From assembly GCF_002837275.1 (NCBI RefSeq), contig NZ_NXIF01000016.1, forward strand, positions 1 to 39,044: a stretch of 39,044 bases of DNA, read 5' to 3'. The position numbers and the translations under genes were made by a program. Source of the DNA: Malaciobacter halophilus. GTDB lineage: Bacteria; Campylobacterota; Campylobacteria; Campylobacterales; Arcobacteraceae. This document shows positions 1 through 39,044 of the stretch, in pieces; position 1 is the stretch's first letter; each line of letters starts with the position of its first letter. The notes below the pieces were generated by a model. The model was given only the letters and a program-made list of their open reading frames with translations, ran no database searches and was not told the DNA's origin.

Positions 1-433
1 TTCTATGCAAAGAATTAATGCAACAAACTATTTTCTATTCTCAAAAGAGTCTTTAAAAAAATTGTATATAAACTTTGGAAGAATTTTTAGCTTAAAATAT
101 AAAAATAAAGTTGTTACTGCAATATTTATTATTGAAGACTCTAAAAATGTATACTATTTTCTTGGTGGAACATTAAAAGAGTTTTTACCCTTTGGTTTTA
201 ATTCTCTTCTTTTTAAATTAGTCTGTGATTATTACAAAGGGCATAAAAATCTTTTTTTTCTTGGTGGAGGGAAAGATGGACTTTATAAATTTAAAGAAGA
301 GTTTTCTAAGGATAAAAAAACATTTTACATAGGGAATAAAGTATTTGATAAAAATTTATATGATAAACTAACAAAAAGAACAAAAAGAACTAATAATCAA
401 TTCTTCCCAAAATACAGAGAAAAAACAATATAA
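1..433 (+). CDS. FemAB/GNAT-like acyltransferase, C-terminal part (cut by window edge)
   Basis: The first in-frame ATG is at base 5, but the frame is open to the left edge and no ribosome site can be seen, so this is most likely the C-terminal 140 or so residues of a longer protein. The sequence has the look of the FemAB/BioF2-like (Acetyltransf_6) branch of the GNAT fold: a strand reading YYFLGGTLKEF, then a helix, then FFLGGGKDGLYKFKEEF, a pattern typical of the second GNAT half of these proteins. Members transfer an acyl or aminoacyl group to sugars, lipids or peptidoglycan precursors in the cytoplasm. It ends 8 bases before a radical SAM gene, so it probably belongs to the same operon and could acylate an amino sugar made there. 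The family call rests on overall pattern only; the substrate is unknown. Confidence 0.55.
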   Translation, partial: SMQRINATNYFLFSKESLKKLYINFGRIFSLKYKNKVVTAIFIIEDSKNVYYFLGGTLKEFLPFGFNSLLFKLVCDYYKGHKNLFFLGGGKDGLYKFKEEFSKDKKTFYIGNKVFDKNLYDKLTKRTKRTNNQFFPKYREKTI

Positions 434-441
434 GGTAATTA

Positions 442-1488
442 ATGAGCTTTTTAGAATTTGATAAAATATTATACCATCCAGAGAATATTTTAGCAATAAA
501 AAATCAAACAAAAATTTTTCCCGTTCATGCAACAATAAGTTTAGGTAACTTTTGTAATCATAAATGTTTATGGTGTACAGCCTATGAGTATCAACTTGAT
601 AAAGCAAATTTACTAGATTTAGATAAAATTCTTACCTTTTTAAAAAAAGCAAAAGATAGAGGCTTAAAAGCAGTAACATATGTAGGGAATGGAGAACCAA
701 CAGCATATCCAAAGTTCAAAGAACTAATTACAGAAATTTCAAAATTAGGCATAGAGCAAGGAATGTTTACAAATGGTTACTTAATAAATAGATTTGAAGA
801 TGAGATTCTTAAATATTTTACTTGGATAAGAGTAAGTTTAGATGCAGGTACTACGGAAGTACACAATCATATGCATGATGTAAATAACCATTTTGAAAAA
901 ATCATTAAAAATACGAAAGAGTTAATAAAAAAAAGAGAAAACATCTCTCCTACTGTAGGAATACAATTTGCTACGCATCATGAAAATATTAAAGACTTAT
1001 ATGAAAGTGCAAGAATATCAAAAGAGATAAAAGCTGATTATTTTTCTATTAAGCCTGTTTTTAATAGAGGAAGTGTTGGAGAAAGAATAGAGAAAAACAA
1101 TATTACACATAATGACATTTCTCCTATTGCCAAAAGAATCAAAAAAGATCTTGAAAATGAAAGCTTTAAAGTTTTTTATAGAGAACATCAAGTTTTATCT
1201 CATGAACAAGAAAAAACTATTCTTAAATATAATAAATGTGTTGCAGGTTTTTTTAATATTAATATTTATGAAGATGATAGAATTATTTACTGTGGTCCAC
1301 ATAGAATAAGTGTAGGAAAAATCACAGATAATTTAGAAAAAATAGAATCAAATATACTTAAACTATCTAATAATCTTGATTTATCAAAATGTCCAGCAGG
1401 ATGTAGATATCATTCTCTTAATAATTTAGTAGAAACCATTTTAAATCCTTCAAGTGTTACTAAAGAACAACATATAAACTTTATTTAA
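442..1488 (+). CDS. Radical SAM enzyme with one auxiliary Fe-S cluster (first of three)
   Basis: The radical SAM cluster motif is Cys38, Cys42, Cys45 (CNHKCLWC), followed by a GNGEPT motif at residues 82-87 that matches the SAM-binding GGEP element. Four further cysteines near the C-terminus (266, 284, 317, 321) form a short SPASM/twitch-like motif likely to bind one auxiliary 4Fe-4S cluster. The protein is 348 residues and ends in QHINFI; two other radical SAM proteins in this operon share the same C-terminal pattern. The ATG at 442 has a TAAGG site 7 bases upstream. Enzymes of this architecture generate a 5'-deoxyadenosyl radical to oxidise, epimerise, rearrange or crosslink sugars, alcohols or peptides. 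No peptide precursor is visible, and sugar genes surround it, so a sugar or polyol substrate is inferred. The exact reaction cannot be told from sequence. Confidence 0.85.
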   Translation: MSFLEFDKILYHPENILAIKNQTKIFPVHATISLGNFCNHKCLWCTAYEYQLDKANLLDLDKILTFLKKAKDRGLKAVTYVGNGEPTAYPKFKELITEISKLGIEQGMFTNGYLINRFEDEILKYFTWIRVSLDAGTTEVHNHMHDVNNHFEKIIKNTKELIKKRENISPTVGIQFATHHENIKDLYESARISKEIKADYFSIKPVFNRGSVGERIEKNNITHNDISPIAKRIKKDLENESFKVFYREHQVLSHEQEKTILKYNKCVAGFFNINIYEDDRIIYCGPHRISVGKITDNLEKIESNILKLSNNLDLSKCPAGCRYHSLNNLVETILNPSSVTKEQHINFI

Positions 1489-1498
1489 GAAGAAAAAA

Positions 1499-2416
1499 AT
1501 GATAGAAAAAATGAATAATCTACTAAGTAAAGAAAATAGTAATTTAGTATCTTTACACGAAAATAATAATTATCCAATATATTTTATAATAGCTCAACCA
1601 AGAGGTGCATCAACACTTTTTCAACAACTAATTACTAGTAATTTACATATAGGATATATTAGTAATTTTCTTGCAAAATTTTACCAAGCGCCAGCATTTG
1701 GAATAGAATTAGAAAAAGATATTATAAATAAAGACTATAAAAGTAATTATATCTCATCATATGGAAATACTAAAGGCATAAATGAACCACATGAATGGGG
1801 ATGGTTTTGGAAAGAACAATTAAATCTAAAAGATAATGAACACTATTGTAAAAAACAAAACTTTGATAATTTAAAAACAAATTTGAATTTTATAGTTAAT
1901 ACAAAAAAACTTCCTTTAATTATTGATAATGTTTATGCTATGGCAAATATTTTAAAGTTTAAGGACAACTTTAAAAATATAAGAATAATTAATCTTACTA
2001 GAGACTTATATTTCATTTGTAACTCAATAATTAATGCTCGTATTAGTAGATATGATAATATAAACCATTTTTATGGGCATATTCCAAACAATATATCAGT
2101 AATACAGAAAATAAAAAATCCTATTGAACAAATTGTTTTTCAAGTTAAATCTATACAAGATGAAATTGATTTGATTACTACAGAGTTCAAAAATGCTCAA
2201 TTAACAATTGATTATGAAGAGATATATAATAACTCTTTTGAGGTTGTTCAAAAGTTTAAAGACTTTGTTAAAAATTCAGACTCTATTGAACTAAAAGAGA
2301 AAGAAAAACATTTACCAAAGTTAAATTATAGAAACAGCTCTAACTTAATTAATAATAAATACAAAGATGAACTAGACTACTTTTATAAAAAATATTTTGG
2401 AAAAAGAAATGATTAA
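1499..2416 (+). CDS. PAPS-dependent sulfotransferase family protein
   Basis: Two PAPS-binding elements are visible. QPRGASTL at residues 33-40 matches the 5'-phosphosulfate loop, although sulfotransferases usually carry a basic residue where Gly36/Ala37 lie. NLTRDLYFICNSIINAR at 165-181 matches the 3'-phosphate element, with Arg168 and Ser176 as the expected contacts. There is no signal peptide or membrane segment, so the enzyme acts in the cytoplasm on a small molecule, nucleotide sugar or lipid-linked intermediate. APS kinase and ATP sulfurylase lie just downstream and can supply PAPS, and no PAPS reductase gene is present; both facts support the call. Length (305 residues) is normal for the family. 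The ATG follows the radical SAM stop by 10 bases and has only a weak purine-rich site. The acceptor is unknown. Confidence 0.75.
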   Translation: MIEKMNNLLSKENSNLVSLHENNNYPIYFIIAQPRGASTLFQQLITSNLHIGYISNFLAKFYQAPAFGIELEKDIINKDYKSNYISSYGNTKGINEPHEWGWFWKEQLNLKDNEHYCKKQNFDNLKTNLNFIVNTKKLPLIIDNVYAMANILKFKDNFKNIRIINLTRDLYFICNSIINARISRYDNINHFYGHIPNNISVIQKIKNPIEQIVFQVKSIQDEIDLITTEFKNAQLTIDYEEIYNNSFEVVQKFKDFVKNSDSIELKEKEKHLPKLNYRNSSNLINNKYKDELDYFYKKYFGKRND

Positions 2417-3503
2417 ATATATTGATTTGGGTATATCTTCAAAGGAGTATGAAGAAGAAATCTCTCCTTTAATTAAAGATATTTTTTTAACTGGACAATT
2501 TATTAGTGACTCATATGTAAAAGAGTTTGAAGACAAGTTTAAAAATTACTGTAATACAAAATATGCAGTAGCATTAAATTCAGGTACAGATGCATTAATA
2601 TTTGCACTAATGAGCTTAGGAATAGGACAAGATGATGAAGTAATCACAGTATCAAATAGTTTTATTGCAACAGCAAATGCAATCTCTTACTTAAAAGCAA
2701 AACCAATCTTTGCAGATATTAATGATAATTTATTAATTGATTATAAGAAAATTGAAGAACTTATTACACCTAAAACAAAAGCTATACTTCCTGTTCATTT
2801 AATGGGTGCAGTTTGTGATATGGATGAAATTAACAAAATTGCAAAAAAACATAAGCTTTTTGTAATTGAAGATGCAGCTCAAAGTATTGGCTCAACATAT
2901 AAAAAGATGAAAACTGGTTCTTTGTCAGATATAGCTTGTTTCTCTTTACACCCATTAAAAAATCTATCTGGTATTACAGATGGAGGAATTGTAACAACAA
3001 ATAATAAACAACTTGCATCTTATATTAAAAAGATAAGGAACCATGGATTAAAAAATAGAGACTTTCAAGAATTTATAGGAAGAGTATCTAGATTAAATAG
3101 TATAAATGCTGCTATTTTAAACCATAGGTTTGATAAATTAGAAAATATCATAAAAAATAGAATTGAACGTGCAAAATTATATAATGATTTACTTAGTAAT
3201 GTTCAAGAAATTAAAACTATTAAAATGAAAAGCTATATTAAACACACTTACCATACTTATATAATAAAAGCTGAAAAAAGAGAAAAACTACAAGAATATT
3301 TACAAAACAAAGGAATTGAAACAAAGATACATTATCCTATTTCAATACATAATCAAAAACCTTTTTCTCATATAAATAATCAACACCTTATTAATACAAA
3401 AAAATTTGAAAAAAATATATTAACACTACCAATTGCAAATATTACTTTTGATGAAATAAGATATGTTTGTAAATGTATAAATGAGTTTTATAAAGGATTA
3501 TAG
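2409..3503 (+). CDS. DegT/DnrJ/EryC1/StrS-family PLP aminotransferase
   Basis: This is a type I fold PLP enzyme of the sugar aminotransferase family. Visible marks are the N-terminal LNSGTDALIFAL segment that binds the PLP phosphate, the VIEDAAQSIGS segment with the Asp that holds the pyridine nitrogen, and FSLHPLKNLSGITDGG with the PLP lysine in HPLK. Length (about 364 residues) is normal. Such enzymes convert a keto nucleotide sugar to an amino sugar using Glu or Gln. A TTG at 2397 would add four residues, but the ATG at 2409, with a GGA-rich site 8 bases upstream, fits the family N-terminus (IKYIDLG) better. The start overlaps the sulfotransferase stop by 8 bases, suggesting translational coupling. 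Which keto sugar it uses is not clear. Confidence 0.88.
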   Translation: MIKYIDLGISSKEYEEEISPLIKDIFLTGQFISDSYVKEFEDKFKNYCNTKYAVALNSGTDALIFALMSLGIGQDDEVITVSNSFIATANAISYLKAKPIFADINDNLLIDYKKIEELITPKTKAILPVHLMGAVCDMDEINKIAKKHKLFVIEDAAQSIGSTYKKMKTGSLSDIACFSLHPLKNLSGITDGGIVTTNNKQLASYIKKIRNHGLKNRDFQEFIGRVSRLNSINAAILNHRFDKLENIIKNRIERAKLYNDLLSNVQEIKTIKMKSYIKHTYHTYIIKAEKREKLQEYLQNKGIETKIHYPISIHNQKPFSHINNQHLINTKKFEKNILTLPIANITFDEIRYVCKCINEFYKGL

Positions 3504-3994
3504 TGGTTATATGGTTATTAGGAATAAGTGGTTCAGGTAAAAGTACTTTAGGAAAAGAGTTAAAAAATTATTTTGATAATAATAATATAAATAGCTATAT
3601 AATTGATGGAGATATTATTAGAAACTTTTATGAAAATGATTTAGGATATACAAAAGAAGATAGAGAAGCAAATATTAAAAGAATTTTACTAAGTGCTTAT
3701 ATTTTAGAACAAAATAATATTATCCCAATTGTATGTAATATTTCACCTTTTGAACAATTAAGGGATTTTGCTAGAAGAAAGTTTGATAACTATTTTGAAA
3801 TATATTTAAAAAGGGATATTAATAATATAAAAAATAAAAAAACAGTTTACAAAGATAAAAATGTTGTAGGTGTAGATATTAAGTTTGAAGAGCCAAAAAA
3901 TAGTAATCTTATAATTGATACAAATAAGTTGACTAAAGAAGAGAGTCTTAATCATATACTAAAATATTTAAAGTTAAAGCAATGCTTGAACTAG
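3503..3994 (+). CDS. cysC: Adenylylsulfate (APS) kinase
   Basis: It phosphorylates APS at the 3' position with ATP to give PAPS, the sulfuryl donor for sulfotransferases. The Walker A loop GISGSGKST is at residues 7-15. The next conserved block, DGDIIRNFYENDLGYTKEDR followed by EANIKR, matches the APS-kinase substrate site almost position for position. The usual FTGID stretch near the C-terminus is changed to VVGVD. At 163 residues it is slightly short for a stand-alone enzyme. It starts with GTG, whose first base is the last base of the DegT stop codon, so it is probably coupled to that gene. With sat two genes downstream it forms a two-step PAPS module. No cysH or cysIJ-like gene is in the window, which argues for sulfation rather than sulfate assimilation. 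Confidence 0.9.
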   Translation: MVIWLLGISGSGKSTLGKELKNYFDNNNINSYIIDGDIIRNFYENDLGYTKEDREANIKRILLSAYILEQNNIIPIVCNISPFEQLRDFARRKFDNYFEIYLKRDINNIKNKKTVYKDKNVVGVDIKFEEPKNSNLIIDTNKLTKEESLNHILKYLKLKQCLN

Positions 3995-4698
3995 ATATAT
4001 TATTTGTGATTGTATTCACTTCTATTATTCAATCTTTATTTGGAGTTGGTGTCTTACTATTTGGTACTCCAATGATGTTACTTTTAAATTATGATTTTAT
4101 TGAATCACTATTAATACTACTTCCTGTTTCTGCTACAATAAATTTAATGCAAGTATTAAAAGATTCAGAATATATAAACAAAAAAATATATAAATCAATT
4201 CTTATATATACTATTCCTTTTATAGTAATAACACTTTTTCTAATTGAAAAAAGCTCTATAAATTTAAACATAATTATTGGTTTATTTTTAATACTATTAG
4301 CTATAAAAGAGAATATATCTTGGATTAAAAATTTTATGAATAGCTTTTTATCTTACAATAGGCTGTATTATATAACCATGGGTATAATTCATGGTTTAAC
4401 TAACTTAGGTGGTTCTTTATTATCAGCAAAAATCTTTTATGAAAAAGATTCTAAAAATGAGAAAAGAGTAACAATAGCAATATCTTATCTTACATTTGCA
4501 TTATTTCAAATTGGAACAATTTTTTTAACAAGTAGTTACGAAAAATTTAGTTACTATTATATATATTACGCTATTATTGGTTTTTTTATATATTTTATTG
4601 TAAATAAACTATTATATAAAAGATTAAATGAAATTAAATATCATAATTTATTTAAAATACTATTATTAGTTTCAGGTATTTTATTAATCTTAAAATAA
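3982..4698 (+). CDS. TauE/SafE-family membrane permease
   Basis: A hydrophobic protein of 238 residues with about seven or eight membrane spans. It has the TauE/SafE pattern: an N-terminal span ending in QSLFGVGVLLFGTPMMLLL and a matching second-half motif HGLTNLGGSLLSAKIF, the two Gly-rich repeats of the family. Members move sulfur-containing anions such as sulfite, sulfoacetate or sulfate across the inner membrane, though many are uncharacterised. The gene overlaps cysC by 13 bases and sits between cysC and sat, so it is likely to import sulfate for PAPS synthesis or to export a sulfur anion produced by the pathway. Direction and substrate are inference from position only. Confidence 0.8.
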   Translation: MLELDILFVIVFTSIIQSLFGVGVLLFGTPMMLLLNYDFIESLLILLPVSATINLMQVLKDSEYINKKIYKSILIYTIPFIVITLFLIEKSSINLNIIIGLFLILLAIKENISWIKNFMNSFLSYNRLYYITMGIIHGLTNLGGSLLSAKIFYEKDSKNEKRVTIAISYLTFALFQIGTIFLTSSYEKFSYYYIYYAIIGFFIYFIVNKLLYKRLNEIKYHNLFKILLLVSGILLILK

Positions 4699-4710
4699 AA
4701 TGGAGTTTTA

Positions 4711-5763
4711 ATGACATATGAAGTTAATGAAGAAACACTTCAAGATATAATTAATATAGAAACAAAACTTTTTTATCCATTAACTGGTTTTATGGATAGC
4801 AAAGATTATAATAGCGTTATTAATGAAATGCAACTTTCTACAAAAGAAGTATGGACTATACCTATAACACTAGATGTTAATAAAGAAACTTTTACTAATG
4901 CAATAAACAAAGAAGTTTTAACACTTACTTTTAAAAACAAACCTATTGCAACTTTATTTATTGAAGACCTATTTAAAATAAAAGAGCAAGATATTAAAAA
5001 AATTTTCCAAACTGATGATATAAACCACCCAGGAGTAAAAAAAGAAAAAAGCAGATTTCCTTTTAGAATTGGTGGAAAAATAGAAGTTATTGATAAAGAA
5101 ATTTTAAAAAACTCACTAATGCCTAAAGATACAAAAAAACTTTTTAAACAAAAAGGTTGGAATACAATAGTTGGTTTTCAAACTAGAAATGTTATTCACA
5201 AAGCTCATGAATATTTACAAAGAGTTGGTTTAGAGTTTTGTGATGCATTATTTATAAATCCATTAGTTGGATGGAAAAAAAGTGGAGATTTTAGTGAACA
5301 AGCCGTAGAAAAAGGCTATAAAAAAATGATTGAAATATATTATGAAAATCTTAATGTACACTTTCAAACATTAAAAACACAAATGAGATATGCAGGTCCC
5401 AAAGAAGCAATCTTTCATGCTATAATTCGAAGAAACTTAGGATGTACTCACTTTATAATAGGAAGAGATCATGCTGGTGTGGGAAATTATTATGGAAAAT
5501 ATGAAGCACACTCTTTAGCAAGAAAAATTCTTAAAACAAACTCTTTAGGAATTGAGTTACTACTACTAAAAGAACCTTACTATTGTAACATCTGCAAACA
5601 AATGGTAAGTGAAAATTGTTGTGCACATAAAGATATAATTAGAATTAGTGGTACAAAAATAAGAAAAAAATTTTTAAATAATGAAACTCCTTCTTCAATA
5701 TTTATGAGAGAAGAAGTATCAAAAGAGATTTTAAATCTTAAAGAGGAGATGTTTATAAAATGA
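4711..5763 (+). CDS. sat: Sulfate adenylyltransferase (ATP sulfurylase, homo-oligomeric type)
   Basis: It makes APS and pyrophosphate from ATP and sulfate, the first step of sulfate activation. The active-site motifs are all visible: QTRNVIHKAHE at 157-167 (canonical QTRNPxHxAHE), GRDHAGVGNYY at 251-261, and RISGTKIR at 311-318. A Cys292/Cys295/Cys303-304/His306 group matches the zinc site of bacterial single-chain ATP sulfurylases. Length is 350 residues, slightly shorter than many family members (about 380-390), with the shortening mainly at the N-terminus. It is the Sat type and not the CysDN type. TGGAG precedes the ATG. The stop overlaps the start of the pyruvate-kinase-like gene (ATGA). 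In this operon its product feeds cysC and then the sulfotransferase. Confidence 0.95.
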   Translation: MTYEVNEETLQDIINIETKLFYPLTGFMDSKDYNSVINEMQLSTKEVWTIPITLDVNKETFTNAINKEVLTLTFKNKPIATLFIEDLFKIKEQDIKKIFQTDDINHPGVKKEKSRFPFRIGGKIEVIDKEILKNSLMPKDTKKLFKQKGWNTIVGFQTRNVIHKAHEYLQRVGLEFCDALFINPLVGWKKSGDFSEQAVEKGYKKMIEIYYENLNVHFQTLKTQMRYAGPKEAIFHAIIRRNLGCTHFIIGRDHAGVGNYYGKYEAHSLARKILKTNSLGIELLLLKEPYYCNICKQMVSENCCAHKDIIRISGTKIRKKFLNNETPSSIFMREEVSKEILNLKEEMFIK

Positions 5764-6719
5764 AAAAAATAATTGCAACAGTAGGTCCATCACTTCTATA
5801 TAAAACACCTATAAATAAAATACACAATCAAAGTTATATATATAGAATAAATGGTGCTCATGGAACAATTCAAGAGATAGAATCACATATTAAAGAAATT
5901 AGAAAACAACAAAGTGATGCTAAGATATTAATGGATCTACCAGGTAATAAAATTAGAACAACAAATGTTGAGGATTATATAAAAATTGAAGAAGGAGAAA
6001 ACTTTACTCTTAACTTTAATCAATTAAACTATTCTACTTTTTTTAAACATATAAAAGTAGGTGATATTATATGGGCAAATGATTCAATCTTTAAGTTTAA
6101 ATTATTGAAAAAAGATTTAGAAAAAGCTCAATTTACATTTCTATCGTACTCAACAGGAAAGCTTCAAAACAATAAAGGTATGCATGTAAGAGGTATTCAT
6201 GAAGAGATTCCTTTTTTATTTGAAAAAGATAAGAAACTTATTAATCTTGCAAATAAATACCATTTAGACTATATAGGATTATCTTTTGTAAGAAACAAAA
6301 AAGATATACAACTTGCAAAAGAACTAATTGAAAACTCAACTATTATCTCAAAAGTAGAAACATTAAGTGCTGTAAATAACTTAGATGAAATATTAGAAGA
6401 AGTTGAGCACATATTAATTGATAGAGGTGATTTATCAACAGAAGTAGGTTTAAATAATATCCCAACTTATCAAAAATTTATTATTGATAAAGCAACTTTT
6501 TATAATAAAAAAGTATTTTTAGCAACACAATTTCTTAAAACTATGGAGATAAACCCTATTCCAACTATTGCAGAAACAATTGATTTATATAATAGTTTAA
6601 AAAGTGGTATTTATGGACTACAATTATCAGAAGAAACAGCAATAGGAAACTATCCAGAGCTATGTCTTGATGTAATTAACAAACAAATTAAAAATATTAA
6701 AGAAGAGTATATAAGGTAA
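5760..6719 (+). CDS. Truncated pyruvate-kinase-like protein (A and B domains only)
   Basis: The sequence follows pyruvate kinase from end to end of the catalytic barrel: KIIATVGPS at the start, RING at 29-32 (the RxNFSHG loop), DLPGNKIRT at 59-67, SKVET at 197-201 with the catalytic Lys198 and metal ligand Glu200, RGD at 222-224 with metal ligand Asp224, ATQFLKTM at 255-262 and LSEETAIGNYP at 289-299. It stops at 319 residues; normal enzymes have about 470, so the C-terminal regulatory domain is missing. Monovalent-cation ligands are changed (Ser to Ala33, Thr to Leu60) and Lys64 replaces the usual Glu, as in K+-independent enzymes. The catalytic residues remain, so it may still transfer phosphate between PEP or a similar compound and a nucleotide. 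It overlaps sat by 4 bases. It is unlikely to be the housekeeping enzyme. Confidence 0.8.
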   Translation: MKKIIATVGPSLLYKTPINKIHNQSYIYRINGAHGTIQEIESHIKEIRKQQSDAKILMDLPGNKIRTTNVEDYIKIEEGENFTLNFNQLNYSTFFKHIKVGDIIWANDSIFKFKLLKKDLEKAQFTFLSYSTGKLQNNKGMHVRGIHEEIPFLFEKDKKLINLANKYHLDYIGLSFVRNKKDIQLAKELIENSTIISKVETLSAVNNLDEILEEVEHILIDRGDLSTEVGLNNIPTYQKFIIDKATFYNKKVFLATQFLKTMEINPIPTIAETIDLYNSLKSGIYGLQLSEETAIGNYPELCLDVINKQIKNIKEEYIR

Positions 6720-6723
6720 AGTA

Positions 6724-7815
6724 ATGGCAGATACATATTCAATAGATAGTCATAAATTAAATTTTCATCCTCTAAGAGTTGCTAGTTGGCTAAAAGCAGA
6801 TAATAATTGGGAAAAACAAAAAAAAATTTATCCTTTATATGTTGAAATTTCTCCAGTAGGAGCATGTAATCATAGATGTACTTTTTGTGCAGTGGATTAT
6901 ATTGGTTATAAAAATATAAGATGGGAAACACCGTTACTAAAAGAAAGAATCTCTGAGATGTCTAAGCTTGGTATTAAAAGTATAATGTTTGCAGGAGAAG
7001 GAGAACCCTTACTTCATAAAGACTTAGATTCAATTATACAGCATTGCAATAATGTAAATATTGATTCATCAATTACAACAAATTTTGTTTTATTTGATAA
7101 ACAAGATGCTCATATGATTTTAAAAAACGCTTCTTGGATAAAAATAAGTATAAATGCAGGAAGTGCAAAAACATATTCAAAAGTTCACAGAACAAAAGAG
7201 AAAGATTTTGAAAAAGTACTTAATAATATGAAAAATGCTGTTCAAATAAGAGACAAAAACAATTACAAATGTACTTTAGGTGCACAAATGTTACTTCTTC
7301 CTGAAAATAAAGACGAAGTATTTGAGTTTGCAAAAACTGTAAAAGAGATAGGTTTGGACTATTTAGTAATAAAACCTTACTCTCAACATTTGTTTAGTGA
7401 AACTAAAATTTATAGTGATATAAATTATGAACCAATGTTAGATTTAGAAAAAAAGCTAGAAAAATTAAATAATGAAAATTTTAGTATAGTATTTAGAAGT
7501 AATACTATGAAAAAACTAAATAGCAGCCATGACTATAAAAAATGTTACTCAACACCATACTTTTGGGCTCATATGATGGCAGATGGGGATGTTTATGGTT
7601 GTAGTGCATACTTACAACAAGAGCATTTTTGTTATGGTAACGCTCAAGAAAATAGCTTCCAAGATATTTGGGAAGGTGAAAAAAGAAGAAAAAGTATAGA
7701 GTTTGTAAGAAATGAGCTTGATATAAAAGATTGTAGAGTAAATTGCAGAATGGATGAAGTAAATAGATATTTATGGCGATTAAAAAATCCAAATGCACAT
7801 GATAATTTTATTTAA
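6724..7815 (+). CDS. Radical SAM enzyme with SPASM-like C-terminus (second of three)
   Basis: Cys48, Cys52 and Cys55 form the radical SAM motif CNHRCTFC, and GEGEP at 91-95 is the SAM-binding element. The C-terminal cysteines 274, 293, 337 and 341 give the spacing C-x18-C-...-C-x3-C expected for one auxiliary cluster, with an extra Cys303. The protein ends in AHDNFI. It is 363 residues, and AAGG lies upstream of the ATG. Radical SAM proteins with this tail oxidise or modify alcohols, sugars or peptides; the neighbours point to a sugar pathway. It is a clear relative of the two other radical SAM proteins in the operon, but divergent enough to do a different step. Confidence 0.87.
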   Translation: MADTYSIDSHKLNFHPLRVASWLKADNNWEKQKKIYPLYVEISPVGACNHRCTFCAVDYIGYKNIRWETPLLKERISEMSKLGIKSIMFAGEGEPLLHKDLDSIIQHCNNVNIDSSITTNFVLFDKQDAHMILKNASWIKISINAGSAKTYSKVHRTKEKDFEKVLNNMKNAVQIRDKNNYKCTLGAQMLLLPENKDEVFEFAKTVKEIGLDYLVIKPYSQHLFSETKIYSDINYEPMLDLEKKLEKLNNENFSIVFRSNTMKKLNSSHDYKKCYSTPYFWAHMMADGDVYGCSAYLQQEHFCYGNAQENSFQDIWEGEKRRKSIEFVRNELDIKDCRVNCRMDEVNRYLWRLKNPNAHDNFI

Positions 7816-7827
7816 AAGGTACATAAT

Positions 7828-8814
7828 ATGAAAGCAGTAGTTACAGGAGGAGCAGGTTTTATTGGCTCTCATATGGTTGATTTATTAATAGAGCAAAACT
7901 TTGAGGTTATAGTTATAGATAATCTGTCAAATGGACGATTAGAAAATATTGAACACCATAAAAATAAAATCAAATTTGTTCAAGCAGATATTGGTGATTA
8001 TGAAAATAAACTTGAAAAATATTTTGAAGATGTTGAGTATGTTTTTCACTTTGCTGCTTTAGCAGATATTGTTCCATCTATTAATGACCCTTTGAAATAT
8101 CATAAAGCAAATGTTGATGGAACTATAAATATTTTACAAGCTGCTAAAACCTCAACAAAACTTAAAAAGTTTGTTTATGCAGCTTCTAGTTCATGTTATG
8201 GAATCCCCAAAACATATCCAACAAGTGAAGATACTAAAATAGCACCTGAATATCCATATGCCCATACAAAAAGAGTAGCAGAAGAGTATGTTCTTCATTG
8301 GGGGCAAGTATATAATATGCCTGTAGTTTCAATGAGATTTTTCAATGTTTATGGTCCAAGACATAGAACAAGTGGAACTTATGGAGCAGTATTTGGAGTA
8401 TTTTTAGCTCAACTTTTAAATAATAAACCTCTAACTATTGTAGGAGATGGTAAGCAAACTAGAGATTTTACTTTTGTAACTGATGTCGTAGATGCTTGCT
8501 TAAGTGCGGCAAAATCAGAATACACAAATGAGATTTTTAATGTAGGTAGTGATAACACTTATAGTGTAAATTATTTAGTTGAACTATTAGGTGGAGAAAA
8601 AACTTATATACCAAAACGTCCAGGAGAACCTGATTGTACATATGCAGATATTAGTAAAATCAAACGCCTTCTAAACTGGTCTCCAAAAGTTACTTTTGAA
8701 GAAGGGGTAAAAATAATGCTTGAAAATATTGAGCAATGGGCAAAAGCTCCTGTTTGGGATAAAGATTCTATTAATGAAGCAACAAAAGACTGGTTTGAGT
8801 ATTTAGGTAAATAA
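7828..8814 (+). CDS. NAD-dependent nucleotide-sugar epimerase/dehydratase (extended SDR)
   Basis: An extended short-chain dehydrogenase/reductase of 328 residues. The NAD-binding loop is GGAGFIGS (7-14), the catalytic triad elements are the Ser run at 120-122, Tyr144 and Lys148 (YAHTK), and the nucleotide-sugar part includes MRFFNVYGPRH and the VVGDGKQTRDFTFV-like stretch usual in UDP-hexose 4-epimerases and related enzymes. The closest general match is the WbpP/GalE-like or dTDP-glucose dehydratase-like branch. It probably interconverts the C4 configuration of a UDP-hexose or makes a 4-keto intermediate. The ATG has AAAGG upstream, 12 bases after the radical SAM gene. Exact substrate is not determined. 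Confidence 0.9.
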   Translation: MKAVVTGGAGFIGSHMVDLLIEQNFEVIVIDNLSNGRLENIEHHKNKIKFVQADIGDYENKLEKYFEDVEYVFHFAALADIVPSINDPLKYHKANVDGTINILQAAKTSTKLKKFVYAASSSCYGIPKTYPTSEDTKIAPEYPYAHTKRVAEEYVLHWGQVYNMPVVSMRFFNVYGPRHRTSGTYGAVFGVFLAQLLNNKPLTIVGDGKQTRDFTFVTDVVDACLSAAKSEYTNEIFNVGSDNTYSVNYLVELLGGEKTYIPKRPGEPDCTYADISKIKRLLNWSPKVTFEEGVKIMLENIEQWAKAPVWDKDSINEATKDWFEYLGK

Positions 8815-8815
8815 T

Positions 8816-9607
8816 ATGTTAGATATTGAAGATATTAGATATAAAACTATTAAGTTATCTTGTGAATCAAAAGCCGGGCACTTAGCACCGTCTTTATCTT
8901 GTCTTGAAATATTAACAACTCTATTTAATGATTATCTTAATTACAATACAAATAATGCTAAAGATAATTCAAGAGATAGATTAGTTTTTAGCAAAGGACA
9001 TGGTGCATATGCTTACTATGTTATTTTAAATGAATTAGGTTTTCTCCCAAGCCATGAATTAAAAAATTTTTATAATGGTTCTTCAATAAAGGGTTGCCTT
9101 ACTCAAAATTTAGATTATATGATTGAGGCTTCAACTGGTTCTTTAGGTCATGGACTTCCAATAGCAGTTGGTATGGCACAAGCTTTTAAAATGCAAAATA
9201 TGACAAATAAAGTAGTCTGTATTGTAGGTGATGGAGAGATGCAAGAAGGAAGTAACTTTGAGGCTTTAAATATCGCTTCTAAATATAAACTTGATAACTT
9301 ATTAGTAATAATTGATGCAAATACTCTTCAAGCAATGAGTAAGGTTAGTGATGTAGGATTGAGCAATCCTCAACTAAGTAATGTTCTTAAATCATACCCT
9401 TGTTCATTTTCAAAAATCAATGGTCATAGTATAAAAGAGCTAAAAGAGTCTTTTGATAATTTTTTTAATAAATCAAATGATAACTTCTCAGTCCTTTTCT
9501 GTGATACAGTAAAAGGTAAAGGCTTAGATTTCATGGAAAACTCTATAAAGCATCATTTTAGATGCCCAACTGAAGATGGTTATATTCTAAAGGAAAATGA
9601 TGAGTAA
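8816..9607 (+). CDS. Transketolase-like protein, N-terminal (diphosphate-binding) subunit
   Basis: It contains the thiamine diphosphate motif GDGEMQEG at 138-145 ending near Asn170, with His22 (GH), KGHG at 60-63 and GSLGHGL at 108-114, all typical of the N-terminal half of transketolase. At 263 residues it is a single PP domain; the pyrimidine-binding half is encoded by the next gene, which overlaps it by 11 bases. Split transketolases of this kind occur in secondary metabolism and surface-sugar clusters, where they move a two-carbon or acyl unit onto an unusual acceptor. In this operon it may build a longer or branched sugar. The start is 1 base after the epimerase stop, with TAGG upstream. 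Confidence 0.9.
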   Translation: MLDIEDIRYKTIKLSCESKAGHLAPSLSCLEILTTLFNDYLNYNTNNAKDNSRDRLVFSKGHGAYAYYVILNELGFLPSHELKNFYNGSSIKGCLTQNLDYMIEASTGSLGHGLPIAVGMAQAFKMQNMTNKVVCIVGDGEMQEGSNFEALNIASKYKLDNLLVIIDANTLQAMSKVSDVGLSNPQLSNVLKSYPCSFSKINGHSIKELKESFDNFFNKSNDNFSVLFCDTVKGKGLDFMENSIKHHFRCPTEDGYILKENDE

Positions 9608-10088
9608 TCTAGTTTCAAAACAAGAAGTAATGAAAGAGATATATAAATATTTTCAAAAAGATGAAAAGATGACTCTTCTTGCAGGCGATATGGGTTTTGC
9701 TGTTTTAGACGAGTATTTTAATAACCATTCACATCGAGCTTTTAATATAGGTATTTGTGAGCAAGCTACAATAAGTATGAGCGCAGGTATGTTTTTAGCT
9801 GGACTTAAACCAATAGTTTATTCACAAGTTCCTTTTTTAGTTATGAGAGCATATGAGCAAATAAGATATGATTTAAATGAGCATAATATGAATGTAAAAC
9901 TAATAGGAGTAGGAGCAAATAACTACTTTGAGAAATTAGGAAGAAGTCACTGTATGGATGAAGATGATATAAAGATGATGAAAATTTTCAAAAATTTTCT
10001 AATATTATCACCAACACAAAATAGTTTAGTAACAGATATAAAAAAAATGTTTGACTATAAAGGACCTGTTTATGTTAGATGCAAATAA
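9597..10088 (+). CDS. Transketolase-like protein, pyrimidine-binding subunit lacking the C-terminal domain
   Basis: This is the partner of the preceding gene. It carries NIGICEQ at 50-56, where Glu55 is the catalytic glutamate that activates thiamine diphosphate, and the following GMFLAGLKPIVYSQVPFL stretch typical of the Pyr domain. It ends after GPVYVRCK at 163 residues. The usual partner subunit is about 300 residues, so the third (Transketolase_C) domain is absent. No frame carries that domain on downstream, so this is a true short form and not an obvious frameshift. ATG ATG at 9597/9600 both have AAGGA upstream. The last 17 bases overlap the next small gene. Confidence 0.85.
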   Translation: MMSNLVSKQEVMKEIYKYFQKDEKMTLLAGDMGFAVLDEYFNNHSHRAFNIGICEQATISMSAGMFLAGLKPIVYSQVPFLVMRAYEQIRYDLNEHNMNVKLIGVGANNYFEKLGRSHCMDEDDIKMMKIFKNFLILSPTQNSLVTDIKKMFDYKGPVYVRCK

Positions 10089-10365
10089 ATACTCAAGGTA
10101 TGAACCTGAAAGTTTAGTAAAATGGAAAAAATTATCTTCACAAGAACAATTAGAAAAAGTGAAATTTTTAAGTAAAAAATTTAATAAAGAATTAGAAGTA
10201 ATAAAAGTAAATAATCAAGCAATAGAAGTAAATCTAATTATGGCCAAGAATAAAGTTTATGATTATTTAGTATCATATGAGTCATATATAAGAGAAAAAT
10301 TAGGAAATTTTCCAGTAATAGTACTTTTGAAAGATAGAGCAGATGAAAACAAAAAAAGAAAATAA
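10072..10365 (+). CDS. Uncharacterised 97-residue protein in the transketolase/radical SAM operon
   Basis: I do not recognise this family. The frame could begin at TTG 10051, but ATG 10072 has a good AAAGGA seven bases upstream and is preferred. The protein is hydrophilic and Lys-rich, with no signal peptide, membrane span or cysteine. The second half looks like a compact alpha/beta unit: a strand (EVNLIMAKN), a helix (KVYDYLVSYESYIREKL) and a strand (FPVIVLLKDR), ending in a basic tail. The gene overlaps the transketolase Pyr subunit by 17 bases and the third radical SAM gene by 23 bases, so it is translated together with both and is probably a partner or accessory of one of them. Confidence 0.6.
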   Translation: MLDANKYSRYEPESLVKWKKLSSQEQLEKVKFLSKKFNKELEVIKVNNQAIEVNLIMAKNKVYDYLVSYESYIREKLGNFPVIVLLKDRADENKKRK

Positions 10366-11461
10366 ATATATACTAGATGCCACTAAAATATATTGGCATC
10401 AAGAAAGAATTAAAAAATGGGAGAAAGGTGAAAGAATCGCTCCAATTACAATAGATATGGCATTAACTAGAGCATGTAATTATGGTTGCCATTTTTGTTA
10501 TGCTAGACTTCAAGAAAATGATAGATTTGATATAAAAAAAGAACATATTGATAACTTTTTAGAAGACTGCGCTCAAATGGGAGTTAAAGCAATCTCTTTA
10601 GTAAGTGATGGAGAGAGCTCTTTATCTCCTATTTATGAACATACTATAATCAAAGGTTCGCAACTTGGTATATCTATGGCAGCAGCAACTCATGGATATA
10701 ATACAAGATATGAAGCATTACAAAGAATTCTTCCTCACTTAACATATTTAAGAGTTAATATTTCTGCTGGTGAGCCTAAAAGATATGCTGAAATAATGGG
10801 AGTAAAAGAGAGTCATTTTCATCAAGTTATTCAAAACATAAAAGATATGGTTGAAATAAAAAAGAAAAATAATCTTGATGTAACTATTGGTATGCAAATG
10901 GTATTAATGCCAGAAGATGCAGACCAAGTTATTCCTCTAGCAAAGATAGGAAAAGAGATTCGCCCTGATTATTTAGTTGTAAAACATACAAGTGATAGTG
11001 AAGATGGAAAACTAGGAGTTGATTACTCAAAGTACTCACAGCTTACACATATTTTAGAAGAGGCAGAGTCTTATAGTGATGATGAATATCAAGTTAGTGT
11101 AAAATGGTCTAAGATTAATGCTGAAGGAAAAAGAAGCTATCAAAGATGTTATGGACCACCATTTCAAATACAAATCTCAGGTTCAGGTCTAGTTGCTCCT
11201 TGTGGCATGTTATTTAATGAAAGATATAGTAGATTTCATATAGGAAATATAACTCAACAAAGATTTAAAGATATTGTAAATAGTGATAGATACTGGGAGG
11301 TTATGAATCACTTATCTTCTCCAAATTTTGATGCACAAACTATGTGTGGTTCTTTATGTTTACAACATAAAGTAAATGAATTTTTAGATGGTTATAAAAA
11401 AGGTGAGATAAAACTTGAAAAACCAACTGGAACACCACCTAATCACTTAAATTTTATATAG
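10343..11461 (+). CDS. Radical SAM enzyme with SPASM-like C-terminus (third of three)
   Basis: The radical SAM motif is Cys45, Cys49, Cys52 (CNYGCHFC). The usual GGEP element is changed to SDGESS at 88-93. The C-terminal cysteines 269, 287, 335 and 339 repeat the C-x17-C-...-C-x3-C pattern of the other two enzymes, and the protein ends in PPNHLNFI. It is 372 residues. The ATG lies inside the end of the preceding small gene, so translation is likely coupled. As with its relatives, a radical step on a sugar or polyol precursor is inferred; the reaction is not known. Confidence 0.87.
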   Translation: MKTKKENKYILDATKIYWHQERIKKWEKGERIAPITIDMALTRACNYGCHFCYARLQENDRFDIKKEHIDNFLEDCAQMGVKAISLVSDGESSLSPIYEHTIIKGSQLGISMAAATHGYNTRYEALQRILPHLTYLRVNISAGEPKRYAEIMGVKESHFHQVIQNIKDMVEIKKKNNLDVTIGMQMVLMPEDADQVIPLAKIGKEIRPDYLVVKHTSDSEDGKLGVDYSKYSQLTHILEEAESYSDDEYQVSVKWSKINAEGKRSYQRCYGPPFQIQISGSGLVAPCGMLFNERYSRFHIGNITQQRFKDIVNSDRYWEVMNHLSSPNFDAQTMCGSLCLQHKVNEFLDGYKKGEIKLEKPTGTPPNHLNFI

Positions 11462-11469
11462 AGAATAAA

Positions 11470-12897
11470 ATGAAAAAAAGAAAAGCTTTTGTTTATGGAA
11501 ATTTTAATATTTTACATCCTGGACATCTAAGACTATTAAAGTTTGCAAAAGAGAGTTGTGAATATTTAATTGTTGGAGTAAATAGTGATAGCATTAATAA
11601 AGACTCTAACCTATTAGATGAAAATATAAGACTAGAGTCTATAAATGCTACAAGTTATGTAGATGAAGCTTTTTTACTAAAAGAGGATGTATTAGAATAT
11701 ATCAAAAGAGAAAAGCCAGATATTATAGTAAAAGGTAAAGAGCATGAGAAATTATCAAATCCTGAAGAAGAAGTTTTAAAATCTTACGGAGGTGAACTTC
11801 TTTTTACATCAGGAGAGATTGGTTTTTCTTCTTTAGATTTACTTCAAAAAGATTTTGAAGTAAATCCCTCATTTATAACACATGCCACTAGATATATTAA
11901 TAGGCATCAAATAGACTCTGAAAAATTAAAAGAGTATGTAAATAGTTTTTCTAATTTAAATGTATTAGTTATTGGAGATACAATCATAGATGAATATATT
12001 ACTTGTGATCCAATTGGCATGAGTCAAGAAGACCCGACAATTGTTATAACACCTATTTCAAATAAAAAATTTATAGGTGGTGCTGCAATTGTTGCAAGTC
12101 ACGCTAAAACATTAGGAGCAAAGGTATCATATATTTCAATCTTAGGTGATGATGAAAATTTTGAATTTACAAAAAATTATTTAAATGAGTTAGAAATTGA
12201 TACTTATATCTACAAAGATAGCACTAGACCTACAACTTTAAAACAAAGATTTAGAGCTCAAAATAAAACTTTATTAAGAGTTAATCATTTAAAGCAACAC
12301 AATATCTCAAAAGATTTAGAAGCAAAAATCATGGAAAAAATAAAGAATAATGGTAAAAATTATGATTTAATTATTTTTTCTGACTTCTCATATGGAGTTT
12401 TAACTAAATATTTAATAGAAAAAATATCCCAATTTGCCCATAATCATTCTATTTCAACAGTTGCAGATTCTCAAAGCTCTTCTCAAGTAGGAGATATTTC
12501 AAAATTTAAAAATATGGATATTGTTACGCCAACAGAAAGAGAAATAAGATTATCTTTAAATGATTTTGAGTCAGGTTTAGTAGTATTATCAAAAGAGTTA
12601 CATGAAAAATCAAAACCTAAATATGTATTTACTACTTTAGGAAGTGAAGGAATTATGATTTATAACTCAATAAAAGATGAGTTATTAACAGATAATATCC
12701 CTGCTTTAAACCAAAATGCAAAAGATGTAAGTGGAGCAGGAGATTCTTTAATTACGTGCTCTTCCATGGCAAAAACAGTTGGTGCTTCTGTTTGGGAAAG
12801 TGCATATCTTGGTTCTTTAGCTGCAGCTATTCAAGTAAGTCGAGTAGGAAATATTCCTATTAAAAAACAAGAAATCATTAAGGAGTTAAATTTTTAA
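11470..12897 (+). CDS. HldE-like bifunctional protein with reversed domains: nucleotidyltransferase then PfkB kinase
   Basis: Residues 1 to about 135 are a cytidylyltransferase-like domain (FVYGNFNILHPGHLRLL, with the HxGH nucleotide site at 16-19, and IIVKGKEHE). Residues about 160-475 are a PfkB/ribokinase-type sugar kinase (VLVIGDTIIDEY, GGAAIVASHAKTLGA, and GAGDS at 422-426, where Asp425 is the expected base). Both halves resemble the heptose enzyme HldE/RfaE, which phosphorylates heptose-7-phosphate at C1 and then makes ADP-heptose. In HldE the kinase comes first; here the order is opposite. No gmhA or gmhB is in the window, so the sugar may be heptose or another ketose-derived sugar, perhaps from the transketolase. 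It ends directly before the next gene. Confidence 0.85.
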   Translation: MKKRKAFVYGNFNILHPGHLRLLKFAKESCEYLIVGVNSDSINKDSNLLDENIRLESINATSYVDEAFLLKEDVLEYIKREKPDIIVKGKEHEKLSNPEEEVLKSYGGELLFTSGEIGFSSLDLLQKDFEVNPSFITHATRYINRHQIDSEKLKEYVNSFSNLNVLVIGDTIIDEYITCDPIGMSQEDPTIVITPISNKKFIGGAAIVASHAKTLGAKVSYISILGDDENFEFTKNYLNELEIDTYIYKDSTRPTTLKQRFRAQNKTLLRVNHLKQHNISKDLEAKIMEKIKNNGKNYDLIIFSDFSYGVLTKYLIEKISQFAHNHSISTVADSQSSSQVGDISKFKNMDIVTPTEREIRLSLNDFESGLVVLSKELHEKSKPKYVFTTLGSEGIMIYNSIKDELLTDNIPALNQNAKDVSGAGDSLITCSSMAKTVGASVWESAYLGSLAAAIQVSRVGNIPIKKQEIIKELNF

Positions 12898-13626
12898 ATG
12901 AAAAAAGCTTTACTTTTAGCAGCAGGTCTTGGAACAAGACTAAGACCTATTACAAATAAAATTCCAAAATGTCTAGTACCTTTAAATAATAAACCCTTAC
13001 TTCAATATTGGCTTGAGAATCTAACAAAAGCAGGAGTTGAAGAGTTTATAATAAATACTCACTACTTTAATAATAAAGTTGAAGAATTTATAGAAAATTC
13101 TGAATTTAAAAATAAAGTTACATTAGTTTATGAAAAAGAACTTTTAAATACAGCAGGAACAATTTTAGAAAATAAAATTTTTTTTGATAAAGATGAACCT
13201 TTTTTAGTTATACACGCAGATAACCTATCATTTTGCAACTTTAATGCATTTTTTGATACCCATGAAGAAAAAAAAACAAAATGTGATATAACAATGATGT
13301 TATTTGAAACTGATACACCACAATCTTGTGGAATTGTTGAACTTGATAAAAACGGCATTGTTCAAAAATTTTATGAAAAAGTCAAAAATCCTCCTTCAAA
13401 TTTAGCAAATGCAGCTGTATATATCTGTAACTATTCTATATTTAAATTTTTAGAAATTAATAAAAAAGACAACTTTGATTTCTCACTTGATGTCATTCCT
13501 TATTTTACAGGAAAAATTAATACTTTTTTAAACTCTACTTATCATAGAGATATTGGAACATTACAAAGCTATGAAATAGCACAAAAAGATATAAAAAATC
13601 TTACAAAATGCAATAAAAATATGTAA
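12898..13626 (+). CDS. Sugar-1-phosphate nucleotidyltransferase (HddC/mannose-1-P guanylyltransferase-like)
   Basis: The signature for NTP binding, AGLGTRLRPITNKIPK, is at residues 9-24, followed by a Pro-Leu-x-Asn-Lys-Pro-Leu segment typical of NTP-transferase family members. IHADNL carries the metal-binding Asp. The 242-residue length fits D-glycero-D-manno-heptose 1-phosphate guanylyltransferase (HddC) and related short enzymes. It would activate a sugar-1-phosphate, probably one made by the kinase half of the preceding gene. The start directly follows that gene's stop, with AAGGAG inside its 3' end. This is the last gene of the cluster. The nucleotide used (GTP, CTP or other) is not settled. 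Confidence 0.85.
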   Translation: MKKALLLAAGLGTRLRPITNKIPKCLVPLNNKPLLQYWLENLTKAGVEEFIINTHYFNNKVEEFIENSEFKNKVTLVYEKELLNTAGTILENKIFFDKDEPFLVIHADNLSFCNFNAFFDTHEEKKTKCDITMMLFETDTPQSCGIVELDKNGIVQKFYEKVKNPPSNLANAAVYICNYSIFKFLEINKKDNFDFSLDVIPYFTGKINTFLNSTYHRDIGTLQSYEIAQKDIKNLTKCNKNM

Positions 13627-13642
13627 TTTATTTTTTTTTCGC

Positions 13643-13648
13643 TAAAAT
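13643..13648 (+). promoter_or_regulatory. Candidate sigma-70 -10 box of recA
   Basis: TAAAAT preceded by GC and by a long T-rich run. Campylobacterota housekeeping promoters usually show a good -10 element and T-rich periodic DNA in place of a -35 box. It lies 41 bases before the recA ATG, in the 62-base gap after the glycan cluster, so recA can be transcribed independently of that cluster. Confidence 0.5.
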
Positions 13649-13688
13649 TCCCAAATAAATAAAAGAAACTCTAAAATTAGGATAGATA

Positions 13689-14720
13689 ATGGATGATAAT
13701 CAAAAAAAGTCACTTGATTTAGCAATCAAGCAAATTGATAAAGCTTTTGGAAAAGGTACATTAATTAGACTTGGAGATAAAGAGGTTGTTCCAACAGAAG
13801 CAATTTCTACTGGTTCACTAGGACTTGATTTAGCTTTAGGTGTAGGTGGACTTCCAAAAGGTAGAGTAATTGAGATTTATGGGCCTGAATCATCTGGTAA
13901 AACAACTCTTACTTTACATGCAATTGCAGAGTGCCAAAAAGCTGGTGGTGTTTGTGCATTTATTGATGCAGAGCATGCTTTAGATACAGTTTATGCAAGA
14001 AATTTAGGAGTTGATATTGATAATTTACTTGTTTCTCAACCTGATTATGGAGAACAAGCATTAGAGATTTTAGAAACTGTTGTAAGAAGTGGAGCAGTAG
14101 ATTTAGTTGTAGTTGACTCAGTTGCTGCACTTACTCCAAAAGTAGAAATTGACGGAGATATGGATGACCAACAAGTAGGTGTTCAAGCAAGACTTATGAG
14201 TAAAGCACTTAGAAAAATCACAAGTATTATGAACAAAATGGGTACAACTGTTATCTTTATTAACCAAATTAGAATGAAGATTGGAATGACTGGTTATGGA
14301 AGCCCTGAAACTACAACTGGTGGTAATGCACTTAAATTCTACTCATCAGTTAGACTTGATATTAGAAGAATTGCTACGTTAAAGCAAGCAGAAGAGAGTA
14401 TTGGAAATAGAGCAAAAGTAAAAGTTGTAAAAAATAAAGTTGCGCCTCCATTTAAACAAGCAGAGTTTGATATTATGTTTGGAGAAGGTATTTCAAAAAT
14501 GGGTGAGCTTATTGACTATGGAGTTAAACTTGACATTGTAGATAAAGCTGGTGCTTGGTTTAGTTATGGTGATGCTAAAATAGGTCAAGGAAAAGAGAAC
14601 TCTAAACAATTCTTAAAAGATAACCCTGAAATTGCTAAAGAGATAGAATCTAAAATATTAGTTGCAATGGGAATAAAAGATGATATTATTCAAGGTGAAC
14701 CTGAAGAGCAAGAGAAATAA
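13689..14720 (+). CDS. recA: Recombinase RecA
   Basis: RecA binds single-stranded DNA with ATP, drives strand exchange and triggers the SOS-type response where one exists. The Walker A loop GPESSGKTT is at 65-73, with the expected [12 protein letters not shown] Walker B strand, the L1/L2 DNA-binding loops and the QIRMKIG and [10 protein letters not shown] stretches. Length (343 residues) is normal and the C-terminus is acidic, as usual. The ATG is preceded by TTAGGATAG. In this lineage recA is followed by eno, as here. The gene begins a block of conserved core genes that flanks the accessory cluster. Confidence 0.99.
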
Positions 14721-14743
14721 AACTACTTCAATTTTAAATATAC

Positions 14744-14776
14744 AATATCAAAAAAGAGTTACTCTTTTTTGATATT
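14744..14776 (+). terminator. recA terminator hairpin
   Basis: A perfect inverted repeat: left arm AATATCAAAAAAGAG at 14744-14758 and its exact complement at 14762-14776, with a three-base loop. The right arm contains a run of six T, and TTCC follows. It lies 23 bases after the recA stop, before the separate eno promoter. It is nearly symmetrical, so it could also stop antisense transcription. Confidence 0.8.
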
Positions 14777-14846
14777 TTCCTACACAAAACTTTTTTAAAT
14801 CTTTTTACATACTAATCATAAAAGCAATTACCAAATAAGTTTTTTG

Positions 14847-14852
14847 TATAAT
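14847..14852 (+). promoter_or_regulatory. eno promoter, -10 box TATAAT
   Basis: A perfect TATAAT preceded by TTTTTTG, with T-rich DNA further upstream, matching the usual Campylobacterota sigma-70 promoter. It is 35 bases before the eno GTG, and AGGAG at 14877-14881 is the ribosome site. Its position after the recA terminator means eno has its own transcription start. Confidence 0.7.
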
Positions 14853-14886
14853 ATCTAAAAAATTTGTAACTTAGATAGGAGAAACA

Positions 14887-16161
14887 GTGGTATATATTGA
14901 TAACGTTTATGCTGATGAAGTTTTAGACTCAAGAGGTAATCCAACTGTAAGAGCAACAGTTATTTTAAGTGATGGAACAAAAGAGAGTGCAATTGTTCCA
15001 AGTGGTGCTAGTACAGGGAAAAGAGAAGCTTTAGAGTTAAGAGATGGTGATGAAAGATTCTTAGGTAAAGGTGTATTAAAAGCTGTAGAAAATGTAAATA
15101 GTCAAATTGCAGATGAATTAATTGGATTAAGCCCTTATAACCAAGCAGAAGTTGATGCAACAATGAAAGATATTGATGGGACGAATAACTATTCTAAATT
15201 AGGTGCAAATGCAGTTCTTGGTGTTTCTATGGCAACTGCTAGAGCAGCTGCAACTTCATTAAATATGCCACTATATAGATACTTAGGCGGTGCAAATGCT
15301 ATGACTATGCCTGTACCAATGTTTAACATTATTAATGGTGGAGAACATGCTAATAACTCTGTTGACTTTCAAGAATATATGATTATGCCAGTTGGATTTG
15401 AAAACTTCAATGATGGATTAAGAGCTGCATCAGAAGTTTATCATAATTTAAAAAAGATTATTGATGAGATGAATGAGAGCACTGCAGTTGGTGATGAAGG
15501 TGGTTTTGCTCCAAACTTAAAATCAAACGAAGAACCTATACAAGTTATTATTAAAGCAGTTGAAAAAGCTGGATATAAGATTGGTGAACAAATCGCAATT
15601 GCACTAGATGTAGCTGCTTCAGAACTTGTTAATGAGTCTGGAAAATATGTATTAAAATCTGAAAATAGAGAATTAAGTTCAAAAGAGTTAGTTGAGTATT
15701 ATGCAGATTTATGTTCAAAATATCCTATTATTTCTATTGAAGATGGTTTATCAGAAGATGACTGGGATGGTTGGAAAATATTAACTGAAAAACTAGGAAA
15801 TAAAATTCAATTAGTAGGTGATGATTTATTTGTTACAAATGCTTCAATTGTTGCTGAAGGAATCTCAAAAAAGATTGCAAACTCTGTATTAATTAAACCA
15901 AATCAAATTGGAAGTGTAAGTGAAACAATGCTTACTATTAGATTAGCACAAAGAAATAATTATAACTGCGTTATGTCACATAGGTCTGGTGAATCAGAAG
16001 ATTCATTTATTGCTGATTTTGCTGTTGCATTAAATTGTGGTCAAATTAAAACAGGTGCAACTTCAAGAGGTGAAAGAAACGCAAAATATAATAGATTATT
16101 AGAAATTGGTGCAGAGATTGCATACGCGGAATATTTAGGGAAAGCTCCTTTTTCTAAATAA
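14887..16161 (+). CDS. eno: Enolase
   Basis: It interconverts 2-phosphoglycerate and phosphoenolpyruvate. The family landmarks are all present: [16 protein letters not shown] near the N-terminus, the metal-binding Asp and Glu in ALDVAASE and [14 protein letters not shown], the catalytic lysine in LIKPNQIGS, and SHRSGESED. Length is 424 residues, as expected. The start is GTG, preceded by AGGAG with a five-base spacer. Its PEP product is also the natural ligand of the pyruvate-kinase-like protein in the upstream cluster, though that is only a metabolic link. The downstream divIC-like gene begins 4 bases after the stop and contains a terminator-like hairpin. Confidence 0.99.
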
Positions 16162-16165
16162 TTAA

Positions 16166-16408
16166 ATGAAACGTAAAATTCATGAGATAAAGAAGTTTAG
16201 TGTAATAGCAATTGTATCAATTGCTATTACACTTTTTCTTAGTTATCATGTTGCAATAATTTTGTTTGGAAGTAATTCATTAGAAGTTTATAACTCTTTA
16301 AAAGATAAAAGGGTATATTTAGTTAATGAAATTAAAAGATTACAAGAAGAGAATGCCCATTTACAAAAAGAGTATTTCGAATTAAAAAACTTGGAGCCAG
16401 AACAATGA
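16166..16408 (+). CDS. FtsB/DivIC-like septum formation initiator protein
   Basis: A small bitopic protein of 80 residues: a short basic cytoplasmic N-terminus, one membrane span at about 11-33, then a coiled coil at about 38-72 (LKDKRVYLVNEIKRLQEENA and on). This is the FtsB/DivIC pattern; such proteins join FtsL and FtsQ in the division complex at the inner membrane. It keeps the position seen after eno in other Campylobacterota. There is no clear ribosome site, so translation probably depends on ribosomes leaving eno 4 bases upstream. The codons of the membrane span contain a 16-bp perfect inverted repeat followed by T residues (see terminator entry). The stop overlaps the next start (ATGA). 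Confidence 0.75.
   Translation: MKRKIHEIKKFSVIAIVSIAITLFLSYHVAIILFGSNSLEVYNSLKDKRVYLVNEIKRLQEENAHLQKEYFELKNLEPEQ
16199..16237 (+). terminator. Terminator-like hairpin inside the divIC-like coding sequence
   Basis: Left arm AGTGTAATAGCAATTG at 16199-16214, loop TAT, and the exact complement at 16218-16233, followed by TTTT and then C. A 16-bp stem with a three-base loop and a T run has the form of an intrinsic terminator, starting 38 bases after the eno stop. It could end most eno transcripts and so lower expression of the division gene and the AMIN gene. It is inside a coding sequence, so translating ribosomes could prevent it forming. Confidence 0.55.
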
Positions 16409-17115
16409 AAAAAATATCTTTATTTATAACATTACTTATTTTATCATCTAGTTTAAGTGCAAGAGAGAACCCTTTTGAAGCTACACAAGCTTATAATGAA
16501 GAAGTTGCAAGACTTATGGAAATAGAAGATAGTTATCCAGATGAGTTTGAGAATCAAGAAAAAGTCTATATAGAAGAGATTCAAGAAAAAATGAAAGCTA
16601 ATAGTATAAATAAAGATACTAAAAGTATGACTAAAAATGAGTTAAAAAAAGATTCTTCAAAACTTACAGAAGATAAAGTAAAAAAACTTATTACTCAAGC
16701 TCAAAAAAAGACTGTTGATGAAACAAAAAAGATTGTACAAGAGCTAAAAAAACAGGAAAAAGAAGAGATTATCTACGTAAAACCAAGAACTGATGTGGCT
16801 TTTGAAAAAGAGATTTTACCTTTTTTAAAACTTGAATATACAAATGAAAAACTTCAACTTCACTCAAAACATAATGTATTTAAAAAGTTTACTTTACCAA
16901 ATCAAAATAAAATAATTTTAGATTTTTATGCAAAAGAGAACTTTTATACAAAAAGAGAAGATTTAAACTCTACAAACTTTACAAAAATAACAGTAGGGAA
17001 TCATAAGAAAGACAAATTCTTTAGAGCTGTTATTGAGTTAACTGATACTCCTGAAAATTATGAAGTAACTTATACTGATGGTCAAGTAACTATTTTTAGA
17101 TTAGAGCAGATGTAA
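16405..17115 (+). CDS. Secreted AMIN-domain-like protein
   Basis: A signal peptide is clear at residues 1-19 (MKKISLFITLLILSSSLSA). Residues about 20-130 are charged and Lys/Glu-rich with coiled-coil character. The last 105 residues (from about 130) look like an AMIN domain, a beta-sandwich found in amidases and secretins that binds peptidoglycan, with the strand patterns KIILDFYA, FTKITVGNH and FRAVIELT. It is probably periplasmic. The gene overlaps the divIC-like gene by 4 bases, and the same order after eno is known from Campylobacter, where the product is described as a periplasmic glycoprotein. A role at the cell wall or division site is inferred. Confidence 0.65.
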   Translation: MKKISLFITLLILSSSLSARENPFEATQAYNEEVARLMEIEDSYPDEFENQEKVYIEEIQEKMKANSINKDTKSMTKNELKKDSSKLTEDKVKKLITQAQKKTVDETKKIVQELKKQEKEEIIYVKPRTDVAFEKEILPFLKLEYTNEKLQLHSKHNVFKKFTLPNQNKIILDFYAKENFYTKREDLNSTNFTKITVGNHKKDKFFRAVIELTDTPENYEVTYTDGQVTIFRLEQM

Positions 17116-17123
17116 TATCTGCT
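17105..17123 (+). terminator. Short hairpin at the convergent gene ends
   Basis: AGCAGAT at 17105-17111 pairs with ATCTGCT at 17117-17123 around a five-base loop, followed by TTTAAT. The stop codon of the AMIN-domain gene lies in the loop region, and the hairpin abuts the end of the antiporter gene on the other strand. A modest terminator for the + strand operon is likely. Confidence 0.5.
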
Positions 17124-18290
17124 TTAATCATTTTTAATCACTTTTTTTATTCCTAAATAATTAGTTAATATTCTAATAACAATCATTACAATTAAAACCT
17201 CTAAAATTGAAGCTAAAATAAAAGCATAATAGTAAAATTGAGTAATTGCATGACTATGATATGCAAGTGTAGTTACTGCAATAAGTAGAGTTAATGGCAT
17301 AGAATGAGATAATCCTAACATAAAGAATCTATTTTTTCCCATCTCTTTTATAAATAGCAATGAAGCAATAAATCTAATTAATATCATAGCTAATACTATT
17401 AAAAGTGCAGTTGTTATAAGTCCATCATGAAATAACTCTTCAATTTCAAAAGAAGAACCTACATAAATAAAGAATATTGGCACTAACCAACCAAAACCAA
17501 AGTGCTCTAACTTATGAGGTAATGATTTATTATGTTCAAAAAAAGTAGTAATAAAAGTACCAGCAATAAATGCACCAAATGCAACTTCAAGTTTTAAATA
17601 TATCATTACAGCAATCATTACAAAAAAGATTGCCATAGATACTCTTACATCTTGTTCTTGATTATCTTCAGTTGGCATCAAATATGTTTTAATTTCAGGA
17701 TACCACCAAATTAAGTTATTAAATAGCTTATAAAAGATTGCCAATAAAATCATAAATGCAGTAAATAAAAGCATTGTTTTATAAAATTCCCAAGTTACAC
17801 CAAATTCAAGCATTGCTGAAACTGTTGTAAGTGCAAAAATAGATACAATCTCTCCAATCAGCCCTACTACAATTGCCATTCTTATCCACTCAACATCGCC
17901 ATACTCTTTTTTTAATGCTGCTAAAATACCAATTGATATAAGTGGTAAGGTAACAATAAATATATTACCAAGTTTAAAATATAGAGTAATAGCTGCTGAT
18001 AAAGAGAAGAGTATTACATTATAAAAAAGTGATTTTTTAAGTATTGTTGTGGGTATATTTATAAGTTTACGTAAATCTACTTCCAATCCCGCTAAAAACA
18101 TCAAATATAAAAATCCAAGTTCAGCAACTAGCTCTAAAATTGGATGTTCACTAATAAAAGAGAAGTAAACAGCAAGTGCACCTAAAATAATCTCTATTGG
18201 TACAGTAGGAACTCTTAATACCCTTGAAAGTAAAGGTGATGTAAAGATTATTATAGAGATTGTAACAATAATTAAGATTTCATCACCCAT
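17124..18290 (-). CDS. Cation:proton antiporter (CPA2, KefB/NapA-like)
   Basis: An integral membrane protein of 388 residues with about 11-12 spans, giving the CPA2 sodium or potassium/proton exchanger pattern. The stretch FLYLMFLAGLEVDLRKL is a strong family mark, with the conserved FLAGLE and acidic Asp, and VAFGAFIAGTF is the matching motif of the second half. No C-terminal TrkA-N nucleotide-binding domain is present, so it lacks the KefC-type gating domain. It exchanges a monovalent cation for protons across the inner membrane; which cation is not decided by sequence. It is the last gene of a run topA, phosphodiesterase, bioB, antiporter, and starts 14 bases after bioB. Confidence 0.88.
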   Translation of the reverse strand: MGDEILIIVTISIIIFTSPLLSRVLRVPTVPIEIILGALAVYFSFISEHPILELVAELGFLYLMFLAGLEVDLRKLINIPTTILKKSLFYNVILFSLSAAITLYFKLGNIFIVTLPLISIGILAALKKEYGDVEWIRMAIVVGLIGEIVSIFALTTVSAMLEFGVTWEFYKTMLLFTAFMILLAIFYKLFNNLIWWYPEIKTYLMPTEDNQEQDVRVSMAIFFVMIAVMIYLKLEVAFGAFIAGTFITTFFEHNKSLPHKLEHFGFGWLVPIFFIYVGSSFEIEELFHDGLITTALLIVLAMILIRFIASLLFIKEMGKNRFFMLGLSHSMPLTLLIAVTTLAYHSHAITQFYYYAFILASILEVLIVMIVIRILTNYLGIKKVIKND

Positions 18291-18304
18291 TTAATTTCCT
18301 AAAA

Positions 18305-19156
18305 CTATTTTCTTTCTCTTTTTATGCTAAAACCCAATTTCTCAAGCTCTGCAATATCATCAGCTGGTGTTCTTCCTGCAGTTGTTAAATAATCTCCAAT
18401 TACAAATGCATTTGCACCCTTTTCAAAGATTTTATACTGTTCATCTGCAAACATTAGCTCTCTTCCTCCAGCAACCATTATTTTTTTTGCACTTGGAACC
18501 ATTTTTCTAGCTAATTCTATTAACTCAAAAGCCTCTTGTCTTGAAACTGAATTTTTCACAATTGGTAAAGCCTCATTTGGGTGAAAAAAGTTTAAAGGTA
18601 CATTCATAGGTTCTAATGATGCAATTGATTCAAGCATTGATACTCTTTGCTCTTGAGTCTCTCCTAAACCAAAAATCCCTCCACATATAAGTCTTAAACC
18701 TACTTTTTTAACATTTTTACATGTTTCATATCTCTCTTCCCAAGTATGTGTTGTAACAATTTGAGAATAAAAATCTTGAGCTGTTTCAAGGTTATGATTA
18801 TAGGCATCTATACCTGCTTGTTTTAATGTTTCTAACTGTTCAACAGAAGCTGTTCCATTACATGCAATTAATATTAATCCTAAATTCTCTTTTTTCACTG
18901 CTCTTGCTGCTTCACAAACAAAAGCTAACCTCTTGTCATTTAGCCCTTTACCTGCTGTTACAAGACAAAAGCCATTTGCATTATTTTCTCTTGCTCTTTT
19001 TGCTTCTTGAACAATTTGTTCAATAGCTTTTTTTTTGTATCTTTGAATATCAGCTTTATATTTTACACTTTGTGTACAAAATTTACAATCTTCATTACAT
19101 GTACCACTTTCTATATTACATATAGCACATAAAAAAATCTCTTTATTATCGTTCAT
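18305..19156 (-). CDS. bioB: Biotin synthase
   Basis: A radical SAM enzyme that inserts sulfur into dethiobiotin to make biotin. Cys20, Cys24 and Cys27 (CNEDCKFC) bind the radical SAM cluster, and the BioB-specific stretches YNHNLETAQDFY, CGGIFGLGET and VPLNFFHPNEALP follow in order. The length, 283 residues, is shorter than enterobacterial BioB (about 346) but typical of Campylobacterota. The start overlaps the upstream phosphodiesterase gene by 11 bases. It lies near topA, an arrangement also known in Campylobacter. Confidence 0.95.
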   Translation of the reverse strand: MNDNKEIFLCAICNIESGTCNEDCKFCTQSVKYKADIQRYKKKAIEQIVQEAKRARENNANGFCLVTAGKGLNDKRLAFVCEAARAVKKENLGLILIACNGTASVEQLETLKQAGIDAYNHNLETAQDFYSQIVTTHTWEERYETCKNVKKVGLRLICGGIFGLGETQEQRVSMLESIASLEPMNVPLNFFHPNEALPIVKNSVSRQEAFELIELARKMVPSAKKIMVAGGRELMFADEQYKIFEKGANAFVIGDYLTTAGRTPADDIAELEKLGFSIKRERK

Positions 19157-19658
19157 ATCTAAACTCTTCTTTCTTAAAATTATTGGAATGTATATCTCTA
19201 AAGTAGTAATTAATTATATACTCATTTTCATTAATTTCAAGCAAAACAGACTCACTTAGAGGTTTTTCACGAGCACAAACCTCTCCTGGATTAATGAAAA
19301 GTGTACCATTATTATAACTACACTCAAATTTATGAGTATGACCAAAAACTATAATATCACTATCTGCATTTAAATAATAAGGAAGATGCATAAGTTTAAA
19401 CTTTATATCTTTTATCTTAAAGTAATATGGTTCTTTTTTGATTTTATACTCATTTGCTAATGAAAATAAACTATTATCATTATTGCCAAAAACAGTAACA
19501 TACACTAGCTTTGAATTTTGTAATAATTTTAAATTATCTTCAATACATAAGTCACCAGCGTGTATTAAATATTGAGCACCTTGTTTTTTTAAATGCTTAA
19601 TAACTATGTCAGTATAGTCACTTCTTGTGTGACTATCTGATAAAATTCCTATTTTCAT
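19146..19658 (-). CDS. YfcE/MJ0936-type metallophosphodiesterase
   Basis: A compact calcineurin-like phosphoesterase of 170 residues. The metal-binding motifs are in order: Asp8 and His10 (LSDSH), HAGDL, GNND and GHTH, with a final NPGE. These are the full set for the YfcE family, which hydrolyses phosphodiesters in vitro; the cellular substrate is usually unknown. The gene sits two bases downstream of topA and overlaps bioB, so it is co-transcribed with both. Confidence 0.9.
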   Translation of the reverse strand: MKIGILSDSHTRSDYTDIVIKHLKKQGAQYLIHAGDLCIEDNLKLLQNSKLVYVTVFGNNDNSLFSLANEYKIKKEPYYFKIKDIKFKLMHLPYYLNADSDIIVFGHTHKFECSYNNGTLFINPGEVCAREKPLSESVLLEINENEYIINYYFRDIHSNNFKKEEFRYER

Positions 19659-19660
19659 TT

Positions 19661-22021
19661 CTATTTTTTTGCAGTACTTGAACTGCTTTTTTTAGTTGTA
19701 GTTTTTTTTGTAGTTGTCTTTTTCGTAGTTGTTTTCTTTGCAGGGGCTTTCTTACTTGTTTTAGATTTTGGATCTTTTTCTATTATTTCTTGACACTCTT
19801 GTAAAGTCAACTCTTCAGCTACTTTTCCTTTTGGAATTTTGAAATTTTTTCTACCTTGTTTAATATATGGCCCATATCTTCCATTTAAAACTTGAATTTT
19901 TTCTTTTTCAAATACTTTTATTGTAGCCTTTGCTTTTGCTTCATCTAGCTCTTTGATTACTTCTAAAGCTCTTGGTAACTCTATTTTATAAGGGTCGTCA
20001 GATTTAAGTGAATAAAACTTACTTTTTACTTGTAAGTATGGACCAAATCTTCCAATATTTGCAACAATATCTTCACCATCTTGTGTTTGTCCCACAACCC
20101 TTGGAAGAGTAAATAAATACAATGCTTCTTCAAGTGTAATAGTATCCATATTTAAATGTTCAGGAATCGCTACAAACTTTGGTTTTTCTTCATCATCTTT
20201 TGTACCAATTTGAACAAAAGGACCAAATCTTCCAACCCTAGCACTAACAGGTTTTCCAGATTTAGGGTCTGTACCTATTTGTCTTACTTGTAAGTAATCT
20301 TCTTTATTTACACTATTCTCTTTTTCTTCAATTCTTTTTTTAAAGCCTCCATAAAACTCTTGCATAACTTGTTCCCATGCAATTTTACCCTCTGCAATAT
20401 CATCAAACTCTTCTTCAATCTTTGCAGTAAATCCTAAATCCACAATCTCTGCAAAATGATCAGTTAAAAAAGCATTTACTATTTCACCTGTGGCAGTAGG
20501 AGCTAATTTTTTATCTTCTGTTTTAACAACATATTCTCTTTGCTGAATTGTAGAGATTGTAGGAGCATATGTTGAAGGTCTACCAATTCCTTCACTCTCT
20601 AACTTTTTAACTAGGCTAGCTTCTGTATATCTTGCAGGTGGCTTTGTAAATAATTGTTCTAAATCTAGTTTTTCTAAATTTAAAATTGTGCCTTTTTTTA
20701 CTGTTGGTAAAATCTTTTCACTACTATCAAGTGCACTTTCAGGATTATCACTACCTTCTGTATATGCTTTCATAAATCCTGCAAATATTATTCTTTGTCC
20801 CTTTGATTGGAACTCATACTCTTTATCTTTTCCAGCTTCAATCTTATATGTAGTATTTGCAATTTTTGCAGGAGCCATTTGCGTTGCTAAAGTTCTTTTC
20901 CAAATTAGTGAATATAGTTTAAACTGAGCATTATCTACATAAGGCTTAATATCACTAGGTTTTAGTGCTAAATTAACTGGTCTAATAGCTTCATGGGCTT
21001 CTTGTGCACCCTTTGATTTTGATTTATAAACTCTTGGCTTATTTAAAGAATACTCTTTCCCATACTCTTGTTCAATTACCTCTTTTGCTGCACTTGTTGC
21101 AACTTTAGAAAGGTTTAAAGAGTCAGTTCTCATATAAGTAATTAAACCACCTGTATGATTTGGAATATTACCTACATTTCCTTCATATAACTGTTGTGCA
21201 ATAACCATTGTTTGTTTTACTGAAAGCCCAATTTTTCGACTTGCTTCTTGTTGTAAAGTTGAAGTTGTGAAAGGAGCTGCTGGGTTTCTATTTGAGTCTT
21301 TTTCTTCAATATCTACAAGCTCAAATTTTCCTTGCTTTATAGAAGCTTCAATCTGTTTTGCTTCTTGCTCATTTCTTACTTTTTTTGCTTTTGAATTAAT
21401 TTTTGCAAGTTCAGCTTTAAAAGTTGGATCTATAAAATCAGCTTTAATTTTCCAATACTCTTCAGGTTTAAACTCTCTAATTTCATTCTCTCTATCTACA
21501 ATAATTCTAACTGCAACTGATTGAACTCTACCCGCACTAAGACCATATCTAACTTTTTTCCAAAGAAGTGGTGATAGTTCATACCCTACGGCTCTATCTA
21601 AAACTCTTCTAGCTTGTTGGGCATCAACTAAATTTTGGTCAACATCACGAGGATTTTCAATAGCTTTTAAAATTGCATCTTTAGTTATTTCATGAAAAAC
21701 AATTCTTTTTATAGGGTTTTTTTCTACCTTTAGTGCAGGAATAAGATGCCAAGCAATTGCTTCCCCTTCCCTATCCTCATCGGCAGCTAGATAGATGACA
21801 GTATCTTTTGTAATATGTTTTTTCAAGTCTGCTATTACTTTTCTCTTATCTGTTGAGATTAAATATTGTGGCTTAAAATTATTCTCAGGGTCAAACCCTA
21901 ACTTTGATTTTGGTAAATCTCTAACATGCCCCATAGAGGCCATAACTGTGTAACTTTTATCTAAAAACTTTGATATTGTTTTTGCTTTTGCAGGTGACTC
22001 AACTATTACTAAATTCTTCAA
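19661..22021 (-). CDS. topA: DNA topoisomerase I
   Basis: A type IA topoisomerase that relaxes negative supercoils. The Toprim domain has Glu8 (VIVESPAKAKTI) and DEDREGE at 81-87, and the active tyrosine is Tyr296 in YMRTDS. The C-terminal part has three GRFGPF/GRFGPY/GRYGPY repeats of the topoisomerase C-terminal type but no Cys4 zinc ribbons. The last 35 or so residues are a basic tail with repeated KKTTT units. It is 786 residues. The start codon is TTG (22019-22021 on the minus strand); the N-terminus MKNLVIVESP fits the family exactly, so this start is secure. Confidence 0.98.
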   Translation of the reverse strand: MKNLVIVESPAKAKTISKFLDKSYTVMASMGHVRDLPKSKLGFDPENNFKPQYLISTDKRKVIADLKKHITKDTVIYLAADEDREGEAIAWHLIPALKVEKNPIKRIVFHEITKDAILKAIENPRDVDQNLVDAQQARRVLDRAVGYELSPLLWKKVRYGLSAGRVQSVAVRIIVDRENEIREFKPEEYWKIKADFIDPTFKAELAKINSKAKKVRNEQEAKQIEASIKQGKFELVDIEEKDSNRNPAAPFTTSTLQQEASRKIGLSVKQTMVIAQQLYEGNVGNIPNHTGGLITYMRTDSLNLSKVATSAAKEVIEQEYGKEYSLNKPRVYKSKSKGAQEAHEAIRPVNLALKPSDIKPYVDNAQFKLYSLIWKRTLATQMAPAKIANTTYKIEAGKDKEYEFQSKGQRIIFAGFMKAYTEGSDNPESALDSSEKILPTVKKGTILNLEKLDLEQLFTKPPARYTEASLVKKLESEGIGRPSTYAPTISTIQQREYVVKTEDKKLAPTATGEIVNAFLTDHFAEIVDLGFTAKIEEEFDDIAEGKIAWEQVMQEFYGGFKKRIEEKENSVNKEDYLQVRQIGTDPKSGKPVSARVGRFGPFVQIGTKDDEEKPKFVAIPEHLNMDTITLEEALYLFTLPRVVGQTQDGEDIVANIGRFGPYLQVKSKFYSLKSDDPYKIELPRALEVIKELDEAKAKATIKVFEKEKIQVLNGRYGPYIKQGRKNFKIPKGKVAEELTLQECQEIIEKDPKSKTSKKAPAKKTTTKKTTTKKTTTKKSSSSTAKK

Positions 22022-22060
22022 ACTTTCTAACCCTTACGCTATTTTTAAAGTGCAAAGTGT

Positions 22061-22066
22061 ATCATA
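22061..22066 (-). promoter_or_regulatory. Candidate -10 box for topA
   Basis: TATGAT on the minus strand, in the 68-base gap between murB and topA, 40 bases before the TTG start. T-rich DNA lies upstream, as usual for this lineage. Only the -10 element supports it. Confidence 0.4.
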
Positions 22067-22089
22067 AATTAATTAATAAATAATTAAGC

Positions 22090-22860
22090 TTAGTAAATAA
22101 TTATCTCTTCTTCTAAATTTATATTAAATTTTTCTTTAACTCTTTTTTTAGCTAAATCAATAAGATAAATTGCATCTTCAAATGTCCCATTTCCACTATT
22201 TACTAGAAAATTAGCATGCTCTTTAGAAAAAGACATTGAGCCTTTTTGAACACCTTTTAAACCAACTTCTTGGATTAATCTTCCAGCAAAGTCTCCTTTT
22301 GGGTTTTTAAAACAAGAACCAGCACTTGCCATTTGGGGCTGATTATCTCTCATTTTGTTAAACTGTTTTAATCTATCTTTACAAAATCCACTTTGTACTT
22401 CTAAAACTACTTCATAAACTATTGTATCAATTTTTGTACTTCTATATGTGTATTGTATATCTTCTTTGTTTATATATCCATTTTTAGTTTTAATACTTAC
22501 TACATGATTAAAAATCTCCCAAGACTTTAAACCTGCATTCATTTTTACAACACCACCCATTGTCCCAGGTAGTTTTGCTAAAAACTCTAAATGCCCTATG
22601 TCATTTTTTCTACAATAACTTAACAATTTTCCAGAGCTTGTTGCACAGCCTACATAAAGTCTATTATCATGCTGTTTTATATAATCAAAATTACTTCCTA
22701 AAATAGCAAACTTTGGATGATTATTTGAAACTAAAATATTATTTGCTTTTCCAATTATTGTGTATTCATCATAATCACCAATCTCTTCAATTATCTTTAT
22801 ATCAGCAATTGGCCCTATTTTAATTGAAGAGTATCTTGAAAAATCTACTTTTTTAATCAC
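22090..22860 (-). CDS. murB: UDP-N-acetylenolpyruvoylglucosamine reductase
   Basis: An FAD enzyme that reduces UDP-GlcNAc-enolpyruvate to UDP-MurNAc with NADPH for peptidoglycan synthesis. Visible marks are LAKLPGTMGGVVKMNAG (FAD site), the YTYRSTKI arginine, GSCFKNP with the catalytic serine and a C-terminal Glu (LEEEIIIY). It is 256 residues, at the short end, as in other Campylobacterota. The start is GTG, overlapping the stop of mqnD by four bases (GTGA), so the two are coupled. Confidence 0.93.
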   Translation of the reverse strand: MIKKVDFSRYSSIKIGPIADIKIIEEIGDYDEYTIIGKANNILVSNNHPKFAILGSNFDYIKQHDNRLYVGCATSSGKLLSYCRKNDIGHLEFLAKLPGTMGGVVKMNAGLKSWEIFNHVVSIKTKNGYINKEDIQYTYRSTKIDTIVYEVVLEVQSGFCKDRLKQFNKMRDNQPQMASAGSCFKNPKGDFAGRLIQEVGLKGVQKGSMSFSKEHANFLVNSGNGTFEDAIYLIDLAKKRVKEKFNINLEEEIIIY

Positions 22861-23720
22861 TTGCTTCTTAAGTCCTCATATTCACTTGGAATTAAAAAAT
22901 CTTTTGCTTTGATTAGATTTTCATAAAATCCATGTTTATAACCTAATTCAAAAAGTTTATCAAGAGCTTTATATTGAGTTTCACTTAAATTCACTGATTC
23001 ATCATTTGCATATAAATCTAAATATTTATCTAGTGTTGGTGCATCTACTCTAATTAAACCTTTTTCAAGTAGCATAGTAGCTAAAACTTTTCTATTTTTA
23101 TTTGCAACATCTACTGCTTTTATTAAGCAGTTTTCATAATCAATTGCATTATGAAGAGGGATTGACCTTCTTAAACACATTCCACCAAGAGGTAAAGGTA
23201 AATCTCCCCCACTTAACTCTTCCCAAATATCCCACATCTCTTTTTCAACTTCAAGCTCTTCATTATAATTTAAAATTGATTCATGTATTAAAACACCAGC
23301 ATCAACTTTTCCTTCAAGAACAGCATTTTCAATATCTAAAAAATTCATGTAAGTAATTCTAGCTTCTGGATAAGCTATTTTAAATAGTAGTGCATTTGTA
23401 GTAAACTCACCACTAAGAGCAACCTTAAAATTTTTCTTAAGTTTTTTATCTTTTCTTTTTACTAGCTTTGGTCCATAACCTTCTCCAAAAGATACTGCTG
23501 TTTTTAGTAAAGCATAATCATCTTTAACAAAAGGGTACAAAGCAAAAGAGATTGCACAAATGTCATACTCACCTTTTAATGTGGCTTGATTTAATGTCTC
23601 AATATCAGCTGCAATATTCTCAAATTTTGCATCTTTTGCACTAACCCAACCAAATTTTATAGCATAGTACATAAAAATATCATCAGCATCAGGAGAGTGT
23701 GCAACACTTATAGTTTTCAA
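22857..23720 (-). CDS. mqnD: 1,4-dihydroxy-6-naphthoate synthase, futalosine menaquinone pathway
   Basis: MqnD converts cyclic dehypoxanthinylfutalosine to 1,4-dihydroxy-6-naphthoate for menaquinone synthesis. The N-terminus VAHSPDADDIFMYYAI is the family signature, and SGEFTTNALLFKIAYP plus LPLPLGGMCLRRSIP are the conserved substrate-side stretches. It is 287 residues and has a periplasmic-binding-protein fold without a signal peptide. The start is TTG with AGGAAAA upstream; no ATG fits the family N-terminus. The pathway makes the quinone that complex I, encoded nearby, reduces. Confidence 0.92.
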   Translation of the reverse strand: MKTISVAHSPDADDIFMYYAIKFGWVSAKDAKFENIAADIETLNQATLKGEYDICAISFALYPFVKDDYALLKTAVSFGEGYGPKLVKRKDKKLKKNFKVALSGEFTTNALLFKIAYPEARITYMNFLDIENAVLEGKVDAGVLIHESILNYNEELEVEKEMWDIWEELSGGDLPLPLGGMCLRRSIPLHNAIDYENCLIKAVDVANKNRKVLATMLLEKGLIRVDAPTLDKYLDLYANDESVNLSETQYKALDKLFELGYKHGFYENLIKAKDFLIPSEYEDLRSK

Positions 23721-23765
23721 AATTTTTCCTTAATAATATAGTTTTTAGTAGTTAATTAAGTAGTG

Positions 23766-23771
23766 ATTGTA
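23766..23771 (-). promoter_or_regulatory. Candidate -10 box for the mqnD-murB pair
   Basis: TACAAT preceded by GC on the minus strand, 46 bases upstream of the mqnD TTG. It resembles the GC-TAAAAT and GC-TACACT elements at recA and the Bax-like gene. No -35 box is expected in this lineage. Confidence 0.4.
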
Positions 23772-23802
23772 GCACTTTATGTATTATTATTTGGTTAGAT
23801 AT

Positions 23803-23830
23803 AAACAAAGTAGCCTTAACTACTTTGTTT
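23803..23830 (-). terminator. Hairpin at the end of the Bax-like gene
   Basis: AAACAAAGTAG at 23803-23813 pairs perfectly with CTACTTTGTTT at 23820-23830 around a six-base loop. The gene's TAG stop (23820-23822) is within the stem, so translation termination and the hairpin are tightly linked. The T-rich arm end could serve as the terminator tail in the minus direction. Confidence 0.6.
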
Positions 23831-24908
23831 CTTCTTCTATTTTTTCACTATCTTTAGTGATATTTTCTATTTTTTCTGTTTTTTCTATTTTTTTCTGTTT
23901 TTTATTAATCTTATTCTCTTCTAAACTCTTTTTTTGTTCTGTTTGTAATGTTTTATTCTCATTACTATTTTTTTCTTGTTTTACTACTTTATCTTCTTTT
24001 ATACTATCTTCAATCTCTCTTGATGTTGTAACCTCATCATTACTATTTTGTATTGCACTGTTTTCTAACTCTTCTTCTTTTTGCGCTTCTTCTTTTGTTA
24101 ATGTTTTTTGCTCTTTTTGAACAATAAACTCTTTATCATCATATTTTGTAAACTTATTATATTTTATCATTGCAGCTAATTCTCTTCCATAAGCTGCTTT
24201 TTTCTCCGAATATCTATCTAGTTTTGTAACTAATAAAAATGGGTCAGGATTTTCATAATTTACTTTTCTAAACTCCTTAAATGCTGAACTTCTTGATAAA
24301 GTTATATAATAGTCTTTAATTGATTCTTTTACACTTGCATATTTTTTAAGCCAAATAGTTTTTGAACCTCTTTTTCCACTTGCTGCAATTCTTGGTTCAT
24401 TCTTATTAAATGACCAAACACCAAAAATATTATTTGCTTCTTTAAAAAATCTTGATTGTCCCCAAGCACTCTCCATTGCTCCTTGAGCTAAAGCTATTGA
24501 TTTTGGATGGGGCTTTAATGCATATAAAAGCTCTTGATTTGTTTCTACTTTATAAAACTCTTTTAAACTCTTGATTTTTTCTGTTTGTTTATTTTCATCT
24601 ATATAGTTTTGAACTTCTAAAAATTGTTGTTTTAACTCATCATATACTTCATTTAAAGCAGGAACCATCATATTTATAAATCTCTTTTTCTTTACTGATA
24701 CAGGAATTGGTTTAGGTTTGTTTTTTTCTAAAGCCTCTTCAAGTTTAACTTTTAATTGCTGTTCATTTTTTTGCAAGAGCTCAATTTTTTCATTTAATTT
24801 ATTAACTTCTTGTCTTAACTGTTTTACTTGTTTGTTTTGTAGTTGATAAAAGTATCCAAACATAAGTAATACAATTATACTCATTGCTATTAAATAGTTT
24901 TTTTTCAT
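23820..24908 (-). CDS. Bax-like membrane-anchored glucosaminidase
   Basis: Residues about 5-23 form a single membrane anchor, then a coiled coil (about 25-62). A glucosaminidase domain follows (about 130-245), with AQGAMESAWGQSRF holding the likely catalytic Glu146 and NNIFGVWSF behind it, as in E. coli Bax and related N-acetylglucosaminidases. It would cleave glycan strands of peptidoglycan from the periplasmic face. The last 110 residues are a Lys/Glu/Gln-rich, low-complexity tail without a recognisable domain. It has 362 residues. The ATG has TAGGAAAC upstream. It lies between mqnD and nuoN with its own promoter candidate. Confidence 0.8.
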   Translation of the reverse strand: MKKNYLIAMSIIVLLMFGYFYQLQNKQVKQLRQEVNKLNEKIELLQKNEQQLKVKLEEALEKNKPKPIPVSVKKKRFINMMVPALNEVYDELKQQFLEVQNYIDENKQTEKIKSLKEFYKVETNQELLYALKPHPKSIALAQGAMESAWGQSRFFKEANNIFGVWSFNKNEPRIAASGKRGSKTIWLKKYASVKESIKDYYITLSRSSAFKEFRKVNYENPDPFLLVTKLDRYSEKKAAYGRELAAMIKYNKFTKYDDKEFIVQKEQKTLTKEEAQKEEELENSAIQNSNDEVTTSREIEDSIKEDKVVKQEKNSNENKTLQTEQKKSLEENKINKKQKKIEKTEKIENITKDSEKIEEETK

Positions 24909-24941
24909 ATAAGTTTCCTATTTTGTGTTAATTTAATCAAT

Positions 24942-24947
24942 AGTGTA
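24942..24947 (-). promoter_or_regulatory. Candidate -10 box for the Bax-like gene
   Basis: TACACT preceded by TTTTGC on the minus strand, 34 bases before the ATG. The T-rich DNA just upstream is the arm of the nuo terminator hairpin, so promoter and terminator appear to share bases. Confidence 0.4.
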
Positions 24948-24949
24948 GC

Positions 24950-24984
24950 AAAATATCAATAAAAGTAATTTTTATTGATATTTT
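24950..24984 (-). terminator. nuo operon terminator hairpin
   Basis: A perfect 15-bp inverted repeat, AAAATATCAATAAAA at 24950-24964 and its complement at 24970-24984, with a five-base loop, starting 5 bases past the nuoN stop. The stem is nearly all A/T, so it is weaker than a G+C-rich terminator, but its arm ends in T residues in the minus direction. Confidence 0.65.
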
Positions 24985-24989
24985 ATCTA

Positions 24990-26471
24990 TTAAAATCCTG
25001 AAATTTGAGTGTAATAAGTTATTATTTGAAGAAGTGGTTCAATTGTGAATATTGATGTAATTGTTATTACTGCACAAAAAATTGCTAAATACTTCATAAT
25101 TGGTGTAGCATTTTGTAAATATAACATTGGTTCATCTGGCTGTTTTAAAAACATATAAACTACTGGTTTTAGATAATAATAAGCTGCAATTGCTGAATTT
25201 ATTATCATCATAAAAGCTAAAAACATAAATCCTGCATTTACTGCACTTCCAATTAAATATAGTTTTCCCCAAAAAAGAGCAAAAGGTGGAAGTCCTGCCA
25301 GTGTTAACATAAATAAAGCCATAAGTACTGCAACTTTTGGAGAAGTTTTAATTAGCCCAGCATATTTTTGCATACTATGGTCACTTCCTTTATCATACTG
25401 TTTAGTTCTATTTAACCAAAGCATTGTGAATCCACCAAGATTAGTTATAAAAAACATAATCCAATATAAAAATAGAGCTTGTGTTGCTTGATTTGTACCT
25501 ATTAAAATAGCACCCATTGCAAATCCAGCATTTGATACAGATGAGTAAGCAAGCATTCTTTTTATATCATTTTGTAATAGTGCTATAATATTTGGTATTG
25601 TCATTGTTAAAATTACAATTGTATATAAAATTGTTTGTATAAATAAATCATTATTTACTATAAAAATCTCAAAAAATCTCAAAGCCACTACAAAAGCAGC
25701 AATTTTTGGAACAACTGATATGAATCCTGCTAAAGCAGAAGTTGAACCTTCATAAACATCAGCAACCCATAAATGAAAAGGGAAAAGTGAAAGTTTAAAT
25801 GCTAGGGCTGCAATAATAAATGTAGCTGCTATTAAAATTACAAAATAGTTTTCAAACTCTGTTTGAGTCAAAATCAAAGATATTTGACCTAACTCTACAC
25901 TTCCAGTTTGTGCATATAATATCATTGAACCAAAGGCAAAAAAAGCAGCTGTTAAAGCTCCCATTGTAAAATACTTAATTGCTGCTTCTATTGCATTTAA
26001 TCTATTATGCATAGCAATCATTGTGTATAAAGCTAATGAAGAAGTTTCTAAAGCTACAAAAATAAGTATTAAACTATCTGAACTTGCCATAAACTGAAAA
26101 CCAGCAACCATAAAAAGATATAAAGCAAAATACTCAGGGTATCTAAACTCTTGAAATCTTAGTTTTGCAAAACCTAAAATTATAAAGAAAATTGAAGCTA
26201 TTACAATTATTGCTTGTGCTAAAGTTGAAACTCCATCTACTAAAAGTAAATCAAAAAAGCCTCTTGCATCAGAGTTAAATCCAAAAACAAAACCTAAATC
26301 AACTATTAAAGCTAAAATAGTCAATGTTAAATACAAAGATTTATCTAATTTTTTTGTTGCTAAATCTACGCAAAGAATTATTAAAGCTGCAACAATTGCA
26401 ACTATCATTGGAGTAATTGTACTAAAATTTAAACTCGCAAAATCAATAGCTATTTTTGGTATTTCATTCAT
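24990..26471 (-). CDS. nuoN: NADH-quinone oxidoreductase subunit N
   Basis: A membrane arm subunit of complex I, one of three antiporter-like proton-pumping units. It has 493 residues and about 14 spans. The family motifs include the ALETSSLALYTM stretch with a conserved Glu, the lysine-containing FKLSLFPFHLWVADVYEG segment, and DIKRMLAYSSVSNAGF. The start overlaps the nuoM stop (ATGA). It is the last gene of the operon and is followed by a hairpin terminator. Confidence 0.97.
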   Translation of the reverse strand: MNEIPKIAIDFASLNFSTITPMIVAIVAALIILCVDLATKKLDKSLYLTLTILALIVDLGFVFGFNSDARGFFDLLLVDGVSTLAQAIIVIASIFFIILGFAKLRFQEFRYPEYFALYLFMVAGFQFMASSDSLILIFVALETSSLALYTMIAMHNRLNAIEAAIKYFTMGALTAAFFAFGSMILYAQTGSVELGQISLILTQTEFENYFVILIAATFIIAALAFKLSLFPFHLWVADVYEGSTSALAGFISVVPKIAAFVVALRFFEIFIVNNDLFIQTILYTIVILTMTIPNIIALLQNDIKRMLAYSSVSNAGFAMGAILIGTNQATQALFLYWIMFFITNLGGFTMLWLNRTKQYDKGSDHSMQKYAGLIKTSPKVAVLMALFMLTLAGLPPFALFWGKLYLIGSAVNAGFMFLAFMMIINSAIAAYYYLKPVVYMFLKQPDEPMLYLQNATPIMKYLAIFCAVITITSIFTIEPLLQIITYYTQISGF

Positions 26472-27997
26472 TTTTCTACCCCTGAGATACTGTTTAAATC
26501 AATTATCTTAGATTGAGCCTCTTTTGTAACTGTTTTAGCATTCATAATCTCAATAAGTTTAGAAACACTATTATTAACTGGGTCTAAGATTGGTTTTGGA
26601 TAAATACCTAAAACAACAACTAAAGCAACTAAAGGAATAAGTGCTGTTAGTTCTTTTTTATTTAAATCTTTTAAACTTCTGTTTTCATCCTTTGTAACTT
26701 CGCCAAAAAATGATTTTTTATACATTACAAGCATATATATAGCACCTAAGATTATCGTAAGTCCTGCAATTATTGCTAAAAATGGTGAATATTTAAAAAA
26801 TCCAAGCAAAGATAAAAACTCTCCTACAAAGCCAATAGTTAAAGGAAGTCCAATAGAGGCCATTAACATAATTGCGAAAATAGTTGCATATTTTGGCATT
26901 ACTTTTGCTAAACCACCAAATTCATTTATTTGTTTTGTATGCCTTCTATCATAAATAACTCCTACAAGCATAAATAATGCTCCTGAAACAATTCCATGAG
27001 AAAGCATCAAAAATATTGCTCCTGAAATACCTTCAACATTCAATGCAAATATTCCTAAAATTATAACTCCCATATGAGATACTGAAGAATAAGCTATAAC
27101 TTGTTTCATATCTTCTTGAGCAAAAGCAACCATTGCTGTATAAACAATAGCTATTAAAGCTAATATAGCCATAGGAAGTATCATATAAACACTTGCATCA
27201 GGAAATAAAGGTAAAGAAAATCTTACAAATCCATATGTTCCCATTTTTAATAAAACTGCTGCAAGTATTACAGAACCAATTGTAGGCGCTTGTCCATGGG
27301 CATAGGGAAGCCAAGTATGAAATGGAAACATTGGCACTTTAATAGCAAAACCTGCAAAAAATGCAAGAAATAGCATAAGTTGCATATCAAAAGGAAGCAA
27401 TAACATATTCCAATCAAGAATATTAAAACTCCAATTACCAGTAGTTTGAAAATAGATATACCCTAAATATAACATACCAATTAACATAACTAAAGAACCA
27501 AGAAAAGTATATAAAAAGAACTTAATTGCTGCATATATTCTTAGCTTTCCTCCCCAAGCACCAATAATATAAAGCATTGGTACAAGAGAAAGCTCCCAAA
27601 ATAAATAAAATATTATTGCATCTAATGCTAAAAATACACCAACCATAGTCATTTCTAAGAATAAAACAGTAATTATTAAATTTTTAACTGCTTTTTTCTC
27701 ACTAAGAGCAATTAGTGATACCATAGTCATAAAAGTAGTCATAATCACTAAAAATAGTGAAATCCCATCAACTCCTACAATATAATTAATTCCATAAGTT
27801 GGAATAACTAATACTTGTTGCAAAAACTGCATATCTGGGTTAGAAACATCAAAATTTATCCAAAGTATTATACTTATAATAAACTCTATTGCTGTTGCTA
27901 AAATTCCATATGCTTTTATAGAATCATCACTTACTAAAAATCCTATAAATGCTGCAAAGAAAGGGAAAAATATCAATATTGATAAAATATAATCCAT
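26468..27997 (-). CDS. nuoM: NADH-quinone oxidoreductase subunit M
   Basis: An antiporter-like membrane subunit of complex I, with 509 residues. Typical elements are YLFWELSLVPMLYIIG with the conserved Glu, KVPMFPFHTWLPYAHGQAP and DMKQVIAYSSVSHMG. Discontinuous helices with the conserved Lys and Glu residues form the proton channel. It lies 13 bases after nuoL and overlaps nuoN by four bases. Confidence 0.98.
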   Translation of the reverse strand: MDYILSILIFFPFFAAFIGFLVSDDSIKAYGILATAIEFIISIILWINFDVSNPDMQFLQQVLVIPTYGINYIVGVDGISLFLVIMTTFMTMVSLIALSEKKAVKNLIITVLFLEMTMVGVFLALDAIIFYLFWELSLVPMLYIIGAWGGKLRIYAAIKFFLYTFLGSLVMLIGMLYLGYIYFQTTGNWSFNILDWNMLLLPFDMQLMLFLAFFAGFAIKVPMFPFHTWLPYAHGQAPTIGSVILAAVLLKMGTYGFVRFSLPLFPDASVYMILPMAILALIAIVYTAMVAFAQEDMKQVIAYSSVSHMGVIILGIFALNVEGISGAIFLMLSHGIVSGALFMLVGVIYDRRHTKQINEFGGLAKVMPKYATIFAIMLMASIGLPLTIGFVGEFLSLLGFFKYSPFLAIIAGLTIILGAIYMLVMYKKSFFGEVTKDENRSLKDLNKKELTALIPLVALVVVLGIYPKPILDPVNNSVSKLIEIMNAKTVTKEAQSKIIDLNSISGVEK

Positions 27998-28010
27998 ATA
28001 ACTAAACCTT

Positions 28011-29876
28011 TTAATTTATAAATGCAAGAGTTACACTTAAAAATAGTATAAATGCTACACCAACTGCCATAACTCTTAAAGTATGAGACAAATTTCCTGA
28101 TTGAATTGGTGCTGAATGAACACCAGTTTTATAAACAGTTCTTGCTATTAGGTCAACTGTTGCATCAACAATCTTCATATCAATAACTTTATAAGCAAAT
28201 CTTGATAATAAAAAGTATGATTTACATATGACTTTTTCATAAAATTGTGGAATAAAATATTGATTTATCAATATCTTGTAAATAGTACTATTTTGCCACT
28301 GTTTAGAAAAACCACCATTTTTATATTTAAATACAGCAAAACCTATTCCAAACAATGCAATTGCACTAGTAACTGCAATAAGAATATAAGCCGTTGAATG
28401 AGTAATATTTGAAGCTTCCCATGTTGGTAAAATGTAAGTTACCATATTTACAAATGAATGTTCAAACCAACCTAAAATAACTGCCAATAAAGCAAGAGGA
28501 ATCATAGCTGCGATAACAAAAGGGTACGTTTCATGTGGATGATAACCAAACTCTTCATATTTAGGTTTTGTAAAAAACACTTGCATAATAAGTCTAAAAG
28601 AGTAAAAAGCAGTTAATCCAGCAGTTATCCATAAAATAACCCATAAAAAAATAGCATCTGCATTAAAAGCTGCTTCTAAAATCTTATCTTTTGAGTAAAA
28701 CCCAGCAAGAGGGAAAATACCTGCTAAAGCAACTGAAGCAATAATCATAATAATTGCAGTTGATTTCATTTTGTTATATAAACCACCCATTTTTCTAATA
28801 TCAAGCTCATTACTCATCGCATGCATAACATTACCTGCTCCTAAAAATAGAACTGATTTGAAAAAAGCGTGAGTTACTAAATGAAATAGTGCAACCCAAT
28901 AAGCACCAAGTCCAGCAGCAACAAACATATACCCAAGTTGTGATAAAGTCGAATAAGCAATAATCTTTTTCATATCATTATTTACTAATGCCATTGTTGC
29001 AGCAAAAATAGCAACAAATGCTCCCAAGCAAGCAATGAAATATCCCACTTCAGGAATAGTAGTATAAATCTCATTTGCCCTTACTAATAAATAAACTCCA
29101 GCTGTCACCATTGTAGCAGCATGAATTAAAGCAGATACAGGTGTTGGTCCTTCCATTGCATCAGCAAGCCATGTATGAAAAGGAAATTGTGCTGATTTTC
29201 CCATTGCTCCAATAAATAAGAATACTCCTATTAATCCAATCATAAAACCACTTAAAGAGTCAATATTTGAAAATACAATGTCGTATTGTAAACTTCCAAT
29301 ATTCCAATAAATTAAAAAGATTCCTACTAACATCCCTAAATCAGCAATTCTATTCATAATAAAAGCCTCATTAGCAGCCCAAGCAGCAGAGTTTTTATGA
29401 TACCAAAATCCAATTAATAGCCAAGAACAAAGCCCTACGCCTTCCCATCCTATAAAAAGTCCTGCAAAGTTATCTGACATTACTAATATGAGCATTGAAA
29501 ATACAAAAGCACTTAAATAAGAAAAATATCTATTAAATCCCTTATCATGTTCCATATAGCCTATTGAATGAATATGAACCATTGTAGAAACTATTGTTAC
29601 AACACTCATCATTACTACACTTACGTGATCAACTACAAAACCAAAAGGGATATCAATATTTCCAACAACAATCCAATCAAGCATTCTTACATGAATAATT
29701 TCATTTGTTTTATATACAAAATATAATAAATTTAATGTAGCAATAGTAGAGACTGCTAACATAAATGATGTAAAAATACCTGTAATGATATTTTTTTTAC
29801 TCATTGCAAAAACTGCTGCAAACAAAGAGCCAACAAGAGGTGCAAATAACGCTATATATAGATATTTTTCCATCAT
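28011..29876 (-). CDS. nuoL: NADH-quinone oxidoreductase subunit L
   Basis: The distal antiporter-like subunit of complex I, with 621 residues and the long C-terminal lateral helix region typical of NuoL. Motifs: FIGWEGVGLCSWLLIGFW, KSAQFPFHTWLADAMEGPTP, HAATMVTAGVYLL and DMKKIIAYSTLSQLGYM. Two ATG codons stand in a row at the start; the first abuts the nuoK stop with a one-base overlap. Confidence 0.98.
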   Translation of the reverse strand: MMEKYLYIALFAPLVGSLFAAVFAMSKKNIITGIFTSFMLAVSTIATLNLLYFVYKTNEIIHVRMLDWIVVGNIDIPFGFVVDHVSVVMMSVVTIVSTMVHIHSIGYMEHDKGFNRYFSYLSAFVFSMLILVMSDNFAGLFIGWEGVGLCSWLLIGFWYHKNSAAWAANEAFIMNRIADLGMLVGIFLIYWNIGSLQYDIVFSNIDSLSGFMIGLIGVFLFIGAMGKSAQFPFHTWLADAMEGPTPVSALIHAATMVTAGVYLLVRANEIYTTIPEVGYFIACLGAFVAIFAATMALVNNDMKKIIAYSTLSQLGYMFVAAGLGAYWVALFHLVTHAFFKSVLFLGAGNVMHAMSNELDIRKMGGLYNKMKSTAIIMIIASVALAGIFPLAGFYSKDKILEAAFNADAIFLWVILWITAGLTAFYSFRLIMQVFFTKPKYEEFGYHPHETYPFVIAAMIPLALLAVILGWFEHSFVNMVTYILPTWEASNITHSTAYILIAVTSAIALFGIGFAVFKYKNGGFSKQWQNSTIYKILINQYFIPQFYEKVICKSYFLLSRFAYKVIDMKIVDATVDLIARTVYKTGVHSAPIQSGNLSHTLRVMAVGVAFILFLSVTLAFIN

Positions 29877-30175
29877 TAGCCTTTTAATCTTTGCATACTA
29901 TCTAAGTTAATAGTACCTGTTTTTTTATACCATAAAATAAGAAGTCCCAAACCAATAGCAACTTCACTTGCTGCAATTGCTACTATAAAAAAAGCAAACA
30001 TTTGTCCAGTTAAATCCCCATGAAATTTTGAAACAGCTGCTAAACCTATATTTACAGAATTTAACATTATCTCAGTTGAAAAAAATAGCATTAGAAGATT
30101 TTTTCTTCTTATTACTCCTAATAAACCAATACAAAATATCAAAGTTGAAAGGATTAAATATGCATTTAGACTCAT
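29876..30175 (-). CDS. nuoK: NADH-quinone oxidoreductase subunit K
   Basis: A 99-residue, three-span membrane subunit. The conserved glutamates lie in the second and third spans (FFSTEIMLNSVNI and AIAASEVAIGLGL), part of the proton path. The sequence pattern is characteristic and the length is normal. The start overlaps nuoJ by four bases (ATGA). Confidence 0.98.
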   Translation of the reverse strand: MSLNAYLILSTLIFCIGLLGVIRRKNLLMLFFSTEIMLNSVNIGLAAVSKFHGDLTGQMFAFFIVAIAASEVAIGLGLLILWYKKTGTINLDSMQRLKG

Positions 30176-30732
30176 CTTTCTTCCTTTAACTTATCAATTT
30201 CATTTTCACTTAATTCTGAGTATGAAGTATCCATCTTTTTACTAGCTAAAATAATTCCACCAATCATTGCAACAAGTAACATCACCGCTGCAATTTCAAA
30301 AGGAATTAAGTATTTAGTAAATAAAACAACTCCCACATCTTGTGTATTTCCCCATTCTGGATGAACTGGTAAATTAGCTTGTACATTTTGACCAATAATA
30401 GGAGATACAAAAATAACTACTATTAACAAAGCAATAAGTCCACTTAATAAAAACACTAGCCTAGGGTTTTTAATACTTTCTTTTACAGTTGACAAGGAGT
30501 CAAAAAACATCATTCCAAAAGCATAAAGAGCAACAACAGCTCCTGTATAAACAACAATTTGAACTGCTCCTAAAAATTCAGCATCTAATAAAAAGAAAAA
30601 TGCTGAAATAAATATCATACCAGCAGCTAATGCACTTAAAGCATACAAAGCATTATTTGTAAATACTGTAATTAAAAACATAATAACTGTTAAAGTGGCA
30701 AATAGATAAAACGCTACTACTTCAAACAACAT
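30172..30732 (-). CDS. nuoJ: NADH-quinone oxidoreductase subunit J
   Basis: A 186-residue membrane subunit with five spans. The third span holds the conserved AVQIVVYTGAVVALYAFGMM stretch, in which a pi-bulge helix couples quinone chemistry to the membrane arm. It starts 8 bases after nuoI with GAGAGAAG upstream and overlaps nuoK. Confidence 0.97.
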   Translation of the reverse strand: MLFEVVAFYLFATLTVIMFLITVFTNNALYALSALAAGMIFISAFFFLLDAEFLGAVQIVVYTGAVVALYAFGMMFFDSLSTVKESIKNPRLVFLLSGLIALLIVVIFVSPIIGQNVQANLPVHPEWGNTQDVGVVLFTKYLIPFEIAAVMLLVAMIGGIILASKKMDTSYSELSENEIDKLKEER

Positions 30733-30740
30733 CTTCTCTC

Positions 30741-31364
30741 CTAATACTGTAATGGAGTCTTTTTGATTTTTTCATCAGCATCAGGTGATACTGCTCCAAA
30801 ACCTTCATACTCTTTTTGTAAATGTAACTTATCAAGTGGTGTTAATAAATCCTCTTTTAAAGCAAAGTGTGCTCTTTGTTCTGAAGCATTTTCATATCTT
30901 CCTCCATGAACAATTGCAAGTTCAGGACAAACTTCTGCACAATAACCACAAAAAATACACCTTCCCATATTAATTGTGTACTCTAAAACCTCTTTTCTTG
31001 AATTCTCATCAATTTTTGTATCCATTTTAATACAATTTGAGATACAAATTTTCTCACAAAGTCCACACCCAATACATCTATTTTCTCCTGATTCTAATAG
31101 TGCTAAAAGCTTATGAACAGCTCTATATCTAGGTCCAATTGGTAACTTTTCAGCTGGGTATTGAACTGTGTGCATCTTACCTTTAAATAAAGCCTCTTTC
31201 ATCATATTAAAAGTTATTTTAAGTCCTGTAAAAAGCTCTTTTTTAAAACTTCTTTTTATAACTTGCTTGAAAACTTCTTTATTTGTTTTAGGATAATCAT
31301 TATCTTGGACAGTTATATAGTTTTGTACACCAACATTTCTATTTTTAAACTCTTCTAAACCCAT
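30741..31364 (-). CDS. nuoI: NADH-quinone oxidoreductase subunit I (two 4Fe-4S clusters)
   Basis: It carries clusters N6a and N6b that pass electrons towards quinone. With the start chosen here, the cysteines are 97, 100, 103, 107 and 136, 139, 142, 146 (CIGCGLC and CIFCGYC patterns). The longer open frame starting at 31448 would run into nuoH; the ATG at 31364 has TTAGGAG upstream and starts 8 bases after the nuoH stop, so the 207-residue form is preferred. The first cluster has Ile after the fourth cysteine where Pro is usual. Confidence 0.96.
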   Translation of the reverse strand: MGLEEFKNRNVGVQNYITVQDNDYPKTNKEVFKQVIKRSFKKELFTGLKITFNMMKEALFKGKMHTVQYPAEKLPIGPRYRAVHKLLALLESGENRCIGCGLCEKICISNCIKMDTKIDENSRKEVLEYTINMGRCIFCGYCAEVCPELAIVHGGRYENASEQRAHFALKEDLLTPLDKLHLQKEYEGFGAVSPDADEKIKKTPLQY

Positions 31365-31372
31365 TTTAACTC

Positions 31373-32365
31373 CTAAAACATCATTACAAAACCAGTAATA
31401 AGAATATTTATTACTGCAAGTGGCATTAATATTTTCCAACATAACCACATTAACTGGTCAGGTCTAATATGTGGCCATGAAGCTCTTGTCCATAAAAAGA
31501 AAAAGATTAAAAACATCACTTTTAAAACAATTGCTAAACCACCAGGAATAAACCATAAATCATTAAAACCTCCAAGGAAAATTAGTGAAACTAAAAAACA
31601 TACAGTAAATAAATTCGCATACTCACCAATAAAAAACATTCCCCATCTAAGACCTGAATACTCTGTTGCATAACCTGCTACAATCTCAGCTTCATGCTCT
31701 AATAAATCAAATGGCGTTCTATTTGTTTCTGCAAATCCTGCAATAACAAATAAAATAAAAGCTAAGGGTTGTGACCAAATTAGCCATGAAGTAAATCCTC
31801 CTGTTTGATAGTTATTAATATCAATTAAAGATAGACTTCCTACTAACATCAAAGGAGCTAAAAGAGAAAGCCCTGAAACCACCTCATAAGATAGTAATTG
31901 AATAGCAGTTCTAGCTCCACCTAAAAGTGACCACTTGTTCGCACTACTCATTCCACCTAAAAGAGGACCATAAAGACCAACAGAAGCAACTCCTAATACA
32001 AATAAAACTCCTACATTAATATCTGAAATAATAGGTCTTATTACATACCCAAACATCTCAAACTCTGGGAAAAAAGGAACTGCACTCATTGCAATAAATG
32101 CAGTTGCTGCTGTAATAATAGGAGCAATCATAAAAACAGGTCTTGCTGCATTTTGTGGAACAAAATCCTCTTTTGTAAAAAGTTTTATACCATCAGCAAC
32201 TAACTGCAAAAGCCCATAAGGTCCAACATTTGAAGGTCCTAATCTTCTTTGCATATAAGCTAAAACTTTTCTTTCTATATAAGTAGTAAATCCTGCTAAT
32301 GCAGAAAAAACTGCTAAGATTACAACTGCTTTAACTACTGTTTCAATAATAATACTAGTTTCCAT
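31373..32365 (-). CDS. nuoH: NADH-quinone oxidoreductase subunit H
   Basis: The membrane subunit that forms much of the quinone-binding chamber, with 330 residues and about eight spans. Strong marks are YIERKVLAYMQRRLGPSNVG, ADGIKLFTKED, and FAETNRTPFDLLEHEAEIVA with several conserved acidic residues of the E-channel. It starts one base after the nuoG stop. Confidence 0.98.
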   Translation of the reverse strand: METSIIIETVVKAVVILAVFSALAGFTTYIERKVLAYMQRRLGPSNVGPYGLLQLVADGIKLFTKEDFVPQNAARPVFMIAPIITAATAFIAMSAVPFFPEFEMFGYVIRPIISDINVGVLFVLGVASVGLYGPLLGGMSSANKWSLLGGARTAIQLLSYEVVSGLSLLAPLMLVGSLSLIDINNYQTGGFTSWLIWSQPLAFILFVIAGFAETNRTPFDLLEHEAEIVAGYATEYSGLRWGMFFIGEYANLFTVCFLVSLIFLGGFNDLWFIPGGLAIVLKVMFLIFFFLWTRASWPHIRPDQLMWLCWKILMPLAVINILITGFVMMF

Positions 32366-32366
32366 T

Positions 32367-34844
32367 TTAAGCCTTTGTAAGTGAAGCTCTTATAAATCTA
32401 TATGAATCAAAAAGCTCTTTTGTTCCATAAGATTTATCAAAGGTAGAAACATATGCTATTTCACCATCAATTTGTTCATCAATAAAAACATCTAAATCAA
32501 ATGTTTTATTCTTTGTTAGAACTCTAACTTTGCTATTTTGTTCTAATTGTAATTTATTAAAAAGTTTTTCAGACATATAAATACCAGTTTTTGCTTTTCT
32601 TTCAAACTCATGAGATTTTGCTACAAACTCATTAAAAAGATTCATAGGATTTGCTCTATAAATAATAAACTCATCTTTATGTTCTTGAACATTTAAAATC
32701 TCTGTTTTTTCAAAACTATTATCTATTTGAACATCTATATTATCTAAAATATATCCTCTATGTTCATTTGCATCATTTGAAAAATAGTTTGCTAAAGAAT
32801 CAAACTCTATTTGTTTAAATCCACTTGTAGTTGGAAGCTTTGAAGTATAATCAATTGTATACTCTTGCTTTTTAGATAGTAACTCATTTGCAATATCATT
32901 TAATATATAACCTTTATAAGGTAAAGCAGCATTTGTAGGAACAACTCTTTTATCTATATTTACAAAAGTTCCTTCTTGCTGATTTAATGCTGGCATATCT
33001 AAGTTTCCATCACCTAAAGCACTTAATTCATAATCTGCTTTTTCATTATAACCAATAGCAAAACCTTCTACTTTCTCATCTAATTGGCAAATTAAACTAA
33101 CACCTAAAGTATTTGTTTTAGTAGGGATAATTAAAATATCAAACTTTGTATATTTATCAATCATAGCACAAAGTTTTGCTAATGTTTTATAATTTGGATG
33201 AGTTATTACATCTTCACCTATTATTAATGAAAACTTATCTTTTTTAACAAGCATTGACTCAACTAAATCATAAAAGTTTTCATCAAGTCCTACTTCATCT
33301 AAAAGTTTACAGTAACTATACTCTACTTCTTTTTCTTCTTTTTTTGTTACTAACTTTTTAACCTCTTTTTCTTCACCACTATCTTCATCTAAGACTTTTT
33401 CTATTACTTGTTCTTTTTTTGTTTCAACTACTGTTTTAACTCTTTTCTCTTTTAAAGATTGAAGATATGTCTTAATATCTTCAGGTAAACTTTCATCTGC
33501 AAAAATATCTAAAAGAAGATACAAAATAGCCTCTTCTTTTAAAGGTTGATGATATATAAACTCTGTTGTTTTACCTTTTTTACCAATCTTTTCCATAATT
33601 GGATCAACAATTGGATGGAAATATAATCCAGCACCCTTATTTAAAATAATAGAGTTATTAAAAGCATATCTTGCATGTGGTAAATCATATTTTAAAAATG
33701 AACCTAATGAAATCACAAAATTTGATTCATGTACACTATTTAAAGTTGCTGAATAAAGATTTTTTCCACTTATTAAACTATACTCTTTTAAAAATCTTTG
33801 ATATTTAAAAGCCTCATCATTTACTAACTTAAAGTTATGCTCTTCTTTTAATTTTTGTAAAATCAATGCCTCTTCATTAGTAATAAATGAGTTAAATTTT
33901 ATAGTTTTTGCTTTTTTAAAAGCCTCAATTGCTTCTAGAAAAGACTTTTCATCTTTTTGTTGTACATCATTTTCAAAATCATAAGCAAATCTTGCCGCTC
34001 CATTTAATGTAACATAATGATGGTCATTTGTAACTCTATAAATTTTTAATTTGTCATGATTTTGTATTGATTCATGTTTTCTTTCATAATACATCAAAGC
34101 ACAATCACTTGAGTGAGGATTTGATGCAGGAATTTTTGTTAATTCCCATGCATTTGATTTATATTGAAAATCATTTGATACAAGTGCTCCAACAGGACAA
34201 ACAGAGATACACTCTCCACAATCTGTACATGAGTTTTCATCAAAACCAATAAGAGATTTATTGAGCTTATTCCACATTGAATAAGCATCTTTTGGCATAC
34301 TATCTTTAAAAGTTTTTGAGATTGCATCAGAACCTCTTTTTACTGTACTTAAAGCACTTGAACCTATCATATCCTTACATACAGTTACACACTTTTCACA
34401 AACTATACATAAACCTGGGTCATAATTCATAACTCCCCAATGCTGAGTTGGTCTTGGCACATCTTTAATTGAATAACTTTGAGAATCTACTTTCATATAT
34501 AAAGTATAATTTTGTAACTCACACTCACCACTTTGGTCACATACTCCACATTGTAATGGGTGATTTACATCATATACCTCCATTATTGCTCTTCTTTCTT
34601 TAGCAATATTTTCAGTAGTTGTTTTTACTTGCATACCATCTTTAGCTTTTGCATTACATGCATATACTTGTTTTCCATCAGCTTCAACTAAACATAATCT
34701 ACAAGCAAGAGTGGGAGAACACCTAGTTAAATAACAAATAGCTGGAACAAAAATACCATTTGCTCTTGCAATATTTAATAGACTCTCTCCCTCTTTTGCC
34801 TTACAAAGTTTCCCATCAATCTCTAAAGATATTAAATCACTCAC
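32367..34844 (-). CDS. nuoG: NADH-quinone oxidoreductase subunit G (divergent, with charged insertion)
   Basis: A large iron-sulfur subunit of the peripheral arm, 825 residues. The 2Fe-2S site is Cys37, 48, 51, 63. His95 with Cys99, 102 and 108 is the HxxxC-xx-C-x5-C site. Two further 4Fe-4S motifs are at 146-156 and 206-216. The extra cluster N7 motif of E. coli NuoG is not seen. The molybdopterin-like C-terminal region is divergent and interrupted by a Lys/Glu-rich stretch of about 45 residues near the middle (around 465-515). The start is GTG, overlapping the upstream gene by four bases (GTGA). It probably receives electrons from the two unusual subunits encoded upstream. Confidence 0.95.
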   Translation of the reverse strand: MSDLISLEIDGKLCKAKEGESLLNIARANGIFVPAICYLTRCSPTLACRLCLVEADGKQVYACNAKAKDGMQVKTTTENIAKERRAIMEVYDVNHPLQCGVCDQSGECELQNYTLYMKVDSQSYSIKDVPRPTQHWGVMNYDPGLCIVCEKCVTVCKDMIGSSALSTVKRGSDAISKTFKDSMPKDAYSMWNKLNKSLIGFDENSCTDCGECISVCPVGALVSNDFQYKSNAWELTKIPASNPHSSDCALMYYERKHESIQNHDKLKIYRVTNDHHYVTLNGAARFAYDFENDVQQKDEKSFLEAIEAFKKAKTIKFNSFITNEEALILQKLKEEHNFKLVNDEAFKYQRFLKEYSLISGKNLYSATLNSVHESNFVISLGSFLKYDLPHARYAFNNSIILNKGAGLYFHPIVDPIMEKIGKKGKTTEFIYHQPLKEEAILYLLLDIFADESLPEDIKTYLQSLKEKRVKTVVETKKEQVIEKVLDEDSGEEKEVKKLVTKKEEKEVEYSYCKLLDEVGLDENFYDLVESMLVKKDKFSLIIGEDVITHPNYKTLAKLCAMIDKYTKFDILIIPTKTNTLGVSLICQLDEKVEGFAIGYNEKADYELSALGDGNLDMPALNQQEGTFVNIDKRVVPTNAALPYKGYILNDIANELLSKKQEYTIDYTSKLPTTSGFKQIEFDSLANYFSNDANEHRGYILDNIDVQIDNSFEKTEILNVQEHKDEFIIYRANPMNLFNEFVAKSHEFERKAKTGIYMSEKLFNKLQLEQNSKVRVLTKNKTFDLDVFIDEQIDGEIAYVSTFDKSYGTKELFDSYRFIRASLTKA

Positions 34845-35638
34845 TCTTCAAGCCTTTCTATTTTTACGGGTTTATAAATATACCCACATGATAAGAAATC
34901 ACTTCCTTTCTTATTTGTTGCGCAAATTGCAATTGTGCTTTGTAGGGTATCATCAACTATTAATTTTTTTAAAACTTCGCCCTCATTTGAAGTAAGTTTT
35001 ATATTTGCTTTATCTTCAACTTTTGCAATTCTTGAAAAAGATGCACTTGCATAAACAATATTTGAATCTTTTGAACTATCCAAATATGAATAAACTACTG
35101 TTCCATTAAAAGGTAAAAGTTCTTCTACTTCTTCTATATTCTCATCTTGAGTATCAATAGGCATTGAAGATAAAAGTTTTAAATCACTATACTTCTCAAT
35201 AGCACTTAATATTTTTAAAATATTATCAACTCTTTTATGAGAAAATATATCTTCACCAACTAATATAGTTTTGTTAGTTTTTCCTAAAGACTTTTCAAAA
35301 GCCTCTTCAAACTCTTCTTCTCCTGCACTTGATTCTGCTGAGATATAACCAATATCTAAATCATCTATATAAGCTTGTACTTTTTCACTTGTATTTTTTA
35401 CAAAAGTATCTAATAACAAAGAACTAATACCTTCTTCACTTCCTGCTTCATATTTAATAAACTGCGTATAAAAATCTTTTAAAGCTAAACTATCAACTGC
35501 ATGCATATAAATAACTTCTGCATTATTACTCTTCTTTGCTTCATTTATAGCTTCAACAATTTGCTCATTTGTATTTGCTAGGAACTGTCCAAAACATAAA
35601 ATATAATCACTTTTTCTTAAAATATCTAAATCTATCAT
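34841..35638 (-). CDS. Complex I subunit in the NuoF position (NuoG C-terminal-like, no NADH/FMN site)
   Basis: A 265-residue protein located where nuoF is in other bacteria. It has none of the NuoF marks: no Gly-rich NADH/FMN loop and no C-terminal four-cysteine cluster N3. Instead, several stretches resemble NuoG of this same operon: DYILCFGQFL against NFVISLGSFL, ISSLLLDTF against ILYLLLDIF, and ILVGEDIFSHKRVDNILKIL against LIIGEDVITHPNYKTLAKLC. In Campylobacter the gene here is Cj1574c, and published work links the complex to flavodoxin as electron donor. It is acidic and soluble. The end overlaps nuoG by four bases and it starts five bases after the NuoE-position gene. Confidence 0.75.
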   Translation of the reverse strand: MIDLDILRKSDYILCFGQFLANTNEQIVEAINEAKKSNNAEVIYMHAVDSLALKDFYTQFIKYEAGSEEGISSLLLDTFVKNTSEKVQAYIDDLDIGYISAESSAGEEEFEEAFEKSLGKTNKTILVGEDIFSHKRVDNILKILSAIEKYSDLKLLSSMPIDTQDENIEEVEELLPFNGTVVYSYLDSSKDSNIVYASASFSRIAKVEDKANIKLTSNEGEVLKKLIVDDTLQSTIAICATNKKGSDFLSCGYIYKPVKIERLEE

Positions 35639-35643
35639 ACTTT

Positions 35644-35910
35644 TTACTCTTCTTCTTTAGTTTCAATCTCTTTTTTTTCAGGTTCAACTTTTTTTACTAC
35701 TATTGTCCAATCAACTTCATTAAACTTAATAGAGTTCATAAGTGTATAACCATTTTCATATATTAAATCAGCACTTTTTTGAACAGCTGAAAAATCTCCA
35801 ATTTCAAATAAAAAAATAGCATTCTCGCCATCTTTAATATTGTGTTTCATCAGCTCTAACATTCTGTCATAAAAGTTTTGTTTTAGTGGTCTTAAATCAA
35901 ACCTTTTCAT
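35644..35910 (-). CDS. Small complex I protein in the NuoE position
   Basis: An 88-residue soluble protein located where nuoE would be. It has no cysteines, so it cannot bind the 2Fe-2S cluster of NuoE. The N-terminus (MKRFDLRPLKQNFYDRMLELM) and the Lys/Glu tail are typical of the Cj1575c-type protein found here in Campylobacterota. The central part predicts a small alpha/beta fold. It is probably an adaptor at the tip of the peripheral arm, together with the next gene product; this is by position and not by motif. The gene starts 25 bases after nuoD. Confidence 0.7.
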   Translation of the reverse strand: MKRFDLRPLKQNFYDRMLELMKHNIKDGENAIFLFEIGDFSAVQKSADLIYENGYTLMNSIKFNEVDWTIVVKKVEPEKKEIETKEEE

Positions 35911-35935
35911 ATTTTTAACTCCATGGCTTTTATTA

Positions 35936-37171
35936 TCATCTATCTATCTCACCAAACACTAAATTTAAGTTACCAATTAAAGTAACCACATCCGCTAATT
36001 GATGTCCAGGTAAAAGATCTTCTAATAACCCTGTATGGAAAAAACTTGGAGCTCTAATTTTTAACCTATATGCATACGGTGTTCCATCACTTACTACCAT
36101 ATATCCTAACTCTCCTTTTGGTGATTCAGTAGCTACATAGACTTCACCTTTTGGAGGTCGCATTCCTTGAGTTACTAAAACAAAATGTTGCATCAATGAA
36201 TAGTTTTGAGTCATTATTTGCTCTTTTGGTGCAGAGATATACTCAGGAGCATGAGCCATAAGTTCACATTCACTTTCTTCATACATCAAAATAAGTTGTC
36301 TTAATATTTTAATTGACTCTCTTATTTCTTGCATATAACATTTATATCTTCCATACGAATCGCCAGTAGTTGCAATAGGAATATCAAAATCTAATTCAGG
36401 ATATAAACCATAAGGCATCTCACGTCTTAAGTCCCACTTAATTCCTGTTGCTCTTAAAGCAACTCCTGTTACACCCCAAGATTTTGCTAGTTTGGAAGTT
36501 ATGATACCAACATTTTCAAGTCTCATTCTCCAAACTCTATTTTCTGTTAATAGTCCCTCATATTTTTGAACTTCTACTTCTAAAGTCTTTAAATATTTTT
36601 CTAAATCTTCACACCAATTAGTTGGCAAATCTAAAGGAACACCACCAATTCTTACTGCACTATGTGTAAGTCTTGCACCACAATAATCTTCTATCAAATC
36701 TAATGCAAACTCTCTTTCTCTAAATGTATATAAAAATACACTCATTGCACCTACATCAAGAGCATGTGTTGCTAACCAAAAAAGATGAGAAACAACTCTA
36801 TTTAACTCTAAAAGCATTGTTCTTATTATCTCTGCACGTCTAGGTACTTCAATTCCTAAAAGTTTCTCAATAGCAAGGGCAAAACCATAATTATTTGAAG
36901 TAGAAGCAATATAATCCATCCTATCTGTAGTTGGCAGGAATTCATTATATATCATATTCTCTGCCATTTTCTCCATACCTCTATGCAAATAGCCAATATC
37001 TGGTCTTGCTTTTACAACCTCTTCTCCTTGTAACTCTAAAATTAATCTCATTTGCCCATGAGCTGATGGATGTTGTGGTCCAAAGTTAACCACCATTGTA
37101 TTATCTTCTCTTTCGAAGTTTATATTTTCAAAGAAAGGTTTTAATCTATTTGGAGTTTGTTGTTGCATCAT
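35936..37171 (-). CDS. nuoD: NADH-quinone oxidoreductase subunit D
   Basis: The 49-kDa quinone-site subunit, related to hydrogenase large subunits, 411 residues. [15 protein letters not shown] near the start contains the quinone-contacting His, and [28 protein letters not shown], and the C-terminal [18 protein letters not shown] are standard. Two ATG codons stand in tandem. It begins directly after nuoC. Confidence 0.98.
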
Positions 37172-37981
37172 CTACCTTCTCTCTTTTAAAGTTTTAGAAT
37201 CTTCTTCTTTAAACTTTTTAATAAACTTAACACCTTGCTCTTCTTGATAAGCCAATGGTGTGTGCTCTGGCTCTTTTCCATCAGTAATATCTTGTGCATA
37301 TGGTACTTCATGTCCTAATCTAGCAAACCTAGTAGTATCATATCTATCAATAGCAGCAGCATCTCTTATTTCAGGGCCTATTATCTCTCTTGCTTCTTTT
37401 CCAAAAATCTTATCCACTTCATACCAAGATGCAGCCTCATCTCCATGTAAAGGATAACTTTTTCTTAATGGATAATCATGCCAATCATTAGGCATTAATA
37501 TTCTTTTCATATTTGGATGATTTATAATCTTTACTCCAAACATATCATATATCTCTCTTTCTGCCCAGTTTGCCATTTTGAAAAGTGAATAAACAGAGTT
37601 TAACTCTTCATCCTGTTTTAAAAAACATTTAAGTCTTAATCTTTTATGTTTACTCATAGATAAAAATTCATAAAAAATTTCAAAGCCACCTTGTAAACTT
37701 AAATAATCAATTGCAGAAATATCTATTAAAACATCATATTTTAATTCGTTTTTCAAAATCTCTACTGCATTTAAATTATCTTTTGAGTCTATATAAATAA
37801 CTAAATGTTCTTTTTGTATATACTTATCAAGAATTTTTATTTTTGAACAAAGCAATTCTACATCATTAAAAAAAATTTCATCTTGAGCAACATCAACTTT
37901 AGGAAGCGAAGGAGTAACATAAAATCTATCATTAAAATATGATTTCTTTTGTACATCATTTTTTGGTTTGTATTCTCTCAT
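37172..37981 (-). CDS. nuoC: NADH-quinone oxidoreductase subunit C
   Basis: The 30-kDa peripheral arm subunit, 269 residues, longer than usual stand-alone NuoC (about 200) with extensions at both ends. The conserved core is [27 protein letters not shown] followed by [13 protein letters not shown]. It is not fused to NuoD. The start overlaps nuoB by four bases (ATGA). Confidence 0.97.
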
Positions 37982-38487
37982 ACTAACCTCTTTTTCTTAA
38001 CTGTTCTAAATATCGATTCTCTTCTAATCTTTTTTTGAAGCATCATAAGTGCATACTGCAAAGTTTCAGGTCTAGGAGCACATCCAGGAAGATATATATC
38101 AACTGGTACAACTCTATCTGCACCTTGAACTGTCGCATAGGTATTAAACATACCTCCTGTATTTGCACATGAACCCATTGAAATAACCCATTTTGGGTCA
38201 GGCATTTGGTCATATAATCTTCTCATAAACTCTGCATGTTTTTTTGTTAAAGTACCAGCTATAACAATAACATCTGCTTGTCTAGGACTAGCTCTAAAAA
38301 TCGTCCCAAATCTATCAAAATCATATCTTGAAGCACCAGTTGCCATCATCTCAATTGCACAACATGCAAGTCCATAAGTTAAAGGCCATAAAGAATTACT
38401 TCTTCCCCAGTTTACAAGTTTATCCACTGTTGTTAGAGCAATAGGAGCTCCTTTATCAGCTAAATAGTTTACTTTATGCTGTGCCAT
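37978..38487 (-). CDS. nuoB: NADH-quinone oxidoreductase subunit B
   Basis: It holds cluster N2, the last iron-sulfur centre before quinone. The ligands are the tandem Cys42-Cys43, Cys107 (MGSCANTGG) and Cys136 (PGCAPRPE). The open frame extends to 38571, but the ATG at 38487 with AAGGAG upstream gives the normal 169-residue protein (MAQHKVNY), and the extra 28 codons are in the nuoA reading region. It overlaps nuoA by 19 bases. Confidence 0.97.
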
Positions 38488-38861
38488 TCTAAGGCTCCTT
38501 TTTTCCAAGCATATATAAATCCAATAGTTAAAAGTAGAATAAAAAGTATCATCTCTATAAAGCCAAACCATCCCAATACTTTAAAATCAACTGCCCATGG
38601 GAACATAAATATGATTTCTATATCAAATAAAATGAATAGTAATGCCATCAAATAAAATTGTACAGAGACTGTATTTGGTTGTTTTGTAACTTCTGGTCCA
38701 CACTCATATAAAGATACTTTTAATTTCTCAGTGTTTAATCTTGCAATCTTTCTACTTATAACTCTTGCTAAATAAACAGTTAAGATAAATGCGCCAAATG
38801 TTAAAACAAACATAACAAATACACCAAAATACGGATGAGAAAAATCCATATGTGTCATCAT
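38469..38861 (-). CDS. nuoA: NADH-quinone oxidoreductase subunit A
   Basis: The first gene of the operon: a 130-residue, three-span membrane subunit. YECGPEV contains the conserved cysteine loop that faces the quinone site, and [24 protein letters not shown] is the second-span region with the conserved acidic residues. Two ATG codons are in tandem at 38861 and 38858; AAGGA lies at 38865-38869, so the second ATG has the better spacing. Confidence 0.96.
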
Positions 38862-38883
38862 GTATCCTTGGTATCTAATTTTT

Positions 38884-38895
38884 ACACTTAAGTGT
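38884..38895. promoter_or_regulatory. 12-bp palindrome in the nuoA leader
   Basis: ACACTTAAGTGT is a perfect palindrome, 23 bases upstream of the nuoA ATG, and could be an operator for a dimeric regulator. No convincing -10 box for nuoA can be picked in the A+T-rich DNA behind it; TATAGC at 38936-38941 (minus) is a weak candidate. The binding protein is unknown. Confidence 0.3.
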
Positions 38896-38937
38896 TAATT
38901 AATTATTTTCTAAATCCTACCTAATATCTACTAAAGC

Positions 38938-38943
38938 TATACT
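38938..38943 (+). promoter_or_regulatory. Possible divergent -10 box
   Basis: TATACT preceded by GC on the + strand, facing away from nuoA. It could drive a gene to the right of the window. It overlaps the weak minus-strand candidate and is only ten bases before an ATG at 38953, too close for a normal leader to that start. Confidence 0.3.
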
Positions 38944-38952
38944 TATGTTACT

Positions 38953-39044
38953 ATGGGCTTTTTACTTAAATTTGATAAATTTTTATTAACTAATTTAAAA
39001 CTAAAGGAGTTTAATAATTATATTTTTAAAAGATACAAGCAGTA
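38953..39044 (+). CDS. Possible start of a divergent gene (cut by window edge)
   Basis: From the ATG at 38953 the frame stays open for 30 codons to the right edge, starting MGFLLKFDKFLL and ending in a Lys/Arg-rich stretch. No ribosome site precedes this ATG. An AAAGGAG at 39003-39009 is inside the frame, with no ATG, GTG or TTG after it before the edge. In DNA this A+T rich, 30 open codons can occur by chance, so the call is weak. No family can be recognised. Confidence 0.3.
   Translation, partial: MGFLLKFDKFLLTNLKLKEFNNYIFKRYKQ

Follow-up and report, generated by a model that had tools for sequence, protein, structure and literature searches.

What might be made by an operon that sets the genes of sulfate activation beside three radical SAM enzymes, a divided ThDP enzyme and genes of heptose activation? 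The question is raised by the window analysed here, a stretch of 39,044 nucleotides forming the entire contig C32 of Malaciobacter halophilus, in which the 15 genes between positions 442 and 13626 all lie on the forward strand, successive genes abutting or overlapping (gaps of 0–12 bases, overlaps of 1–23 bases). The initial annotation described at least thirteen same-strand genes with gaps of at most 12 bases, and all the genes it named were recovered on that strand at gaps of 0–12. All but the sulfotransferase gave family matches in Pfam. The list omitted a small protein (X, 97 amino acids) and gene A, a further member of the run that is cut off where the contig starts and sits 8 bases before rSAM1. 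Scanning the forward-strand gene junctions found no terminator-like site; a promoter scan gave a signal no better than shuffles and was left unused. The answer that we favour on balance is that an island operon joins two main cassettes to make a heptose-derived, radical-modified sugar that would be sulfated, on the sugar itself or on its glycan, and carried on flagellin.

Table. Features of the gene run, with positions in the window.
Feature	Position	Strand	Evidence
Gene A, C-terminal half	2..433	+	no Pfam match; weak GNAT-type hint
rSAM1, radical SAM	442..1488	+	PF04055 1.7e-21; 75% to G051
Sulfotransferase, divergent, Sulfotransfer_3-like	1499..2416	+	homologues, motifs; 64% to G051
DegT/DnrJ aminotransferase	2397..3503	+	PF01041 3.1e-105
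CysC-type APS kinase, shortened lid loop	3503..3994	+	PF01583 9.9e-29
TauE/SafE-type permease, proposed sulfate uptake	3982..4698	+	PF01925 1.5e-12
Sat, ATP sulfurylase	4711..5763	+	PF01747 7.5e-76; 8a8d 2.4e-88
Barrel-only pyruvate kinase paralogue	5760..6719	+	PF00224 2.1e-58
rSAM2, radical SAM/SPASM-type	6724..7815	+	Radical_SAM match; alignment
NAD-dependent nucleotide-sugar epimerase/dehydratase	7828..8814	+	family match
ThDP enzyme, transketolase N-terminal type	8816..9607	+	PF00456 (Transketolase_N) 4.9e-27
TKC, ThDP enzyme, pyrimidine-binding domain only	9597..10088	+	PF02779 (Transket_pyr) 1e-11
X, 97-aa partner protein	10072..10365	+	between TKC and rSAM3; alignment, model, fold matches
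rSAM3, radical SAM/SPASM-type	10343..11461	+	Radical_SAM match; fold closest to DesII and BlsE
HldE-like, nucleotidyltransferase then heptose-7-phosphate-kinase-type PfkB domain	11470..12897	+	CTP_transf_like + PfkB
Sugar-1-phosphate nucleotidyltransferase	12898..13626	+	NTP_transferase, PF00483 1.4e-41

A chance neighbourhood was rejected because a search of other Campylobacterota, as had been suggested, recovered the full set in nearly the same order, at 50–80% identity, in another genus of Arcobacteraceae (genome G051). The complete set was seen in these two genomes only, and its sulfation cassette and sugar core occur mostly apart. The core (rSAM2–epimerase–ThDP pair–X–rSAM3–HldE–NT, often near GmhA) turns up in Arcobacter, Sulfurimonas, Sulfuricurvum and Pseudoalteromonas with no sulfation genes; the PAPS cassette (Sat–CysC with a truncated pyruvate kinase) stands without a nearby core in several places (loci L073, L106, L120 and L122/L123; genomes G032, G043, G523 and G729). 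A third block, rSAM1–sulfotransferase–DegT, is rare, and no further genome with rSAM1 was found among a sample of 397 from the phylum, in which G051 was not listed. Core and PAPS cassettes co-occur again in Lachnospiraceae, where one contig carries pyruvate kinase, Sat, CysC, two weak sulfotransferase matches, a flagellin gene and a core accompanied by GmhA/GmhB. The unit initially envisaged thus stands intact in G051, but its two parts also occur separately, and for this reason the operon is better understood as a combination of cassettes than as one fixed pathway: it looks like a run of swappable modules, a heptose-type sugar core and an activated-sulfate cassette.

Within the core, rSAM2 is the first gene in relatives, and the epimerase shares 70–89% identity with members in Campylobacterota and Pseudoalteromonas cores. 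The supposed split transketolase does have its ThDP-binding N and pyrimidine domains on two genes, with the motifs GDGEMQEG...DAN and GICEQ, but the Transketolase_C domain is absent from the pair: TKC ends at 163 aa and the next gene is X. Reading TKC and X as one frameshifted gene was rejected, since X starts at an ATG of its own (10072) and has homologues that are separate proteins, which are 96–104 aa long or longer with an extra N-terminal IscU-fold domain; its sequence gave no match to solved structures. Both expected domains of the HldE-like protein are present in reversed order, scoring 217 bits to TIGR02198 and 65 bits to TIGR02199 (both under the curated cut-offs), and its best solved match is HldA (4e84), in the kinase domain. 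One search found rSAM3 at 57 loci in many phyla; in the 49 loci for which neighbours were counted, a ThDP enzyme of one of three exchangeable types lies near it in 43, an HldE-type gene in 42, X in 36 and a GmhA-type gene in 29, with GmhB in some. Neither GmhA nor GmhB is inside the window; a GmhA-type gene lies on contig C99 of the same genome, and no GmhB was found in those of its contigs that were read.

The sat, cysC and TauE-like permease genes of the PAPS module are present and Pfam-supported, as initially annotated. Sat, the sole Sat of the genome, is above cut-off for PF01747/PUA_2 with the motifs QTRNVIHKAHE and GRDHAGVG intact; CysC carries GISGSGKST, DGDIIR, REANIKR and ISPF, including the P-loop and DGD..R; and the permease type accompanies CysC–Sat–pyruvate kinase at L066, L073 and L106. 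The truncated pyruvate kinase stops after the barrel, at 319 aa and without the C-terminal regulatory domain, yet keeps the catalytic R29, N31, D59, K198, E200, D224 and T256 as in the full-length paralogue encoded on contig C53. It adjoins Sat–CysC in all seven readable loci, from two phyla, with a CysQ-type phosphatase beside two of them. The sulfotransferase assignment draws on its PRGAST (5'-phosphosulfate loop) and R-x7-S (RDLYFICNS) motifs, a weak profile match to the CurM sulfotransferase (5e-4) and its homologues, four of five aligned matching Sulfotransfer_3 (best 1.8e-15), but the window member falls below threshold and alone gave no Pfam match below 0.01.

The surroundings of the core point to flagellin. 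In G051 two Maf-type genes and at least six flagellin genes bracket the set, whilst in a second species of the same genus as M. halophilus (G082), at the same recA–eno site, one contig reads flagellins–Maf–NeuB–GmhA–CgeB–GT–slot–core–recA, the slot holding a CysC together with a Pfam-supported sulfotransferase unlike that of the window; the two congeneric species differ in slot content. Maf, flagellin, NeuB and CgeB-type genes are the flanking neighbours of the core in G051, G082, G022 and L009. In M. halophilus itself, contigs C51–C99–C11 are joined by exact overlaps of 103 and 109 bp, and the chain reaches flagellins. C11 and the window do not overlap, and their junction consequently rests on G082 and on gene A, which shares 57% identity with residues 173–314 of a 314-aa G051 protein whose residues 1–158 are matched by the end of C11, the missing N-terminal half. 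The physical link to flagellin and Maf is thus contiguous in G082 and G051, and in the genome under study runs through overlaps and one inferred junction. It had been suggested that the genes left of base 1 be inspected for glycosyltransferases and a flippase; glycosyltransferases and Maf are there, on other contigs, and because of them no capsule-type flippase need be invoked. The relatives and the chained contigs thus locate the operon within a flagellin-glycosylation island, of which it would form the end; the acceptor is probably flagellin.

What is observed is the gene content and its synteny, the modularity of the cassettes, the setting in an island and the conserved motifs; onto this we infer substrates, an order of steps, a role for pyruvate kinase, a target of sulfation and a final product, as follows. 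GmhA, from elsewhere in the island, and HldE would supply and activate a heptose, an unactivated carbon of which may be altered by the HxNFI-tail enzymes rSAM2 and rSAM3; the ThDP enzyme could then act on the carbonyl so formed, adding or shifting a two-carbon unit there, with the epimerase and NTP transferase completing the sugar donor. In parallel, TauE would import sulfate, Sat make APS and CysC make PAPS, and the truncated pyruvate kinase may regenerate ATP from the released ADP at the expense of PEP, pulling an unfavourable activation forward. The sulfotransferase would sulfate the sugar or the glycan bearing it, rSAM1 and DegT could contribute further modifications, and Maf with other island glycosyltransferases would attach the product to flagellin. 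The sulfated, radical-modified sugar on a surface glycan first suggested fits this scheme, but the gene set is modular and the acceptor is more specific. A higher-carbon, radical-modified sugar is favoured by conservation of the full set in G051, by GmhA/GmhB beside the core elsewhere and by the rSAM3 fold; sulfation by the presence of Sat, CysC and the sulfotransferase; and a surface glycan by the island context.

The two cassettes might instead serve different glycans, the core acting on flagellin and the sulfation genes, merely housed in a hypervariable slot, on another residue or surface molecule. We regard this as unlikely but deserving of weight: most relatives have the core without sulfation genes, the four genomes named above have the PAPS cassette without a nearby core, and the slot differs within one genus, although the synteny of the full set in G051, another sulfation set occupying that slot in G082 and the joint Lachnospiraceae cluster argue for a shared product. 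Rather more doubtful is delivery to capsule, LPS or exopolysaccharide. The G032 PAPS–pyruvate kinase unit has capsule-type genes around it, one of them for a Glyphos_transf protein, contig C90 of M. halophilus holds another CysDN/CysC/sulfotransferase polysaccharide locus, and the sulfation genes of C. jejuni HS:19 adjoin its capsule locus (PMC8743553); the flanking genes of four core loci, the flagellin gene near the Lachnospiraceae core and the contig chain all favour flagellin.

Enzyme assignments invite two further readings. It is very unlikely that the radical SAM enzymes act as maturases, of peptides (RiPP-like) or of cofactors, instead of on sugars. All three match Radical_SAM with the CxxxCxxC motif and radical SAM fold, alignment adding four auxiliary Cys and a C-terminal HxNFI tail in rSAM1; their best NCBIfam matches are maturases, every one far below cut-off, and X is a conserved partner protein. 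The peptide enzyme SkfB (Z 23.9) nearly ties with DesII (25.1) and BlsE (24.7) in fold comparison with rSAM3, but these two sugar-nucleotide enzymes head the ranking, and rSAM3 loci are set within HldE/GmhA/epimerase/ThDP sugar sets. It is very improbable that the CysC-like kinase phosphorylates a nucleotide other than APS, in the manner of Cj1415, which serves methyl phosphoramidate synthesis in C. jejuni. Alignment shows its lid loop to be shorter than in canonical APS kinases, and G051 has a separate Cj1415-1418-like set nearby; however, the Cj1415-like protein of that island is a different, full-lid protein, the closest solved relatives of CysC are archaeal APS kinases, and CysC lies beside Sat in every one of the seven pyruvate kinase loci, at times along with a sulfotransferase and a phosphatase of the CysQ type.

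Should the favoured explanation hold, flagella of some Campylobacterota and Lachnospiraceae bear sulfated, radical-modified higher sugars, of which no report was found in the literature searched. The Sat–CysC–pyruvate kinase cassette suggests a dedicated means of paying for PAPS synthesis, and as the rSAM3–ThDP–HldE core occurs in many phyla, including in Pelagibacter, identifying a single product would make sense of sugar loci in abundant marine bacteria. A bolder and distinctly speculative proposal is that this core is a widespread new pathway: a radical SAM enzyme with the HxNFI tail might introduce a carbonyl at an unactivated carbon in a heptose donor, where a two-carbon branch would be added by a ThDP enzyme whose type (transketolase, E1 or acetolactate synthase) is exchangeable; here, the branched heptose would be sulfated via PAPS from a cassette with an ATP-regenerating pyruvate kinase and shown on flagellin.

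The flagellin islands known from Campylobacter and Helicobacter (Maf, NeuB, genes for pseudaminic/legionaminic acid) have nonulosonic acids as their basis. They are matched here by Maf, NeuB and nucleotidyltransferases beside flagellins in M. halophilus and G082, and by Maf and flagellins in G051; what is new by comparison is the heptose/rSAM/ThDP core along with the sulfation cassette. The ADP-/GDP-heptose pathway (GmhA, HldE/HddA, GmhB, HddC) resembles the present loci in the GmhA, GmhB and HldE-type genes next to the core and in a kinase domain nearest HldA, but here the HldE domains are reversed (NT first), the NTP transferase is separate, and radical SAM and ThDP enzymes are added. DesII and BlsE offer the closest folds to rSAM3, and DegT is a partner as in DesI/DesII; the likeness is a fold match only, at 12–14% identity, and rSAM3 belongs to the HxNFI tail family. 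YerE- and AviB-type ThDP enzymes attach two-carbon branches to keto-sugars, and likewise the sugar cluster here contains a ThDP enzyme (ALS, E1 or transketolase type), though coupled to rSAM3 and a heptose pathway in a putative reaction. Literature searches found no paper on radical SAM enzymes with split transketolase, GmhA/HldE or branched-chain sugars, nor on flagellin with sulfotransferase, Arcobacter flagellin giving general papers only. Within that literature, the initial statement that no described pathway has this gene set holds, but a PAPS/sulfotransferase/radical SAM cluster has been proposed: cluster VI of C. jejuni HS:19 encodes cysD, cysN, an anion permease, cysC, a sulfotransferase, a glycosyltransferase and a radical SAM protein, its sulfation being proposed from annotation only (PMC8743553). 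It differs in using CysDN rather than Sat, in listing no pyruvate kinase or heptose/ThDP core, in adjoining the capsule locus and in having its radical SAM protein called a sulfatase maturase; in common, both place PAPS supply, a sulfate permease, a sulfotransferase and a radical SAM gene in a surface-glycan region of Campylobacterota (PMC8743553).

The source genome is a 2.75 Mb assembly of 111 contigs, one of which (C32) forms the window in its entirety. The operon comprises 15 genes in one orientation, joined by overlaps or gaps of no more than 12 bases, with recA following 62 bases downstream; a further member of the run, gene A, is truncated by the contig end. Family assignments bear out the gene list of the initial annotation, which had described sulfate activation, three radical SAM enzymes (rSAM1 to rSAM3), a split transketolase and sugar-activation genes in one operon; the inventory itself was incomplete, having overlooked a 97-residue gene (X) and the absence of a Transketolase_C domain.

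Features of the window and of the compared loci
Locus	Coordinates	Strand	Content	Basis
Window	2-433		gene A, truncated
Window	442-13626	+	rSAM1, sulfotransferase, DegT, CysC, TauE-type permease, Sat, barrel-only pyruvate kinase, rSAM2, epimerase, transketolase N-type, pyrimidine domain, X, rSAM3, HldE-like, NTP transferase	family assignment
Window	10072-10365	+	X
L011	9256-9981		X family member
C51-C99-C11 (own genome)			flagellins, Maf, CBS/NT, NeuB, GmhA, CgeB, GT, GT, GDPD, rSAM5, MTase, gene A	exact contig overlaps
L067 (own genome, C90)	18000-37900		CysD/CysN-type, CysC, CysQ-type, two sulfotransferase-like genes
L105 (G082, same genus)	14511-16424		B12-binding radical SAM gene	visual inspection of the sequence
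L107 (G052)	6051-10487		core without ThDP genes
L075 (G051, other genus)	3555-8519		Cj1415-1418-like set: kinase, PEP-synthase-like, glutamine amidotransferase-like, nucleotidyltransferase; methyltransferase
L075 (G051, other genus)	13793-19899		tandem array of six or more flagellin genes
L116 (Lachnospiraceae)	18104-19426		B12-binding radical SAM gene

That these genes are neighbours by chance can be rejected, because a genome from another genus of the family (G051, locus L066) keeps the set in the same order: every operon gene but X is present, at 50-80% identity, the differences from the window being a swapped order of the TauE-type permease and CysC and the insertion of one additional radical SAM gene. 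Within this synteny the operon is modular. A scan of the genome collection with rSAM3 returned 57 loci, and the core block running from rSAM2 through the epimerase, the split transketolase and (in some) X to rSAM3, HldE and the nucleotidyltransferase also occurs without sulfation genes in Arcobacter, Sulfuricurvum and Pseudoalteromonas; Sulfurimonas has a slightly altered version, likewise without them. Among the 49 rSAM3 loci of at least 11 kb covered by our neighbourhood counts, one has sulfation genes nearby. Across 104 genomes of the family, rSAM3 is found in eight, the pyruvate kinase of the sulfation cassette in four and both in two, a co-occurrence with a hypergeometric probability of ~0.03 when calculated by hand over lineages that are not independent. 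G082, a genome from the same genus, retains the core at the corresponding recA site (61-95%), and the slot preceding it holds a different sulfation set, with CysC and a Pfam-supported sulfotransferase, as well as a further sulfotransferase-like gene and a B12-type radical SAM-like gene, these last two assigned by visual inspection alone. At L107, two AAA-ATPase-like genes lie at the junctions between rSAM2, the epimerase, rSAM3 and HldE.

In the sulfation (PAPS) cassette, CysC, Sat and the truncated pyruvate kinase occur together in all seven loci with readable flanks (the window, G051, G032, G043 and three Lachnospiraceae genomes), an eighth, in G131, being left out of the count as it is cut by a contig end. 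A transporter of the TauE or Na/H-exchanger type is present in six of the seven and a CysQ-type phosphatase in two. This pyruvate kinase was found in 3 of 397 Lachnospiraceae genomes. In M. halophilus, the cassette copy retains the residues needed for catalysis and has no C-terminal domain, and a separate full-length pyruvate kinase is encoded elsewhere in the genome. On the simplest reading, the cassette enzyme would regenerate ATP from the ADP made by CysC. The same genome carries a second sulfation locus, L067, within a polysaccharide locus.

Turning to the core, a ThDP enzyme lies near rSAM3 in 43 of the 49 loci: E1-type in 23, split transketolase in 13, acetolactate-synthase-type in six and two types together in one. 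Other neighbours are HldE (42 loci), X (36), a J-type epimerase (34), DegT (30) and GmhA (29). YerE-type branching is a two-carbon transfer to a carbonyl, and the occurrence of three ThDP enzyme types at the same place suggests that those of the core may share this reaction class. In the SAR11 sugar loci of Pelagibacteraceae (L047, L048, L049), it is the acetolactate-synthase-type enzyme that adjoins rSAM3. The three radical SAM proteins of the window align over a common CxxxCxxC motif, four auxiliary cysteines and a C-terminal HxN[FY]I tail. The predicted model of rSAM3 (pLDDT 91.5) has DesII (Z 25.1) and BlsE (Z 24.7) as its closest folds, followed by SkfB (Z 23.9); since the first two rank closest, a sugar nucleotide is favoured, though not proved, as the rSAM3 substrate. 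Homologues of X carry an N-terminal IscU fold (Z 11.1), and the window copy consists of the C-terminal domain alone. The X family is a partner of rSAM3, and the IscU-fold domain is absent from the Arcobacter copies.

The operon sits in a flagellin-glycosylation island. Three contigs of the same genome (C51, C99 and C11) form a chain in which adjoining ends are identical over 103 and 109 bp, and gene A connects them to the window, its N-terminal half closing C11 and its C-terminal half opening the window, with ~14 residues missing between; in G082, a single contig carries the same flank together with the core. In G051, the operon set is surrounded by two genes of the Maf type and by six or more flagellin genes. 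The Cj1415-1418-like set of L075, inside that flagellin island, suggests a methyl phosphoramidate modification within it. In an uncultured Lachnospiraceae genome, one strand carries the pyruvate kinase, Sat, CysC and two weak sulfotransferase matches together with GmhA, GmhB, HldE, the epimerase, the split transketolase and both rSAM2 and rSAM3; a flagellin gene is nearby. The L116 gene lies among the decoration genes of the Lachnospiraceae island and the L105 gene, going by visual inspection of the sequence, among those of the G082 island.

Most likely the operon serves to make a radical-modified sugar derived from heptose and to sulfate it for flagellin. The data show the gene content, synteny, modularity and island, and from these we infer the substrates, reaction order, product and pyruvate kinase role. 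The closest proposal in the literature is cluster VI of C. jejuni HS:19, which adjoins the capsule locus and comprises cysDN, a permease, cysC, a sulfotransferase and a radical SAM gene (PMC8743553). The gene list of cluster VI is without Sat, the pyruvate kinase and the heptose/ThDP core (PMC8743553), and these set the window operon apart from it.
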